Shown: positions 1 through 64,000 of the stretch, one piece after another
How positions within the stretch are numbered: position 1 is the stretch's first letter
Layout: each line of letters begins with the position of its first letter
Assembly (NCBI RefSeq): GCF_030813915.1
Contig: NZ_JAUSUJ010000013.1
Location: forward strand, 124,001 to 188,000
Length of the DNA stretch: 64,000 bases
Source: Rhodoplanes tepidamans
GTDB taxonomy: Bacteria > Pseudomonadota > Alphaproteobacteria > Rhizobiales > Xanthobacteraceae
Direction of reading: 5' to 3'
Made by a program: the position numbers and the translations under genes
The notes under the pieces: generated by a model
What the model saw: only the letters and a program-made list of their open reading frames with translations
What the model was told of the DNA's origin: nothing
Databases searched by the model: none

Positions 1-58
1 TCTAGGGGACGCCCGCGCGCACCGTCAACGCGGGCCGCGGCCGGCCGGGCGCGCCGCC

Positions 59-601
59 TCACCCCGGCAGCAGCCGGTCGACGGCGGCGCGGCAGTCGCC
101 GCAGATGCCGTAGCTCACCGCGATCGGCACCTCGGGCAGCTCGCCAAGGGTGGCCGGCTCGCGCCAGACGCCGTCGCGCAGCAGGCGGTTGCAGCTCGAG
201 CAGCGGAACAGCATGCGGCCACGCGGCAGCCCGCTCGCCGAGAAGTTCAGCGGCAGCCGGAACGGCAGCGGGACGGTGCGCAGCTGCCGGTAGGCGATCA
301 GCACCCCCTCGCCGGGCTCGGCCCGCAGGGTCATCTCCATGTGGCGCTCGCGGTCGGGCGAATCGCAGCGGAACGGCAGCACCACCGGGTCCTCGCGGCG
401 CCGCACCCGCCACAGCACCGTGTCGAGCAGCGCACGGGTCGGCTCGCCGGTCACGTGGACGAGCAGGTCGGTGCCGAGCACCCGGGCGACCGTCGCGCTC
501 GCGCCGTCGTTGCCGAGCGCGAAGGCGTCCCACGCACCGCCGACCCCGACGATCCGGTTGCGCCTGTCGAGCCGGCAGTAGAGCTCCTCCGGTGCCGTCA
601 C
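59..601 (-). CDS. PAS-like protein with C-terminal zinc ribbon, function unknown
   Basis: I do not recognise a named family. The GTG start at 601 is preferred because GGGAGGAG lies about 7 nt upstream; an ATG at 712 would add an Arg-rich, low-complexity stretch. The 180-residue product begins with a PAS-like segment (the 'YCRLDRRNRIVGVGG' region looks like a PAS entry strand). It ends with two Cys pairs, C134-x2-C137 and C167-x2-C170, which would form a zinc ribbon. There is no signal peptide or membrane segment, so it should be cytoplasmic. It is divergent from modBC. A sensory or regulatory role is a guess from the fold alone. Confidence 0.6.
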   Translation of the reverse strand: MTAPEELYCRLDRRNRIVGVGGAWDAFALGNDGASATVARVLGTDLLVHVTGEPTRALLDTVLWRVRRREDPVVLPFRCDSPDRERHMEMTLRAEPGEGVLIAYRQLRTVPLPFRLPLNFSASGLPRGRMLFRCSSCNRLLRDGVWREPATLGELPEVPIAVSYGICGDCRAAVDRLLPG

Positions 602-795
602 GCCCTTCTCCTCCCGGCCGCGCCCCCGCGACCGGCGCCGACTGTCGCCGCGCCGCTCCGGGCGCGCAACCCCGATATCGACCGGAGTCGGCCGCGGCCC
701 CGGGCTTGGCATCGGCGGGCCCGCCCCGCTATATTCGCGACGCTACAGCACGACACGCGCGTCCGGACCGACGGACGCGCAGGAGGCGGCCGGGA
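602..795. promoter_or_regulatory. divergent intergenic region upstream of modBC
   Basis: This region separates the PAS-like gene from the modB leader ORF and must hold both promoters. CGCTATAT at 727-734 resembles one half of a ModE/MoeE molybdate-response site (CGNTATAT core), and the same TATATT could serve as a -10 box. A matching right half-site is not visible, so molybdate control is only a suggestion. Confidence 0.25.
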
Positions 796-861
796 ATGCG
801 GACGACGGACAGCGGCGGGACCGTGATCGAGGCCGAGATCGGGGCCTTCCGGCGGCCATGA
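796..861 (+). CDS. 21-codon leader-like ORF translationally coupled to modB
   Basis: An ATG at 796 follows a consensus AGGAGG (781-786) by 9 nt. The frame runs 21 codons and its TGA (859-861) overlaps the modB ATG (858-860) in an ATGA junction. modB has no convincing ribosome-binding site of its own, so this short ORF may deliver ribosomes to it. The peptide has no recognisable domain. It could be a leader peptide, a remnant of a lost upstream gene such as modA, or a chance ORF. Confidence 0.4.
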   Translation: MRTTDSGGTVIEAEIGAFRRP

Positions 862-1556
862 TGGACCTGACCCCCGAGGAGCTCACCGCCGTCCACCTGT
901 CGCTGCGCATCGCCATCGTCGCGACCCTGGCGAGCCTGCCGTTCGGCATCTTCGTCGCCTATGCGCTGGCCCGCTGGCGCTTCCCCGGCAAGGTGCTGCT
1001 CGACGGCCTCGTCCACCTGCCGCTGGTGCTGCCGCCGGTCGTCACCGGGTACGTGCTGCTGCTGCTGTTCGGCCGGCGCGGGCCGATCGGCGCCTTCCTG
1101 GCGGAGAACTTCGGCATCGTCTTCTCGTTCCGCTGGACCGGCGCGGCGCTCGCCTGCGGCGTGATGGGCTTCCCGCTGATGGTGCGGGCGATCCGGCTGT
1201 CGATCGAGGCGATCGACCGCCGGCTGGAGGACGCCGCCGGCACGCTCGGCGCCAGCCGGCCCTTCACCTTCGTCCTCGTCACCCTGCCGCTCGCCCTGCC
1301 CGGCCTGATGGTCGGCTCGATCCTGTGCTTCGCCAAGGCGCTCGGCGAGTTCGGCGCGACCATCACGTTCGTCTCCAACATCCCGGGCGAGACGCAGACC
1401 ATCTCGGCGGCGATCTACACCTTCACGCAGACCCCGGACGGCGACGCCGCGGCGCTGCGCCTCACCATCGTGTCGATCGTCATCGCGCTCGGCGCCCTGG
1501 TGGTCTCCGAGGCCGTGCAGCGCTTCGCCAACCGCAAGCTGGCGCAGTTCGAATGA
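858..1556 (+). CDS. modB: molybdate ABC transporter permease ModB
   Basis: Inner-membrane permease subunit of the molybdate importer. The 232-residue protein has the usual ModB length, about five hydrophobic segments, and the family's cytoplasmic EAA-type loop ('DAAGTLGASRPFTFVLVTLP', residues about 130-150) that docks on the ATPase. The ending 'FGATITFVSNIPGETQTI' is characteristic of ModB. No in-frame start exists upstream before the leader ORF, so ATG 858 is the likely start. It overlaps modC by an ATGA junction, so the two are co-translated. No modA binding-protein gene lies next to it in the window. Confidence 0.95.
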   Translation: MMDLTPEELTAVHLSLRIAIVATLASLPFGIFVAYALARWRFPGKVLLDGLVHLPLVLPPVVTGYVLLLLFGRRGPIGAFLAENFGIVFSFRWTGAALACGVMGFPLMVRAIRLSIEAIDRRLEDAAGTLGASRPFTFVLVTLPLALPGLMVGSILCFAKALGEFGATITFVSNIPGETQTISAAIYTFTQTPDGDAAALRLTIVSIVIALGALVVSEAVQRFANRKLAQFE

Positions 1557-2662
1557 TCCGGGTCGCGGTCGGCAAGACGCTCGGGGCCTTCGCGCTCGAC
1601 ATCGCCTTCGAGAGCGACGGCGGCGTGATCGCGCTGTTCGGCCCGTCGGGCTCCGGCAAGAGCGCCACCATCGGCCTGATCGCCGGGCTGACGCGGCCCG
1701 ACCGCGGCGTGATCGCGCTCGACGGCCGGGCCCTCGTCGACACCGCGGCCGGCACCTTCGTGCCGCCGCACGCCCGCCGCATCGGCCTCGTGTTCCAGGA
1801 CGCGCAGCTGTTCCCGCATCTCAGCGTGAAGCACAATCTCCTGTTCGGCCGCTGGTTCGCGCCCAAGGCGGAGCGGCGCATCGCGCTCGAGCCGGTGGTC
1901 GACACGCTGGGCATCGGCCATCTGCTCGACCGCCGGCCGGGCCGCCTCTCCGGCGGCGAGAAGCAGCGCGTCGCCATCGGCCGGGCGCTGGTGTCGTCGC
2001 CGCGGCTCCTCCTGATGGACGAGCCGCTCGCCGCCCTCGACGCCGAGCGCAAGCAGGAGATCCTGCCGCTGATCGAGCGGCTGCGCGACGAGTTCGGCAT
2101 CCCGATCGTCTACGTGTCGCACGCCGTCGAGGAGGTGGCGCGCCTCGCCGCCCGGGTGGTCGTGCTGGCGCACGGGCGGGTGGCGGCCGCCGGCAGCGTC
2201 GAGGACGTGTTCGGCGGCAGCGTCGCCCAGGCGGGCGAAAGCCGGTTCCGCCGCGCCTCCTTCGTCACCGCCCGGGTCGCCGGCCACGACGAGACGTGGG
2301 GCCTGACCGAGCTCGCGCATTCCGCCGGCACCATCTGGCTCGCCGGCCGGGCCGGGCCGCCCGGCCGCGACTGCCGGGTGGTGATCCGGGCGACCGACGT
2401 GACGCTCGCGACCGAGCGGCCGAGCGGCCTGAGCGTCCGCACGGTTCTGCACGGCACCATCGCCCGCATCGAGGCCGACGCGGGCCCGCTCGCCAGCATC
2501 GTGGTCGATCTCGACGGCCACGGGCACGTGCTCGCCTCCGCCACCCGCAAGGCGCTCGACGAGCTCCGGCTCGCGCCCGGCCATCCGGTCTTCGCGCTGA
2601 TCAAGACCGTGGCGCTCGACGAGCAGTCGGTCGCCCTCGCCCCCGCCTCCGCCCCCGCCTGA
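1553..2662 (+). CDS. modC: molybdate ABC transporter ATP-binding protein ModC
   Basis: ATPase subunit of the molybdate importer, 369 residues. Walker A is GPSGSGKS (30-37), the ABC signature is LSGGEKQ (132-138), Walker B is LLLMDEP (152-158), and the H-loop His is in 'VYVSHAVEEVARLA'. The C-terminal part (from about residue 290) is the TOBE/Mop oxyanion-binding domain typical of ModC. The ATG at 1553 overlaps the modB stop, which fixes the start; a longer in-frame extension upstream is only the antisense-like read of modB. Together with modB it forms the membrane part of a transporter supplying molybdenum cofactor enzymes; moaA lies 47 kb away in the window. Confidence 0.96.
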   Translation: MIRVAVGKTLGAFALDIAFESDGGVIALFGPSGSGKSATIGLIAGLTRPDRGVIALDGRALVDTAAGTFVPPHARRIGLVFQDAQLFPHLSVKHNLLFGRWFAPKAERRIALEPVVDTLGIGHLLDRRPGRLSGGEKQRVAIGRALVSSPRLLLMDEPLAALDAERKQEILPLIERLRDEFGIPIVYVSHAVEEVARLAARVVVLAHGRVAAAGSVEDVFGGSVAQAGESRFRRASFVTARVAGHDETWGLTELAHSAGTIWLAGRAGPPGRDCRVVIRATDVTLATERPSGLSVRTVLHGTIARIEADAGPLASIVVDLDGHGHVLASATRKALDELRLAPGHPVFALIKTVALDEQSVALAPASAPA

Positions 2663-2869
2663 CGATGCCGCGCCCGCGCACGGCCTTGTGATCCGCCGCA
2701 CGAACCCGCCGCCCGCCTGGCGCGACCAATCGAGGCGCGGCGGCCGATCCCGGCCGCCGTCGTCCGACCGGAACCGGAACGCCGGACGCCTCTTCGCATT
2801 GGTCCGGTGTCGCACGGGCAGGCAGGCGGGTGCCGCCGCGCCGTGTGGGGCAACGCGCAGGAGATCATC

Positions 2870-3331
2870 ATGCCGTTCATGACGACCAAGACGGCCGCGG
2901 CCCTCGCTCTGGCGGGCGCGCTCGCGGTGACCTCGTCCGCCGCCGAGGCCCGCAAGGGCCGCTTCCTCGCCGCCGCCGGCGTCGGGCTGGCGGCCGGCGC
3001 CATCATCGGCGCCGCCGCGGCGAGCTCCAGCCGCAGCTATTACGGCGGTTACTATGGCGGCGGCTACTATGGCGGCCCCGGATACGCCTACGCGCCCGGA
3101 TACGCCTACGGCCCGACCTACAGCTATTCGTCGTGGGGCTACGGCCCGAGCTACGGCTACGCGCCCGGCTGGGGCGGCGGCTACGCCTACAGCCCGGGAT
3201 ACAGCGGCTACGCCTACGCGCCCGGCTACCGCAGCGTCGGCTGGGGCGGCGGCTGGGGCAACACGTGGGGCTGGGGCCGCAGCAACTGCCCGGTGCGCGG
3301 CGCCTACCGGCCCGACTACAGCCAGTGCTGA
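2870..3331 (+). CDS. secreted Gly/Tyr-rich low-complexity protein
   Basis: The 153-residue product begins with a Sec signal peptide (residues 1 to about 26, ending 'SSAAEA'), then a short hydrophobic Ala/Gly segment. The rest is Gly-Tyr repeats of the types YYGG and GYAYAPG, ending with two cysteines ('NCPVRGAYRPDYSQC'). The start at 2870 has GCAGGAG just upstream and gives a clean signal peptide. Similar small Gly/Tyr-rich exported proteins are common and uncharacterised in Hyphomicrobiales. The gene stands alone and is closed by a strong terminator. Confidence 0.8.
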   Translation: MPFMTTKTAAALALAGALAVTSSAAEARKGRFLAAAGVGLAAGAIIGAAAASSSRSYYGGYYGGGYYGGPGYAYAPGYAYGPTYSYSSWGYGPSYGYAPGWGGGYAYSPGYSGYAYAPGYRSVGWGGGWGNTWGWGRSNCPVRGAYRPDYSQC

Positions 3332-3345
3332 TCACGTGACGTGAT
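3331..3345. repeat. 15-bp perfect palindrome at a stop codon
   Basis: ATCACG-TGA-CGTGAT is a 6-bp inverted repeat with a 3-nt centre. It begins at the last base of the Gly/Tyr-rich gene and sits just before its terminator. It may be a protein-binding site or part of the 3' end structure of that mRNA. Confidence 0.35.
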
Positions 3346-3350
3346 CTCGA

Positions 3351-3375
3351 GGGCGGGCGGAAGCCCGCCCTTTTT
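3351..3375 (+). terminator. Rho-independent terminator
   Basis: GGGCGGGC, a GGAA loop and GCCCGCCC form a perfect 8-bp GC stem followed by TTTTT. It lies 20 nt after the Gly/Tyr-rich gene and before the convergent gamma-glutamyltransferase-family gene. Confidence 0.9.
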
Positions 3376-3408
3376 CCGCGCGACCGGATCGTCGCGGACG
3401 GCGGCCGG

Positions 3409-5196
3409 TCAGCGGCCGATCGCGTAGGCCTGCATCAGCCGCGGCGTCGCCGCGGCCGTGATCATGCCGTCGCGCCGCGCCACCGCGCAGACGCGGCCGA
3501 GCGACCACGGCCCCTCCACCTTCAGGTCGTGCCCGCGCGCCCGCAGCGCCGCGAGCGTCGCCTCGCCGAACCGCTCCTCGATCAGCAGCCGGTTGGGCTC
3601 GATGGTGCGCGGATAGAACGACTGCGGGAAGTGCCGGCAGGTGAACAGCGGCGCGTCGATCGCCGCCTGCAGGTCGAGCCCGTGCACCAGGTGCCGCAGC
3701 AGCACCGCCGCGACCCACTGGTCCTGCTGGTCGCCGCCCGGCGTGCCGATGGCGAGGCAGGCCTCGCCGTCGCGGGTGACCAGCGTCGGCGTCAGCGTGG
3801 TGCGCGGCCGCGCCCCGGGCCGCACCGTCGACGGATGCCCGGGCTCCAGCCACCCCATCTGGCCGCGCGTGGTGATCGGGAAGCCGATCCCCGGCACCAC
3901 CGGCGAGCTCTGCAGCCAGCCCCCCGACGGTGTCGCCGAGATCATGTTGCCGAAGCGGTCGACCACGTCGAGATGCACGGTGTCGCCCCACTCGACCGGC
4001 AGCGGCGGAAAGGTCGGCTCGCCGTGGCCGAGGCCGACCGGCGTCTCGCGCCCCGCCATGGCCAGCACCCGCGCCATGCGCTCGGCGGCGCCGGCCAAGT
4101 CGCCCGGCCGCAACGCGGTCGAGGCGGTCTCGCCGATCAGCGCGCGGCGCGCCGCCGCGTAGTCGTCGGACAGCAGCGTGTCGAGCGGCACGTCGACGAC
4201 GTCGGGATCGCCGTAGAAGACCTCGCGGTCCGCATAGGCGAGCTTCATGCTCTCGACCACGACATGGACGAAGTCGGGCCCGGCCGGATCCATGGCGGCG
4301 AGGTCGAAGCCGTCGAGCAGCGCCAGCGTCTCCAGCATCACCGGCCCCTGCCCCCACGGCCCGGTCTTGTGCACCTCGACCTCGCCGAAGCGGCGCGACA
4401 CGGTCGGCTCGACGCGGGCGCTGTAGCGGGCGAGATCGTCGCCGGTCAGCAGGCCGCGGTTGCGGCGGCCGGTCGAGTCCATCAGCGCCGCGGTCGCGTA
4501 GAAGCGGTCGATCGCCTCGGCGACGAAGCCGCGATAGAACGCGTCGCGGGCGCGCTCGATCTGGGCGACGCGGTCGCGCCCCGCCGCCTCCGCCTCGGCG
4601 ACGATGCGCCTGTAGGTCGCGGCGATCGCCGGCGTCCGCATCAGCGCGCGCGGCCGCGGCACCTCACCGCCCGGCAGCCACACGGCCGCCGAGGTCGGCC
4701 ACTCGGCCTTGAAGAAGTCCCGCGCCGCGTAGATCGACGACGCCACCCGCGGCAGCACCGGGAAGCCGGTCTCGGCATAGCCGATCGCCGCCGCCAGCAC
4801 GTCGGCGACCGTCCAGGTGCCGTAGTCGCGCAGGAGCAGCATCCAGGCGTCGAACGACCCCGGCACCACGGACGGCAGCAGGCCGGTGCCCGGCACCTGG
4901 GCGAGGCCGAGCGCTCCGAACGCCTCGCGCGTCGCCGCCGCGGGATACGGCCCCTGGCCGCAGATCACCACCGGGGCCGGCGCGTCGTGCGCCTTCAGGA
5001 TGATCGGCAGGTCGCCGCCGGGGCCGACCAGATGCGGCTCGACGATCTGCAACACGAAGCCGGCAGCGGCCGCGGCATCGAAGGCGTTGCCGCCGCGCTC
5101 CAGCACCGACATGCCGACCGCGCTGGCGATCCAGTGGGTGGTGGCGATCGCACCGAAGGTGCCGCGGATCTCAGGACGGGTCGTGAAGGTGTGCAT
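3409..5196 (-). CDS. gamma-glutamyltransferase (Ntn-hydrolase) family protein
   Basis: The 595-residue protein matches the gamma-glutamyltranspeptidase family over its length. It has the N-terminal 'HWIASAVGMSVLERGGNAFD' block, the 'GPGGD' loop, and the autoprocessing site at 'GDTVHLDVVDR', where Thr406 would become the N-terminal nucleophile of the small subunit. The later 'TPGGDQQDQW' block is the usual second-subunit motif. No signal peptide is seen, so it is probably cytoplasmic, unlike classical periplasmic GGT. The natural substrate cannot be read; such homologues include acylases and glutathione hydrolases. It is divergent from a TctC gene. A start at 5403 would add 69 unlikely residues. 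Confidence 0.85.
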   Translation of the reverse strand: MHTFTTRPEIRGTFGAIATTHWIASAVGMSVLERGGNAFDAAAAAGFVLQIVEPHLVGPGGDLPIILKAHDAPAPVVICGQGPYPAAATREAFGALGLAQVPGTGLLPSVVPGSFDAWMLLLRDYGTWTVADVLAAAIGYAETGFPVLPRVASSIYAARDFFKAEWPTSAAVWLPGGEVPRPRALMRTPAIAATYRRIVAEAEAAGRDRVAQIERARDAFYRGFVAEAIDRFYATAALMDSTGRRNRGLLTGDDLARYSARVEPTVSRRFGEVEVHKTGPWGQGPVMLETLALLDGFDLAAMDPAGPDFVHVVVESMKLAYADREVFYGDPDVVDVPLDTLLSDDYAAARRALIGETASTALRPGDLAGAAERMARVLAMAGRETPVGLGHGEPTFPPLPVEWGDTVHLDVVDRFGNMISATPSGGWLQSSPVVPGIGFPITTRGQMGWLEPGHPSTVRPGARPRTTLTPTLVTRDGEACLAIGTPGGDQQDQWVAAVLLRHLVHGLDLQAAIDAPLFTCRHFPQSFYPRTIEPNRLLIEERFGEATLAALRARGHDLKVEGPWSLGRVCAVARRDGMITAAATPRLMQAYAIGR

Positions 5197-5438
5197 GACG
5201 GCTCGCAGGCGAGGAGGACGGCGCACCGAACCGTGCACGCCATGCGTTGTCAAACACGCGATCGCGGCGCCTGCGCCGGGCACACGCCTGGGCTGCGCGG
5301 CCGGCGCGTCACGCCGATCGCTGCGATTGACCTGCGTCGAAAACCCGCGATAGTCGGCCGCTTTCCACGAGCCATCGCGGCGTCCTCGTGTCAGCCGGAA
5401 CACCGGGCCGCAAGCATCGCTCCGACCCGGTGACCCGC

Positions 5439-6434
5439 ATGACCGCCTGTCCGACCCCCACCCGCCGCTCCGTTCTCGCCGGCCTCGCCGGTGTCGCCGG
5501 CGCCGCCGGCCTGGCCGCCGCCCCGGCGCGGGCCCAGACCTGGCCGGAGCGGCCGATCAGCCTGGTCGTGCCGTTCGCGCCCGGCGGCTCGACCGACATC
5601 CTGGCCCGCATCGTGTCGGATCACCTGCGCCAGTCGCTCGGCCAGCCGGTCGTCATCGAGAACCGCACCGGGGCGTCGGGCAATGTCGGCGCCGCCTTCG
5701 TGGCGCGCGCCGCGCCGGACGGCCACACGATCCTGTTCAACACGATGAGCGTGCACACCATGAACCACGCGCTCTTCGCCTCCATGCCGTTCGACGGCGT
5801 GAAGGACTTCGCGCCGATCGGCCTGCTCGCCTACGTCACCAACACCGTGGTGGTGCATCCCTCGGTGCCGGCGACGACCATTCCCGAGCTGATCGCCTAC
5901 GCCAAGGCCAATCCCGGCAAGGTCACCTACGCCTCGGCCGGCTACGGCTCGACCAACCACCTCTCGGCGGCGCTGTTCGAGAAGATGGCCGGCGTCGAGA
6001 TGCTGCACGTGCCCTATCGGGGCGGCGCGCCCGCCGTGGTCGACACGGTGGCGGGCCAGACGCAGGTCTTCTTCACGGCCGGCACCCAGAGCCTGGAGCA
6101 CGTGAAGGTCGGCAAGCTGCGGCTGCTCGCCGTCACCGAGGCGCGGCGCTCGGCGCTGCTGCCGGACGTGCCGACCGTCGCCGAGACGCTGCCCGGCTAC
6201 GAGATGTCGGTGTGGTACGGCGCCTACGGCCCGGCCGGCATGTCCTCCTCGGTGGTCTCCCAGCTCAATGCCGAGCTCGGCCGGATCCTGTTCCTGCCCG
6301 ACGTGAGGAAGCGGATGGAGGACCTCGCCGTCGAGGTGGCCCGCTCGACCCCCGACGAGCTCGGCGCCATGACGGTCGCCGACGCCGACAAGTGGGGCCG
6401 GACCATCCGCGAGCTCGGCATCAAGCTGCAGTGA
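5439..6434 (+). CDS. TctC/Bug-family extracytoplasmic solute-binding protein
   Basis: Periplasmic binding protein of the tripartite tricarboxylate transporter type, 331 residues. The N-terminus has a Tat-like 'TRRSVLAGLAGVAG' signal ending near 'APARAQ'. It is followed by the family hallmarks 'ITLVVPFAPGG'-type entry ('ISLVVPFAPGGSTD'), 'NRTGASGNVGA' and 'HVPYRGGAPAVVD'. No TctA or TctB gene is beside it, so it is an orphan receptor like many Bug proteins. The ligand, probably a carboxylate, is unknown. The start is ambiguous: GTG 5430 or an ATG at 5388 are alternatives. The divergent gamma-glutamyltransferase-family gene may be functionally linked. Confidence 0.88.
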   Translation: MTACPTPTRRSVLAGLAGVAGAAGLAAAPARAQTWPERPISLVVPFAPGGSTDILARIVSDHLRQSLGQPVVIENRTGASGNVGAAFVARAAPDGHTILFNTMSVHTMNHALFASMPFDGVKDFAPIGLLAYVTNTVVVHPSVPATTIPELIAYAKANPGKVTYASAGYGSTNHLSAALFEKMAGVEMLHVPYRGGAPAVVDTVAGQTQVFFTAGTQSLEHVKVGKLRLLAVTEARRSALLPDVPTVAETLPGYEMSVWYGAYGPAGMSSSVVSQLNAELGRILFLPDVRKRMEDLAVEVARSTPDELGAMTVADADKWGRTIRELGIKLQ

Positions 6435-6446
6435 GACGCGGCCCGG

Positions 6447-6479
6447 CCGGACGGGCGGCCGCGGCGGCCGCCCGTCCGG
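6447..6479. terminator. bidirectional terminator-like hairpin
   Basis: A perfect 14-bp inverted repeat (CCGGACGGGCGGCC and its complement) with a 5-nt loop fills the gap between the convergent TctC and ybgE genes. It has no T-tract on either side, so termination efficiency is uncertain. Confidence 0.6.
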
Positions 6480-6488
6480 CACCGCCGG

Positions 6489-6809
6489 CTAGAGCGGCAT
6501 CAGCCGGACCACGGCGGCCGCCAGCGCCAGCAGGCTGACCGGCAGCGACAGCCCGAGGCGGCCGACGAGATTGCGCGGCACGAAGCCGGTGCCGCGCACG
6601 AAGCCGGCGCTCATCGCCACGAACAGCAGCGCCGCGGCGAGCATGTCGGGGGCGCCGTCCGGCCGCGTCACGGCGCGCGGATAGATGGTCACGGTGACGG
6701 CGACGCCGATCCCGATCAGCAGCGCCGGGACGCTCCACCCCGGACCCGGCCGAGCGCCGGGCCGCTCCGGCACGAACGCCGTGGCCGCGTCAGGCATACT
6801 GTCCGGCAT
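6489..6809 (-). CDS. ybgE: cyd operon YbgE-family small membrane protein
   Basis: A 106-residue protein with three hydrophobic segments (about residues 27-45, 57-75 and 84-103), placed last in the cytochrome bd operon as ybgE (cydE) is in other proteobacteria. The ATG at 6809 has GGGAGG about 9 nt upstream and lies inside the end of cydX, so the two genes overlap by 20 nt. A second ATG at 6797 would shorten the overlap. Its role in the oxidase is not established. Confidence 0.7.
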   Translation of the reverse strand: MPDSMPDAATAFVPERPGARPGPGWSVPALLIGIGVAVTVTIYPRAVTRPDGAPDMLAAALLFVAMSAGFVRGTGFVPRNLVGRLGLSLPVSLLALAAAVVRLMPL

Positions 6810-6939
6810 CGATCGTCCCGCCTCCCTGCTGCCCGCCGCAGATCGTCACGCGGTCCTCCTGCGCCTCGTGCCACATGGCGTTGAGGATCGACAGCAGCAC
6901 CGCGAAGCCGATGCCGAGCACCCATGCGAAGTACCACAT
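6790..6939 (-). CDS. cydX: cytochrome bd oxidase small subunit CydX
   Basis: A 49-residue single-pass protein read directly from the minus strand between cydB and ybgE. It begins 'MWYFAWVLGIGFAV', then 'LNAMWHEAQED', which is the CydX/YbgT signature. CydX packs against CydA and stabilises the haem centres of the bd oxidase. The C-terminal tail after the conserved block (residues 31-49) is longer than in E. coli CydX (37 aa) and is Gly/Gln-rich. It lies 12 nt after cydB. Confidence 0.93.
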   Translation of the reverse strand: MWYFAWVLGIGFAVLLSILNAMWHEAQEDRVTICGGQQGGGTIDAGQYA

Positions 6940-6951
6940 CGCTCGCTCCCC

Positions 6952-8091
6952 TCAGTAGGCCGAATGGCTGTGCTCGCGGACATAGGCCGCCGTCACCTTG
7001 CCGGCCATCACGCGATAGGCCCAGCTGGTGTAGACGACCACCAGCGGCATGAAGATCAAGGTGGCCCAGAACATGATGCCGAGGGTCAGGTGGCTGGAGA
7101 CGCTGTCCCACGCGGTCAGCGACGACCCCGGATGGGTCGACGACGGCATCACGAACGGGAACATCGACACGCCCGGCGTGGCGATGATGCCGGCGATGCC
7201 GAACGACGAGGCCACGAACGCCGTCAGGGTCCGGCCGCGCCACGCCAGCAGCATCCCGAGCAGCACGCCCGCATAGCCGAGCACCGGGGCCAGCAGCATC
7301 CACGTGTGGCGGCCGTAGTTCGCGAGCCACGCGCCCGGCGCGCGCACCACCGTCTTGGCGAGCGGATTGGCCGGCCCGGCCGGATCGATCGCCGAGCCGA
7401 TGGCGTAGCCGGGCACGTCCGCCCACAGCCAGACGCCCGCCGCCGTGAAGCCGACCAGCACGACCGTGCCGGCGCCGAGCACGGCGAGGCGGGCGCGCGC
7501 CTGGATGTCGCCCTCGGTCCGGTGCATCAGGTAGATGCCGCCGTGGAACGTGATCATGGCGCTCGACACCACGCCGCAGAGCAGCGCGAACGGGTTGAGC
7601 AGCGCCCAGAACGATCCCGTGTAGTAGGGGACGAGATTGGCGTCGAAGTGGAACGGCACGCCCTGCAGCAGATTGCCGAACGCGACGCCGAAGATCAGCG
7701 GCGGCACGGCGCCGCCGACGAACAGCCCCCAGTCCCAGGTGGAGCGCCACCGCGGATCGGCGATCTTGCTGCGGTAGTCGAAGCCGACCGGGCGGAAGAA
7801 CAGGGCCCACAGCACCGCCAGCATGGCCCAGTAGAAGCCCGAGAAGGCGGTGGCGTAGACCAGCGGCCAGGCCGCGAAGATGGCGCCGCCGCCGGTGATG
7901 AACCACACCTGGTTGCCGTCCCAGTGCGGCCCCACGGTGTTGATGACGACCCGCCGCTCGGTGTCGTCGCGGCCGACGAAGGGCAGCAGCGTGCCGACCC
8001 CCATGTCGTGGCCGTCCATCACGGCGAAGCCGATCAGCAGCACGCCGACCAGCAGCCACCAGACGATCTTCAGGGTTTCGTAGTCGAGCAT
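6952..8091 (-). CDS. cydB: cytochrome bd ubiquinol oxidase subunit II
   Basis: Integral membrane subunit of the high-affinity quinol oxidase, 379 residues, the usual CydB length. The N-terminus 'DYETLKIVWWLLVGVLLIGF' and the block 'GPHWDGNQVWFITGGGA' closely follow E. coli CydB. It has about eight to nine membrane segments. It lies 18 nt downstream of cydA and is clearly in the same operon. With CydA it reduces oxygen to water using quinol and builds proton-motive force at low oxygen. The cydCD assembly exporter is not in the window. Confidence 0.97.
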   Translation of the reverse strand: MLDYETLKIVWWLLVGVLLIGFAVMDGHDMGVGTLLPFVGRDDTERRVVINTVGPHWDGNQVWFITGGGAIFAAWPLVYATAFSGFYWAMLAVLWALFFRPVGFDYRSKIADPRWRSTWDWGLFVGGAVPPLIFGVAFGNLLQGVPFHFDANLVPYYTGSFWALLNPFALLCGVVSSAMITFHGGIYLMHRTEGDIQARARLAVLGAGTVVLVGFTAAGVWLWADVPGYAIGSAIDPAGPANPLAKTVVRAPGAWLANYGRHTWMLLAPVLGYAGVLLGMLLAWRGRTLTAFVASSFGIAGIIATPGVSMFPFVMPSSTHPGSSLTAWDSVSSHLTLGIMFWATLIFMPLVVVYTSWAYRVMAGKVTAAYVREHSHSAY

Positions 8092-8109
8092 GATCGCGTT
8101 TCCGGTTGG

Positions 8110-9666
8110 TCAGGCGTGGGAGGGCTCGCCGGCGTAGCGCCCGGTGCCGAGGCTGCCCGGCCCCTGCCGCGCGAACTTCACCATCAGATAGAGCTCGGCG
8201 ACGAGCAGGATCGTGTAGAAGCCGACGAAGCCGGCGATCGAGCCGTACAGGCTCTCCACGGTCAGGGTCGACACCGAGAGATGGGTCGGCAGGACGCCGT
8301 AGATGGTCCACGGCTGGCGGCCGTACTCGGCGACGAACCAGCCGAGCTCGGAGGCGATCCACGGCGTCGGCAGCGACCAGAACGCCCAGCGCAGCAGCCA
8401 GCGCCGGTCCTGGAAGGTGTTGCGGAGGCTGTGCCAGAACGCCAGGCCGAACAGCGCGAAGAACATGAAGCCGAGGGCCACCATGATCCGGAACGACCAG
8501 AACATCGGGGCGACGGCCGGGATCGTGTCGGCGGCGGCGCGCTCGATCAGGGCGGGCGTCACCTCGTCCATCGAGGCGACGTACTTCTTCAGCAGCAGGC
8601 CGAAGCCGAGATCGGCCTTGTGCGCCTCGAAGCGCTCGCGCGCCGCGGCGTCGGCCGGATCGCGGCGCAGCGTCTCCAGTGCCCGGACGGCCTCGACCCC
8701 GGAGGCGATGCGCCCGGCGTTGTGGACCCGCAGCTCCTTGATGCCGGGAAGCTGGCGGTCGACCGAACGGGTGCCGATGATCCCGAGCACCCACGGGATC
8801 TTCACCTCCCAGTCGTTCCGCATCTCCTTCTCGTTGATGCCGGCGACGAGGTTCAGGCCGGCCGGCGCCGCCTCGGTCTCCCAGCTCGCCTCCATGGCGG
8901 CCAGCTTGGTCTTCTGCGCCTCGCTGACCGAGTAGCCCGACTCGTCGCCGAGCACGATCACCGAGCAGGCGGAGGCGAAGCCGAACGCCGCGGCGATCCG
9001 GAAGCTGCGCTTGGCGAAGGCGATGTCGCGGCCGCGCAGCAGGTACCAGGACGAGAGCGCCAGCACGAACACGGCGCCGGTCACGTAGCCGGCCGACACG
9101 GTGTGGACGAACTTCGCCTGGGCGTCGTGATTGAACAGCACGGCCCAGAAGTCGGTCATCTCCATCCGCATGGTGACGAAGGAGAACTCGGCCCCGACCG
9201 GATTCTGCATCCAGCCGTTGGCGACCAGGATCCACAGCGCCGAGAGATTGGTGCCGATCGCCATCAGCACCGTCACGACGAGGTGCTGCACCCTGGAGAG
9301 CCGGTCCCAGCCGAAGAAGAACAGGCCGATGAAGGTCGACTCCAGGAAGAACGCCATCAGGCCTTCGATCGCCAGCGGCGCCCCGAACACGTCGCCGACA
9401 TAGTGCGAGTAGTAGGCCCAGTTGGTGCCGAACTGGAACTCCAGCGTGATTCCGGTGGTGACGCCGAGCGCGAAGTTGATGCCGAACAGCTTGCCCCAGA
9501 ACTGCGTCATGTCCCGGTACACGGTCTTGCCGGTCATCACGTAGACCGACTCCATGATGACCAGAATCCAGGTCATCCCGAGCGTCAGCGGCACGAAGAG
9601 GAAGTGATACATCGCGGTCGCGGCGAACTGCAGCCGCGACAGGTCGACGAGGGCATCAGAGACCAT
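8110..9666 (-). CDS. cydA: cytochrome bd ubiquinol oxidase subunit I
   Basis: Haem-bearing subunit of cytochrome bd, 518 residues. The ATG at 9666 is chosen because GACAGGAG lies about 8 nt upstream and the protein then starts 'MVSDALVDLSRLQFA', as CydA proteins do. The periplasmic Q-loop is of the long E. coli type ('GDESGYSVSEAQKTKL', 'IPWVLGIIGTRSVD', 'GLLLKKY'), which marks a true bd oxidase rather than a short-loop cyanide-insensitive CioA. Its start overlaps the end of the small cydP gene by 11 nt. Confidence 0.97.
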   Translation of the reverse strand: MVSDALVDLSRLQFAATAMYHFLFVPLTLGMTWILVIMESVYVMTGKTVYRDMTQFWGKLFGINFALGVTTGITLEFQFGTNWAYYSHYVGDVFGAPLAIEGLMAFFLESTFIGLFFFGWDRLSRVQHLVVTVLMAIGTNLSALWILVANGWMQNPVGAEFSFVTMRMEMTDFWAVLFNHDAQAKFVHTVSAGYVTGAVFVLALSSWYLLRGRDIAFAKRSFRIAAAFGFASACSVIVLGDESGYSVSEAQKTKLAAMEASWETEAAPAGLNLVAGINEKEMRNDWEVKIPWVLGIIGTRSVDRQLPGIKELRVHNAGRIASGVEAVRALETLRRDPADAAARERFEAHKADLGFGLLLKKYVASMDEVTPALIERAAADTIPAVAPMFWSFRIMVALGFMFFALFGLAFWHSLRNTFQDRRWLLRWAFWSLPTPWIASELGWFVAEYGRQPWTIYGVLPTHLSVSTLTVESLYGSIAGFVGFYTILLVAELYLMVKFARQGPGSLGTGRYAGEPSHA

Positions 9667-9844
9667 GAGGCGCTCCTGTCGGGGAAAGGCTCGGCTCCGC
9701 CACGGCGTGGCGCGCCGCGGCGGCGGCATCGACCGGCACACGCGCGCCGTGCACGAAGACGAGCCACAGGAGGACGAGAACCCCGATCTTGAGAACGACG
9801 AGCGCGACGAGCTCGTTGCGCAGGCGGAGATCGCGCCCGGTCAT
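9656..9844 (-). CDS. cydP: small membrane protein at head of cyd operon (CydP-like)
   Basis: A 62-residue protein with one strong transmembrane helix ('LVALVVLKIGVLVLLWLVFV', residues 12-31) after a basic N-terminus, so the N-terminus faces the cytoplasm. Its place immediately before and overlapping cydA, its size and topology fit the 'cytochrome oxidase putative small subunit CydP' family. The C-terminal half is Ala/Pro-rich and soluble. It is the first gene after the sigma-54 promoter. The family match is from memory of size and context, not an alignment. Confidence 0.75.
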   Translation of the reverse strand: MTGRDLRLRNELVALVVLKIGVLVLLWLVFVHGARVPVDAAAAARHAVAEPSLSPTGAPHGL

Positions 9845-9934
9845 GGATGGTCGTCCGAGAGTGGTTGCACGTTCGCCGCGAGGTCGCCCTGCGGGCCGGT
9901 CGAGGGGCGCGGATCGGCCCCGGCGAGACGAACC

Positions 9935-9949
9935 GCATAAACCGTGCCA
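9935..9949 (-). promoter_or_regulatory. sigma-54 promoter of the cyd operon
   Basis: On the minus strand the sequence reads TGGCACGGTTTATGC. The -24 element TGGCAC is perfect, the invariant GG and GC are separated by exactly 10 nt, and the -12 element is ATGC rather than TTGC. It lies about 90 nt before cydP. A sigma-54 activator gene is divergent from it, which makes regulation of the bd oxidase by that activator likely. Confidence 0.75.
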
Positions 9950-10017
9950 GCCGCCGACCGTCGTGAAACCGCGTGTTTTCGGCATCAGATCACGAGCGGC
10001 GGCGGAGGCCGGTGTCA

Positions 10018-10063
10018 TTGCATGCTGGTTTTTGCATATTGTGTGACGAAACTGGCAGTGCCA
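10018..10063. promoter_or_regulatory. candidate upstream activator sites for the cyd regulator
   Basis: This stretch is 70-115 bp upstream of the sigma-54 promoter. It holds two TTGCAT direct repeats (10018-10023 and 10032-10037) and the inverted repeat TGGCA-G-TGCCA (10053-10063), just before the regulator start. Spacing fits an enhancer for a sigma-54 activator and also autoregulation. Which of these motifs is bound cannot be decided from one sequence. Confidence 0.35.
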
Positions 10064-10072
10064 TAGAGGCAC

Positions 10073-11486
<1,414 letters not shown>

Positions 11487-11500
<14 letters not shown>

Positions 11501-12500
11501 TGCCCGCCTCGCGGATCACCTTCGACCACTTGGTCTCCTCGCGGTCGATGTCGGCGGCGTACTCTTCCGGCGTGCTGGCCAGCACCTCGGCGCCCTCGTG
11601 GGCGAGACGCTGCTGCAGGTCCGGCGCGGCGAGCGCCTCGCGCAAGGCCTTGTTGAGCGTCTCGACGATCGGCCGCGGCGTGCCGGCCGGGGCGAGCAGC
11701 CCGTAGCGGAGCACGACCTCGTAGCCGGGCAGCCCGGTCTCCGAGACGGTCGGCACGCTCGGCATCAGGGCCGAGCGCTGCGCACTGGTGACGGCGAGCG
11801 CCTTCAGGCTGCCGTTCTGGACCATGGCACGGACCGCCGGGATCGGCGTGAACGACATCTTGATGTGGCCGCCGACCAGATCGTTGAGCACCGGCCCCGA
11901 GCCGCGATACGGGATGTGGGTGAGCTTCGCGCCCGACATCGCGACGAACAGCTCGCCGGCGATGTGCGTCACCGTGCCGACGCCGGCCGAGCCGTAGGCG
12001 AGCTGGCCCGGCCTGTCCCTGGCGAGGGCGACGAGGGCCCCGGCCGAGGCGACGTCGAAGCCCGGATGCACGACCAGCACGGCCGGCGCCGTGCCGATCA
12101 TGCCCACCGGCGCGAAGTCTTTTCGCGGGTCGAAGCCCGCGGCCGGATAGAGGCTGGGGCCGATCGCGATGGTGCCGGAATAGCCGAACAGCAGCGTGTA
12201 GCCGTCCGGGGTCGCCCGCGTGAAGGCGCGGGCCGCGACCGTGCCGCCGGCGCCGCCGCGATTGTCGACGACGATCTGCTGGCCGAGGATCTCGCTCATC
12301 TTGTCGGCGACCAGCCGGCCGACGATGCTGGTCGAGCCGCCCGGCGGGAACGGCACGACGAGCGTGATCGAGCGGTTCGGATAGTCCTGCGGCTGGGCGG
12401 CGGCCGGGGACGGGCCCGCGAGCACGCTCGCGCCGATCAGGGCGGCGGCCGCGGCCCGCCGGAACACACGCGCGGACACGCTTCGACTGTTCGTCGACAT
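11487..12500 (-). CDS. TctC/Bug-family solute-binding protein next to tcuA-like gene
   Basis: Periplasmic tripartite-tricarboxylate-type receptor of 337 residues. A signal peptide (to about residue 36, 'SPAAAQ') precedes '[11 protein letters not shown]', 'DNRGGAGG' and '[13 protein letters not shown]', the standard TctC blocks. The ATG at 12500 has GGAGGGA 5 nt upstream. No TctA/TctB partner adjoins it. The TcuA-like flavoprotein gene lies upstream in the same orientation, so a tricarboxylate such as tricarballylate or an aconitate-like acid is a reasonable ligand guess. Confidence 0.88.
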
Positions 12501-12807
12501 CGACTCCCTCCAGACATGCGTTTCGCTCCATCACGCGCAGCCGGGCCCTTTGCGGGTCTCTCGCTCGCTGCGTCGTGCCGTCGGTCGTCTCGACTCGCGT
12601 GAGGTCCGGCCCGTGGCCGGATCACGACGGCCTCTCGTCCGTCGTGCGCCGCGGCGGCGCGGGCCTCGCACGACCTCAGCTCCGTCGTCCCGGGCCCGGC
12701 GCGAGGCGCCGAGCCCGGGCCCATACCCCCTGTCTGTCGTGTGCCGCCGATAACGGGGATATGGATTTCGGGGGGCGCCGCTCAGCGGCGCTCCGGAACG
12801 GCGCGCT
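12501..12807. other. intergenic region with GC hairpin, no gene seen
   Basis: Between the tcuA-like gene and the downstream tctC gene I see no credible coding frame. A large inverted repeat at 12689-12702 and 12706-12719 (GC-only arms with one mismatch and a GAG loop) could attenuate read-through from tcuA or belong to a dispersed palindrome family. The tctC ribosome-binding site lies at the low-coordinate edge. Confidence 0.5.
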
Positions 12808-14307
12808 TCACCGCTTCGCCGCGGCCTGCGCGCCGGCGCTGGCGCCGGCGATGCGGCCGAACACCGAGCCCGACATCAGGCCGGTGCCGCCCGGATAGTT
12901 GAAATAGAAGATGCCGCCGACCAGCTCGCCGGCGGCGCAGAGACCCGGGATGACCCGGCCGTCGGTGTCGATCACCTGCGCGGAGGTGTCGACCTTGAGG
13001 CCGCCGAACGTGAAGGTGATGCCGCAGGTCACCGCATAGGCCTCGAAGGGCGGCGTATCGATGGTGTTGGCCCAGTTGCTCTTGGGCACCGCGAGCCCGC
13101 GGGTGCAGCGCCCGTCCTTGACGTTGGGATCGAACGGCACCTCGGTCGTCACGGCGGCGTTGTAGGCCCGGATGGTCGCGAGCGCCTTGTCGGCGTCGAC
13201 GTCCTCGAGCTTCCTGACCAGCTCCTCCAGCGTGTCGGCCCGCACCTTGGTGACCTGCTTGATGCGGTACTCGTCGCGCAGCATCGGGATGATCTTGGCG
13301 TCGAACACCTGCCAGGCGAACTGGCCCGGCTGCATCAGGATCACCCGGCCGTACTTCGCATAGGTGTAGTTGCGGAAGTCGGCGCCCTCGTCGACGAAGC
13401 GCTCGCCGTTCGCGTTGAGCATGATGCCCCACGGATAGGAGTGCTTCTGGAAATTGTCGCCGACCGCGAGGTCGCCGAACTCCGGCGCGTTGCGGTCCCA
13501 GCCGACGGCGTGCGAGCCCGACCAGTTGCCGGTCGCCATCGCACCGATCTCCAGCGCCATCCTGATGCCGTCGCCGGTGTTGAAGCGGGTGCCGCGGATC
13601 TTGGCGAGTTCCCAGTTCGGCCCGAGATAGCGGGTGCGCCACTCGGTGTTGGCCTGGAAGCCGCCGGCGGCGAGCACCACGGCGCGGGCGGCGATCTCGC
13701 GGGTCCGGCCCTGGTGGCGGACGCGCACGCCCTTGACGCCGTCGTCGTCGGCGATCAGCGCGGTGGCGCGGGCCTCGTAGACGACCGCGATGCCGTTCTT
13801 CCGGGCCGCCGTGGTCAGCGCCTCGACGAGGCCCGGTCCGCCGCCCCACGCCTCGACCGTGAGGCCGCCCCAGAACTTGAAGCGGCCGTCGACCTTGTAG
13901 GCCTGGCGGCCGTAGATCGGCGCGAAGCGCACGCCCTTGCCGCGCATCCACTGCATGGTCTCGCGGCTCTTCGTCACCAGCAGCTCGCACAGGTCCGGGT
14001 CGGTGCGATACTCGGTGACCCGGCCCATGTCGTCGAAGAACTTCTCCTCGGTGTAGGTGCCGAAATCCGTCACCGCGATTTCCTGCTCGGTGAGGTCGGG
14101 CATCAGTGCCTCGAGGTCCTCGACGCCGTCGTAGACGCAGCGGAAGGCGCCCGCCGTGAAGCGCGAGTTGCCGCCCGATTCGTCCTCCGGGGCCCGCTCC
14201 AGCACCAGCACCGAGACCCCGTGCTCGGCCGCCGCCAGCGCCGCGCAAAAGGCCGCGTTGCCGCCGCCCACCACCACCACGTCCACGGCCGACGGCAGCT
14301 CGCCCAT
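12808..14307 (-). CDS. FAD-dependent dehydrogenase, TcuA/fumarate reductase-like
   Basis: A 499-residue soluble flavoprotein. The N-terminal dinucleotide motif 'VVVVGGGNAAFCAALAAAE' and the 'GGNSRFTAGAFR' block bind FAD, and the C-terminal 'GLCAAGELVGGIFYFNYPGG' closes the FAD domain. The 'GNAA' form of the Rossmann motif and overall length match tricarballylate dehydrogenase TcuA, which oxidises tricarballylate to cis-aconitate. The ATG at 14307 has GGAGGGG about 8 nt upstream. No TcuB electron-transfer partner is present. A GntR gene is divergent and probably regulates it. The exact acid substrate is uncertain. Confidence 0.82.
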   Translation of the reverse strand: MGELPSAVDVVVVGGGNAAFCAALAAAEHGVSVLVLERAPEDESGGNSRFTAGAFRCVYDGVEDLEALMPDLTEQEIAVTDFGTYTEEKFFDDMGRVTEYRTDPDLCELLVTKSRETMQWMRGKGVRFAPIYGRQAYKVDGRFKFWGGLTVEAWGGGPGLVEALTTAARKNGIAVVYEARATALIADDDGVKGVRVRHQGRTREIAARAVVLAAGGFQANTEWRTRYLGPNWELAKIRGTRFNTGDGIRMALEIGAMATGNWSGSHAVGWDRNAPEFGDLAVGDNFQKHSYPWGIMLNANGERFVDEGADFRNYTYAKYGRVILMQPGQFAWQVFDAKIIPMLRDEYRIKQVTKVRADTLEELVRKLEDVDADKALATIRAYNAAVTTEVPFDPNVKDGRCTRGLAVPKSNWANTIDTPPFEAYAVTCGITFTFGGLKVDTSAQVIDTDGRVIPGLCAAGELVGGIFYFNYPGGTGLMSGSVFGRIAGASAGAQAAAKR

Positions 14308-14348
14308 CGCCCTCACCCCTCCGATTCCGGCCCGCCATTTTCGGGTCC

Positions 14349-14372
14349 GTTCGTATACAATAAGATACGAAC
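14349..14372. promoter_or_regulatory. perfect inverted repeat, probable GntR operator
   Basis: GTTCGTAT and ATACGAAC form a perfect 8-bp inverted repeat around an 8-nt AT-rich spacer. The left part reads CGTATACAA, like the GTATAC-type sites bound by FCD-class GntR regulators. It lies 42 bp upstream of the tcuA-like start and 107 bp upstream of gntR, in the shared promoter region. Confidence 0.6.
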
Positions 14373-14478
14373 ACACACGGTCGTCAAGCGCCACGTTCGA
14401 TGCTGGAATGGGGACGGCGCGAATCGGCGCCGGGCGCCGCCCCTCGGCGGCCCGAACCAGAGAGGCGCGACCCGCACC

Positions 14479-15228
14479 ATGCCGGCAGCGAAGGACGACA
14501 GGCCCCCGGAGCCCGAGGCCGGGCCGGCCGCGGCGGGAGCCGCCGGGCCGGGCCTCGCCCGGCCGGGGCTCGACCGGGCGGCGCTCGAGCGCGGCGCCCT
14601 GCCGCTCGGCGAGGCGGTGTTCCGGGCGCTGTGCGGGGCGCTGCGCGACGGCGTCTACCGGCCGGGCGACCGCATCGTCGAGGACGAGGTCGCCCAGAAG
14701 CTCGAGGTCAGCCGCACGCCGGTGCGCGAGGCGCTCGGCCGGCTGCTCGCCAAGGGCCTGGTCGAGCACGCCGGCGGCCGCGGCATGGTGGTGCGCCGGC
14801 CCGACGCCGCCGAGGTGCTGGAGCTCTACGCCATGCGGGAGATTCTGGAGGGGGCCGCGGCGCGGCTGGCGGCCGGCCAGGCGAGCGCGCCGGAGATCGA
14901 CACCCTGGCCGAGCTCGCCGAGTCCTTCGCGACCGCCGACGACGCGCGAAAGATGGCGCGGCTCAACCGGCTGCTGCACGAGGCGATCGTGCGGGCCGCC
15001 CGCAACCGCTTCCTCGACGGCGCGCTGCGCGAGATGCAGGACGCCATCGCGCTGCTCGGCCCGACCACCTTCAACGTCGCCGGCCGGCCGGCGACCGCGG
15101 TGGCCGAGCACGCGGCGATCGTCGCGGCGATCGCGGCGCGCGACGCCGACGCGGCCGAGCAGGCGGCGCGCGCCCACATCCGCGAGGCGCTGCGGGCGCG
15201 GCTCAAGCTGATGCAGGGCGCCGGCTAG
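14479..15228 (+). CDS. GntR-family (FCD) transcriptional regulator
   Basis: A 249-residue regulator. After a Pro/Ala-rich leader (1-35) comes a winged helix ('[20 protein letters not shown]' region, about 45-105) with the typical '[10 protein letters not shown]' recognition helix. The C-terminal all-helical FCD ligand domain follows ('[16 protein letters not shown]', '[11 protein letters not shown]', '[18 protein letters not shown]'), whose His and Asp residues normally bind a metal and a carboxylate ligand. It is divergent from the tcuA-like gene and is presumably its ligand-responsive repressor. An earlier start is possible but would lengthen only the disordered leader. Confidence 0.9.
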
Positions 15229-15253
15229 GCCGGCCCGGACGGCCGGCGGCGCC

Positions 15254-15628
15254 TCACCGGTCGTCGAGGCGCCGGATCAGGGCGCGCGTCTGGGCGATGG
15301 TGGCGCGGCTCTTGGCGACCTGCTCGCGATGCACGGCGCAGGCCTGGTCGGAGCTGGAGACGCGCTCCGCCGCCCCGTCGATCAGCACCCGGGATTCCGT
15401 GCAGGCGGCGCGGGTGAGGTCCTGCATGGCGACCTGGCGCGCCTGGCGCGAGCGCGGCCGGTTCCTGGCCCAGCTCGCCTCGGTCCAGCTCGCCTCGGTC
15501 GAGGCCGGCTCGGTCCCGGTCGTCGCCGCAGGCGCGCCTGCGGACGGAGCGGCTTCGGTCGGCGTGCCGCCGGTCCGGGCCGCGGCAGGCTCGCCTGCAT
15601 GGACGGGAGGATCGCGGGGACCGCGCAT
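15254..15628 (-). CDS. small hypothetical protein with Ala/Thr-rich leader
   Basis: The conserved-looking part is the C-terminal 57 residues ('[20 protein letters not shown]' onward), a likely helical segment with two cysteines and a basic end. The ATG at 15427 would give only that part; the ATG at 15628 gives 124 residues with a low-complexity Ala/Thr/Pro leader. Inside the leader are two exact 15-bp direct repeats (15471-15485 and 15486-15500) that encode repeated TEASW units. No function is recognised. It is convergent with gntR. Confidence 0.45.
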
Positions 15629-15889
15629 GGCCGTGCTCCGTTCTGCCGAACAGGCGGGAGCACAAGCCTCTCTCAGCCACCGGCGCCCATGGGGTCGTGG
15701 CCGGTGATCCATGGCAACGAACTCGCCCCTGTATGGTTCCGGCCCGGCCGAAAGAAACCGCCGCCCGACGGCGCGGCGCCCGGCGCGGCCTCCCGCCGGC
15801 CGCATCCCCGGCCGCGGCGGAACGGATTCCGGACCGGCGGCTTCTACGAAGGCCGGTACAGCCGCCGGTCTTCGCGGGAGACGCACGGA

Positions 15890-16972
15890 ATGACGGTCGC
15901 GCTGGTAACGGGCTCGGGCGGCTTGGTCGGCAGCGAATCGGTCCTCCACTTCGGCGGCGTCTTCGACCGGGTGATCGGCATCGACAACGACATGCGCGCG
16001 CGCCTGTTCGGCGCCGAGGCGTCGACCCGCTGGCTCTCCGCCCGGCTCACCGAGCGGCTGCCCAACTACCGGCACCACGACGTCGACATCCGCGACGAGG
16101 CCGCGGTCGGCCGCATCGTCGCGGCCTACGGGCGCGACCTGAAGCTGATCGTCCACACCGCCGCCCAGCCCTCGCACGACTGGGCCGCGCGCGACCCGCG
16201 GGCCGACTTCACCATCAACGCCAACGGCACGCTGGTGCTGCTCGAGGCGATGCGCCGGCACGCGCCGGACGCCGTGTTCGTCTTCACCTCGACCAACAAG
16301 GTCTACGGCGACACGCCCAACCGGCTGCCGCTGGTCGAGCGCGAGACCCGCTTCGAGATCGACCCGACGCACCGCTACGCGGCGCACGGCATCGACGAGA
16401 CCATGACGCTCGACCAGTCGACCCACAGCCTGTTCGGCGTCTCCAAGGTGGCGGCCGACGTGCTCGTGCAGGAGTACGGCCGCTATTTCGGCCTCAGGAC
16501 CGCGGTGTTCCGCGGCGGCTGCCTGACCGGGCCGAACCATTCCGGCACCCAGCTGCACGGCTTTCTCGCCTACCTGATGAAATGCACCATGGCGGGCCGC
16601 CCCTACACGGTGTTCGGCCACAAGGCCAAGCAGGTGCGCGACAACATCCACTCGGCCGACCTGATCGCCGCGTTCGACGCGGTGTGGCGCGACCCGCCCT
16701 GCGGCGAGGTGTTCAACATCGGCGGCGGCCGGGCCGCCAACTGCTCGATGCTGGAGGCGATCGCGCTGTGCGAGGAGATCGCCGGCCGCCGCCTCGCCTG
16801 GCGCTACGAGGACGAGCCCCGCCTCGGCGACCACGTCTGGTACGTCAGCGACCTGCGCCGCTTCCAGGCCCGCTACCCGCACTGGCGCATCACCCGCGAC
16901 ATCCGCCGCACCCTGCAGGACATCCACGACGGCCTGCTGGCCCGCGAGGCGCCGCTCGGCCTGACGGCGTGA
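15890..16972 (+). CDS. NAD-dependent sugar epimerase, CDP-paratose 2-epimerase-like
   Basis: A 360-residue extended short-chain dehydrogenase acting on a nucleotide sugar. The N-terminal '[16 protein letters not shown]' is the NAD-binding TGxxGxxG motif, '[10 protein letters not shown]' holds the catalytic Ser/Thr and '[20 protein letters not shown]' the YxxxK-equivalent region. '[20 protein letters not shown]' and '[11 protein letters not shown]' are typical of CDP-tyvelose/paratose 2-epimerases. It opens the glycan region and lies 101 nt before the HAD-UbiA gene. The exact sugar is not certain from sequence alone. GGGAG lies about 10 nt before the chosen start. Confidence 0.8.
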
Positions 16973-17073
16973 CGCCCGTCTCCCCACCGCGGCGCCCGGG
17001 CTGCGCGTCCGGCGACGCCCTGCTATAAGTCCGCCGAGCCGGGCGAGGCCCGGGCGCGTTCGACGGACCCGTC

Positions 17074-18534
17074 ATGCTGGAGCCCAAGCCCGAAGACCGC
17101 CGCGGCCTCGACGCCGACGTCGCGATCCCGCTGGTCGTCGATCTCGACGGCACGCTGCTGCTCGGCGACTCGCTGGTGGAGAGCTTCAGCGTCGTGCTGT
17201 TCCGCAAGCCGGTCGCCGCCGTCGCTGCGCTGCTGGCGATCCGCGACCGCGCCGCCTTCAAGCGGCGGCTCGCCGGCCACGCCCTGCTCGAGCTCGCCGA
17301 CATGCCGTGGCGCGAGGACCTCGTCGCGCTGCTGCGCACCGAGCGGGCGCGCGGGCGGCCCGTGCATCTCGTCACGGCGGCCGACCAGGCGGTCGCCGAC
17401 GGCGTCGCCGAGGCGCTCGGCCTGTTCGACAGCGCCACCGGCAGCGACGGCGTCCGCAACCTCAAGGGCACGGCCAAGCTCGCCCATCTGCGCGAGCGCT
17501 TCCCCGACGGCTTCCTCTATGCCGGCGACAGCCCGGCCGACCTGCCCCTGTTCGCCGCCGCCAGGGGCGCGGTGCTGTGCGACGTGGCGAAGCGCGTCGC
17601 CGGCGCGGTCGCCCGCTGCGGCACGCCGGTGCTCGGCGTCCTGTCGCGGCCGCGGCCGGGCGCCCGGGTGTGGCTGCGGGCGCTGCGCGTCCACCAGTGG
17701 TCCAAGAACGTGTTGCTGTTCGTGCCGCTGTTCGTCGGCCACGTGTTCACCGATCCGGCCAAGGTCGCGGCCGCGGTCGCCGGCTTCCTGGTGCTCTCGC
17801 TGATGGTGTCGGGCACCTATCTGCTCAACGACATCGCCGACCTCGGCGCCGACCGCAAGCATCCGACCAAGCGGCGCCGCCCGTTCGCCAGCGGCGCCCT
17901 GCCGCTGTCGCTCGGCCTCGTGGCGGCGCCCGTGATGATCGTCTGCGCGATCGCCGCCGGCGCCCTGCTGTCGCCGGACTTCGCCCTGATGCTGCTGATC
18001 TACCTGGCGCTGACCACGGCCTACTCGCTCGCCCTGAAGCGCGAGGCGCTCACCGACGTGTTCGTCATCGGCTGCCTGTTCACGCTGCGGGTCGCCATGG
18101 GCGCGGCGGTGATCGGCCTCGGCCAGTCGCCCTGGCTCCTCTCCTTCGCGCTCGCCTTCTTCCTGTCGCTGGCGCTCGCCAAGCGCCACGCCGAGGTGAT
18201 CCGGGCCGCCCGCAGCGACGCCCGCGAGATCGCCGGCCGCGGCTACACGGGCGACGACTGGCCGCTGACCCTGGTGTTCGGGGTCGGCGCCGGGCTGTTC
18301 TCGCTGGTCATCATGCTGCTCTATCTCACCAACGACGCCTCGCCCTCGGGCTTCTACCGGCACGCCGCCTGGCTCTACGCCGTCCCGGTGCTGATGGCGC
18401 TGTGGCTGCAGCGCATCTGGCTCCTGGCGCAGCGCGCCGAGCTGAACGACGACCCGGTCGTCTTCGCCCTCGCCGACCCCCGCAGCCTCCTCCTCGGCGC
18501 CGCCGTCGGCGCGGCGTTCTTCGTGGCGATCTGA
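17074..18534 (+). CDS. HAD-UbiA fusion, polyprenyl-phosphate phosphoribosyltransferase-like
   Basis: A 486-residue two-domain protein. Residues about 15-195 are a HAD phosphatase: D23-L-D25-G-T nucleophile motif, 'TAADQAVADGVAE', and the acidic 'GDSPADLPLF' motif. Residues about 200-486 are a UbiA-type membrane prenyltransferase with about eight helices, the Mg-PPi motif 'NDIADLGADRKHPTKRRRP', and a second motif near 'YSLALKREALTDVFVI'. This resembles mycobacterial decaprenyl-phosphate phosphoribosyltransferase (Rv3806c) and Azorhizobium NoeC. It would transfer 5-phosphoribose from PRPP to a polyprenyl phosphate; the HAD half may remove the 5-phosphate. GtrA, DprE1- and DprE2-like genes nearby support this pathway. 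Confidence 0.85.
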   Translation: MLEPKPEDRRGLDADVAIPLVVDLDGTLLLGDSLVESFSVVLFRKPVAAVAALLAIRDRAAFKRRLAGHALLELADMPWREDLVALLRTERARGRPVHLVTAADQAVADGVAEALGLFDSATGSDGVRNLKGTAKLAHLRERFPDGFLYAGDSPADLPLFAAARGAVLCDVAKRVAGAVARCGTPVLGVLSRPRPGARVWLRALRVHQWSKNVLLFVPLFVGHVFTDPAKVAAAVAGFLVLSLMVSGTYLLNDIADLGADRKHPTKRRRPFASGALPLSLGLVAAPVMIVCAIAAGALLSPDFALMLLIYLALTTAYSLALKREALTDVFVIGCLFTLRVAMGAAVIGLGQSPWLLSFALAFFLSLALAKRHAEVIRAARSDAREIAGRGYTGDDWPLTLVFGVGAGLFSLVIMLLYLTNDASPSGFYRHAAWLYAVPVLMALWLQRIWLLAQRAELNDDPVVFALADPRSLLLGAAVGAAFFVAI

Positions 18535-18544
18535 GACTCTCTCC

Positions 18545-18648
18545 GTCATCCTGAGGTGCTCGCGCAGCGAGCCTCGAAGGATGAACGGCCCCGGAGTCAC
18601 GGGCCGTCGCCCTTCGAGGCCCGGCTCTGCCGGGCACCTCAGGGTGAC
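18545..18648. repeat. dispersed palindromic element, GTCATCCTGAGGTGC type
   Basis: The ends GTCATCCTGAGGTGC and GCACCTCAGGGTGAC are near-perfect inverted repeats around a palindromic interior. It fills the gap between the convergent HAD-UbiA and gtrA genes. Elements with this end are widespread in Bradyrhizobium-like genomes. It could act as a bidirectional transcription end. Confidence 0.6.
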
Positions 18649-18672
18649 GGGACAAAGCCTGTTCGGAGCCCT

Positions 18673-19122
18673 TCACCCCCGCGCCGCGAACGAGAAATGC
18701 TTGTGGCCGAGATAGCTGGTCACGGTCGGCACGGCGACGCCGACGACGTGCGCCACGGTCTCGGCGTGCCAGGCGAAGCCGATCGCCGGAAACACGGCGC
18801 GGGCGAGACCGACGCTGACGATCCACACCTGCACGATCGCCGCCGCATTGACGATGGCGAAGCGGACATACTCCTGGTGGGCGGCGCGGCCCGACGGCGC
18901 GAACACGAAGGCGCGGTTGAGGACGAAGGCCACGGTCATGCCGCACAGATAGGCGACCGCGACGGCGGCCTCGTAGGACATCGCGAGGCTCAGCGCCATC
19001 CGCGACAGCACGTTGACCAGCGCCGCGGTGCCGCCGGCGGCCAGGAACAGCACGAAGCGCCAGCGGGCGCGCGGATCGGAGGCGGCGGTCCCGCCCGTGT
19101 CCGGCGGCTCCGGCACCGTCAC
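18673..19122 (-). CDS. GtrA-family membrane protein
   Basis: A 149-residue protein with four transmembrane helices in the GtrA pattern ('FVLFLAAGGTAALVNVLSRM', 'AAVAVAYLCGMTVAFVLNRAFVF', then two more). GtrA proteins are thought to help lipid-linked sugars cross the inner membrane; mycobacterial Rv3789, beside dprE1/dprE2, is a GtrA protein tied to decaprenyl-phosphoarabinose. The GTG at 19122 overlaps the upstream stop in a GTGA junction, which fixes the start and shows translational coupling with the flavoprotein gene. It is the last gene of its operon. Confidence 0.85.
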   Translation of the reverse strand: MTVPEPPDTGGTAASDPRARWRFVLFLAAGGTAALVNVLSRMALSLAMSYEAAVAVAYLCGMTVAFVLNRAFVFAPSGRAAHQEYVRFAIVNAAAIVQVWIVSVGLARAVFPAIGFAWHAETVAHVVGVAVPTVTSYLGHKHFSFAARG

Positions 19123-20399
19123 GGCACGCGCTCCGCCATCTCCCGGCCGAGCCGGACGCTCTCGGCGATGCCGCGGTCCTCCGGATAGTAGAACGCCGTG
19201 TCGGCGATCTGCAGCCCGCGCACCGACGTCTCGACCGGCGGCAGCATGGTCGAGAACCCCGGCGGACACACCGGCTGGGCGTGGCGCAGCCGGCCGATCT
19301 TCACCGCGACCACGTCCTCGTCCCGCAGCGCCGGCTGCAGCATCTTCAGACAGCCCAGCGCCTCGGCCCGGAACGTCGCGTCGTCGCGCGAGAACTCCGG
19401 CCGGTCCGGCGGCATGTAGTACGGCACGTAGACGACCGTGTCGCCGGTCGGCCGCAGGTTGGAGAACTCGACGATGCCGGGAATGGCGAAGCGCGGGTCC
19501 GCGATGTTGACCCAGAAATGCGGCGTGATCGACCGCTTCAGCCGGACCAGCACGCAGACGACGCCGATGTTCTCGATCGCGTCGTAGCGGGCCCGCTCGG
19601 CGGCCGGCATGGCCGGCACCAGGGCGCTCACATGAGGCGTCGGCACCGTGCAGATGACGGCATCGGCCGGAAAGACCTCGCCGCCGGCCGTGACGCCCGC
19701 CACGGCGCCCTCGGCGATGTCGATGCGCTCGACCGGAACCCCGCAGCGCACCGTTCCGCCCTGCCGTTCGACCGCGGCGACCAGCGCATCGACCAGCGTC
19801 TGCGAGCCGCCCTCGATGTAGCCGAGCTCCTCCTGGAACAGCGAGCGCCGCGACGTGCCGAGCCGCCTGATGCGGGTCCAGATCCAGGCCGCCGAGACGG
19901 TGTCGGCGTGCTGGAAGAACTTCAGCCGGAACAACGGCGCCCACATCCGCTCGTAGACGCGCGCGCCGCACCAGCGCGTGATCCAGTCGCGCGCCGAGAC
20001 GGTGTCGAGCGCCCGCCAGTCGCGGCGCTTCGTCTCGATGGCCATCATGGCGCCGTAGCGCAGCTTCTCGACGAACGACAGGCCGGGGAAGCGCAGCAGC
20101 GACACCGGGTCGCCCCAGGGATGCAGCGAGCCGTCGACGTAGTAGCCCATGCTGGTCGGCACCCAGCGCATGCGGTCGCCGAGGCCGAGCTCGCTCATCA
20201 GGTCGAAGGTCGGCCGGTCGGCGCGGCAGACGAAGTGATAGAAGCGCTCGATCGACAGCCCGGCGAGATCGAGATGTGCCGCCATGCCGCCCGGCTCGGG
20301 GGCGGCCTCGAGCACCGTCACGGCGTGGCCGCGCCGGCCCGCATGGTAGGCGGCCGCGAGCCCCATGGCGCCGGCTCCGACCACGACGACGCGCGCCAT
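19119..20399 (-). CDS. FAD-dependent amine-oxidase-like oxidoreductase in glycan cluster
   Basis: A 426-residue protoporphyrinogen-oxidase/UDP-galactopyranose-mutase-like flavoprotein. The FAD motif is 'VVVVGAGAMGLAAAYHAGRR', followed by 'VLEAAPEPGGMAAHLDLAG' and the 'GGSQTLVDALVAAVERQGG' block. The C-terminal 'GLQIADTAFYYPEDRG' closes the FAD site. No membrane anchor is visible. Such proteins sit in many polysaccharide clusters beside GtrA genes without a proved reaction. It lies between the SDR gene (2-nt gap) and gtrA (4-nt overlap). Its ending 'REMAERVP' fixes the overlap. Confidence 0.8.
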   Translation of the reverse strand: MARVVVVGAGAMGLAAAYHAGRRGHAVTVLEAAPEPGGMAAHLDLAGLSIERFYHFVCRADRPTFDLMSELGLGDRMRWVPTSMGYYVDGSLHPWGDPVSLLRFPGLSFVEKLRYGAMMAIETKRRDWRALDTVSARDWITRWCGARVYERMWAPLFRLKFFQHADTVSAAWIWTRIRRLGTSRRSLFQEELGYIEGGSQTLVDALVAAVERQGGTVRCGVPVERIDIAEGAVAGVTAGGEVFPADAVICTVPTPHVSALVPAMPAAERARYDAIENIGVVCVLVRLKRSITPHFWVNIADPRFAIPGIVEFSNLRPTGDTVVYVPYYMPPDRPEFSRDDATFRAEALGCLKMLQPALRDEDVVAVKIGRLRHAQPVCPPGFSTMLPPVETSVRGLQIADTAFYYPEDRGIAESVRLGREMAERVP

Positions 20400-20401
20400 G
20401 C

Positions 20402-21349
20402 TCAGAACTCCAGCACGACGTCGGAATAGACCGGATGCCGGAACGTCTCCTCCAGCGCCGCCTGCAGCGGCGTCGCGCGGACGCCGAACAGGCCCGGCCA
20501 GTCGATCACCTCGAACACGTCGGGTGTCACCAGCGCCTCGAGCTGGCGCGTGGTGAACGGCGGATCGCCGTCGAAGCGCGCATAGAGCCAGAGCAGCGCC
20601 CAGAACGCCGCATACGGGATGCGCACGATCGCGGCCTTCGCGCCGCTCGCCTGCTTCACGGCGCGCATCAGGTCGATGTAGTCGATGCGCTCCAGCCCCG
20701 AGATGTTGAACGTGCCGGACGGCCGCCGCGCGATGCACGCCGTCACGATGTCCGCGAAGTCTCCGGCATAGAGCGGCTGGCGCAGATAGCGGCCGTCGCC
20801 GGGGATCGGGAACACCGGCACCTTGCGCATGAAGCGGGCGAGCCAGCCCAGATGCTTGCGGTCGAACCAGCCGAACATCAGGGTCGGGCGCAGCACCACG
20901 CAGTCGAGCCCGGAGGCCAGCACCAGCGTCTCCTGCCCCGCCTTGGTTTCGACGTACCAGTCCTCGGCGGCCGAGGTCACCACCGACGAGCTGACATGGA
21001 CGACATAGGGCCTGCGCGCCGCCACCGCCGCGAGCAGGCGCTCGGTCGCCGTGACGTTGTTCGCCACGAAGACATCGCGGTCGAGGCTGCCGATCTGGGC
21101 GTGCAGCACGACGAGCACGTCGGCGGTGGCGACCGCCTCCTGCCAGCCGTCGTCGCGGGCGAGGTCGGCCTCGATCACCGTGACGTCGGGGTGCAGCCGG
21201 CGCAGCGTCGCCGTGTTGGCCGGGTGCTTGTCGATGGCGACGATGTCGCGGACGCCGCGCGCCTTCAGCCGCGGCATCAGGTTCTGCCCCACCAGCCCGG
21301 CGGCTCCCGTGACGGCCACGCGCAGCGCGGATGGGGTTTCGTCGGCCAT
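20402..21349 (-). CDS. NAD-dependent epimerase/dehydratase family protein
   Basis: A 315-residue extended SDR. The N-terminal 'VAVTGAAGLVGQNLMPRL' is the NAD(P) motif, 'VVHVSSSVVTSAAEDWYVET' carries Ser and a Tyr-x3-Lys-like 'YVETK', and 'TFNISGLERIDYIDLMRAV' is the usual C-terminal substrate region. It probably modifies a nucleotide or lipid-linked sugar. It is the first gene of a three-gene unit with the flavoprotein and gtrA, separated from dprE2 by a terminator. The exact substrate cannot be read. Confidence 0.82.
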   Translation of the reverse strand: MADETPSALRVAVTGAAGLVGQNLMPRLKARGVRDIVAIDKHPANTATLRRLHPDVTVIEADLARDDGWQEAVATADVLVVLHAQIGSLDRDVFVANNVTATERLLAAVAARRPYVVHVSSSVVTSAAEDWYVETKAGQETLVLASGLDCVVLRPTLMFGWFDRKHLGWLARFMRKVPVFPIPGDGRYLRQPLYAGDFADIVTACIARRPSGTFNISGLERIDYIDLMRAVKQASGAKAAIVRIPYAAFWALLWLYARFDGDPPFTTRQLEALVTPDVFEVIDWPGLFGVRATPLQAALEETFRHPVYSDVVLEF

Positions 21350-21460
21350 CGGAATCCCGGAAGCTGGTCGGTCGACTCACGCCGCATCCGGAGGGCGACG
21401 CGCGCCTCCCGGTCGGGCACCGGCAGGCTCGCTTAACGCAGTCGGACGGCGCTGGCCATT

Positions 21461-21484
21461 GAAAAAGCCGGCCGGACGCCGGTC
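21461..21484 (-). terminator. Rho-independent terminator after dprE2-like gene
   Basis: On the minus strand a CCGGC/GCCGG stem with a 5-nt loop is followed by CTTTTT. It lies 12-35 nt past the dprE2-like stop, so the dprE1-dprE2 unit ends here and the SDR-flavoprotein-gtrA unit needs its own promoter in the next 110 nt. Confidence 0.6.
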
Positions 21485-21495
21485 CTGCACCGCGG

Positions 21496-22242
21496 TCAGA
21501 TGCGCAGGCGCCTGAACACGAACCACGGCAGGTTGCGGATGATCGCCATGATCACCCACCAGAACCACGGCGCATAGACGACCCGCCGGCCCTTCTCGAC
21601 CGCCCGGACGATGTCGGCGCCGACCGCGTCGGGGCTGGCGAACAGCGCCCCCTTGGCGATCGCGTCGGTCATCGGCGAATCGACGAAGCCGGGCTTCACC
21701 GTGACGATCCGCACCGGCGTGCCGGCATGCTTCTGCGCCAGCCCTTCGAGGAAGCGGTCGAGCCCGCCCTTGGCGGCGCCGTAGACGAAGTTCGAGGCAC
21801 GGCCGCGGTCGCCGGCGACCGAGCCGATGGTGATCAGGGCCAGCGGCGCCTGCGGCGGACGATCCTTCAGGAGCGCCAGGATCCACAGCGCCACGCTGAC
21901 GAAGTTCACCTCGAAGGCGTGCCGCGCGGCGTCGAGATCGCGTTCGCTCTCGGCCTGGTCGGGAAGCTCGCCATAGGCGATCAGCACCTCGTCGGGCTCG
22001 CCGAAGCGCCCGCGCAGGTCCGCCGCCCGCGTCTCGATTCCGGCGAGGTCGGCGAGGTCCATGGTGGCGATCTCGGCCGCCGGCGCGCCGGAGGCGCGCA
22101 GGTCGTCGGCCACGGCGGCGAGCCGCGTGGCGTTGAGGCCGACCAGCAGGAACGAGGCGCCGGTGGCGGCGCGGCGGCGGGCATAGGCCTGCGCCATCGC
22201 CGAGCTCGCGCCGAGCACCAGGATGCGGCAGGGCGCGCTCAT
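21496..22242 (-). CDS. SDR oxidoreductase, DprE2-like
   Basis: A 248-residue classical SDR. The cofactor motif is 'LVLGASSAMAQAYARRRA'. The active site is 'TIGSVAGDRGRASNFVYGAAK', in which Ser, Tyr and Lys form the YxxxK triad. The C-terminus 'WFWWVIMAIIRNLPWFVFRR' is hydrophobic and basic, so the protein may sit on the membrane. Size, this tail and coupling to dprE1 match DprE2 (Rv3791), which reduces the keto intermediate of decaprenyl-phosphoribose epimerisation to the arabinose form. Its ATG overlaps the dprE1 stop (ATGA). Confidence 0.85.
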   Translation of the reverse strand: MSAPCRILVLGASSAMAQAYARRRAATGASFLLVGLNATRLAAVADDLRASGAPAAEIATMDLADLAGIETRAADLRGRFGEPDEVLIAYGELPDQAESERDLDAARHAFEVNFVSVALWILALLKDRPPQAPLALITIGSVAGDRGRASNFVYGAAKGGLDRFLEGLAQKHAGTPVRIVTVKPGFVDSPMTDAIAKGALFASPDAVGADIVRAVEKGRRVVYAPWFWWVIMAIIRNLPWFVFRRLRI

Positions 22243-23570
22243 GCGGCGTCTCCGGTCACGCGTCGCCAGAAGTCCGAGCCGAAGGCGGGGTCCCGCCACG
22301 CCTCGACGCTGCGCCATTCGGGATAGCCGGCCCGGAACATGTCGGGCGTCATCACGGAGTCCTTGGCGGGATAGAGGCGGCCGCCGGCCGCCGTCGCGAT
22401 CTCGGCGAGCGTCAGGAGCAGGCGGCGGGTCCGCTCGCCCTTGTTGGGGAAGTCGAGCGCCAGCGTCGCGCCCGGCATCGGGAAGGACAGCACGCCGCCG
22501 GAGCGCGATTCGCCGAGCAGCTTGAGCACGGCCAGGAACGAGCCCTGCCCCTGCGCCGCGGTGGTCTCCAGCAGCCGCACGACGGTGTCGCGCGCCGCCG
22601 GGAACGGGATCACCGACTGGTGCTGGTAGAAGCCGCGCTTGCCGTAGAGGCGGTTCCAGGCCGCCAGCGTGTCGAGCGGATAGAAGAACGGGTCGTAGTG
22701 CTGGGTACCGGCGCCGAGCGCATAGGGGCGCTTGCGGTAGAGGGCGTTGAAGGCCCGCATGGTCAGGCTGTTGAGCAGCAGTCCCGGCGGCTCCGGCGCG
22801 AAGCCGAGCCGCGGCGGCCTGTGGATGTCGAGGCCGCCCGTCTCGGCCCAGCGGCCACGCATGAACAGGCCGCGGCCGAGCTCGCGCCCCTTGGCGAGGC
22901 AGTCGACCCAGGCGACCGTGAAGGGCCAGTCGCGGCTCGCCTCGGCGATGCGGAAGAAGTCGTCGACGTCGGCGATCGCCAGCGTCTCGATGGCGAGCCG
23001 GGCCGCGCGGATCGGCACCAGCGTCATCTCCACCCACGCGATGAAGCCGGTCATGCCGAGGCCGCCGATCGTGGCGGCGAACAGCTCGGCGTTCGCGTCG
23101 CGCGACAGGGTCAGGGTCTCGCCGGTCGAGCGCCGCAGTCCGAGCCGCTCGACATGGGCCCCGAAGCTGCCGGCGGTCTCGTGATTCTTGCCGTGCACGT
23201 CGTTGGCGACGGCCCCGCCCAGCGTCACGAACTTGGTGCCGGGCGTCACCGGCACGAACCAGCCGCGCGGCACGATCACCCGCAGCAGCCGGTCGATCGA
23301 GAGGCCCGCCTCGGCCCGCACCCGGCCGGCCTGCAGGTCGATCCACTGCAGGCGGTCGAGCCGGTCGGTGACCATCAGGCGGCCGCCGGCATTGAGGCAG
23401 ACGTCGCCGTAGGAGCGGCCGAGCCCGCGGACGAGCAGCGGGCTCCCGGGAGCCCCGACGATCGCCGCGGCGTCGTCCAGGAAGGGCGGCCGCGAGACCG
23501 CGTGCGGCAGCCGGCTCAGCCGGCCCCAGGCGGAGACGTCGGACATCGCGGCGGTCGGCGTCGTGCTCAT
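22239..23570 (-). CDS. FAD-binding oxidoreductase, DprE1-like
   Basis: A 443-residue vanillyl-alcohol-oxidase-fold flavoprotein. Motifs shared with mycobacterial DprE1 are 'RGLGRSYGDVCLN' (48-60), 'NDVHGKNHETAGSFGAHV' (123-140) and 'GRLYPAKDS' with Lys403 matching catalytic Lys418. It would oxidise the 2-hydroxyl of polyprenyl-phosphoribose. The residue equivalent to DprE1 Cys387 is Ala371 ('ATLALDFPNKG'). Start 23570 is preferred; 23546 is possible. It is translationally coupled to dprE2 and 63 nt from the flippase-like gene upstream. Confidence 0.88.
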   Translation of the reverse strand: MSTTPTAAMSDVSAWGRLSRLPHAVSRPPFLDDAAAIVGAPGSPLLVRGLGRSYGDVCLNAGGRLMVTDRLDRLQWIDLQAGRVRAEAGLSIDRLLRVIVPRGWFVPVTPGTKFVTLGGAVANDVHGKNHETAGSFGAHVERLGLRRSTGETLTLSRDANAELFAATIGGLGMTGFIAWVEMTLVPIRAARLAIETLAIADVDDFFRIAEASRDWPFTVAWVDCLAKGRELGRGLFMRGRWAETGGLDIHRPPRLGFAPEPPGLLLNSLTMRAFNALYRKRPYALGAGTQHYDPFFYPLDTLAAWNRLYGKRGFYQHQSVIPFPAARDTVVRLLETTAAQGQGSFLAVLKLLGESRSGGVLSFPMPGATLALDFPNKGERTRRLLLTLAEIATAAGGRLYPAKDSVMTPDMFRAGYPEWRSVEAWRDPAFGSDFWRRVTGDAA

Positions 23571-23633
23571 GCGGACGGTGTATCCTCGCGAAGCGGCGGC
23601 GGGCAAGCCAGGGGACGTGTCGGGGGCGGTCCC

Positions 23634-24698
23634 TCAGGCGGCGGAGCGGGGCGTGGACAGGCGCAGCGCCGCCGGCACGGCCAGGAAGCCCGCCGCGGTC
23701 GCGTACCAGACGGTGCCGAGGCGCAGGATGGCGGTCGCCACCAGGGCGACCTCGGTCGGCACGCCCTGAAGGCCGAGCAGCATCACCATGACGATCTCGA
23801 AGCCGCCGACGCCGCCCGGCAGCATGGTGAGGCCGCCGACCACGCCGGCGAAGGCGAACACGAAGGTGGCGGCGAGGAGGTCGACCGGAGCGCCGAGCAG
23901 GTGGAGGACGATCCACAGCGACACCGCCTCGGCGAACCAGGAGGCGATGCCGAGGGTGAGAGCCACCACGAAGGCCCGGCCCTGCATCACCAGGGCGGTG
24001 TTGCGGACCATGTGGCGGAGATGGACGAACAGCCGCGGCTTGATGCGGACCACCGCATAGGCGGTGTTCAGACAGGCGATCAGCAGGCGAGGCCGGGCGA
24101 GCAGCAGCGTGCCGGCCGCCGCGACGGTCAGCACGGCCAGCACCGAGCCGCGATACTGCTCGAAGCCCGTCAGGCCGGCCAGGCACAGGAGCAGCATGGC
24201 GTAGACGTCGCTGATCCGGTCGCCGAGCTGGAGCGCGATGCCGCGCCGGTACGTGAAGGCGTATTTACGCTTCATGAACCACAGCCGCACCATCTCGCCG
24301 ATCTTGCCGGGCGACATGGTGAGCGCGAAGCCGGCGACGTAATAGACCGACATCTCGCCGAACGGCACCGAGAGGCCGAGCAGCCGCGCCAGATAGACGA
24401 AGCGCCAGGTGCGGATCGCGTAGTTGAGGGTGGCGAAGGCGACCACCACGAGGACCAGCCAGACCGGCGCGTCGGCCAGCACCCGGACCGCCTTGTCGAG
24501 GTCGTTGCGGGCGGCCAGCACCACGATGGCGGCGAGCAGCGACAGGCCGGCGAGCGTCGCGGCGACCACGGCGGCGCGACGCAGCGCCGGGCGCAGCACC
24601 ATGGCGCTCTCGGGCGCGGCCGCGGCCACGGATTCGGACAGCGCCGTCGTCGCCGGCATGATCGCCCCCTGCCCTCCTGGTCGGCCCGTGTCTGACAT
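23634..24698 (-). CDS. LPG synthase TM-domain (UPF0104) flippase-like membrane protein
   Basis: A 354-residue integral membrane protein of the lysylphosphatidylglycerol-synthase transmembrane type without the soluble synthase domain. It has about eight helices and the family blocks 'NYAIRTWRFVYLARLLG', 'AGFALTMSPGKIGEMVRLWF' and 'LTMLPGGVGGFEIVMVML'. Such proteins are often found with lipid-linked sugar genes and are proposed to move lipids or polyprenyl sugars. AGGTGAGG about 7 nt before ATG 24698 supports the start; an internal ATG at 24659 also has a purine-rich site. It probably heads the dprE1-dprE2 transcript. Confidence 0.82.
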   Translation of the reverse strand: MSDTGRPGGQGAIMPATTALSESVAAAAPESAMVLRPALRRAAVVAATLAGLSLLAAIVVLAARNDLDKAVRVLADAPVWLVLVVVAFATLNYAIRTWRFVYLARLLGLSVPFGEMSVYYVAGFALTMSPGKIGEMVRLWFMKRKYAFTYRRGIALQLGDRISDVYAMLLLCLAGLTGFEQYRGSVLAVLTVAAAGTLLLARPRLLIACLNTAYAVVRIKPRLFVHLRHMVRNTALVMQGRAFVVALTLGIASWFAEAVSLWIVLHLLGAPVDLLAATFVFAFAGVVGGLTMLPGGVGGFEIVMVMLLGLQGVPTEVALVATAILRLGTVWYATAAGFLAVPAALRLSTPRSAA

Positions 24699-24914
24699 CC
24701 ACCCTCACCTTACCAGCGCTACGTAAATGAATTGCGCCCGGAATTGGGGCGCCGCAGAGGCCTCGGGCGCCTGCCCGGCGGGTTGCGGCCCGGCCGGGCC
24801 TCCCGCTCCCGGCGGCGACGCCTTGACGTTCCGGCGGGAGCCCGCTTTATCGCCGCGTCCGGCCTTGCGACCGCCGTGCCACGGCGGCTGCCCCGGACCC
24901 CGGGGAGACCGACC

Positions 24915-25508
24915 ATGCCGGCAGCCGACAGCATCGCGGCGCATTTCGAGAGGTCGCGCGAGGCCATGGAGCGCGCCGCGACCGACGCGGCGCTGCTCGA
25001 CGCCATCGCCGAGATCGCCGCGGCGATCACCCGATCGTTCCGCTCCGGCGGCAAGCTCCTGATCGCCGGCAACGGCGGCAGCGCCGCCGACGCGCAGCAC
25101 ATCGCGGCCGAGTTCCTGTCGCGGATGAACTACGACCGCGACCCGCTGCCGGCGATCGCGCTCACCACCGACACCTCGGTGCTCACCGCGGTCGGCAACG
25201 ACTACGGCTTCGATCTGGCCTTCGAGAGGCAGGTGCGCGGCCTCGCCCGCGCCGGCGACGTGCTGATCGCGATCTCGACCTCGGGCCGCTCGCCCAACGT
25301 GCTTGCGGCCCTGAAGGCGGCGAAGAAGCAGGGGGTCGTGACGGTCGGCTTCACCGGCGAGGGGCCGCGCGACATGGCGGCACTGTGCGACCACGTGCTC
25401 GCCGCGCCGTCGTCGTCGACCCCGCTGATCCAGCAGATCCACATCGTCGCCGCGCATGCGATCTGCACCGTCGTCGAGGACGCGCTGTTCGGCGGACCCC
25501 ACGGCTGA
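24915..25508 (+). CDS. gmhA: D-sedoheptulose 7-phosphate isomerase
   Basis: First enzyme of ADP-heptose synthesis, converting sedoheptulose 7-phosphate to glycero-manno-heptose 7-phosphate in the cytoplasm. The 197-residue protein has the SIS-fold signature 'IAGNGGSAADAQHIAAEFL' with active-site Ser, His and Glu, and 'ISTSGRSPNVLAALKAAKKQ', the phosphate-binding loop. Late motif 'LIQQIHIVAAHAIC' supplies the second metal/active-site His. The start follows GGGGAGACC. hldE, hldD, a gmhB-like gene and waaF are within 10 kb, so the heptose pathway is local but not one operon. Confidence 0.96.
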   Translation: MPAADSIAAHFERSREAMERAATDAALLDAIAEIAAAITRSFRSGGKLLIAGNGGSAADAQHIAAEFLSRMNYDRDPLPAIALTTDTSVLTAVGNDYGFDLAFERQVRGLARAGDVLIAISTSGRSPNVLAALKAAKKQGVVTVGFTGEGPRDMAALCDHVLAAPSSSTPLIQQIHIVAAHAICTVVEDALFGGPHG

Positions 25509-25544
25509 CCGGCGTCGAGCCAAACACGGTTGATCAGGTTCGCC

Positions 25545-25646
25545 GTCATTCCGGGGCGCACCGAAGGTGCGAGCCCGGACTCCAGCGGCAGGCTCCGAAT
25601 TCTCGGCCGGAGTCCGGGTTCGCGGCTCCGCGCGCCCCGGAATGAC
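25545..25646. repeat. dispersed palindromic element, GTCATTCCGGGGCGC family (copy 1)
   Basis: About 102 bp with outer arms GTCATTCCGGGGCGC and GCGCCCCGGAATGAC and a nested inner inverted repeat (CCCGGACTCC with GGAGTCCGGG). It lies between the convergent gmhA and GT-C-like genes. Copies 2-5 are at 30885, 32536, 42177 and 50675. Confidence 0.8.
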
Positions 25647-25672
25647 CACCGCAGCGATCAGCGGCCCCCGTA

Positions 25673-27232
25673 TCACCCCGGCGCGCCGTCCGCCTCGCGG
25701 CCGCGCAGGCGCGCCGTCGCGGCGGCGAGCAGCAAAGCGAGGCCGAGCCCGGCGATCAGCGGGCCGCGCTTGAGCAGGCTCTCCTTCTGGCGCGCCACGA
25801 AGCCGGCGAGGCCGCCGCGGCGCCGCTCCTCCGAGTCGTCCTGCCCGAGCAGCACCGGCGGCAGCCGCTCGCGGATGCCGGGCTGGGCGAGCGCGAAGGC
25901 GAGCCGCTCCGCGGTCGGATAGGGAATGTGCAGGGGCGGCCGGTCCTGCAGCTCGCGGATGTCGCCGGAGGCCAGATAGGCCTTCACCCGCTCGGTCTGA
26001 ATGACCGCCATGTCGCGACGGTAGCCGATCTCGAACAGGGTGCTGCCGTTGAACCAGCGCCCCGCCCCGGCCGCGACGACCAGCACCCAGACGCTGGCGG
26101 CCGCGGCGAGCCGCCGCCCCCCCGCGCCGGCGCGGGACAGCGTCCACAGCAGGATGGCGAAGTTCAGCACCAGGCCGACCGCGAAGATGTCGAGATAGCG
26201 CGGCGCCGGGAAGGCGGCGCCGCGCCCGTAGACGATCGCCAGGGCCTGCAGGGCGACCCAGACCCACAGGCCGAGCAGCAGCCAGCCGTGGTGGCGCAGG
26301 CCGGGCCGCTCGCGCCACAGCGCCGCGGCGACCAGGGCCACGGGCGCCTGCACGAACAGCGCCACGGCCGCCAGCAGGCCGAGAGCGACGTGCGGCGCGA
26401 CGACCGGCCAGGCCCCCGCCGAGAGCAGGCTGCGGACGAAGGCCAGCACGGTCGCCGGACGCAGATGGTCGTTGCCGGGCAGCACCGGCAGCAGCAGCCA
26501 GGAGCCGACGAACAGCGCGGCATAGACCGGCAGCGCCGCCCATTCGCGGCCGCCGCGCCGCTGCCCGGCGGCGATCTGCAGCACCGCGACCGTCAGCACC
26601 GCGAGCAGCGCGACGCCGCCCGAGGCCATGCCGAGATAGGCCGCGCAGGCGACCGCGAGGCCGGCCCACCAGCGCGGCCCGAAGGCCGGCGCCGGCACCA
26701 GCAGCACGAGGCCGGCGACGCTGAACAGCAGCAGGAAATAGAACTGCGACTGGAAGCCCCACAGGGTGTTGTCGGAGCCGAACGGCAGCCCGAACACCAG
26801 CGCCGCGAAGCCGCACAGCGCCAGCCGCTCGCCCGCCCCGAGGCCGCGGAGCAGGACCGCCAGCACCAGGGCGAGCGTGCCGACATGCAGGACCGCGCCG
26901 GCCACCATCTGCAGGATGGGGTCCCAGCGGTCCTGCAGCGCGAGCAGGCCGATGGCGAGCAGGCGGGTGAACAGGATGCGGTGATCGACATGCGGGGCGA
27001 GCAGCTCGGCGAGGCCGAGCCGGCCCTGGAGCCAGGCCGGGTAGATCAGCACCGCCTCGGCGTCCCACTGGTCCCAGAACGGGGTCGGGCTGCCGTGGCT
27101 GGCGATCAGCCACAGCTTGGCGCCGAGCACGACCAGCAGACAGCCGGCCGGCGGCGCCAGCCGCAGCGCGGTCGCGCCGGCCTGCGCGAGGCGCCGGCGC
27201 GTCTCGGGCGGAAGCCGGAGGCTCGCATGCAT
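25673..27232 (-). CDS. polytopic membrane protein, GT-C glycosyltransferase-like
   Basis: A 519-residue protein with roughly ten hydrophobic helices. The first periplasmic loop after helix 1 holds an acidic motif, 'FWDQWDAEA' (D54, D57, E59), followed by 'HVDHRI' (81-86). This is the arrangement of GT-C enzymes, which use acidic residues in the first outer loop with polyprenyl-phosphate sugars as donors. The C-terminal part is periplasmic-like and then ends with one helix and a basic tail. No family name is certain. Its closeness to the DprE1/DprE2/UbiA genes makes it a candidate arabinofuranosyltransferase. It is followed by manC upstream in the same strand (33-nt gap). Confidence 0.7.
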   Translation of the reverse strand: MHASLRLPPETRRRLAQAGATALRLAPPAGCLLVVLGAKLWLIASHGSPTPFWDQWDAEAVLIYPAWLQGRLGLAELLAPHVDHRILFTRLLAIGLLALQDRWDPILQMVAGAVLHVGTLALVLAVLLRGLGAGERLALCGFAALVFGLPFGSDNTLWGFQSQFYFLLLFSVAGLVLLVPAPAFGPRWWAGLAVACAAYLGMASGGVALLAVLTVAVLQIAAGQRRGGREWAALPVYAALFVGSWLLLPVLPGNDHLRPATVLAFVRSLLSAGAWPVVAPHVALGLLAAVALFVQAPVALVAAALWRERPGLRHHGWLLLGLWVWVALQALAIVYGRGAAFPAPRYLDIFAVGLVLNFAILLWTLSRAGAGGRRLAAAASVWVLVVAAGAGRWFNGSTLFEIGYRRDMAVIQTERVKAYLASGDIRELQDRPPLHIPYPTAERLAFALAQPGIRERLPPVLLGQDDSEERRRGGLAGFVARQKESLLKRGPLIAGLGLALLLAAATARLRGREADGAPG

Positions 27233-27265
27233 GGTCGGGTCCGGTTGTCCGCGGCGCGGCGCCGC

Positions 27266-28684
27266 TCAGTCGCGCCGGTAGTCGTCCTCGAGCCGGACGA
27301 TGTCGTCCTCGCCCAGATAGCTGCCGGTCTGCACCTCGATCAGCTCGAGCGGAATCTTGCCCGGGTTGGCGAGGCGGTGGACCGTGCCGATCGGGATGAA
27401 GATCGACTCGTTCTCGTGCACGATCGAGCGCCGGTCGCCGGTCGTCACCTCGGCGGTGCCGCGCACCACCACCCAGTGCTCGGCCCGGTGATAGTGGCGC
27501 TGCAGCGACAGCTGGGCGCCGGGCGACACGACGATGCGCTTCACCTGGTAGCGCTCGCCGCGGTCGAGCGAATCGTAATGGCCCCACGGGCGATGGCACA
27601 GCCGGTGGGCGGTCGCCTCGGCACGGCCCTGCTTCTTGAGCATCGCCACCGCCCCCTTGACGTCCTCGGCGCGCGAGCGCGGCAGCACGAGGACGGCGTC
27701 GGGCGTCGTCACGATGACGAGGTCCTTGACGCCGAGCGCGACGGTGAGCCGGTCCTCGGCGTGGACGATGCAGTCCTGCGCCTCGAGGGTCGCGACCGGG
27801 CCCGACACCACGTTGCCGGCCTCGTCGCGCGGCGCGATGTCGAACACGGCGTCCCACGAGCCGATGTCGGACCAACGGAACCGGCCCTCGATCACGGCGG
27901 TGCGGTCGGTGCGCTCCATGACGGCGTAGTCGATCGACTTCTGCGGCGCCGCCCCGAAGGCGTCGGCGTCGAGCCGCACGAAGCCGAGATCGAGCGACGC
28001 CTTGTCGACCGCGGCGACGACGGCCCGCTCCATCTCGGGCTCGAAGCGGGCGAGCTCGGCGAGCAGCGTCTCGGCGCCGAACAGGAAGTTGCCCGAGTTC
28101 CACAGATAGCCGTCGGTGACGTAGCGGGCCGCGGTCGCGGCGTCCGGCTTCTCGACGAAGGCGTCGACCCGGGCGACCCCGTCGATGCCGAGCGTCTCGC
28201 CCCTGCGGATGTAGCCGTAGCTCGTCTTCGGCGCGCTCGGCAGGATGCCGAAGGTGACGATGCGGCCCGCCTCGGCGGCCGCGAGGCCGGCCGCGCAGGT
28301 CGCCTCGAACACGTCCTGGTCGAGGATGACGTGGTCGGCGGCGATCGCCAGCACCACGGCGTCGGGGTCACGCTTGCGGGCGAGCGCCGCGCCGGCCGCG
28401 ATGGCCGGGCCCGAATCGCGCCGCATCGGCTCCAGCACGACGGTCGCGTCGATGCCGAGCTCCTCGGCCTGGGCCTTGGCGAAGAAGCGGAAGTCGTTCG
28501 CCGTCATGACGATCGGCGGACCGAACAGCTCCGGCGAGGCGACCCGCGCCAGCGCCTGCTGGTAGGTCGAGCGGTCGCCGACCAGCGGCAGGAACTGCTT
28601 CGGCATGGCGTCGCGCGACACCGGCCACAGGCGGGTGCCGGAACCGCCGGCGAGCAGGAGGGGGATGATCTTCGGTCGAGCCAT
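27266..28684 (-). CDS. manC: mannose-1-phosphate guanylyltransferase/mannose-6-phosphate isomerase
   Basis: Bifunctional 472-residue enzyme making GDP-mannose from mannose 1-phosphate. The N-terminal nucleotidyltransferase has 'LLLAGGSGTRLWPVSRDAMP' with the pyrophosphorylase GxGTRLWP motif, and 'FVEKPDAATAARYV'. The C-terminal cupin isomerase has 'QLSLQRHYHRAEHWVVVRG' with its metal-binding His residues. Length fits the AlgA/ManC (CpsB) class. GDP-mannose would feed capsule or O-antigen sugars. It sits between the GT-C-like gene and the divergent gmhB-like fusion. Confidence 0.95.
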   Translation of the reverse strand: MARPKIIPLLLAGGSGTRLWPVSRDAMPKQFLPLVGDRSTYQQALARVASPELFGPPIVMTANDFRFFAKAQAEELGIDATVVLEPMRRDSGPAIAAGAALARKRDPDAVVLAIAADHVILDQDVFEATCAAGLAAAEAGRIVTFGILPSAPKTSYGYIRRGETLGIDGVARVDAFVEKPDAATAARYVTDGYLWNSGNFLFGAETLLAELARFEPEMERAVVAAVDKASLDLGFVRLDADAFGAAPQKSIDYAVMERTDRTAVIEGRFRWSDIGSWDAVFDIAPRDEAGNVVSGPVATLEAQDCIVHAEDRLTVALGVKDLVIVTTPDAVLVLPRSRAEDVKGAVAMLKKQGRAEATAHRLCHRPWGHYDSLDRGERYQVKRIVVSPGAQLSLQRHYHRAEHWVVVRGTAEVTTGDRRSIVHENESIFIPIGTVHRLANPGKIPLELIEVQTGSYLGEDDIVRLEDDYRRD

Positions 28685-28891
28685 CGGAAACCGTGCGGGT
28701 TAGTTCGTACCGGGGCGACGGCGCGTGCGCCGCGAGCGAAGGCGTCCGGGCGGCCGGACCGGAGGGCTTCCCAACGCGCCGGCGACTGCTTAAGGCATTT
28801 TCGGCCGGAACGGAAACGCCGCGCGCCGACGTGGTGAACCGCCCGGCCGGCGCCGCGCCGGCGGGCGCCGCCCGCCCGACCCGTGGACCGC

Positions 28892-28937
28892 CGTCTCTGG
28901 ACCGTCATCTCTGGATCGTCATCTCTGGATCGTCATG
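28892..28937 (+). repeat. 14-bp tandem repeat running into a start codon
   Basis: Two exact copies of CGTCATCTCTGGAT (28903-28916 and 28917-28930) follow a shortened variant (28892-28902) and precede a partial copy (CGTCATG) that contains the ATG of the gmhB-like fusion. There is no ordinary ribosome-binding site in the repeat, so copy number could change translation of the gene. Confidence 0.7.
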
Positions 28938-30200
28938 CGTGCTCTCGTCCTGGCCGATCGTCCGGCCCCCGGCGGCCCCGCCGGAGCCGCCCTGCTGCGG
29001 CCGGTGGCCGGCGTCCCGCTGCTTCTCCGCCAGATGCGTGCGCTCGCCGGCGCCGGCGTCCGCCGGCTGGCGGTCGCCGCGGACGGGCCGGAGGCGCCGG
29101 CGATCGCCGAGCTCGCGGCCGGCGAGGCGGCGGCGCTCGGCCTGACGCTCGACCGGGCCCCCGGCGAGGACGGCGCGCCGGTCCTGGTGGTCGACGGGCC
29201 GGTGCTGTTCGATCTCGACCTCGCCCGGCTCGCCGCGGCCCATGCGGCGCACGCGGCCGCCCTCACCGTGGTGGCGCAGCCGACCCTGCGGCCGCGGGAG
29301 AGCGATCTCCTGGCCGAGCGCGACGGCCGCCTCGCCGCCGTGTTCCCGAAGGACCGGCCGGACCCGCAGGACCAGCGCAACCTGTCGCCCGCCGGCCTGT
29401 GGCTCGCCGGACCCGGCGCCCTGCCCGGCCGCGGAGGCGAGCCCTGGCGTGACCTCTGCCGCGACGTGGTGCCGGCCCTGCTGGCCGCCGGCCGCCCGGT
29501 GGCGGTCCATCGGACCACCGAATACCTCGCCCGGGTCGACGCCGCCGCCGCCCGCGCCGCGGCCGAGCGGGATCTGGCCGCCGGCCGCCCCGAGGCGCTG
29601 CGCCTCGCGCATCGCCGCCCGGCCCTGCTGGTCGACGTCGACGGCGTCCTCAACCACGATCCCGGCCCGCAGGGCACGCTGGCGCCCGACGACATCGTGA
29701 TGGTGGACGGCGCCGGGGCGGCGCTCGCCCGCGCCCGCGCCGCCGGCTTCGTCATCGCCGCCATCACCAACCGGGCCCAGGTGGCGCGCGGCGACGTCTC
29801 GTTCGAGGCGCTCGACCGCATCCTCGGCCGGCTGGAGGCGCTGCTCGCCGCCGATGGCGGATACCTCGACCACATCTATGTGTGCCCGCACCACCCCGGG
29901 CCCTTCCCGCATGGCGGGGTGCCGGAGCTGGTCCGCGCCTGCGAGTGCCGCAAGCCCGGCACGCTGCTGTTCCGCCGTGCCTTCGCCGAGCTGCCGATCG
30001 ATCCGGGGCGCGCCTGCATGGTCGGTGACAGCACCCGCGACATCATGGCGGCGCACGCCGTCGGCATCCCGGGCTACGGGGTGATGACCGGTCACGGCTG
30101 CCGCGACACCGGCCGGGCCCGCGACGGCCTCGACGGCACCCCGGACCGCATGTTCGCCGACATCGGCGCCGCCGTGGACGTCGTGCTGGCCCAGGCCTGA
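28935..30200 (+). CDS. GmhB-like HAD phosphatase fused to degenerate nucleotidyltransferase domain
   Basis: A 421-residue fusion. Residues 1-225 look like a sugar-nucleotidyltransferase fold ('PVAGVPLLLRQMRALAGAGV') but lack the GxGTR nucleotide loop, so this half is probably inactive or regulatory. Residues 228-410 are a HAD-IIIA phosphatase of the GmhB type: 'DVDGVLN' (nucleophile D234, D236), 'ITNRAQVARG', a zinc site C317/H319/C336/C338 and 'CRKPGTLLF', then 'MVGDSTRDI'. GmhB removes the C7 phosphate of heptose 1,7-bisphosphate between the two HldE steps. It would be the only gmhB in the cluster. The start codon lies in a tandem repeat. Confidence 0.82.
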   Translation: MRALVLADRPAPGGPAGAALLRPVAGVPLLLRQMRALAGAGVRRLAVAADGPEAPAIAELAAGEAAALGLTLDRAPGEDGAPVLVVDGPVLFDLDLARLAAAHAAHAAALTVVAQPTLRPRESDLLAERDGRLAAVFPKDRPDPQDQRNLSPAGLWLAGPGALPGRGGEPWRDLCRDVVPALLAAGRPVAVHRTTEYLARVDAAAARAAAERDLAAGRPEALRLAHRRPALLVDVDGVLNHDPGPQGTLAPDDIVMVDGAGAALARARAAGFVIAAITNRAQVARGDVSFEALDRILGRLEALLAADGGYLDHIYVCPHHPGPFPHGGVPELVRACECRKPGTLLFRRAFAELPIDPGRACMVGDSTRDIMAAHAVGIPGYGVMTGHGCRDTGRARDGLDGTPDRMFADIGAAVDVVLAQA

Positions 30201-30258
30201 CGCCGCCGCATCGCAGCCATGGCCTTGCGCCGCGCCGGCGGCCGCCTAGTCTGTCGGC

Positions 30259-30876
30259 ATGAGCGATGTGCATTTCTTCGAGCCGGGCCGCGGCCACGGC
30301 CTGAGCCACGATCCGTTCAAGGCCATCGTGGCGCCCCGCCCGATCGGCTGGATCTCCACCCTCGGCGCCGACGGCGTGGCGAACCTCGCCCCCTACAGCT
30401 TCTTCAACGCGGTGTCCGACAAGCCGCCGATGATCGCGTTCTCGTCGGCGGGGCGGAAGCACAGCCTGGCCAACGCCGAGGCGACCGGCGAGTTCGTCTG
30501 GAGCATGGCGACGCGCGCCCTCGCCGAGCCGATGAACGCCTCCTCGGCGACCGTGCCGGCCGACGTCGACGAGTTCGTGCTCGCCGGCCTCGACCCCGCG
30601 CCGAGCCGGCTCGTCAAGCCGCCGCGGGTCGCGGCGTCGCCCGCCGCACTCGAATGCCGGGTGCTGCAGATCGTCGAGCTGAAGGACCTCGCCGGCACCT
30701 CGGCCGACCACTGGCTGGTGATCGGCCAGGTGGTCGGCGTCCACATCCGCCGCGCGTTCATCCGCGACGGCCTGTTCGACACCGGCGCGGCGCATCCGAT
30801 CATGCGGGCCGGCTACCGCGACCATTATTTCGAGGCGACCCCGGAGACGCTGTTCCGGATGACGCGGCCGGGGTGA
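30259..30876 (+). CDS. flavin reductase family protein
   Basis: A 205-residue FMN-binding split-barrel protein. The N-terminal 'AIVAPRPIGWISTLGADGVA' and 'NLAPYSFFNAVSDKPPMIAF' blocks are the flavin-binding core of the flavin-reductase/DIM6-NTAB family, and 'GEFVWSMATRALAEPMNASS' follows. It is probably an NAD(P)H-dependent FMN reductase or a flavin-dependent oxidoreductase partner. No monooxygenase partner is adjacent, so its role is unknown. It appears unrelated to its glycan-cluster neighbours. Confidence 0.85.
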   Translation: MSDVHFFEPGRGHGLSHDPFKAIVAPRPIGWISTLGADGVANLAPYSFFNAVSDKPPMIAFSSAGRKHSLANAEATGEFVWSMATRALAEPMNASSATVPADVDEFVLAGLDPAPSRLVKPPRVAASPAALECRVLQIVELKDLAGTSADHWLVIGQVVGVHIRRAFIRDGLFDTGAAHPIMRAGYRDHYFEATPETLFRMTRPG

Positions 30877-30884
30877 GCTGTTTG

Positions 30885-30987
30885 GTCATTCCGGGGCGCG
30901 CCGCAGGCGCGAAGCCGGAATCCAACCACCGGCTCTGCACTCTCGGCTGGATTCCGGGTTCGGCGCTGCGCGCCGCCCCGGAATGAC
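30885..30987. repeat. dispersed palindromic element, copy 2
   Basis: Same outer arms as copy 1 (GTCATTCCGGGGCGC and GCCCCGGAATGAC) with inner arms GGAATCCA and TGGATTCC. It starts 8 nt past the flavin-reductase stop and ends 9 nt before the convergent hldE stop. Confidence 0.8.
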
Positions 30988-30996
30988 CGACAGAAA

Positions 30997-32511
30997 CTAC
31001 CGCGGCATCGCGTCGGGCACGGCGGGGCCGCCGGCCCGCTCGGGCGCCTGCCCGGACTTCTTGAGGATGCCGGTGGTCGAGTGGCCCGGCACGATGTCGA
31101 CCAGCACCACCTCGCCGCCGTCCGCCTCGACGATCTCGTGGCCGACCACCTGGTCGACCCGGTAGTCGGAGCCCTTCACCAGCACGGCGGGGCGCAGCCG
31201 GCGGATCAGCTCGATCGGCGTGTCCTCCTCGAACACGGCGACGAGGTCGACCGCCTCCAGCGCGGCCAGCACGTCGGCGCGCGCCGCCACGTCCTGGATC
31301 GGCCGCCCCTCGCCCTTGAGGCGCTTCACCGAGGCGTCGCTGTTGAGCCCGACCACCAGCCGGTCGCAGGCGGCACGCGCCCGGCTCAGCACCCGCACGT
31401 GGCCCGGGTGGAGAATGTCGAAGCAGCCGTTGGTGAAGCCGATGCGCAGCCCCTGCGCCCGCCACGCCGCGACCCGCTCGGCCAGCACCGCGTCGTCGAA
31501 GACGATCTTCTCCTCCGAGGCGAGCGCCGCGGCGGGCAGCAGCTGCGAGCGCAGCTCGAGCGCCGAGACCGTCGCGGTGCCGCGCTTGCCGACCACCACG
31601 GCGGCGGCCGCGTTGGCCATCCGCATCGCCGCCTCGAAGCCCGACTCGGCGGCCAGCATCAGGGCCAGCACGGCGACCACGGTGTCGCCGGCGCCCGACA
31701 CGTCGCGCACCCGCACCGGGTTCGCCGGCACGTGCACGGGCGGACGGAGCGCCTGCTTCAGCAGCATGCCCTCCTCGCTCAGCGTGACGAGCAGCGCGTC
31801 GCTCTCGGCGGCACGGCGCAGCTCCTCGGCCGCCTCGGCGACGTCCTCGAGCCCGCCGAGCGGCCGCCGCGACGCCTCGCCGAGCTCCTTGCGGTTCGGC
31901 GTGATCAGGGTGGCGCCGCGATAGACCGAGAAGTCGCGCCCCTTGGGGTCGACCACCACGGGCTTGCCCAGCGCCCTCGCCCGCTCGATCACGCCGCGCA
32001 CGACGCGCGGGGTGAGCACGCCCTTGGCGTAGTCGGACAGCACCACGGCGCCGGCGGCCGGCAGCGCCGCCTCGACCTCCGCCAGGATCGCGTCCTCGAT
32101 GGCGACCGGCACCGGCGAGACGCGCTCCCAGTCGGCGCGCAGCAGGTGGCTCGAATAGTGCTCGGAGACGAAGCGCAGCTTTCTGATCGTCGGCCGCAGC
32201 GGGTCGACGACGAGCCGCGCGTCGACCCGGCCGTCGCGGCGGGCGAAGGCGGCGCGCAGCGTCTGCCCGGCCTCGTCGTCGCCCACCACGCCGACGAACA
32301 CGCAGGCGGCGCCCAGCGTCGCGATGTTGCAGGCGACGTTGCCGGCGCCGCCGATGATCGTCTCCTCGCGCTTGACCGCGATCACCGGCACGGGCGCCTC
32401 GGGCGACACCCGCGACACCTCGCCGTAGACGAACTGGTCGAGCATCAGGTCGCCGACGCAGATCACGGTCTGCGAGGGGATGCGCGAGAGGAAGACTTCG
32501 AAGTCGAGCAT
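30997..32511 (-). CDS. hldE: bifunctional heptose-7-phosphate kinase/heptose-1-phosphate adenylyltransferase
   Basis: A 504-residue cytoplasmic enzyme carrying out two steps of ADP-heptose synthesis. The N-terminal ribokinase-like domain (1-330) has '[15 protein letters not shown]' and '[19 protein letters not shown]', with the catalytic Asp of the GAGD motif. The C-terminal cytidylyltransferase-like domain has '[18 protein letters not shown]', the HxGH motif, and the KISKS-like end 'HSTTGILKK'. A Pro/Ala-rich tail of about 20 residues follows. Between it and hldD lies a palindromic element, so they may be separate transcripts. Confidence 0.97.
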
Positions 32512-32535
32512 GGGTCTGTCCCGAACCTCGCCACC

Positions 32536-32638
32536 GTCATTCCGGGGCGGCGCGCAGCGCCGAACCCGGAATCCAGCGGCGAACTCTGCATGCGTCGCTG
32601 GATTCCGGGTTCGCACCTGCGGTGCGCCCCGGAATGAC
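32536..32638. repeat. dispersed palindromic element, copy 3
   Basis: Outer arms GTCATTCCGGGGCG and CGCCCCGGAATGAC with a long inner inverted repeat (AACCCGGAATCCAGC with GCTGGATTCCGGGTT). Unlike copies 1 and 2 it lies between two co-directional genes, hldD (upstream) and hldE (downstream). Confidence 0.8.
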
Positions 32639-32655
32639 GACGGAGACGATCGGCC

Positions 32656-33636
32656 TCACCTGTACCGGTCCGCCCGGTCGAGGAAGCCGGTCACGTAGCG
32701 GCCGACGGCGTCCTCCAGCCGGGTGAAGCCGCCGTTGTACCCGGCACGCCGCAGCTTCTCGACCGAGCTCCGGGTGAAGTACTGGTACTGGTCGCGGATG
32801 GACAGGGGCATGTCCACGTATTCGATGTTGGCCGGCCTGCCGAGCGCCGCGAAGGCGGCCGTGATCAGCTCGCGGAAGCTCCGCGCCTCGCCGGTGCCGA
32901 CGTTGAAGATCCCCGACACGGTCGGCGTGTCGAGGAACCAGCGCAGCACCGCCACGGCGTCGTCGACGCAGATGAAGTCGCGCCGCTGGTCGCCGTCGGC
33001 GATGCCGTCGCGATGCGACTTGAACAGCGTGACGGTGCGATCGGCCTTCACGTCGTCGAAGCGCTTGGCGACCAGGCTCGCCATCTCGCCCTTGTGGTAC
33101 TCGTTGGGGCCGAACACGTTGAAGAACTTCAGCCCGACCCATTGCGGCGGCAGCGCCTCGCCGCGCGCCTGCCGGTTCTTCAGGGCGAGGTCGAACAGGT
33201 GCTTGCTCCAGCCGTAGAGATTGAGCGGCCGCAGCCGGCGCAGCGCCTCCAGGCTCTCGTCGTCGACGAAGCCGCCGTCGCCGTTGCCGTAGGTCGCGGC
33301 CGACGAGGCGTAGACGAACGGCGTGCGGTTCGCCGTGCACCAGTCGAGCAGGCGCAGCGACAGGCGGAAGTTCGACTCCATCACCTCGTCGCCGTCGCGG
33401 GCCGTGGTGTCGGAGTTGGCGCCCATGTGGATGACCGCGTCGAGCCGGCGGCCGTCCAGCCAGCGCGCCAGATCCTCGGGCGGCACGAAGTCGGCGATCT
33501 CGCGCTTCGCCAGGTTCTTCCACTTGGCGTCGCAGCCGAGCCGGTCGTTCACCACCACGTCGGTGCGGCCGGCCTCGTTGAGGCTCGCCACCACGTTGGA
33601 GCCGATGAACCCCGCTCCCCCCGTCACCAGAAACAT
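32656..33636 (-). CDS. hldD: ADP-glyceromanno-heptose 6-epimerase
   Basis: Last step of ADP-L-glycero-D-manno-heptose synthesis. The 326-residue extended SDR has the N-terminal 'MFLVTGGAGFIGSNVVASLN' NADP motif, 'VYASSAATYGNGDGGFVDDE' with the catalytic Ser, 'LYGWSKHLFDLAL' with YxxxK, and 'FNVFGPNEYHKGEMASLVAK', which is specific to HldD. Length and motifs match E. coli RfaD closely. It precedes hldE on the same strand and is divergent from the heptosyltransferase gene. Confidence 0.96.
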   Translation of the reverse strand: MFLVTGGAGFIGSNVVASLNEAGRTDVVVNDRLGCDAKWKNLAKREIADFVPPEDLARWLDGRRLDAVIHMGANSDTTARDGDEVMESNFRLSLRLLDWCTANRTPFVYASSAATYGNGDGGFVDDESLEALRRLRPLNLYGWSKHLFDLALKNRQARGEALPPQWVGLKFFNVFGPNEYHKGEMASLVAKRFDDVKADRTVTLFKSHRDGIADGDQRRDFICVDDAVAVLRWFLDTPTVSGIFNVGTGEARSFRELITAAFAALGRPANIEYVDMPLSIRDQYQYFTRSSVEKLRRAGYNGGFTRLEDAVGRYVTGFLDRADRYR

Positions 33637-33790
33637 CGTTCCGCGTCCCGTCCCGGCTCGGCCCGCGCGGCCGGCCGGGTTCCCTAGCCCTGCCGCACAC
33701 CGTTGTGCAACACGGTATTTTTCGACGGTTCGGCGACCCGCCGGGCCGCCTCTGGACTTCCGGGCCGCGCCGGGCTAGCGCCTCCCACGC

Positions 33791-34861
33791 ATGACGCCGC
33801 CGGTCGCCCCCTCCCCGAGCCCCGCCCCCGCCCGCACCGGCGGGCCGCCGCTGCTCATCGTCCCCTACATGTGGATCGGCGACTTCGTCCGCTGCCACAG
33901 CGTGGTGCGCGTCCTGAAGGCGCAGGACCCGGAGCGGCCGGTCGACGTGCTCACCACCGCCATGGTTGCGCCATTGCTCGACTACATGCCGGGCGTGCGC
34001 AAGGGCATCGTCTGGGATCTGCCGCGCGGCCGGCTCGCCTACGCCGAGCACCGGGCGCTGGCGGCGCGGCTGAGGCCGGAGGGCTACGGCCGGGCGCTGA
34101 TCATGTCGCGCAAGTGGAAGGCGGCGCTGGCGCCGTTTCTCGCCGGCATCCCGGTCCGCACGGGCCTCCTGGGCGAGATGCGGTTCGGCATCGTCAACGA
34201 CCTGCGCTTCGGCGAGAAGCGGCTGCCCCGCATGATCGACCAGTGCGCCGTGCTCGCCCTGCCGAAGGGCGCCGCGCGGCCGGCCGAATGGCCGGTGCCC
34301 GAGCTGGTCGTCCCTCCCGCCGAGATCGCCGCCTGGCGCAGCCGCATGGGGCTCGGGAGCGGCCGGCCGGTGGCGGCGCTCGCGCCCGGCGCGGTCGGCC
34401 CGTCGAAGCGCTGGCCGTCCGGGTCGTACGGCGCGGTGGCGAAGGCGCTGGCCGCCGAGGGCTTCGACGTCTGGGTGCTGGGCGGTCCCGGCGAGGCGCC
34501 GCTGGCGGCGGAGATCGCCGGCCTCGGCGGCGCGCGGGTGCGCGACCTCACCGGTCCGGATCTGCGTAACGCCATTCTCGGGCTCGCCGCCGCCGACGTC
34601 GCGGTGTCGAACGACTCGGGCCTGCTGCACGTGTCGGCCGCGATCGGCACGCCGACCGTGGGCATCTTCGGCCCGACCAGCGCCTGGCACTGGGCCCCGC
34701 TCAACCCGATCGCCGCCACCATCGAGACCACCACCGTGGTGCCGTGCCGGCCCTGCCACAAGCCGACCTGCCGGATGGGCCATCACGCCTGCATGCGCGA
34801 CATCCCGGCCGCGACCGTGCTCGACGCCGCGCGCCGCGCCGTCCGCACCGTCTCGGCCTGA
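33791..34861 (+). CDS. waaF: glycosyltransferase family 9, ADP-heptose:LPS heptosyltransferase II-like
   Basis: A 356-residue GT-B enzyme transferring heptose to the lipopolysaccharide core on the cytoplasmic face. After a Pro-rich leader come 'LLIVPYMWIGDFVRCHSVVRVLKAQDP' type entry residues, 'ALAPGAVGPSKRWP' and 'VSNDSGLLHVSAAIGTPTVG', the ADP-heptose-binding motifs. The C-terminal 'PCRPCHKPTCRMGHHACMRD' Cys-rich block is typical of RfaF/WaaF. Its presence beside hldD and hldE means heptose ends up in an LPS-type core, unusual for some alphaproteobacteria that lack heptose. Confidence 0.93.
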   Translation: MTPPVAPSPSPAPARTGGPPLLIVPYMWIGDFVRCHSVVRVLKAQDPERPVDVLTTAMVAPLLDYMPGVRKGIVWDLPRGRLAYAEHRALAARLRPEGYGRALIMSRKWKAALAPFLAGIPVRTGLLGEMRFGIVNDLRFGEKRLPRMIDQCAVLALPKGAARPAEWPVPELVVPPAEIAAWRSRMGLGSGRPVAALAPGAVGPSKRWPSGSYGAVAKALAAEGFDVWVLGGPGEAPLAAEIAGLGGARVRDLTGPDLRNAILGLAAADVAVSNDSGLLHVSAAIGTPTVGIFGPTSAWHWAPLNPIAATIETTTVVPCRPCHKPTCRMGHHACMRDIPAATVLDAARRAVRTVSA

Positions 34862-35025
34862 TCCGCCGACCCGGGATCGGCGCTCCCCGATTCGGACGGT
34901 GGTCGCACCGCATCCGTGGCGCTCCCGATTCCGCCGGCCGGTGTGGTGCTGTACGACCGTTCCGCTCGTGACGTTTGCCGTCGACCCGCTTCCGCGCGCC
35001 CGGCAACCGCGGAACGGACGTGCCC

Positions 35026-36096
35026 ATGACGTGTCCCGACGGCGCCGTGGCCTGCCGCGTGTCTCCGGATCGCCTCCGCGATTTCGCGAGCGCCGTCCTC
35101 CGCAGCCTCGGCATGGCCGACGACGACGCGGCGCTGTGCGCCGACACGCTGGTGCAGGCGGATCTCTGGGGCCATCAGAGCCACGGCGTGCTGCGCCTGC
35201 CCTGGTACGCGGCGCGGCTGAAGAGCGGCGCCTGCGATCCGCGCGGCCGTCCCGAGATCGTCGTCGACGCCGGCGGCATCGCCGTGATCGACGGCCACGA
35301 CGCCATGGGCCAGGTGGTGACGGCGTTCGGGGCGCGCGAGGCGATCGCCCGCGCCCGGCGGCACGGCATCGCCGCGGTCGCGATGCGCAACTCCAATCAC
35401 TTCGGCACCGCGATGTACTTCACCCTGATGGGGCCGCCGCAGGGGTGCGTCGCGTTCCTCGCAACCAATGCGAGCCCGGCGATGGCGCCCTGGGGCGGAC
35501 GCCGGAAGACGGTGGGCACCAATCCGTGGTCGTGGGCGGCCCCGGCGGGCGACCGGGCGCCCCTCGTGCTCGACATCGCCAACACGGGCGTGGCGCGCGG
35601 CAAGATCTATCTGGCCCGCCAGGAGGGCCGGTCGATCCCGGAGGGCTGGGCCCTCACGGCGGACGGCGCGCCGACCACCGATCCGACCGAGGCGATCGCC
35701 GGCATCATCCTGCCGATGGCGCAGCACAAGGGCTACGGCATCGCGCTGGTGATGGACGTGCTCGCCGGCGTGCTCACCGGCAGCGCCTTCGGGGCGGACG
35801 TGCACGGCCCCTACGAGCCCGGGCAGCGGAGCGGTGCCGGGCACCTGATGATCGCGATCGACATCGCCGCGATCCAGCCGCTCGACGCCTTCACGGCCCG
35901 CATGGGCGAGCTGATCATGTCGCTCCGGCGGGTGCCGACCGCGCAGGGCTTCGACGAGATCCTCTATCCGGGCGAGCTCGAGGCCCGCCGCGACGCCGAG
36001 AACCGGCGGTGCGGCCTCGCCTTGCCGGCCGACACCCGCGCCGACCTCGCGCGGCTCGCCGCCGAGACCGGCCCCGCCGCCGCGCTGCCGTTCTGA
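35026..36096 (+). CDS. malate/L-lactate dehydrogenase (Ldh2) family oxidoreductase
   Basis: A 356-residue NAD(P)-dependent 2-hydroxyacid dehydrogenase of the Ldh2/MDH2 fold. Typical blocks are 'DLWGHQSHGVLRLPWYAARL', 'AMRNSNHFGTAMYFTLM', with the active-site His, 'TNASPAMAPWGGR' and 'MAQHKGYGIALVMDVLAG'. Substrates of the family include malate, lactate, ureidoglycolate and sulfolactate; which one applies is not clear. ATG 35026 is preferred over 34975, which would add a basic leader. The tctCBA transporter follows 254 nt downstream and may import its substrate. Confidence 0.88.
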   Translation: MTCPDGAVACRVSPDRLRDFASAVLRSLGMADDDAALCADTLVQADLWGHQSHGVLRLPWYAARLKSGACDPRGRPEIVVDAGGIAVIDGHDAMGQVVTAFGAREAIARARRHGIAAVAMRNSNHFGTAMYFTLMGPPQGCVAFLATNASPAMAPWGGRRKTVGTNPWSWAAPAGDRAPLVLDIANTGVARGKIYLARQEGRSIPEGWALTADGAPTTDPTEAIAGIILPMAQHKGYGIALVMDVLAGVLTGSAFGADVHGPYEPGQRSGAGHLMIAIDIAAIQPLDAFTARMGELIMSLRRVPTAQGFDEILYPGELEARRDAENRRCGLALPADTRADLARLAAETGPAAALPF

Positions 36097-36350
36097 CGAG
36101 ATGCCCCGGATGCTGATCACGACCGACCGACGCCGTCACGGACGCTTTCGCAGATGCGAAGACGAGCATGACGGCACCGCGGTCGCGCACCGCCACACGG
36201 CGCGCGGACGTAAGGTCCGCGTAAGGATCGCGGGGCCCGTGCCATCCGGGCCTCACGACCGCTTGACGAAAGCCCGGTCCTGCTTCAACGGAGCTGACGG
36301 CGGCTAGACGCCGCGTGCTCCAGCCATCGCCGCTGGAAAGGAAACCACCC

Positions 36351-37328
36351 ATGACACGATATGCGCTGCTTCTCGCCGGGCTGGCTCTCGCCGGCCCGCT
36401 GGTCGCCGGTCCGGCCGTCGCCTGGGAGCCGAAGGGACAGGGCGAATGCATCGCCCCGGCCAATCCGGGCGGCGGCTGGGACATCACCTGCCGCACCGCC
36501 TCGACGGTTCTGCAGAAGACCGGCGCCTTCAAGGGCTCGATCTACGTCACCAACATGCCGGGCGGCAGCGGCGCCGTGGCCATCGCCAACGTCGCCACCA
36601 AGCGCAAGGGCGATCCCAATCTGATCGTGTCGGCCTCCAACGCCCTCACCTTCACGGTGGCGCTCGGCCGCACGCCCTACACCTTCAAGGAGGTGATGCC
36701 GCTCGCGCAGGTCGGCGCCGAGCTCGGCGGCTTCTTCGTGCGGGACGACTCCAAGTACAAGACCCTCGCCGACCTGATCGCCGCCATGAAGGCGGATCCG
36801 AAGTCGGTCACCTTCTCGGGCGGCTCGGCGCCGGGCGGCCAGGACCACATGAAGGTCGCGCTGTTCGCCAAGGCGATCGGCGTCGAGCCGACCAAGGTCG
36901 TCTACGTGCCGTTCCAGGGCGGCGGCGAGGCGCTCACCTCCATGCTGGGCGGCCACACCCAGGTCGCCGCGCTCGACGTGTCGGAGGCCACCGGCCAGCT
37001 CGAGGCGGGCAAGATCCGCGGCCTCGCCGTGCTGTCGGACAAGCGCTCCACCAAGTTCCCCGACATCCCCACCGCCACCGAGCAGGGTGCAAAGGTCAAC
37101 TACGTGATCTGGCGCGGCTTCTACATGGCGCCGGGCGTGCCGAAGGAGGCCTATGACTGGTGGATCGCCACCATGAAGGCGATGGTGGCCTCGCCGGAGT
37201 TCGCCGCCGAGCGCGAGAAGCTCGGCTGGGAGCCGGTGACCCGGTTCGGCGACGAGTTCGCCCAGTACGTGAACGGGGAAGCCGCGCAGTACCGCGTCCT
37301 CCTGAAAGAGCTCGGCTTCCTGAAATAG
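36351..37328 (+). CDS. tctC: tripartite tricarboxylate transporter substrate-binding protein TctC
   Basis: A 325-residue periplasmic receptor with a cleavable signal peptide (1-24, ending 'GPAVA'). It belongs to a TctC subgroup starting 'WEPKGQGECIAPANPGGGWD', with 'SGGSAPGGQDHMKVALFAKA' and 'PFQGGGEALTSMLGGH'. GGAAAGG lies about 10 nt before the start. Here, unlike the other two TctC genes in the window, tctB and tctA follow directly, so it is the receptor of a complete secondary transporter for a citrate-like acid. Confidence 0.93.
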   Translation: MTRYALLLAGLALAGPLVAGPAVAWEPKGQGECIAPANPGGGWDITCRTASTVLQKTGAFKGSIYVTNMPGGSGAVAIANVATKRKGDPNLIVSASNALTFTVALGRTPYTFKEVMPLAQVGAELGGFFVRDDSKYKTLADLIAAMKADPKSVTFSGGSAPGGQDHMKVALFAKAIGVEPTKVVYVPFQGGGEALTSMLGGHTQVAALDVSEATGQLEAGKIRGLAVLSDKRSTKFPDIPTATEQGAKVNYVIWRGFYMAPGVPKEAYDWWIATMKAMVASPEFAAEREKLGWEPVTRFGDEFAQYVNGEAAQYRVLLKELGFLK

Positions 37329-37442
37329 CCGTTCGGCCGCCGTGCCGGGCCGCCGGCCTCGGCACGGCACCCCGCCGGCCGGCGTGACCGCGTCACGCCG
37401 CCGGACGGACGCCGAATGCACGAACGAGCAAGGATGCGCCTC

Positions 37443-37982
37443 ATGGACATCGCCACGCGCGGGTCGCTCCGCACCCGCCTCGAAGGCCTCGTGATCCTGC
37501 TGGTCGCCGGCGGATATCTCTGGGAGACCTTCGACATCCCGGACTTCTACCAGCTCCCCGACACGCCCGGGCCGAAGACCTTCCCGGAGCTGCTGGGGCT
37601 GGTCTTCGCCTTCATGGGGCTGTGGCTCCTCGTCTCGCCGGCCGACATCATGGCCCGCATCCGCGCCAAGGGCGCCGGCGTGGCCGCGAGCGTCCCACCG
37701 GCCGCGCCGGCGCAGGAGAGCCTGCTCGCCCGGCTCGGCATCGACGGCTACTTCGTCGCGCTGTGGGTCGTGGTCCTCGCCTATCTGTGGTTCATGCCGG
37801 ACGTCGGCTTCCCGGTCGCCACCTTCGTGCTGCTGTTCGCCTTCACCTGGCTGCTCGGCGAGAAGCGCCTGCACATCCTGTTCGGCCTGTCGCTGGGCGT
37901 CACGGCGGTGGTGTTCTTCGGGTTCAAGTACGGACTGAACGTGCGGCTTCCGCTCGGCGTCCTCGACTTGCTGGCTTCGTAG
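37443..37982 (+). CDS. tctB: tripartite tricarboxylate transporter small permease TctB
   Basis: A 179-residue membrane protein with four predicted helices ('GLVILLVAGGYLWETFDIPDF', 'LGLVFAFMGLWLLVSP', 'VALWVVVLAYLWFMPDVGFP', 'LSLGVTAVVFFGFKYGL'), matching the TctB family. AAGGA lies 8 nt before the ATG at 37443; ATGs at 37416 and 37434 are in frame and possible. It lies between tctC and tctA, 9 nt before tctA. With TctA it makes the membrane part driven by an ion gradient. Confidence 0.9.
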   Translation: MDIATRGSLRTRLEGLVILLVAGGYLWETFDIPDFYQLPDTPGPKTFPELLGLVFAFMGLWLLVSPADIMARIRAKGAGVAASVPPAAPAQESLLARLGIDGYFVALWVVVLAYLWFMPDVGFPVATFVLLFAFTWLLGEKRLHILFGLSLGVTAVVFFGFKYGLNVRLPLGVLDLLAS

Positions 37983-37991
37983 GGGGCGACC

Positions 37992-39500
37992 ATGTTCGAG
38001 CATCTCCTGAACGGCTTCGCCGTCGCCCTGCTGCCCCTGAACCTGCTGATCGCGCTCTGCGGCTGCCTGGTCGGCACGCTGATCGGCGTGCTGCCCGGCC
38101 TCGGGCCGACCGCGACGCTCGCCATGCTGATCCCGCTCGTCTTCAGCATGCCGCCGGCGACCGCGCTGATCCTGCTGACCTCGGTCTATTACGGCTCGAT
38201 GTACGGCGGATCGACGACCTCGATCCTGGTCAACATCCCGGGCGAGTCCGCCTCGGTGATCACCACGATCGACGGCCACAAGATGGCCATGCAGGGCCGC
38301 GCCGGCCCGGCCCTCGCCGTCGCGGCGATCGGGTCGTTCATCGCCGGCACCTTCTCGGTGCTGATGCTGACCTTCGTCGGCGCGCCGATCGCCCGCTACG
38401 CGCTGCTGTTCGGGCCGGCCGAGTTCTTCGCCCTGATGGTGTTCGGCCTGTGCACGGTGGCGAGCCTGACCGGCACCAACGTGACCAAGTCGATCATCTC
38501 GACCTGCCTCGGCCTGATGATCGCCACCATCGGCATCGACCTGGTCTCGGGCGCGGCGCGCTTCACCTTCGGCAACCCGTTCCTGCAGGACGGCGTCGAC
38601 TTCGTCGTGGTGGCGATCGGCATGTTCGCCCTCACCGAGGTGGTGATCACGGCGCGCGAGGTGCACGAGGGCACGCGGGCCCAGATCGTCAAGGCCGGCA
38701 AGGTGTGGATCTCCTGGTCGGAGTTCCTCTACAGCCTGCCGGCGATCCTGCGCGGCACCGTGTTCGGCTTCGTCATCGGCATGCTGCCCGGCGCCGGCGC
38801 GACGCTCTCGACCTTCATCGCCTACAATCTCGAGAAGCGGGTCTGCCGGCATCCCGAGCGGCTCGGCACCGGCGACATCCGCGGCGTCGCCAATCCCGAG
38901 TCGGCCAACAACGCGGCGAGCGGCGCCTCGCTGGTGCCCCTGCTCACGCTCGGCCTGCCGGGCGGCGGCGCCACGGCCGTCATGCTCGGCGCCCTGATGA
39001 TGCTCGACATCACGCCGGGCCCGCTGATGTTCGAGAAGCACGGCGCCATCGTGTGGACGCTGATCGCCAGCATGTATGTCGGTAACACGCTGCTGCTGCT
39101 GCTCAACTGGCCGCTGGTCAACGTCTTCGCCCGGGTCATGCGCATCCCGGCCATGTACCTGATGCCGACCGTGCTGGTGATCTCGACCATCGGCGTGTGG
39201 TCGCTGAGCTACAGCGCCGTCGACCTGGTGCTCACCGGCGCCGCCGGCCTGCTCGGCTACTACATGCGGGTCAACAAGTATCCGGTCGAGCCGCTGATCC
39301 TCGGCCTGATCCTCGGCGGCCGGCTCGAGCAGGCGTACCGCCAGGCGCTGATCATCTCCAAGGGATCGAACATGATCTTCCTGGAGAAGCCGATCTCGCT
39401 GGTGCTGCTGATCTGCGCCGTGCTGTTCCTGTTCCTGCCGATGCTGCTCAAGCGCTCGAAGCAGTACAAGGCCGTCGCGGAGACCGCCGAGGCGGCGTGA
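37992..39500 (+). CDS. tctA: tripartite tricarboxylate transporter large permease TctA
   Basis: A 502-residue integral membrane protein with about 11-12 helices. The signature 'GVLPGLGPTATLAMLIPL' near the N-terminus and its repeat 'GMLPGAGATLSTFIAYNLEK' in the second half are the TctA inverted-repeat loops, and 'YYGSMYGGSTTSILVNIPGE' is a family hallmark. GGGGG lies 5 nt before the start. It ends the tctCBA operon and is followed by a terminator. Confidence 0.96.
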   Translation: MFEHLLNGFAVALLPLNLLIALCGCLVGTLIGVLPGLGPTATLAMLIPLVFSMPPATALILLTSVYYGSMYGGSTTSILVNIPGESASVITTIDGHKMAMQGRAGPALAVAAIGSFIAGTFSVLMLTFVGAPIARYALLFGPAEFFALMVFGLCTVASLTGTNVTKSIISTCLGLMIATIGIDLVSGAARFTFGNPFLQDGVDFVVVAIGMFALTEVVITAREVHEGTRAQIVKAGKVWISWSEFLYSLPAILRGTVFGFVIGMLPGAGATLSTFIAYNLEKRVCRHPERLGTGDIRGVANPESANNAASGASLVPLLTLGLPGGGATAVMLGALMMLDITPGPLMFEKHGAIVWTLIASMYVGNTLLLLLNWPLVNVFARVMRIPAMYLMPTVLVISTIGVWSLSYSAVDLVLTGAAGLLGYYMRVNKYPVEPLILGLILGGRLEQAYRQALIISKGSNMIFLEKPISLVLLICAVLFLFLPMLLKRSKQYKAVAETAEAA

Positions 39501-39525
39501 CGGCGCAGGCTGCGATCCCGACCGG

Positions 39526-39554
39526 AGCCCGGCGCCTCGCGGCGCCGGGCTTTT
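39526..39554 (+). terminator. Rho-independent terminator after tctA
   Basis: AGCCCGGCGCC, a TCGC loop and GGCGCCGGGCT form a perfect 11-bp stem, followed by TTT. It lies 25 nt past the tctA stop. Confidence 0.8.
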
Positions 39555-39671
39555 GCGTGTCCTGCAGCGCGCGAGCGACGTGATCCGGCGCACACGGCGG
39601 CCGGGCCGTGATGAACACCCGGGCAGGCCCGGTCGTCCAAACGGGAGGCACCCTCAACGAGGATTACCCCC

Positions 39672-41102
39672 GTGTCGAACCGATCCCTCTCGAACACCAT
39701 CGCGGCCGGCGCCGCCGCGATCGCCCTGGCCTGTGCCGCGGCGGGCCCGTCGCTCGCCGAGGACGCCCGGATCAAGTCGCTGTCGTTCGCCGTCAGCCCC
39801 CATTTGCAGCCGCCCGACATCGAGGTGACGTCGAGCGACGGCACGAGGTGGGACACCATCGTGCCGAAGGACATCCGCTTCTGGGCCGACATGGCGGTCG
39901 ACACGCGCTGGCCGGGCTATGTCGAGCAGGTCGGACTCTTCCTGGGAGCCTGTGAAAACCTGCAATGCGGCAACGGCTATCCGCTGCTCCTTCACGAATG
40001 GCCCGCCACCCGCGACTATTCGGGCAAGAAGCTGATCACGGCCTCCACGAGCGTGATCCCGGTGTCGTCCGCGACCGGCATCGCCGTAGTCCCCCATGGC
40101 GACGAGATCCTGCGGAAATGCAATGCCGGCCTGCAGCCGGACGGCGCCACCAGGCCGCATTCGTTCTCGCATGCGGTGACCCTCTCGTTCTCGGTGAACA
40201 CCAGAACCCAGGCCGGCAAGATCACGCCCGGCGAGGTGCAGGACGGTCCGCCCGCCTACAACGGCGGGGAGGTGACGCGGCGCGACGAGCTTCCGGTCGT
40301 GGTGCACTGCCGCGCGACCGCCAGGACGGCCACGAATCCGCGCCCCGATCCGCATCGGCAGCCGATCACGGCGACCAGCCTCGACCTCTTCCTCGCGACG
40401 GTCCTGCAGCCGGGCGAGCGTGGGCCGTCCGGCACGACCTGCAAGCCCGTGCGGGTCACGACCCGTGTCGCGACCGACCGGGACGGGCCCGTCAGCGTGC
40501 GGCTGTGGCGCAAGGTCGACGCCGGGCCGATCACCAGCGAGAGCAAGCAGCTCGTGACGTCCGGCCTCCCGGCCGGCGGCTTCGGCGACGACTGGGTGAA
40601 GACCGAGACGGTCTCCAAGACCACGACCTTCCTCTACAAGGCCGAGGTGATCGGCGGCACCTTCGCCCCGTCGACGCCGTGGAAGAGCATCACGGTCCAC
40701 TGCAACGGCGACTTCGTCTCCCCGACCGTCGACCGTGATCCGGTCGCTCCCCCGGCCGACCGCAAGCCGGAGAACCGCCAGCCGGCCGGGCTCGTGGCGC
40801 CGCCCGTCGCTCTGCCGCCGGCCCCGAAGCCGCGGCCGCCGCGACTCGTCTGCATCGGCGGCACCGTGACGGCCACCACCTGCCTGTGCCCGCCGACCGA
40901 CCGGCTTGCGAAGACGAGCCCCACGACCATGCGCTGCATCGCCACCGCGCCGGCCCGCGAGCGGCCGCTCGCCCCGGCCGTGGTCGGACGCCCGCTCGGA
41001 GCCGGCCCGCAGACGCTCGTCCGCCCGGGCATCGGCCCGGGTCCGCGGCCGGGCTTCGCGCCGCCGCGCGCCTCCCTCGGGGGCCCGCGCCTGGTCCGCT
41101 GA
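39672..41102 (+). CDS. secreted protein of unknown function
   Basis: A 476-residue protein I do not recognise. The GTG at 39672 has GAGGA about 9 nt upstream. A signal peptide (1-29, ending 'GPSLAED') is followed by a soluble domain (30-370) rich in Thr/Val strands with scattered cysteines. From residue about 345 on it becomes Pro/Arg-rich and low in complexity, with a small Cys cluster 'CIGGTVTATTCLCPPTDR' (about 395-413). It is probably periplasmic or surface-exposed. It stands between the tctCBA terminator and hpnA, as a single gene. Confidence 0.7.
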   Translation: MSNRSLSNTIAAGAAAIALACAAAGPSLAEDARIKSLSFAVSPHLQPPDIEVTSSDGTRWDTIVPKDIRFWADMAVDTRWPGYVEQVGLFLGACENLQCGNGYPLLLHEWPATRDYSGKKLITASTSVIPVSSATGIAVVPHGDEILRKCNAGLQPDGATRPHSFSHAVTLSFSVNTRTQAGKITPGEVQDGPPAYNGGEVTRRDELPVVVHCRATARTATNPRPDPHRQPITATSLDLFLATVLQPGERGPSGTTCKPVRVTTRVATDRDGPVSVRLWRKVDAGPITSESKQLVTSGLPAGGFGDDWVKTETVSKTTTFLYKAEVIGGTFAPSTPWKSITVHCNGDFVSPTVDRDPVAPPADRKPENRQPAGLVAPPVALPPAPKPRPPRLVCIGGTVTATTCLCPPTDRLAKTSPTTMRCIATAPARERPLAPAVVGRPLGAGPQTLVRPGIGPGPRPGFAPPRASLGGPRLVR

Positions 41103-41178
41103 TCCCGTCACGCAATCGCTTGCGTCGCGCGGCCCTTTCGGAGAGGGTCGCGCGTCCTTTTTCAGCAACGGAGCCGAC

Positions 41179-42171
41179 GTGCCGTCCGACATCGTCCTGG
41201 TCACCGGAGCCAGTGGTTTTCTCGGCGCCGCCGTCGCGAACGTTCTGCGCCGCGACGGATTTCGCGTGCGTGTTCTCGTGCGGCCGACGAGCCCGCGCGA
41301 GAATCTCGATCCCTCCGACGAGGTGGTCACCGGCGACCTGACAGACCGGGCCTCGCTCGCCCGCGCCATGCACGGCGTCCGGCATCTCTTCCACGTCGCG
41401 GCCGACTACCGGTTGTGGGCGTCCGATCCGTCGGTGCTGTTCCGCGTCAATGTCGACGGCACGCGGCTGGTGATGGAGGAGGCGCTGCGCGCCGGCGTCG
41501 AACGCGTCGTCTACACGTCGAGCGTCGCCACGCTGCGGCTGGCCGAGGGCGTGGTCGCCGACGAGACCATGCCGCTCGACGCCGACCACGCCATCGGCGC
41601 CTACAAGAAGAGCAAGGTGCTGGGCGAGCGCGTCGTCGAGGAGATGGTGGCGCGTGAAAGACTGCCGGCCGTGATCGTCAACCCGTCGACGCCGATCGGC
41701 CCGCGCGACGTCAAGCCGACGCCGACCGGCCGCATCATCGTCGAGGCGGCCGGCGGCCGCATGCCGGCCTTCGTCGACACCGGCCTCAACCTCGCCCATG
41801 TCGACGACGTCGCGGCCGGGCACCTGCTCGCCTTGCGGCGAGGCGAGGTCGGCGAGCGCTACATCCTGGGCGGCGAGAACGTCTTCCTGCGCGACATGCT
41901 GATCGAGATCGCCCGCCGGGTCGGCCGGCGGCCGCCGCGCCTCGAGCTGCCGCGCCGCGCCCTCTTCCCGCTCGCCTGGGCGGCCGAGGGCGTCGCCAAG
42001 CTCACCGGCCGCGAGCCCTTCGTCACCGCCGACGGGCTGCGGCTGGCCAAGTACCGGATGTTCTTCGACGACAAGAAGGCCCGCCGTGAGATCGGCTACG
42101 TGTCCCGCCCCTGGCAGGACGGCATCGCCGACGCGCTGGCGTGGTTCCGGCAGGCCGGGATGGTGGGGTAG
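41179..42171 (+). CDS. hpnA: hopanoid-associated sugar epimerase HpnA
   Basis: A 330-residue extended SDR. 'VLVTGASGFLGAAVANVLRR' is the NAD motif, 'VVYTSSVATLRLAEG' has the catalytic Ser and 'IGAYKKSKVLGERVVEE' the YxxxK motif; 'NPSTPIGPRDVKPTPTGRII' is specific to HpnA. HpnA acts in hopanoid side-chain metabolism, though its exact reaction is debated. The GTG at 41179 has GGAG about 5 nt upstream and no better start is found. The other hpn genes follow on the opposite strand. Confidence 0.93.
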   Translation: MPSDIVLVTGASGFLGAAVANVLRRDGFRVRVLVRPTSPRENLDPSDEVVTGDLTDRASLARAMHGVRHLFHVAADYRLWASDPSVLFRVNVDGTRLVMEEALRAGVERVVYTSSVATLRLAEGVVADETMPLDADHAIGAYKKSKVLGERVVEEMVARERLPAVIVNPSTPIGPRDVKPTPTGRIIVEAAGGRMPAFVDTGLNLAHVDDVAAGHLLALRRGEVGERYILGGENVFLRDMLIEIARRVGRRPPRLELPRRALFPLAWAAEGVAKLTGREPFVTADGLRLAKYRMFFDDKKARREIGYVSRPWQDGIADALAWFRQAGMVG

Positions 42172-42176
42172 CCCTG

Positions 42177-42279
42177 GTCATTCCGGGGCGCCGCGGAGCG
42201 GCGAACCCGGACTCCAGCCACGAGGACGGTGTTCGACGCTGGATTCCGGGTTCGCGCCTGCGGCGCGCCTCGGAATGAC
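42177..42279. repeat. dispersed palindromic element, copy 4
   Basis: Outer arms GTCATTCCGGGGCGC and GCGCGCCTCGGAATGAC with one mismatch and an inner CCCGGACTCCAGC/GCTGGATTCCGGG repeat. It lies between the convergent hpnA and hpnK stops, 5 nt from hpnA and 8 nt from hpnK. Confidence 0.8.
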
Positions 42280-42287
42280 CGGAGCGT

Positions 42288-43139
42288 TCAGCGTGTTCCG
42301 AGATCCATAAACCCGCCCCGCACCGCCCCCGACCTCTCCGCCGTCGTGATCACGTCGGCATCGGTCAGCGCCGCCAGCTCGTCGGCGTAGCGGTAGCCCG
42401 GCGCATGGCCGGGAAACACGTCGGCGGTCGCGGGATGGACGTAGATCTCCGTGCCGCCCTCCGGCAGGCGGTCGATCAGCGCGGCGACGCGCGGTGCCGT
42501 CATGGCGCCCGACCAGGCGAGGCCGAAGACCTGATCAGGAACGACGAAGCCCGCCTGTCGGGCCCGTGCCGCGAGCGTTCGGGCCCACCCCGCCGTCGCC
42601 CTGGCGCCGGACGGCGAAGCCCCCTGCCCGCACGCATCGACGATCGCCGCCGGCTCGACCGGCAGGCGCAGGCCCGTCACGCCGGCCTTTCGCGCTTCCT
42701 CCATCACGACGGAGAGGATCGTCGGGTGCAGGTGAAAATGCTTGTGCGCGTTGACGTGGTCGAGCGTCAGCCCGGTCTCGCGGAACGCCGAAAACTGCGC
42801 CGCCACCTCGGCCCGCATCTGGTTGCGCACGCGCGGAACGCCGAAGATCTCGAACGCCAGCCGCACCATGTCGCTGCGGAACTGTCCGTCCGCATCGACG
42901 AGGTCGGGCACCTGGTCTCGTGAGAGAACGGGCCGCGACTCCAGCAGCACGACGTGCAGGCCGACCCTCAGGCCGGGCAGTCGCCGGGCGCGGGCGACCG
43001 CGTCGGCCGCCGCCGGCGCGCCGACCATCAGGCTCGCGGCGGAGAGGATTCCGTCGCGATGCGCCTGCTCGATCGCCGCGTTCACCTCGACGGCGAGCCC
43101 GAAGTCGTCGGCCGTGACCACGAGGCGCTTCATGACCAC
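42288..43139 (-). CDS. hpnK: hopanoid biosynthesis deacetylase HpnK
   Basis: A 283-residue YdjC/ChbG-family carbohydrate deacetylase. The N-terminal 'LVVTADDFGLAVEVNAAIEQ' has the metal-binding DD pair; 'LTLDHVNAHKHFHLHPTI' carries the His cluster. In Burkholderia HpnK removes the acetyl group from hopanoid-linked N-acetylglucosamine to give bacteriohopanetetrol glucosamine. The start may be 43139 or 43133 (adjacent ATGs). It is co-directional with hpnJ, but 200 nt with palindromic repeats separate them. Confidence 0.93.
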   Translation of the reverse strand: MVMKRLVVTADDFGLAVEVNAAIEQAHRDGILSAASLMVGAPAAADAVARARRLPGLRVGLHVVLLESRPVLSRDQVPDLVDADGQFRSDMVRLAFEIFGVPRVRNQMRAEVAAQFSAFRETGLTLDHVNAHKHFHLHPTILSVVMEEARKAGVTGLRLPVEPAAIVDACGQGASPSGARATAGWARTLAARARQAGFVVPDQVFGLAWSGAMTAPRVAALIDRLPEGGTEIYVHPATADVFPGHAPGYRYADELAALTDADVITTAERSGAVRGGFMDLGTR

Positions 43140-43158
43140 GTTCCGGCGTCTCCTCCGA

Positions 43159-43301
43159 ACCCTCTCCCCTCGTGGGAGAGGGTGGCCGCGCGAAGCGCGG
43201 ACGGGTGAGGGGGCGTGCCGCGAGCTCCGAGCGAGAGGATGGCTCCCTCACCCGGCTCGCCGCTTCGCGGCGATCCACCCTCTCCCGCGAGGGGAGAGGG
43301 T
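43159..43301. repeat. pair of face-to-face palindromic repeats, CCCTCTCCC type
   Basis: Two hairpins (ACCCTCTCCC-loop-GGGAGAGGGT and the matching copy at 43276-43301) flank an inner inverted repeat that includes GGGTGAGGG and CCCTCACCC. The whole is an imperfect 143-bp palindrome between hpnK and hpnJ. A shorter relative of the same motif is at about 48893-48930. Such CCCTCTCC elements are common in GC-rich alphaproteobacteria. Confidence 0.7.
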
Positions 43302-43340
43302 CGGTCCGTGCTCGCGGCAGGTCTTTTCAAGACCCTCGGC

Positions 43341-44774
43341 TCAGCAGGCCTGGGCTTCCTTGCGCTCGCGCAGGAAGCGGAAGAACTCGACGCCTTCGCG
43401 CAGGCGGCGCTTCATCATCTGGGGCGAGCGCACCATCTCGGAGACGATCGAGGCGATCTTCGGCGCGCGCAGGTAGAACCGGCGGTAGAAGTCCTCGACC
43501 GAGCCGAAGATCTCGGTGTGCGAGAGGTGCGGATAGTTCATCGCCGCCGCCTGAACGCCGTGCTGCGAGACGAGCTGCATGTTCTCGTCGAGCAGCCAGC
43601 CCTGCTCGATCGCCTGGTTGTACAGGAACGTGCCCGGATAAGGCGCGGCGAGCGACACCTGGATGGTGTGCGGATTGATCTCGGTGGCGAACCGGATCGT
43701 CTCCTCGATGGTCTCCCGGGTCTCGCCCGGCAGGCCGAGGATGAAGGTGCCGTGGATCTGGACGCCGAGGTCTTGGCAGTCCTTGGTGAACTTCTTCACC
43801 GTCTCGATCCGCATGCCCTTCTTGATGTTGTGCAGGATCTGCTGGTTGCCCGACTCGTAGCCGACGACGAGCAGGCGCAGGCCGTTGTCGCGCATCACCT
43901 TGAGGGTCTCGCGCGAGACGTTGCCCTTGGCGTTGCACGACCACATGATGCCGAGCTTGCCGATCTCACGCGCCAGCTCCTCGACCCGCGGCGCGTTGTC
44001 GGTCAGCGTGTCGTCGTCGAAGAAGAACTCCTGCACCTGCGGGAACGCCTGCTTGGCCCAGCGCAGCTCGTCCATCACGTGGCCGACGCTGCGCACCCGG
44101 TAGCGATGGCCGCCGATGGTCTGCGGCCACAGGCAGAAGGTGCAGCGCGACTTGCACCCGCGTCCCGTGTAGAACGACAGGTACGGGTGGCGCAGATAGC
44201 CGGAGAAGTAGTTCTCGATGACGAGGTCGCGCTTGTAGACCGGGCTGACGAAGGGCAGCGAGTCCATGTCCTCCAGGATCGCGCGATCCGGATTGTGGCT
44301 GATCACGCCGTCGCGGTTGCGCCAGGAGATGCCGTTCACGCTCGCGAGGTCGCGGCCTTCGGCGATCTCCTTCACGGTGAAGTCGAACTCTTCGCGGGCG
44401 ACGAAGTCGACCACGGGCGACGCGGCCAGGCAGCCGTTCGGGTCGACCATCGCCTTGGCGCCGACCAGGCCGATCATGGCGGAGGGATTGGCGGCCCGCA
44501 CGGCCTCGGCGGTGCGGATGTCGGACGAGAAGGACGGCGTCGAGGTGTGCAGCACCACGAGGTCGCGGTTCTTCACCTCGGGCAGCACGTCGTCGATGCC
44601 GAGCCGGTGCGGCGGCGCGTCGATCAGCTTGGAGCCCTCGACCAGCGCGGCCGGCTGGGCCAGCCAGGTCGGGTACCAGAAGGAGCGGATCTCGCGCTTC
44701 GACTGATAGCGGGCGCCGGCGCCCCCGTCCCAGCCGTCGTAGGAGGGCCCCTGCAGGAACAACGTACGCATCAT
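43341..44774 (-). CDS. hpnJ: hopanoid biosynthesis radical SAM protein HpnJ
   Basis: A 477-residue B12-binding-type radical SAM enzyme. An N-terminal Rossmann-like domain (1-165) is followed by the 4Fe-4S motif C207-x3-C211-x2-C214 ('GRGCKSRCTFCLWPQTIGG') and the SAM-binding 'FFFDDDTLTD' region. In Burkholderia HpnJ converts bacteriohopanetetrol glucosamine to the cyclitol ether. Its ATG overlaps the hpnI stop (ATGA), proving co-translation; a second ATG at 44771 is also possible. Confidence 0.95.
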   Translation of the reverse strand: MMRTLFLQGPSYDGWDGGAGARYQSKREIRSFWYPTWLAQPAALVEGSKLIDAPPHRLGIDDVLPEVKNRDLVVLHTSTPSFSSDIRTAEAVRAANPSAMIGLVGAKAMVDPNGCLAASPVVDFVAREEFDFTVKEIAEGRDLASVNGISWRNRDGVISHNPDRAILEDMDSLPFVSPVYKRDLVIENYFSGYLRHPYLSFYTGRGCKSRCTFCLWPQTIGGHRYRVRSVGHVMDELRWAKQAFPQVQEFFFDDDTLTDNAPRVEELAREIGKLGIMWSCNAKGNVSRETLKVMRDNGLRLLVVGYESGNQQILHNIKKGMRIETVKKFTKDCQDLGVQIHGTFILGLPGETRETIEETIRFATEINPHTIQVSLAAPYPGTFLYNQAIEQGWLLDENMQLVSQHGVQAAAMNYPHLSHTEIFGSVEDFYRRFYLRAPKIASIVSEMVRSPQMMKRRLREGVEFFRFLRERKEAQAC

Positions 44775-45967
44775 GTCTGGGACTCCCCTTTCGCGGCGGT
44801 GCCGGGAATGGTCCGGCCCGGAGCGTCCTGCTCCGTGAACGTCCCGTCCGCCCGCATCCGATAGTCCTGGTCCTTCCAGGTCACCCCGCGGCCGAGGAAA
44901 CTCGCCACGAACACCGCGAAGGTCAAGAGGTCGCGGACCGGCACCAGCGGAAGAGCCGGGACGGGAAGCGCGAAGGCCACACCCACGCGCCACGCGAGCG
45001 CGGCGCGTCCCACGATCGCTGCGAGCGCGAGGCCGAGCGCCGGCCGCCCGCCCCCGAACGCCGCCGCGAGCAGCGCGAAGCCGAGCGGATGCGTCACCAC
45101 CGCGCCGGCCCAGCCGGCCGGATCGAGGCTCATCACGGTGCGGGCCCAGCGCAGCTCGTGCGACCAGGCGGCGGCGAGGCTCGCCTCGTCGCAGCGGTGG
45201 ACGACGGCGAACGACGGGACGAGGACGGCGCGGCGACCCGACGCGCGCACGGCGGCGCCGATCGCGTAGTCGTCGGCCAGCGTGTCGACGAACGACCGGA
45301 AGCCGCCGAGCCCGTCCAGGGTCGTGCGATCGAGCGCGATCAGCGCGCCGAAGCAAGGCTTTGCGCGGCCGAGCTCGAGCCCGAGGACAGCATTCGGCAG
45401 GAAGTGCGAGACGAGCCCGAGCGCCACCAGATCCGACCACACCCCGGCCGCCCCCTGCCCGCCATACAGGCAGGTCACCGCCCCGACGCCCGGCTGGCGC
45501 AGCGCCGCGACCACCCGCGAGAGGTCGTCCGGGCGCAGCCGGATGTCGGCATCGGACAGCACCACGACCTCGTGCCGGATCTTCGCCGCCATGTTGATCA
45601 GGTTGGAAACCTTGCGGTTCGTGCCGTGCACGGCCGGGTCGATCACGAGGTCGATGGCGATGCCGGGATGGCTCGCGATCAGCCGCTCGACCACGGCGAC
45701 GGCCGGGTCGGCCGGATCGGCGACGCCGCAGACGATCTGCAGCGGCCCCGGATAGCGCTGCCGGCACAGGGTCGCGAGGTCGTCGAGCAGCCCGGGCGGC
45801 GCCCCGTGCAGCGGCTTCAGCACCGTCACGCCGGGCGCCGGCTCTCCCTCGGGCACGCCCGGCGCCGGCCGGGCCGCGAAGCGTCCGACCAGCACGGCCG
45901 CGACGGCGAGATAGGCGCAGCCGGCGGTCGCGAGCAGCATCAGCAGAATGGCGAGAACAATGGCCAT
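44771..45967 (-). CDS. hpnI: hopanoid glycosyltransferase HpnI
   Basis: A 398-residue GT2-type membrane glycosyltransferase. An N-terminal helix is followed by 'VTVLKPLHGAPPGLLDDLA', the DxD-type 'VVVLSDADIRLRP' and 'DTLADDYAIGAAVR', with two to three C-terminal helices. HpnI adds N-acetylglucosamine to bacteriohopanetetrol. It resembles ceramide glucosyltransferases. The neighbour hpnL lies 6 nt upstream and hpnJ overlaps it, so hpnL-hpnI-hpnJ is one operon. Confidence 0.94.
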   Translation of the reverse strand: MAIVLAILLMLLATAGCAYLAVAAVLVGRFAARPAPGVPEGEPAPGVTVLKPLHGAPPGLLDDLATLCRQRYPGPLQIVCGVADPADPAVAVVERLIASHPGIAIDLVIDPAVHGTNRKVSNLINMAAKIRHEVVVLSDADIRLRPDDLSRVVAALRQPGVGAVTCLYGGQGAAGVWSDLVALGLVSHFLPNAVLGLELGRAKPCFGALIALDRTTLDGLGGFRSFVDTLADDYAIGAAVRASGRRAVLVPSFAVVHRCDEASLAAAWSHELRWARTVMSLDPAGWAGAVVTHPLGFALLAAAFGGGRPALGLALAAIVGRAALAWRVGVAFALPVPALPLVPVRDLLTFAVFVASFLGRGVTWKDQDYRMRADGTFTEQDAPGRTIPGTAAKGESQT

Positions 45968-45973
45968 GGCGGA

Positions 45974-46978
45974 TCAGCCGGCCGGCCGCGACGCCGAAAC
46001 GTCGCGCCGCTCCCGCCAGCGCCGGCCCTCCATCCACTGCCAGACGACCAGACCGGGCAGGCCGGTGGCGAGATCGGCGACGCGCTTGACCAGCGACAGC
46101 GCCATCGCCTGGTCGGGCGGGATGCCGAACACGGCGCACAGCACGATCAGCCCGCCCTCCTGGGCACCGAGCGCCCCCGGGATCGCGAAGGCGGCGCCGC
46201 GGATCGCGTGCATCAGGCTCTCGATCACCAGCGCCTCGGCGAGGCTCACCGGATGGCCCATGAACCAGAAGGCGACCAGCACCTCGCCGACGCCGGTCAT
46301 CCAGTCGAGATAGTGCAGCAGCAGGCTCGCGCCCATGCGGGTGCGGCTGGCGTGCAGGGCCGAGAGGTCGCGGAACAGGCGGTCGACCTTCTCGCCGACC
46401 ACCCGGGCCCAGTCGCCGCGGAAGCGCGCCAGCACCCAGCCGAACGCCTTGTGGCCGCCGCGCCGCTGGGCGATCCAGAAGCCGACCAGCGCCGGCACGG
46501 CGAGCGCGAGCCCGCCCGCCGCGATCCAGGCGACCGACGAATCGGCCCCGAGCCAGATCAGCACGGCGAGGCCGGTGAGGGCGAACAGCGCCTGCGTGAC
46601 CGCGAGCGCCAGCACGTCGACGATCACGCTCGCGGTGGCGAGCGCGCCGGGCACGCCCTTGAAGGTGAGAAGACGGGCGCCCAGGAGGTCGCCGCCGACC
46701 TGGCCGAGCGGCAGCAGCGCGTTCGCCCCCTCGCGCACGAAGCGCAGCGACAGGCAGGTGGCGAGCGGCGGCCGCTCCTTGGGCGGGAACAGCACCCACC
46801 AGCCGACCGCCGCGACGCTGGCGGTGCCGGCCCGCACCAGCACGACGAGGACGATGCCGACGCCGATGGAGGCGACCGCGTCGCGCACCAGGCCGGTGCC
46901 CGACCAGACGGTCAGGCCGATCAGCACGGCAATGCCGATCAGGAGGCCGAGAACCCCGGTGGTCCGAACGATGCGCAT
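45974..46978 (-). CDS. hpnL: hopanoid-associated membrane protein HpnL
   Basis: A 334-residue LPG-synthase-TM-type (UPF0104) membrane protein with about eight helices. It has 'RFVREGANALLPLGQVGGDL', 'HAIRGAAFAIPGALGAQEGG' and 'SLVKRVADLATGLPGLVVWQ', matching HpnL. It is considered a hopanoid transporter or helper, unproved. It is distinct from the family member at 23634-24698, which belongs to the glycan region. It heads the hpnLIJ operon. Confidence 0.9.
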   Translation of the reverse strand: MRIVRTTGVLGLLIGIAVLIGLTVWSGTGLVRDAVASIGVGIVLVVLVRAGTASVAAVGWWVLFPPKERPPLATCLSLRFVREGANALLPLGQVGGDLLGARLLTFKGVPGALATASVIVDVLALAVTQALFALTGLAVLIWLGADSSVAWIAAGGLALAVPALVGFWIAQRRGGHKAFGWVLARFRGDWARVVGEKVDRLFRDLSALHASRTRMGASLLLHYLDWMTGVGEVLVAFWFMGHPVSLAEALVIESLMHAIRGAAFAIPGALGAQEGGLIVLCAVFGIPPDQAMALSLVKRVADLATGLPGLVVWQWMEGRRWRERRDVSASRPAG

Positions 46979-47034
46979 GCGCCGTCCCGGAAAGCCCGGT
47001 TACTCCGAACCGCCGGGCCGGCGCGCGTCGCGGC

Positions 47035-47883
47035 TCACCAGAACTGCTGGAACGTGAACGCGCGGGTGAAGCCGAAGCCGAACGTCACCTGGTCCGGCGA
47101 GCCGCGGTACGTCACCAGCGGCGAATCGGCCGAATCGCCCATCAGGCGCTGGTACTCGACATAGACGTGGGTGGCGAGCTCGGGCGTCCAGAAGTAGCGC
47201 GCCTGGGCGCCGACGCCGACCGAGGAGAGGCCGCCCTTGGGATCGTAGGTCGGCAGGCCCGACCAGAAGGACTGCCAGGCGTCGATGCCGAAATAGGGCT
47301 CCAGCGCCTTGTCGGTGGCGAACGAGACGCGCGGGCCGCCGGAGAGCGTCAGGGCCGGCGTCACCGGCACCACGAAGTCGCCGCTGAGGTCGGCGACGAC
47401 GCCCTGATGGCCGCCGAAGCCCTGCCGGACCTCGGCGCGGGTGCGCAGCCAGGGGGCCCACCAGTATTCGACGAAGCCGCCCACCTCGACCGCCCAGTCG
47501 ACGTCGCCGAGGCCGTAGAGCGCGCTCGAATCGGATTCTTTCCGCTGGGCGCGGACCTTGAGGTTCGGACCGATCTTCAGCTGCTGGGTCTCGAACAGGG
47601 CGATGCCGGCGCCGTCGCGCGGCGCCCGGAACTGCTCCGGCGTCCCGGCCCGACGGAAGCCGACGATCGGCGCCGCCCGCACCGTGTAGGTGTCGGCGCC
47701 GACGAACTCGGTCTCGACCCGGCCCTCGAGCCCGAGGGTGGCGATCCATTCCGGCTTGGCCGGCTCGGTGTAGTTCTTCTTCACCAGGATGTCGGTGCCG
47801 AGATCGGCCGCGAAGGCCGTCCCGGCGAGGACCAGCGAAGCCGTCACGAACGCCGCGCCGAAGCGCACAGACCGGTTCTGCAA
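47035..47883 (-). CDS. outer-membrane-like protein of unknown function
   Basis: A 282-residue exported protein with a signal peptide (about residues 1-25, ending 'AGTAFA'). The remainder consists of alternating beta strands with aromatic girdles, ending with a C-terminal 'FTFQQFW', which fits an outer-membrane beta-barrel. Segments such as 'RAAPIVGFRRAGTPEQF' and 'GGPRVSFATDKALEPYFG' resemble the MipA/OmpV family. TTG 47883 with GAGG about 7 nt upstream is the preferred start; GTG 47868 is possible. It lies 56 nt downstream of hpnL in opposite sense order but the same strand, and may be a separate transcript. Confidence 0.75.
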   Translation of the reverse strand: MQNRSVRFGAAFVTASLVLAGTAFAADLGTDILVKKNYTEPAKPEWIATLGLEGRVETEFVGADTYTVRAAPIVGFRRAGTPEQFRAPRDGAGIALFETQQLKIGPNLKVRAQRKESDSSALYGLGDVDWAVEVGGFVEYWWAPWLRTRAEVRQGFGGHQGVVADLSGDFVVPVTPALTLSGGPRVSFATDKALEPYFGIDAWQSFWSGLPTYDPKGGLSSVGVGAQARYFWTPELATHVYVEYQRLMGDSADSPLVTYRGSPDQVTFGFGFTRAFTFQQFW

Positions 47884-48289
47884 AGCACTGCCTCGTTCCG
47901 CTGCCCGGCGCCTGTCGATGCCGGGAGTCGCCTTCCGCGATGGTGTCAAACTACACCGCGGCCCGATGCGGCGCAAAATCGCCCCCGGGCCGGACCAGGC
48001 CTTCACGTTCGGCCGGATAGCTTAACGATGCCATAACGTTGGACGGAACGGCGACGAATTCGGGGTAGCCCGCTACAGGCGCCCGGCCCCGCCTCCGCGT
48101 GAATTCCCGCGGCCTGTGGCGATGCGGCCACAGCGCTGGAAAAAAGCCCGAAATCGCCACCCGTCCGCCACCGGCCGGGGGCGATGCCCTATTGTCGTCG
48201 CATCCGGACACTGACGTTCGGGGCGGCGGCCGCAGTCGCGCGTCGGGCCGATCCACATCCATCATCGCAGCACTGGAAGGAGCGTTTCG
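47884..48289. promoter_or_regulatory. divergent promoter region with CtrA-like box, no gene seen
   Basis: No coding frame is convincing here. It must hold promoters for the outer-membrane-like gene and the L,D-transpeptidase gene. TTAACGATGCCATAAC at 48022-48037 fits the CtrA box TTAA-N7-TTAAC with one mismatch, which would link cell-envelope genes to the alphaproteobacterial cell cycle. GGAAGGAG at 48274-48281 is the transpeptidase ribosome-binding site. Confidence 0.35.
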
Positions 48290-48871
48290 ATGCGCAGAGC
48301 CATACTCGTCGCCCTCGCCGCCCTGACCGCGCTCGGCTCGGCCTGGAGCACGGCCCGGGCCGAGAACCTCGATCCCGAGGAGCGCTACACCTACGGGCGC
48401 TACACGACCCGCTACTCGGCCGGGCAATCCAGCATTCCCAAGGCCAATGTCAGCTTCGACGCGTCCTACGCGCCCGGCACCATCGTGGTGAACACCAGCG
48501 AGCGCAGGCTCTATCTGGTCACCGCGCCCGGCCAGGCGATCCGCTACGGCATCGGGGTCGGCCGGGACGGCTTCCGCTGGGCCGGCAGCACGGCCGTCTC
48601 GGCCAAGAAGGAATGGCCGACCTGGACGCCGCCGGCCCAGATGCGTCGCCGCCAGCCCGGCCTTCCGGCCATGATGAAGGGCGGCATCGACAACCCGCTC
48701 GGCGCCCGCGCCCTCTATCTCGGCTCGTCGCTCTACCGCATCCACGGCTCCAACGAGCCCGAGACCATCGGCCAGGCGGTGTCCTCCGGCTGCTTCCGGA
48801 TGACCAATGACGACGTCATCGACCTCTACGACCGCGTCCGCGTCGGCGCCCGCGTGGTGGTGCTGAGGTAA
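48290..48871 (+). CDS. L,D-transpeptidase (YkuD/ErfK family)
   Basis: A 193-residue periplasmic enzyme with signal peptide (1-24). The catalytic YkuD domain (about 63-193) has H152 ('[19 protein letters not shown]') and Cys168 in 'SSGCFRM', the family signature HxGxxxxx...SxGC-R. It would make 3-3 peptidoglycan cross-links or tether proteins to peptidoglycan. This gene order (short, no LysM domain) matches the many ErfK paralogues of Hyphomicrobiales. It follows a possible CtrA-controlled promoter region. Confidence 0.93.
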
Positions 48872-48954
48872 CGGCGCTACCGCCCCTTCTCTTCCCTCTC
48901 CCCTCGCGGGCGGGTGAGGGGGAAGAGCGGAAAGAGAAGACCAGGCGGCGGGCG

Positions 48955-49344
48955 TCAGCCCCGCCGCGCCGGTTCGCGCGACAGCCCGGCGGCGGCGATC
49001 TCGGCCTCGTAGTCGGCCTCCCAGGCCGCGAGGTTTCGGCCGCAGTCGAGCAGGTACTCCCAGCTGAAGATGCCGGTGTCGTGGAGATCGTCGAAGACGA
49101 GCCGCACCGCGTAGTTGCCGATCGGCTGGACCTCCAGGATTTCGACGGTCCGCTTGCCGGCGACGAGCTTGCGCTCGGCCGGCGAATGCCCCTGGACCTC
49201 GGCGCTCGGGCTCCGCACGCGGAGAATCTCGGCCGGCAGCGCGAACCGCTCGCCGGTGTCGAAGGTCACCTCGAGGGCCCTGCGGTCCTTGCGGAGCCGC
49301 AGTTCGGTCGGCCAGGGTATCGGCGCCGCGGGGGTGGTGCTCAT
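48955..49344 (-). CDS. DUF971 domain-containing protein
   Basis: A 129-residue soluble protein of the DUF971 (GBBH-like N-terminal) family. The blocks '[20 protein letters not shown]', '[18 protein letters not shown]', '[20 protein letters not shown]' and 'WEYLLDCG' are standard. These proteins often sit next to iron-sulfur or molybdenum cofactor genes. Here moaA is divergent, which fits. The function is not known; some homologues bind the Mrp/ApbC system. Confidence 0.88.
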
Positions 49345-49593
49345 GGCTCCGTCTCGTCTGGAATCGGCGGGAATCGGCCGTGCGGCCGGCATCGGCCGGC
49401 GATCATGCGTCGCGACCGCCGCGAAAGCGACCCGGAAGAGCCGCGCCGGTGGCGGCCCGGGGTCGCAGGAATCCGCCTCCCCGGGACCGGCCGCAGGCAT
49501 TATATAGAAACATTCGAGCTCCCCGTCGCGGCCGCGCCCGGCTGCGGCGTCCGCCGCGACCATCCGCCCCGAACCGCCGAGGAGACCCCCGCG

Positions 49594-50661
49594 ATGGCGT
49601 TCGAGACCGTTTCGGCTGCCGCGCCCCCCGCCCCGCTCGCCCGGGCCGAGGCGGCGCCGGCCACGGCGCCGCTGGTCGATCCCTTCGGGCGCGCCATCAC
49701 CTATCTGCGCGTCTCGGTGACGGACCGCTGCGATCTCCGCTGCGTGTACTGCATGTCGGAGCACATGACCTTCCTGCCCAAGGCCGACATCCTCAGCCTG
49801 GAGGAGCTCGACCGGCTGTGCACGGCCTTCGTCGCGCGCGGCACCCGCAAGCTGCGCATCACCGGCGGCGAGCCGCTGGTGCGGCGGGGCATCATGACGC
49901 TGTTCCGCTCGCTGTCGCGGCACATCGACACCGGTGCGCTGGAGGAGCTGACCGTCACCACCAACGGCTCCCAGCTCGCGCGCTACGCCGGCGAGCTCGC
50001 CGACTGCGGGGTGCGCCGCATCAACGTGTCGCTCGACACGCTCGATCCGGTGAAGTTCCGCGAGATCACCCGCTGGGGCGACATCGACCAGGTGAAAGCC
50101 GGCATCGCGGCGGCCCAGCGGGCCGGCATCCGCGTCAAGATCAATGCGGTCGCCCTCAAGGGCGTCAATGAGGACGAGCTCGGCGACCTGCTCGCCTGGG
50201 CGCATGGCGACGGCATGGACCTCACCATCATCGAGGTGATGCCGCTCGGCGACATCGGTGAGAACCGGCTCGACCAATACCTGCCGCTCTCGATGGTGCG
50301 GGCGAAGCTCGCCGAGCGCTTCACCCTGACCGAGACCGACTATCGCACCGGCGGGCCGGCCCGCTACGTGCGGGTCGCCGAGACCGGCGGCCGGCTCGGC
50401 TTCATCACCCCGCTGACCCACAATTTCTGCGAATCCTGCAACCGGGTCCGGCTCACCTGCACCGGAACCCTGTTCATGTGCCTCGGCCAGGAGGACGCCG
50501 CGGATCTCCGTGCCGCGCTGCGCGCCGCGCCCGACGACGCCCTCCTCCATGCCGCCCTCGACGAGGCGATCGGCCGCAAGCCCAAGGGCCACGACTTCGT
50601 CATCGACCGCCGTACCAAGCGCCCCGCCGTCGCCCGCCACATGAGCGTGACCGGGGGGTAG
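49594..50661 (+). CDS. moaA: GTP 3',8-cyclase MoaA
   Basis: A 355-residue radical SAM enzyme of molybdenum cofactor synthesis, acting on GTP. The N-terminal cluster motif is C46-x3-C50-x2-C53 ('[10 protein letters not shown]'). A second C-terminal 4Fe-4S motif is in '[18 protein letters not shown]' and ends 'GQ'. The protein ends with 'TGG', the Gly-Gly tail required by MoaA. A Pro/Ala-rich extension precedes '[18 protein letters not shown]', longer than E. coli's. GAGGAG lies about 7 nt before the start. A DUF971 gene is divergent. Confidence 0.96.
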
Positions 50662-50674
50662 GACCTCGGCACCG

Positions 50675-50782
50675 GTCGTTCCGGGGGGCGGGCCGTGAGG
50701 CGCACGAACCCGGGCTCCGGCCGCACGGTCCGCGCCTGCCGACGGATTCCGGGTTCGCGGCTTCGCCGCGCCCCGGAATGAC
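50675..50782. repeat. dispersed palindromic element, copy 5
   Basis: Outer arms GTCGTTCCGGGG and CCCCGGAATGAC (one mismatch), slightly longer and more divergent than copies 1-4. It begins 13 nt after the moaA stop and precedes the TRAP transporter genes. The rest of the gap up to 50951 shows nothing else clear. Confidence 0.7.
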
Positions 50783-50951
50783 GGGCGCCCTCCCGCACTG
50801 CCGCATGCCGGGCCAAGGGAAAGTCGGGATTGACGCGGCGGTTTGATCGGTCCTATGCGAAAGATTGCCGTCTGGACGCATCCGCGCCGGACCGATCAAT
50901 CGTGGAGCGCGCCGCCTCGCGACGCTGCGATCCCGTCGCGCAGGTGATCCC

Positions 50952-51656
50952 GTGACCGTCCTACTCGGCCTCAGCCGCCTCGTCGATGCCGTGAATGCGC
51001 GCCTCGGGCGGTCCCTGAGCTGGCTCATTCTCGCCGCCATCCTGGTCTCGGCCGTCAACGCGATCGTGCGCAAGCTGTTCGGCGTCTCGGCGAATGCCTG
51101 GCTCGAGCTGCAGTGGGTGCTGTTCGGCGCCGTGTTCCTGATGTGCTCGCCCTGGACCCTGCTCGACAACGAGCACATCCGCATCGACATCGTGAACACC
51201 CGCTTCCCGCGCGGCGTCCGCAATGCGATCGAGATCGTCGGGCACGCCCTGTTCCTGCTGCCGCTGTGCCTCGTCATGATGGTGACGAGCTGGCCGTTCT
51301 TCGTGAAGTCGGCGCCGAGCTGGGACCAGGTCGGCGCCGCGCTCGCCGCCTTCCCGGCGGCGTTCTCCGGATCACCGGACGCCTGGCTGCGCGGTCTGAT
51401 CACGTGGTGGACGCAGCTCATCGGCGTCGGCGAGCAGTCCTCCAACGCCGGCGGCCTGCCGCAATGGCCGGCCAAGTTCCTGATCTTCGCCGGCTTCACG
51501 ACCCTGTTCGTGCAGGGCGTGTCGGAGCTGATCAAGCGGATCGCCGTCGTCATGGGCCGCATTCCGGACCCGCACGGCGGGCCGGGCGGCCACCTGTCCT
51601 CCTTCGAGGCGGACGCCGAAGACTTGGCCGAAAAGTCCGGCCGCGCGCAACGCTGA
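50952..51656 (+). CDS. dctQ: TRAP transporter small permease DctQ-like
   Basis: A 234-residue membrane protein with four helices of the DctQ family. 'LSWLILAAILVSAVNAIVRK' and 'ELQWVLFGAVFLMCSPWTLLDNEHIRID' are characteristic of its first half. GTG 50952 is preferred because AGGTGA precedes it; an ATG at 50865 would add a basic leader. The family's role is to help the large permease. dctM follows 15 nt downstream. It is on the longer side for DctQ, fitting the TakP/TRAP-family 2 group. Confidence 0.88.
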   Translation: MTVLLGLSRLVDAVNARLGRSLSWLILAAILVSAVNAIVRKLFGVSANAWLELQWVLFGAVFLMCSPWTLLDNEHIRIDIVNTRFPRGVRNAIEIVGHALFLLPLCLVMMVTSWPFFVKSAPSWDQVGAALAAFPAAFSGSPDAWLRGLITWWTQLIGVGEQSSNAGGLPQWPAKFLIFAGFTTLFVQGVSELIKRIAVVMGRIPDPHGGPGGHLSSFEADAEDLAEKSGRAQR

Positions 51657-51671
51657 CGCCCGGACCCGGCC

Positions 51672-53318
51672 ATGACCGCTTTCCTGATCGACAACATGGC
51701 CCCGATCATGTTCGGGGCGCTCGTCGTCTTCCTGCTGCTCGGCTACCCGGTCGCCTTCTCGCTGGCCGCCAACGGCCTCGTGTTCGGGCTGATCGGCATC
51801 GAGCTCGGCCTGTTCGGCCCGAACTTCCTGCAGGCGATGCCCGAGCGCGTGCTCGGCGTGATGAGCAACGAGACGCTGCTCGCGGTCCCGTTCTTCACCT
51901 TCATGGGCCTGATCCTCGAACGCTCCGGCATGGCCGAGGACCTGCTCGACACCATCGGCCAGCTGTTCGGCCGCATCCGCGGCGGCCTCGGCTACGCCGT
52001 CGTGTTCGTCGGCGCCCTGCTCGCCGCGACCACCGGCGTCGTGGCCGCCTCGGTGATCTCGATGGGGCTGATCTCGCTCCCCATCATGCTGCGCTACGGC
52101 TACGACCGTCGCGTCGCCTCCGGCGTGATCGCGGCCTCCGGCACGCTCGCCCAGATCATCCCGCCGTCGCTCGTCCTGATCATCATGGCCGACCAGCTCG
52201 GCCGCTCGGTCGGCGACATGTACGAAGGGGCGTTCCTGCCCGGCCTGATGCTGGCCGGCCTCTACGCCGGCTACATCTTCGTCGTCTCGACCTTCTTTCC
52301 GACCGCGGCGCCCGGTCTTCCGCCCGACGCGATCGGCTTCCGCGAGGAGAACGGCCGCCGCGGCATGACCTCGCTGGCGATCCTGACGCTGGCCAGCATC
52401 GCCTTCGGCTGGCTGGTGATGCTCGAGTCGAGCACCCGCGGCGCCGACCGCGTGGTGCTGACCATGTTCTTCGCGGTCCTGTTCGCCTTCGCGGTGGCGG
52501 TCGTCAACGTCGTGACGACGCGGGCCTTCGGGTTCCGGTTCCTGTCGAAGATCGCCCAGCAGGCCACCGTCGTGATGGTGCCGCCGCTGTTCCTGATCTT
52601 CCTGGTGCTCGGCACGATCTTCATCGGCCTCGCCACGCCCACCGAGGGCGGCGCCATGGGGGCGGTCGGCGCGGTCGCGCTCGCCGCCGCCAAGCGGCGC
52701 CTCACCCTGGATCTGGTCCGTCAGGCGGTGCGGGCGACCGCCAAGCTGTCGGCCTTCGCGATCTTCATCCTGATCGGCGCCCGGGTGTTCTCGCTCACCT
52801 TCTACGGCGTCAACGGCCACGTCTGGGTGGAGCACCTGCTCACCTCGCTGCCGGGCGGCGAGGTCGGGTTCCTGATCTTCGTCAACCTGCTCGTCTTCGT
52901 CCTGGCCTTCTTCCTCGACTATTTCGAGCTCGCCTTCATCATCATCCCGTTGCTGGCGCCGGTCGCCGACAAGCTGGGCATCGACCTGATCTGGTTCGGC
53001 GTCATCCTCGCGGTGAACATGCAGACCTCGTTCATGCATCCGCCGTTCGGCTTCGCGCTGTTCTTCCTGCGCTCGGTGGCGCCCAAGTTCCCCTACCGGG
53101 ACCGCGTCACCGGGCTGGAGACGGCGCCGATCACCACCGGCCAGATCTACTGGGGCGCCGTGCCGTTCGTGATCATCCAGCTGATCGGCGTGGCGATGGT
53201 GATCCTCTTCCCGCAGCTCGTGATGCACTACAAGGGCTCGGCCTCGACCGTGGATCCGAAGACGATCGAGATCCAGATCGCCCCGCCCGAGACCCCGCCG
53301 GCGCTCGACCTGAGATAG
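51672..53318 (+). CDS. dctM: TRAP transporter large permease DctM-like
   Basis: A 548-residue membrane protein with about 12-14 helices. 'FFTFMGLILERSGMAEDLLD', 'GALLAATTGVVAASVISMGL' and 'IPPSLVLIIMADQLGRSVGD' are DctM core motifs, and 'GLATPTEGGAMGAVGAVAL' is in the second half. It carries the ion-driven transport path for a carboxylate. Partner dctQ is upstream and the binding-protein gene dctP is convergent downstream. The extra loop (about 195-260) is typical of the large-DctM subfamily. Confidence 0.95.
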   Translation: MTAFLIDNMAPIMFGALVVFLLLGYPVAFSLAANGLVFGLIGIELGLFGPNFLQAMPERVLGVMSNETLLAVPFFTFMGLILERSGMAEDLLDTIGQLFGRIRGGLGYAVVFVGALLAATTGVVAASVISMGLISLPIMLRYGYDRRVASGVIAASGTLAQIIPPSLVLIIMADQLGRSVGDMYEGAFLPGLMLAGLYAGYIFVVSTFFPTAAPGLPPDAIGFREENGRRGMTSLAILTLASIAFGWLVMLESSTRGADRVVLTMFFAVLFAFAVAVVNVVTTRAFGFRFLSKIAQQATVVMVPPLFLIFLVLGTIFIGLATPTEGGAMGAVGAVALAAAKRRLTLDLVRQAVRATAKLSAFAIFILIGARVFSLTFYGVNGHVWVEHLLTSLPGGEVGFLIFVNLLVFVLAFFLDYFELAFIIIPLLAPVADKLGIDLIWFGVILAVNMQTSFMHPPFGFALFFLRSVAPKFPYRDRVTGLETAPITTGQIYWGAVPFVIIQLIGVAMVILFPQLVMHYKGSASTVDPKTIEIQIAPPETPPALDLR

Positions 53319-53352
53319 GGCTGCGTCTCGCCGCCACCACCACCTTCGTGGG

Positions 53353-53436
53353 GTGGGCAAAGGCGCGGAGCGCCGTGCCCACGCTGTCCAGCGCCGGCGA
53401 CGCGAGCCGCGTGGGCACGGCGCGCCTTCGGCGCAC
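53353..53436. repeat. dispersed palindrome, GTGGGCACGGCGC type
   Basis: GTGGGCAAAGGCGC with GCGCCGTGCCCAC (53353-53382) and a related half from 53411 make an imperfect hairpin cluster after dctM. Such GTGGGCACGGC elements recur in Hyphomicrobiales genomes. It may help end the dctQM transcript. Confidence 0.5.
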
Positions 53437-53473
53437 TTTTTCCGACCCTACGAACTCGCGAATCCGAGCAAAG

Positions 53474-53504
53474 CAAAAAAAGCCCCGGAGCGGCGCTCCG
53501 GGGC
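53474..53504 (-). terminator. Rho-independent terminator of dctP
   Basis: On the minus strand, AGCCCCGGAGC, a GCC loop and GCTCCGGGGCT are followed by TTTTTTGC. It lies about 40 nt past the dctP stop. The run of Ts is on the minus-strand side only. Confidence 0.85.
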
Positions 53505-53543
53505 TTCGGCGTCACGACACGATCGGACGGGAACGCGTCCCCG

Positions 53544-54641
53544 TCAGCCGCGGGTGCGGCTGCGGATCATGTAGGTGTCGTAGTTGTACTCGGCGACCTG
53601 CCACCAGAAATACTCGTCGTTCCGGAACGCCTGCATGTCGGCCATCATGGTCTTGAACGTCTCGTTCTTGGCCCCGATCTCGGCCCACAGCTCGTTGGTG
53701 GCCTTGAAGCAGGCGTCGAGGATGTCGTTCGAGAACGGCCGCAGCTGGCCGCCGGAGGCGAGGATCTTGCGCAGGCCCTGCGGGTTGAGCGCGTCGTAGC
53801 GGGTGATCATGTAGTTGGTGGCGGCGTGTCCGGCGTTCAGCAGGATCGCCTGATAGGTCTTCGGCAGCTGGTTCCACTTGTCGAGATTGACCCAGCCGTG
53901 GACCATCGGGCCGCCTTCCCAGAAGCCCGGGTAGTAGTAATACGGAGCCACCTTGGCGAGGCCGAGCTTCTCGTCGTCGTAGGGGCCGACCCACTCGGCC
54001 GCGTCGATGGTGCCCTTCTCCAGCGCCGGGTAGACGTCCGGGCCGGCGAGCTGCTGCGGCACCACCCCGACCTTCTGCAGGACCTGGCCGGCGATGCCGC
54101 CGATGCGCATCTTGAGGCCCTGGAGATCGGCCGCGGTCTTGATCTCCTTGCGGAAGAAGCCGCCCATCTGGGCCCCGGTGTTGCCGATCGGGAAGCCGTA
54201 GACGTTGTACTTCTTGTAGAACTCGTTGAACTTCTCGTTGCCGCCGTTCTGGAACAGCCAGGCCGCCTGCTGGCGGGCGTTCAGCCCGAACGGCACCGCC
54301 GCGGCGATCGCGAAGGTCGGGTCCTTGCCGACGTAGTAGTACGACACCGAATGGCACATCTCGACCGTGCCGCCGGCCGTGGCGTCGAGCGCCTGCAGGC
54401 CGGGAACGATCTCGCCCGCGGCGAAGTGCTGGATCTGGAACTTGCCGTCCGTCATCTCGGCGACCTGCTTCACCAGCATCTCGCCCGCCCCGTAGAGCGT
54501 GTCGAGCGACTTCGGGAAGCTCGAGGTCATGCGCCACTTGATCTCCGGCATCGACTGGGCGACGGCCGGGGACGCAACCGTGCTGGCGACGGCGCCGGCC
54601 GAGCCGGCGGCGAGCGCGCCGAGGAACTGACGTCTCTTCAT
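53544..54641 (-). CDS. dctP: TRAP transporter substrate-binding protein, TakP-like
   Basis: A 365-residue periplasmic receptor. The N-terminal 'KRRQFLGALAAGSAGAV' is a Tat signal. Mature blocks 'EIKWRMTSSFPKSLDTLYGA', 'CHSVSYYYVGKDPTFAIAAA' and 'GTIDAAEWVGPYDDEKLGL' match the TakP (alpha-keto acid) group of DctP proteins. The 'GPYDDE' region normally coordinates a cation and the carboxylate. It is transcribed toward dctQM, an arrangement also seen elsewhere. A 2-oxo acid such as pyruvate is a likely ligand, not proved. Confidence 0.9.
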   Translation of the reverse strand: MKRRQFLGALAAGSAGAVASTVASPAVAQSMPEIKWRMTSSFPKSLDTLYGAGEMLVKQVAEMTDGKFQIQHFAAGEIVPGLQALDATAGGTVEMCHSVSYYYVGKDPTFAIAAAVPFGLNARQQAAWLFQNGGNEKFNEFYKKYNVYGFPIGNTGAQMGGFFRKEIKTAADLQGLKMRIGGIAGQVLQKVGVVPQQLAGPDVYPALEKGTIDAAEWVGPYDDEKLGLAKVAPYYYYPGFWEGGPMVHGWVNLDKWNQLPKTYQAILLNAGHAATNYMITRYDALNPQGLRKILASGGQLRPFSNDILDACFKATNELWAEIGAKNETFKTMMADMQAFRNDEYFWWQVAEYNYDTYMIRSRTRG

Positions 54642-54944
54642 CCTGGGTTTCCTCTCTGGACCGTGAGGCGGGGCTTCGGCGGCTTGAAAATCTCGCCGCG
54701 TGACGATTGGAACCCGCTCTAGCACACGGGGGCCGCGACGCAAGCGCGGCAGACGGCGGATCGCCCTCTCCCGGGCCGCCCCTCCCCCGGAGCGCCCCGG
54801 CGGCGCGCCCGGCCGGCCCGGTCCGGCCGCCGTGCCGCACCGCCAAAAGGAAACGGCCCGGGCGGCAGCACGCCCGGGCCGCGGTTTCGGGCCCCGGAGG
54901 GCCCGCCGGGCGCGCCGCGGCGCGCCCGGCACGGGGCGGCGCCG
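54642..54944. other. intergenic region between atoB and dctP, terminator inside
   Basis: No coding frame is convincing. It holds the atoB terminator and, nearer dctP, the promoter region of dctP with AGAGAGGAAACC (54644-54655) as its likely ribosome-binding site on the minus strand. Confidence 0.5.
54844..54881 (-). terminator. terminator of the ato operon
   Basis: CGGCCCGGGCG and CGCCCGGGCCG form a perfect 11-bp stem with a 6-nt loop; on the minus strand TTTCCTTTT follows. It lies about 64 nt past the atoB stop. Confidence 0.75.
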
Positions 54945-56129
<1,185 letters not shown>

Positions 56130-56223
56130 TCCTTACGGGAGTCTTCTTGGAGGCGGAGGCCCGCCGCGGACGCGGCGGGCCTCCTCGGGCGGGGCCGGTG
56201 GCACCCGGTCCCGCCGCGGGGTA

Positions 56224-57654
56224 TCACGCGTGCGGGGCCAGGATCCAGAGTAGGAAGAGTACCATCGGCACGTGGAACAGGAACTGGGTGAAGCAGAAGC
56301 CGACGATGTCACGCGCCTTGAGGCCGAGCACGCCGAGCAGCGGCAGCATCCAGAACGGGTTGATCAGGTTCGGCAGAGCCTCCGCAGCGTTGTAGGTGGA
56401 GACCGCCCAGCCCATGTGGGCGCCGAGATCCTTGGCCGCCTGCATCACGTAGGGCGCCTCGACGATCCACTTGCCGCCGCCCGACGGGACGAAGAAGCCG
56501 AGCACCGCCGAGTAGGCGCCGATCACCACCGGGAACGTGTCGACATTGGCGATCGACACGAAGAAGTCGGCGACGTGGTGCGCGAGGGTGACGCCGTCCG
56601 AGCCGGGCACCGCCGTCATCAGCGCGGCGACCGAGCCGTAGAACGGGAACTGCAGCAGGATGCCCGTCGTGCTCGGCACGGCGGCGGAGACGGCCTTGGT
56701 GAAGCTGTGGATGTTCCGGTGCAGCACCAGGCCGACCATCAGCAGGATGAAGTTGTAGGTGTTGAGGTTGCCGATGACCGACAGCGGGGCCTTGGCCATG
56801 AACTCGGTGACGACCCAGCCCAGCGCGATCACGCCGATCACGATCGGCAGGATCGTCGTGTATTCCGGCCACTCGCCGGGACGGCTCGCCTTGGTCTGCG
56901 ACACCGGCGCGTCGTGCGGATCGCAGCCCATGTCCTCGGCGGTGCGGGCATGGCGGCCCTTCGGCGCCGAGAAGTAGGCGATGGCGACCGAGACGATCGT
57001 GATGATGACGGCCATCGCGATCGAGTTCCACTTGAAGATGGTCTCCGACAGCGGGATCAGGCCGGTGATGTCGGAGATCGTCTTCGGCAGCGAGGCCGGA
57101 TTGGCCTGCAGCATGGCGGCCGACGAGGAGAGGCCGAGCGCCCAGGTGGCGCCGAGGCCGAGATAGGCAGCCGCGCCGGCGGCGCGGTAGTCCATCCGCA
57201 GCTCGGTGCGGCGGGCGAGCGCGCGGATCAGCAGGCCGCCGAGAACGAGGCTCAGCGCGTAGTTGATGTAGGACGCCATCATCGACACGAACGACACCCA
57301 GGCGACCGCGCCGGCGGCGGAGGTCGGCACGAGGGCGAGCTTGTCGATCAGCTTGGTGGCGGGCGGCGAGACGGCCAGCACGTAGCCGGTGATCACCACC
57401 ATGGCCATCTGCATGGTGAAGGGGATGAGCGTCCAGAAGCCGTTGCCGAAGCTCTTGGCGATGGCGACCGGCGAGGCGCCGGTCGCCAGGTTGCCGGCCG
57501 CGACGACGAGAACGGCGAAGATCACGAACACGAACGCGTCGGGGTACCACCGCTCGGCCCAGGCCGTGAACGAATGGGCCATGCGGGCGAGGACGCCCGC
57601 GCTCGTCTCGTCGACGTCCTGGACAGGGACGTTGCTGGTAGCTTCGATGGACAT
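56224..57654 (-). CDS. atoE: short-chain fatty acid transporter AtoE
   Basis: A 476-residue membrane protein with about ten to eleven helices of the AtoE/short-chain fatty acid transporter family. Blocks 'GFWTLIPFTMQMAMVVITGY', 'SYINYALSLVLGGLLIRALA' and 'FFVPSGGGKWIVEAPYVMQA' are characteristic. It imports acetoacetate, butyrate or similar acids. It sits between the CoA-transferase genes and atoB, with the order atoD-atoA-atoE-atoB as in E. coli. GATCGGAGACAGAC precedes its ATG. Confidence 0.95.
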   Translation of the reverse strand: MSIEATSNVPVQDVDETSAGVLARMAHSFTAWAERWYPDAFVFVIFAVLVVAAGNLATGASPVAIAKSFGNGFWTLIPFTMQMAMVVITGYVLAVSPPATKLIDKLALVPTSAAGAVAWVSFVSMMASYINYALSLVLGGLLIRALARRTELRMDYRAAGAAAYLGLGATWALGLSSSAAMLQANPASLPKTISDITGLIPLSETIFKWNSIAMAVIITIVSVAIAYFSAPKGRHARTAEDMGCDPHDAPVSQTKASRPGEWPEYTTILPIVIGVIALGWVVTEFMAKAPLSVIGNLNTYNFILLMVGLVLHRNIHSFTKAVSAAVPSTTGILLQFPFYGSVAALMTAVPGSDGVTLAHHVADFFVSIANVDTFPVVIGAYSAVLGFFVPSGGGKWIVEAPYVMQAAKDLGAHMGWAVSTYNAAEALPNLINPFWMLPLLGVLGLKARDIVGFCFTQFLFHVPMVLFLLWILAPHA

Positions 57655-57689
57655 GTCTGTCTCCGATCGATGTCCGGTTGCGCCTGTCG

Positions 57690-58346
57690 TCAGGCGGCGA
57701 GCTGCATGGTGGGAACCGTGGCGGGAACGATCAGGCGGGCCTCGGTGGCGGCGACGACCTGCTCGACCGTGACGCCGTCGGCGACCTCGAGCAGGACGAG
57801 CCCCTCGTCGGTCGGCTGGATCACGGCGAGCTCGGTGACGACGAGATCGACGCGCCGTACCGAGGTGAGCGGCAGGTTGCACTTCTTCAGGATCTTCGGC
57901 GCGCCCTTGGCCGTGTGGGTCATGGCGACGATGACGCGCTTGGCGCCGGAGACCAGATCCATGGCGCCGCCCATGCCGGGCACCATCTTGCCCGGCACCA
58001 TCCAGTTGGCGAGCTGACCGGCCTCGTCGACCTGCAGGCCGCCCAGCACGGTGACGTCGAGATGGCCGCCGCGGATCAGGCAGAACGAGGTGACGCTGTC
58101 GAACGCGCCGGCGCCCGGGATGATGCTGGTCGGGGTGCCGCCGGCGTCGGTGAGCGCGTCGGCCGCGACGCCCGGCTCGGGCAGCGGCTGCATGCCGATG
58201 ACGCCGTTCTCCGACTGGAAGAACACCTGGATGCCGGCCGGCAGATACTTGGTCACCAGCGTCGGCAGGCCGATGCCGAGATTGACCAGGTTGCCGTCCT
58301 TCAGCTCCTGGGCGACGCGCTTGGCGATGATGGTCTTCTCGTCCAT
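57690..58346 (-). CDS. atoA: 3-oxoacid/acetoacetate CoA-transferase subunit B
   Basis: A 218-residue CoA-transferase beta subunit. The active-site Glu is E46 in 'FFQSENGVIGMQP'. 'LVNLGIGLPTLVTKYLPAG' opens the family domain, and 'GGHLDVTVLGGLQVDEAGQL' and 'GMGGAMDLVSGAKRVIVAM' follow. With subunit A it transfers CoA from acetyl- or succinyl-CoA to acetoacetate. It directly follows subunit A (1-nt gap). The symbol scoB is equally used. Confidence 0.94.
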   Translation of the reverse strand: MDEKTIIAKRVAQELKDGNLVNLGIGLPTLVTKYLPAGIQVFFQSENGVIGMQPLPEPGVAADALTDAGGTPTSIIPGAGAFDSVTSFCLIRGGHLDVTVLGGLQVDEAGQLANWMVPGKMVPGMGGAMDLVSGAKRVIVAMTHTAKGAPKILKKCNLPLTSVRRVDLVVTELAVIQPTDEGLVLLEVADGVTVEQVVAATEARLIVPATVPTMQLAA

Positions 58347-58347
58347 G

Positions 58348-59001
58348 TCAGTTGCTCCGGGCGACGAGGTGATCGACGACGACGCTGACGGTCTCGACCT
58401 GATCGGGCGGGATGAGACCGACCGGCACGATCTCGCCGGCCTCGGCGATCACGGTGTCGGCGGCGAGCGCCATCACCGGATTGAAGTTGCGCGCGGTGAG
58501 CTCGTAGGAGAGGTTGCCGTAGTAGTCGGCCCGCCAGGCGCTGATCAGCGCGAAGTCGGCGCGCAGCGGCTCCTCGACCAGGAAGGTCTTGCCCTTCACG
58601 TCGATGGTCTGCTTGCCTTCGGCCACCGTGGTGCCGACGCCGGTCGCGGTGAGGACGCCGCCGAGCCCGGCGCCGCCGGCGCGGATGCGCTCGGCGAGCG
58701 TGCCCTGCGGCACCAGCTCGACCTCGATCTGGCCGTCGATCATCTGCTTCTGGGTCTCGGGGTTGAGGCCGATATGCGAGGCGACCAGCCGCTTCACGGC
58801 ACCGGCGCGGATCAGCTTGCCGATGTCGACACCGGGACGCGCCGTGTCGTTGGCGATGATGGTGAGATCCTTGCGGCCCTGGCGGACCAGCTCGTCGATC
58901 AGGCGGTGGGGCGACCCGACACCCATGAATCCCCCGATCATCAGCGTCGCGCCGTCGGGAATCTTCGCGACCGCCTGTTCGAGGGCGGTGACCTTGGACA
59001 T
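58348..59001 (-). CDS. atoD: 3-oxoacid/acetoacetate CoA-transferase subunit A
   Basis: A 217-residue CoA-transferase alpha subunit. 'GATLMIGGFMGVGSPHRLID' and 'RKDLTIIANDTARPGVDIG' are the family signature, and 'YEVELVPQG'-type 'VELVPQGTLAERIRAGGAGL' follows. It heads the ato operon, about 85-96 nt downstream of the sigma-54 promoter, with GAAAGGGA before its ATG. Pairs with atoA. Confidence 0.94.
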   Translation of the reverse strand: MSKVTALEQAVAKIPDGATLMIGGFMGVGSPHRLIDELVRQGRKDLTIIANDTARPGVDIGKLIRAGAVKRLVASHIGLNPETQKQMIDGQIEVELVPQGTLAERIRAGGAGLGGVLTATGVGTTVAEGKQTIDVKGKTFLVEEPLRADFALISAWRADYYGNLSYELTARNFNPVMALAADTVIAEAGEIVPVGLIPPDQVETVSVVVDHLVARSN

Positions 59002-59096
59002 GACGAATCCCTTTCGTTGAAGTCATCCGGGCGCCGGATCGCCGTCGCGGGGCCGCGGCGGCGGGCGCGCCGGAAGCGTGCCACGTGGCCTGTTCC

Positions 59097-59111
59097 GCAA
59101 GCCCCGTGCCA
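59097..59111 (-). promoter_or_regulatory. sigma-54 promoter of the ato operon
   Basis: The minus strand reads TGGCACGGGGCTTGC, a full match to the sigma-54 consensus (TGGCACG-N4-TTGC) with the invariant GG and GC 10 nt apart. Transcription should start near 59085, giving an 84-nt leader before atoD. A sigma-54 response regulator (AtoC) is encoded by the divergent operon. Confidence 0.88.
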
Positions 59112-59198
59112 CGTGAGGAAACGCCCGTCCTGCAAGGCTTCCCGCGATTGCTGCGGCGCAGCACCGGTCCGCTCGGCACGCGCAGTTCTGTTCACGGC

Positions 59199-59216
59199 TG
59201 CGCAAGATCTTGCGCA
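59199..59216. promoter_or_regulatory. 18-bp perfect palindrome, probable AtoC binding site
   Basis: TGCGCAAGA followed by its complement TCTTGCGCA is a perfect dyad with no spacer. Its centre is about 100 bp upstream of the sigma-54 promoter, a usual distance for an enhancer-binding protein site. A shorter palindrome at 59150-59162 may be a second site. Confidence 0.65.
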
Positions 59217-59364
59217 CCCTCGGGCGCGCCTTGCGTAGTTGTCCGCATGTCGTTCGAAGCGCATGTCCGCATCCGAAACATCACGACTTGCGGCCCCGGG
59301 ATCGCAGCGCAATAAGAGCCCTTCCAAACACGGCGCCGAACGGTGCCGACCCCCGAGGCGTCCC

Positions 59365-61217
59365 GTGCGTCTGCTCGAACTTCGCCGCCTGTTTCCCGTG
59401 CGGACGCTGCGCGTCCGCCTGATGCTGACCTCGCTCCTGGTGGTCGCGCTGCCGATCGCCATCGTCGGCGTGGCGCTGGAGCGCGAGGGCCGGCAGGCGC
59501 TGCGCAGCGAGAAGGAGGACAAGCTCTTCGCGCTGGCGCGGGTGCTCGATCTCGAGCTCGGCCCCGGCGGCTACGACGCGCTGATCGCCGACCTGCCGAC
59601 CGGCTGGACCGATCGCGCCGCGGCGATCCGGCATCTCAACCGCAAGCTCGCGCCGGCCACCGACCGGGTCGCCGACGCGGCGCCCGGCGTCGGCGTCGGT
59701 TATTATTCGCGGCGGCTCGACGCGATCGTCACCTACGGCCCGAGCCGCGACCACGCCAACACGGTCGGCCTGTCGATCCCGGAGGATCATCCGGGCCGCG
59801 ACGTGATGGCGACCAAGGTGCCGCGCGCCGAGGCCGGCACGCTGGTGCGCGGGCCGATCCTCAACGCCATGCTGCCGATCATCCGCGACGGCGAGGCGAT
59901 CGGCTACATCTGGTCGAACGAGTTCTCGTCCGCCATCGAGGCGCAGGCCAGCGCCATCGACCTCGCCGTGGTGGTGGCGAGCGTCGGCGGGCTCGTCGTC
60001 GCCTTCGGCATCATCAGCGTGCTGTCGCGTCGACTGTCGCGCGAGGTCGGCGTGATCGTGCACGGGCTCGCGGCGATGAAGCGCGATCTCCGACGGCCGA
60101 TCCCGGCGCTGCGCGACGAGCTCGGCGAGATCGTCGAGGCGATCAACGGCATGGCGAAGGCGCTCAACGACGCGCGCTCGCTCAACGAGAACATCCTGGC
60201 GAGCGTCGCCGACGCGATCGTCGCGGTCGATCTCGAGGGGCGCGTCACCGCCGTGAACCCGGCGGCCGAGCATCTCTACGGCGTCACCTCGGCGGAGGTG
60301 ATCGGAAAGCCCTATCGCAGCCTCTTCCCCAAGGAGGCGAGGCTGGACAGCGTGCTGCTCGACACGCTCCAGACCGGCCGGGTGCACGCCGCCGTGACGA
60401 TCGACCTGCCGCGCGCCGAGCAGACGCTGCGCATCAACGCGACGTCGAGCGTGCTGCGCGACGGCGACGGCAAGCGCATCGGCGCCGTCGTCGTGCTGAA
60501 GGACGTGAGCGAGCGCGAGCGCCTGATGGTGCAGGTGATGCGGGCCGACCGCCTCGCCGCGCTCGGCGAGCTCACCGCCGGCATCGCCCACGAGGTGCGC
60601 AACCCGCTCACCTCGATCCGCGGCTTCATCCAGTATCTCGACGAGTGCGAGAGCCTGGAGGAGTGGCGCGCCTACGGGCCGCTGATCATCCGCCAGGTCG
60701 ACAGCCTCAACCACCTGGTCGGCGAGCTGCTGGCCTTCGGCCGGCCGCAGCCGCCCCGCATCGCCACCGTGGACGTGCCGCAGCTGATCAAGGAGATGGC
60801 GTTCCTGGCGCGCGGCAAGTCGGACGCGCGGATCGAGCTCGCCTGCGACGGCAGCTTCCCGACCATCGAGGCGGACGGCGAGGCGCTGAAGCAGGCGCTC
60901 CTCAATCTGATCATCAACGCCATCCAGGCGATCCCGGACGGCGGCACCGTGACGGTCTCGACCCGCACCGAGGGCGAGCACGTCGCCATCGTGGTCAAGG
61001 ACGACGGCGTCGGCGTCGCGCCGGAAAACCTCGACAAGGTCTTCGACCCGTTCTTCTCCACCAAGCCGTCCGGCACCGGCCTCGGCCTCGCCATGGTCCA
61101 CCGCATCGTCGATGCCCATGGCGGCGTGATCACGATCGACAGCGCGCCCGGCAAGGGCACCGTGGTCGAGATCCGGCTGCCGATCGTCCACCACGACCAG
61201 ACCCCCGAGCCCGTCTC

Positions 61218-61221
<4 letters not shown>
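59365..61221 (+). CDS. atoS: sensor histidine kinase AtoS
   Basis: A 618-residue inner-membrane sensor kinase. Helix 1 (about 17-37) and helix 2 (about 197-219) enclose a periplasmic sensing domain. HAMP (220-273), PAS (275-385), a HisKA domain with phospho-accepting H409 in 'GELTAGIAHEVRNPLTSIRG', and an HATPase domain with 'GTGLGLAMVHRIVDAHGG' follow. The H-box matches AtoS of E. coli closely. GTG 59365 is chosen from the GAGGCG about 6 nt upstream; ATG 59239 would extend it into the promoter. The stop overlaps atoC (ATGA). Confidence 0.9.
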
Positions 61222-62633
<1,412 letters not shown>

Positions 62634-62780
62634 CCGTCGTCGTCATTGCGGGGCGCGGCGAAGCCGCGCGCCGGGACTCCATGTTCCCTGTACCGGCGGC
62701 TCACGACGGTCCGGGCGTACGGGTCGCCGGCCAGCGCCATGCAGCGCGCGCCCGGGACGACCGGGGTCCCGGTTCAGCGG

Positions 62781-62825
62781 CCGGTCGGAGCGTCACCTGT
62801 CGGAGCGTCACCCGTCAGAGCGTCA
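62781..62825. repeat. three 15-bp tandem repeats at the end of the zinc-ribbon gene
   Basis: CCGGTCGGAGCGTCA, CCTGTCGGAGCGTCA and CCCGTCAGAGCGTCA lie head to tail. The stop codon of the zinc-ribbon gene falls in the third copy, made by the one base that differs (TCAGA in place of TCGGA). Read through, the other copies would continue with further VTLR-type residues. Confidence 0.7.
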
Positions 62826-63021
62826 CCTGGGCGTGGCCGCAGTCCTTGCAGGTGTAGCGCACCCGGTTCTGCCCCTTGGGGGCCGACACCTTGTTGACGG
62901 CGCCGCACTTGCCGCACACCGCGTCGATCCGGGTGTCACCCTGCTTGATGGTGAGGCCGCGACGCTCGATCGCCTCCCGCACCAGGCGCTCGGTCTCCTC
63001 GCGCATCGCCTGCTTCGACAT
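62815..63021 (-). CDS. small zinc-ribbon protein
   Basis: A 68-residue protein. An N-terminal helix (1-30, 'EETERLVREAIERRGL') is followed by a zinc ribbon with 'CGKCG' (residues about 37-41) and 'CKDCG' (about 59-63). No other motif is recognised. Such proteins may bind DNA, RNA or zinc; function unknown. The stop codon is inside a tandem repeat, so length may vary between strains. It is divergent from the Fic gene. Confidence 0.65.
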   Translation of the reverse strand: MSKQAMREETERLVREAIERRGLTIKQGDTRIDAVCGKCGAVNKVSAPKGQNRVRYTCKDCGHAQVTL

Positions 63022-63158
63022 GTCACCCCGTTCTCGGCTGTTCGTGCTCGCCGGCAGGAGTAGACCGGGAGTCGGCGGGGGGCAAGCCGGCCCGGGCACA
63101 GGGCGCCATTTCTCTCGGAGGGTTGACCACGGGGCACAGCATCGGCCGAGTCGGAATG

Positions 63159-63218
63159 AAAGGCAGCCTTGCATATGGAAGACCAAGGCCCCCATATTAA
63201 AGGCTGCCTTTAATATGG
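63159..63218. promoter_or_regulatory. two operator-like palindromes before the Fic gene
   Basis: A 27-bp perfect palindrome spans 63192-63218: CCATATTAAAGGC, a central T, then GCCTTTAATATGG. A related copy, GGC-A-GCC centred (63159-63170 with AAAGGCAGCCTT), begins a 20-bp segment (63159-63178) that matches 63199-63218 at 17 of 20 positions, 40 bp apart. The palindrome ends 15 bp before the Fic ATG, so a bound repressor would block transcription or translation. Confidence 0.7.
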
Positions 63219-63233
63219 ACGACATGCCGGCCC

Positions 63234-64000
63234 ATGCGTAAGGCTGACGATCATAGCGAAGCCGGCCCCGCGTCTCCGGGTCGATCGGGCCGCTGGGTGC
63301 GGCAGCCCGCGGGATACCGCGCTTTCGTTCCGGCGCCGCTGCCGCCCGCTCCGCCCGTGCGGATCGATGCCCCGCTGCAGCGGCTCCTGTCCGAGGCGGA
63401 CCTCGCGATGGGCCGGCTCGACGGTTCGATCCAGATCCTGCCGAATCCCGACCTGTTCGTCTTCATGTATGTCCGCAAGGAAGCGGTGCTCTCCAGCCAG
63501 ATCGAAGGGACCCAGAGCTCGCTCCAGGACCTGCTGGCGGCCGAAGCGAGCATTTTCGGGCCGGAGCACCCCAGCGACGTCGACGAGGTGATCAACTACG
63601 TCGCCGCCATGAACCACGGGCTCGGGCGGCTCGCCGAGCTGCCCGTATCGGCCCGGCTCATCCGCGAGATCCACGAGCGCCTGCTGCATGGCGTCCGCGG
63701 TGCGCACCTGACGCCCGGCGAGTTGCGGCGCTCGCAGAACTGGATCGGCCCGGGCGGCTGCACGCTGGCCGAGGCGACCTTCGTGCCGCCACCGCCGCAC
63801 GAAGTACCGGAGGCGCTCGGCGCCCTGGAACGGTTTCTCCACGCCGGCGACGACCTGCCTCTGCTGATCAAGATCGGGCTCGCGCACGCCCAGTTCGAGA
63901 CCATCCATCCGTTCCTCGACGGCAACGGCCGCGTCGGCCGCCTCCTGGTGACCTTCCTGCTGTGCGAGAAGGGCGTGCTGCGAAAGCCCGTGCTCTACCT
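63234..64000 (+). CDS. Fic family protein, 3' end cut by window edge
   Basis: The first 255 residues are visible. The N-terminal Fic_N region holds 'SSQIEG' (S87-S88-Q-I-E91-G92), fitting the inhibitory (S/T)xxxE(G/N) motif of class II/III Fic proteins. The Fic core has the catalytic '[12 protein letters not shown]' with H225, so it should transfer AMP (or a related group) to a protein hydroxyl when the inhibitory helix is displaced. A proline-rich leader (1-45) precedes the domain. The missing C-terminus often carries a winged helix. A partner antitoxin gene is not visible. It could be a Fic toxin or a housekeeping AMPylator; the operator palindromes suggest autoregulation. Confidence 0.88.

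Follow-up and report, generated by a model that had tools for sequence, protein, structure and literature searches.

The study of lipid-linked pentofuranoses outside mycobacteria is a young field. In the three-component pentofuranose systems of Citrobacter youngae O1 and O2, as described in the accessible text of Kelly et al. 2024 (PMC11127046), polyprenyl-phosphate-ribofuranose is made by a HAD-UbiA protein, in which the HAD (PRP) and UbiA parts are joined, and this lipid-linked sugar is served by a flippase and a GT-C transferase. An optional epimerase determines the final sugar; whether this is ribofuranose or xylofuranose depends on the short-chain dehydrogenase/reductase (SDR) ORF13, and glycans containing arabinofuranose (Araf) accompany DprE1/DprE2 homologues (same text, PMC11127046). 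The accessible part of the Azorhizobium caulinodans genome paper (PMC2443382) links noeC, noeH and noeO of the noeCHOP genes to a proposed route to a D-arabinose precursor, and a polysaccharide of alpha-D-Araf is described for Devosia in the accessible part of PMC8707391. The idea of an Araf donor made by such genes is therefore not new, given the HAD-UbiA, epimerase, flippase and GT-C systems described in 2024 and the existing link of noeC/H/O to arabinosylation.

The window, i.e. the whole 64,000-nucleotide stretch of Rhodoplanes tepidamans DNA that was analysed, contains a locus that shares with the C. youngae systems the HAD-UbiA fusion, a predicted lipid-linked ribofuranose, a candidate flippase, a predicted GT-C transferase and the optional epimerase. 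It differs from them in having GtrA and LPG-TM membrane proteins instead of a MATE flippase, in a GT-C family without a match in Pfam or NCBIfam, and in the combination of DprE1/DprE2 with an extra SDR/flavoprotein pair (here SDRep and FADox) that the accessible text of Kelly et al. does not mention (PMC11127046). With the mycobacterial decaprenyl-phosphoarabinose pathway (Rv3806c, DprE1, DprE2 and Rv3789) the locus has in common the UbiA phosphoribosyltransferase, DprE1, DprE2, a small GtrA-type membrane protein and GT-C transferases, whereas its phosphatase takes the form of a HAD domain joined to UbiA, the extra pair is added and its scores fall below the equivalog cut-offs. The Azorhizobium genes, likened here by description, sit in a nod operon, unlike the locus. 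It is the SDRep/FADox pair that looks new; that these two genes might act further on the sugar had been mentioned in passing in the initial annotation. The features, in window coordinates, are as follows.

15890-16972, + strand: extended SDR beside HAD-UbiA (Pfam Epimerase, 106.9 bits, scanned from 15995)
17074-18534, + strand: HAD-UbiA fusion, putative phosphoribose phosphatase (N-terminal) and polyprenyl-phosphate 5-phosphoribosyltransferase (C-terminal) (PRK08238)
18673-19122, - strand: GtrA-family membrane protein, candidate flippase (Pfam PF04138, 58.1 bits)
19119-20399, - strand: FADox, PRK07233 flavoprotein of the PPOX/phytoene-desaturase fold, conserved partner of SDRep (NCBIfam PRK07233)
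20402-21319, - strand: SDRep, extended SDR, epimerase-like (Pfam Epimerase, 76.2 bits; upstream start at 21349 possible)
21496-22242, - strand: DprE2-like SDR reductase (top PDB match DprE2)
22239-23570, - strand: DprE1-like FAD oxidase (236 bits to solved DprE1)
23634-24698, - strand: LPG-synthase-TM (LPG-TM) membrane protein (Pfam PF03706, 129.2 bits)
24915-25508, + strand: GmhA-like phosphoheptose isomerase, context (best NCBIfam match 192 bits, below the cut-off of 276)
25673-27232, - strand: membrane protein of predicted GT-C fold, candidate pentofuranosyltransferase of the pair-bearing variant
27266-28684, - strand: mannose-1-phosphate guanylyltransferase/mannose-6-phosphate isomerase, context (TIGR01479, 628.7 bits, above cut-off)
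30997-32511: HldE-like gene, named by reading alone
32656-34861: HldD (- strand) and heptosyltransferase II (+ strand), LPS inner-core genes, context (TIGR02197, 389.9 bits, and TIGR02195, 265 bits, above cut-offs)

All genes named in the initial annotation proved to be intact open reading frames at these positions, as judged by the ORF listing and codon-based gene choice; HAD-UbiA, GtrA, FADox, SDRep, DprE2, DprE1 and LPG-TM together span 17074-24698, the GT-C-fold gene lies at 25673-27232, and Pfam, NCBIfam or PDB matches agree with the identities proposed for HAD-UbiA, GtrA, DprE2, DprE1 and LPG-TM. The coupling of the DprE2-like and DprE1-like genes by an ATGA overlap is likewise visible in the sequence. 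The module had been called near-complete, which is an understatement, since candidates for synthesis, dephosphorylation, epimerisation, export and transfer are all present. None of the 10 scanned proteins gave a MATE match, and the locus has GtrA, LPG-TM and the GT-C-fold protein as its membrane proteins. The part of the extended SDR at 15890-16972 in the system is uncertain; one congener (L146) has a neighbouring gene product 90 % identical to it. A foreign composition of the insert was considered and no sign of it was found, the G+C content of the triad being 0.704-0.72 compared with 0.717 for the whole window. The remainder of the genome contains one further, partial DprE1 match at 29 %, the GT-C-fold protein is present in a single copy and GtrA has four matches. 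The nearest named relative of the DprE1-like protein is that of Rhodoplanes elegans (84 %).

By homology, the HAD-UbiA/DprE1/DprE2 core is of a known kind, directing the synthesis of polyprenyl-phosphate-ribofuranose and its 2-epimerisation to D-arabinofuranose, for which the systems of Kelly et al. 2024, the Azorhizobium noeC/H/O genes and the Araf of Devosia are the precedents. Profile searches for the core enzymes, as suggested in the initial annotation, gave a divided outcome: HAD-UbiA reaches 556.8 bits with NCBIfam PRK08238, above the cut-off of 351, but the DprE1-like protein (343.7 versus 500 bits), the DprE2-like protein (143.9 versus 250) and the UbiA part with the DPPR-synthase model PRK12324 (155 versus 234) all remain below their NCBIfam equivalog cut-offs. 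The HAD domain is recognized by Pfam at 39.5 bits and carries DxDGT and GDSPAD motifs read by eye. The best PDB match of the UbiA part is the mycobacterial decaprenyl-phosphate phosphoribosyltransferase (8j8j, 106 bits), and the PRPP-binding NDxxDxxxDRxHPTKRxRP stretch is retained in the alignment to it. For the DprE1-like protein the best PDB matches are DprE1 itself (236 bits), followed at 46 bits by the first chain that is not DprE1; in the alignment to solved DprE1 the AKDS stretch, site of the essential lysine, is retained, and the position presumably corresponding to Cys387 is an alanine. The DprE2-like protein has DprE2 as its best PDB match (85 bits) and retains Y-x3-K.

The below-cut-off scores of all three core proteins leave some room for a core whose lipid-linked product is a pentose different from Araf, with divergent DprE1 and DprE2 whose target would be a different position or a different lipid-linked sugar. 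This is very improbable, given that solved DprE1 outscores every other solved family by 190 bits as a match to the DprE1-like protein, that the PRPP-binding stretch of UbiA is retained, and that NoeC/H/O of Azorhizobium, reported in the accessible text as similar, are tied to arabinosylation (PMC2443382). Homology, motifs and gene coupling make a donor route to lipid-linked D-arabinofuranose, as originally proposed for this locus, highly probable, and the gene set very probably supplies the cell surface with lipid-bound arabinose or with a derivative of that sugar. DprE1 is a tuberculosis drug target, and homologues of it could be studied in bacteria that are harmless.

The SDRep/FADox pair travels with the arabinose gene set in many bacteria. 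Both genes are present in 25 of the 80 named DprE1 loci, which are the top-scoring ones among 587 DprE1 relatives and hence biased to close relatives, and in 9 of 40 further loci, taken from 57 DprE1 matches (55 others once the own genome is left out), and neither occurs alone in either set. Because such locus sets are biased by selection, plasmids were searched with each protein separately; among 72,556 records, DprE1 was found in 63, SDRep in 7 and FADox in 8. All seven SDRep records also hold FADox and DprE1, and the eighth FADox record is a 32 % match in Embleya. A search of 349 genomes with PRK07233 gave nine with a match, including the own genome. Six of the other eight contain the full cassette; the seventh (G512; L194 and L238) has its halves at two contig ends, with SDRep-FADox-GtrA opening one contig and HAD-UbiA-DprE1-DprE2 closing another, and the eighth (L201, 34 %) has none of it. 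With profiles applied at strict limits to 167 stretches, SDRep was detected in 45 and FADox in 46, L201 being the sole difference, and a looser limit added FADox without SDRep in L202 and L203. The pair as a chance neighbour is ruled out by these counts from DprE1 loci, genomes and plasmids. The usual order, HAD-UbiA, DprE1, DprE2, SDRep, FADox, GtrA, is seen in all four annotated pair-bearing plasmid stretches examined, once on a conjugative plasmid, and other orders exist, among them that of the window, in which HAD-UbiA lies on the opposite strand. Among 32 fetched HAD-UbiA neighbourhoods, DprE1 is present in 25 and absent in 7, FADox is found in none, and with the SDRep profile the related SDRs do not exceed 79 bits.

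Of 121 loci, 86 have the core but lack the pair, whose presence switches at least 18 times on a quick tree of DprE1. The genus offers a natural contrast, the arabinose core standing alone in the relatives and being joined by the add-on in one genome: core DprE1 is present in five of six genomes (the sixth is 58 % complete), while SDRep and the GT-C gene are each present in one of six, in both cases only the genome studied here. HAD-UbiA and DprE2 are 12 and 0 bases apart in two congeners (L146 and L147), where the window has a 3.0-kb SDRep-FADox-GtrA stretch, and 1.7 kb of other sequence occupies this site in a third (L145). The GT-C gene is absent between the GmhA and guanylyltransferase genes in L145 and L146, and LPG-TM is retained beside DprE1 in L061, L145 and L146. 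The loci lacking the pair, together with the near-complete congeners, indicate that the pair is not needed for the core. This weighs against a plain D-arabinofuranose system in which the pair would leave the sugar alone and help otherwise, as a redox partner, in a chaperone-like manner or in flipping with GtrA, as does the retention of cofactor and catalytic motifs in both SDRep and FADox. Such a system is nevertheless in keeping with a core that by itself accounts for Araf, with the Araf systems with DprE1/DprE2 (accessible text of PMC11127046) and the Araf polysaccharide of Devosia (accessible text of PMC8707391), and with the company that GtrA keeps with the pair, being present in 33 of 35 pair-bearing loci versus 3 of 86 others; on balance it is rather unlikely. 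LPG-TM shows the reverse tendency (3 of 35 loci with the pair versus 22 of 86 without, p 0.047), which is only a weak trend towards LPG-TM as an alternative to the pair, and the window has both membrane proteins.

The retained cofactor and catalytic motifs suggest that SDRep and FADox perform chemistry rather than serve a non-catalytic role. SDRep keeps TGxxGxxG and YxxxK in its family alignment, the motifs given for ORF13 in the accessible text of Kelly et al. (PMC11127046). Its top solved match is weak (64 bits), sugar epimerases being nearest in the PDB, and it forms a discrete family, with profile scores of at least 330 bits followed by a drop to 79 bits or less. FADox matches PRK07233 with 527.4 bits, above the NCBIfam cut-off of 252, and its model (pLDDT 92.6, from 25 sequences) resembles PPOX, PDS and MAO in Foldseek, with TM values of about 0.7-0.8 and up to 0.82. 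It shares its fold and FAD-binding site with the PRK07233/PF01593 flavoproteins (PPOX, phytoene desaturase, HpnE relatives) and, unlike these, is part of a gene cassette for a glycolipid. In L201-L203, which were picked for remote FADox matches, FADox homologues of about 31-34 % identity occur without SDRep, and the FADox fold family is hence not specific to this chemistry. The C-terminal motif of FADox loosely resembles that of UGM-like ring mutases. A ring mutase of this type was considered, but the fold and sequence matches listed lend it no support, UGM being absent from the best 50 of 1,988 Foldseek matches and from the best 60 of 111 sequence matches.

The kinship of FADox with two enzymes that act on membrane-borne substrates, phytoene desaturase and protoporphyrinogen oxidase, would fit an action of the pair on the polyprenyl carrier, for instance a change of saturation near the phosphate, instead of the sugar; PRK07233 also matches two archaea (Haloferax volcanii and Methanosarcina acetivorans), and a remote FADox relative adjoins GtrA in L203. 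However, the nearest PDB relatives of SDRep, though weak, are sugar epimerases, a kinase or other partner that would modify the carrier was not seen, and the strict tie of the pair to DprE1/DprE2 points to the sugar, which makes the carrier a distinctly improbable substrate.

Judged from linkage, SDRep and FADox have about an even chance of being a sugar-modifying pair, and the balance tips slightly towards an extended pentofuranose system of cassette-like character, whose SDRep/FADox pair alters polyprenyl-phosphate-arabinofuranose for its own flippase and GT-C transferase. In this extended system, polyprenyl-phosphate-ribofuranose would be oxidised at C2 by DprE1 (FAD) and reduced by DprE2 (NAD(P)H) to polyprenyl-phosphate-D-arabinofuranose, which SDRep and FADox may then change further. 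The product would be flipped by GtrA, and the unmodified one perhaps by LPG-TM, which could serve the core as a second or alternative flippase, before the GT-C protein moves the sugar onto an acceptor in the periplasm, for which LPS or some other polysaccharide of the cell surface is the likeliest choice. The steps up to arabinofuranose draw on strong homology to tested enzymes, and those of export and transfer are candidate roles drawn from fold, family and linkage.

As to the nature of the change, a second epimerisation or a related reaction would give a lipid-linked pentofuranose undescribed in bacterial glycans. D-Lyxofuranose is the C3 epimer of D-Araf. It would be the simplest candidate, because the single SDR ORF13 inverts C3 and, according to the accessible text of Kelly et al. 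2024, no polysaccharide containing lyxofuranose is known (PMC11127046), although this reading is tentative and rather unlikely. If it were true, the pair, GtrA and the dedicated GT-C would constitute a mobile add-on, spanning Alpha-, Beta- and Gammaproteobacteria, that turns arabinosylation into the display of a new surface sugar. More generally, should the pair indeed alter the sugar, a cassette found in many bacteria would produce a donor that has so far escaped attention, and strains worth analysing could be picked by the gene signature. In the openly licensed literature searched, no paper on the SDRep/FADox pair was found, and as far as these searches reach, the pair with GtrA and the GT-C family is an undescribed recurrent extension.

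The cassette lies inside an LPS-heptose cluster, a setting on which the initial annotation had not remarked, and whose flanks also include a GmhB-like gene scoring below cut-off, and plasmid cassettes adjoin dTDP-rhamnose/rhamnan and pseudaminic-acid genes. Both surroundings favour LPS or another surface polysaccharide as the acceptor.

The orphan membrane protein at 25673-27232, described initially as GT-C-like, is indeed predicted to have a GT-C fold. The first 11 Foldseek rows of its model (pLDDT 70.5, pTM 0.78, from 6 sequences) are GT-C enzymes, including oligosaccharyltransferase complexes, the arabinosyltransferase AftA and ALG9, with ArnT at row 16 and AftB at row 18; these matches are weak, none having an E-value of 0.001 or less, with TM values of 0.3-0.44. 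The usual GT-C base is an acidic residue in loop 1; all 18 of the relatives compared share Asp54 and His84, both in the first loop, as well as Gly205, Arg337 and Arg345. Across the 121 loci, the pair accompanies this GT-C family in 16 of the 17 that have it, 19 loci have the pair without the GT-C family and 85 have neither (Fisher p 1.6e-9, uncorrected and with kinship ignored). The sole GT-C-family locus without the pair (L076) is a 5.3-kb contig ending just past the GT-C gene. On the DprE1 tree, where loci shorter than 8 kb without the pair were treated as unknown and 122 of 130 rows were counted, the GT-C family changed in the same way as the pair in 5.7 of 12 independent pairs on average and in the opposite way in 0.0, a marginal result (median p 0.031, range 0.008-0.125). 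An unrelated orphan is ruled out, since five relatives at 32-37 % adjoin GtrA and the family follows the pair. As a separate observation, other multi-membrane protein families also divide by the pair, in small numbers and with one mixed family.

In and around the cassette, the six candidate genes for a lipid-linked arabinofuranose donor (HAD-UbiA, DprE1, DprE2, SDRep, FADox and GtrA), inverted repeats occur at several positions in the window:
25545-25646, inverted repeat
18546-18647, inverted repeat
others elsewhere in the window

The motif GTCATTCCGGGGCGC has 10 matches in the window against 0.06 expected when at most one mismatch is allowed, and its copies are arranged as inverted pairs, one of which separates the GmhA-like gene from the gene encoding the GT-C membrane protein. 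A second, different inverted repeat, TCATCCTGAGGTGC, lies between HAD-UbiA and GtrA, at the edge of the stretch that is missing from congeners.

The six-gene cassette is also borne by pDG3-1a of Agrobacterium salinitolerans (L266, L271), a 110-kb conjugative plasmid, where it is accompanied by rhamnose, rhamnan and pseudaminic-acid genes as well as IS elements. A cassette is likewise present in a contig titled Streptomyces sp. AcH 505 (SDRep and FADox identity, 54-56 %), which could reflect either transfer or assembly contamination.

In a genome from the same order (L234), HAD-UbiA (45 %) and GtrA are present, with neither DprE1 nor DprE2 within 20 kb; this combination is possibly a lipid-linked ribofuranose system. 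Four stretches from the same family (L161, L162, L263 and L265) carry, close to DprE2, another extended SDR, which is not SDRep and scores 75-79 bits against the SDRep profile (SDRep family members, at least 330 bits). On Sinorhizobium meliloti pSymB, a solitary DprE1-like oxidase, with no UbiA or DprE2 in its vicinity, adjoins parE and cytochrome b genes.

Within the window, about 15 kb from the cassette, the hopanoid head-group genes HpnA, HpnK, HpnJ, HpnI and HpnL occupy positions 41173-46978, each exceeding its own cut-off in the NCBIfam scan.
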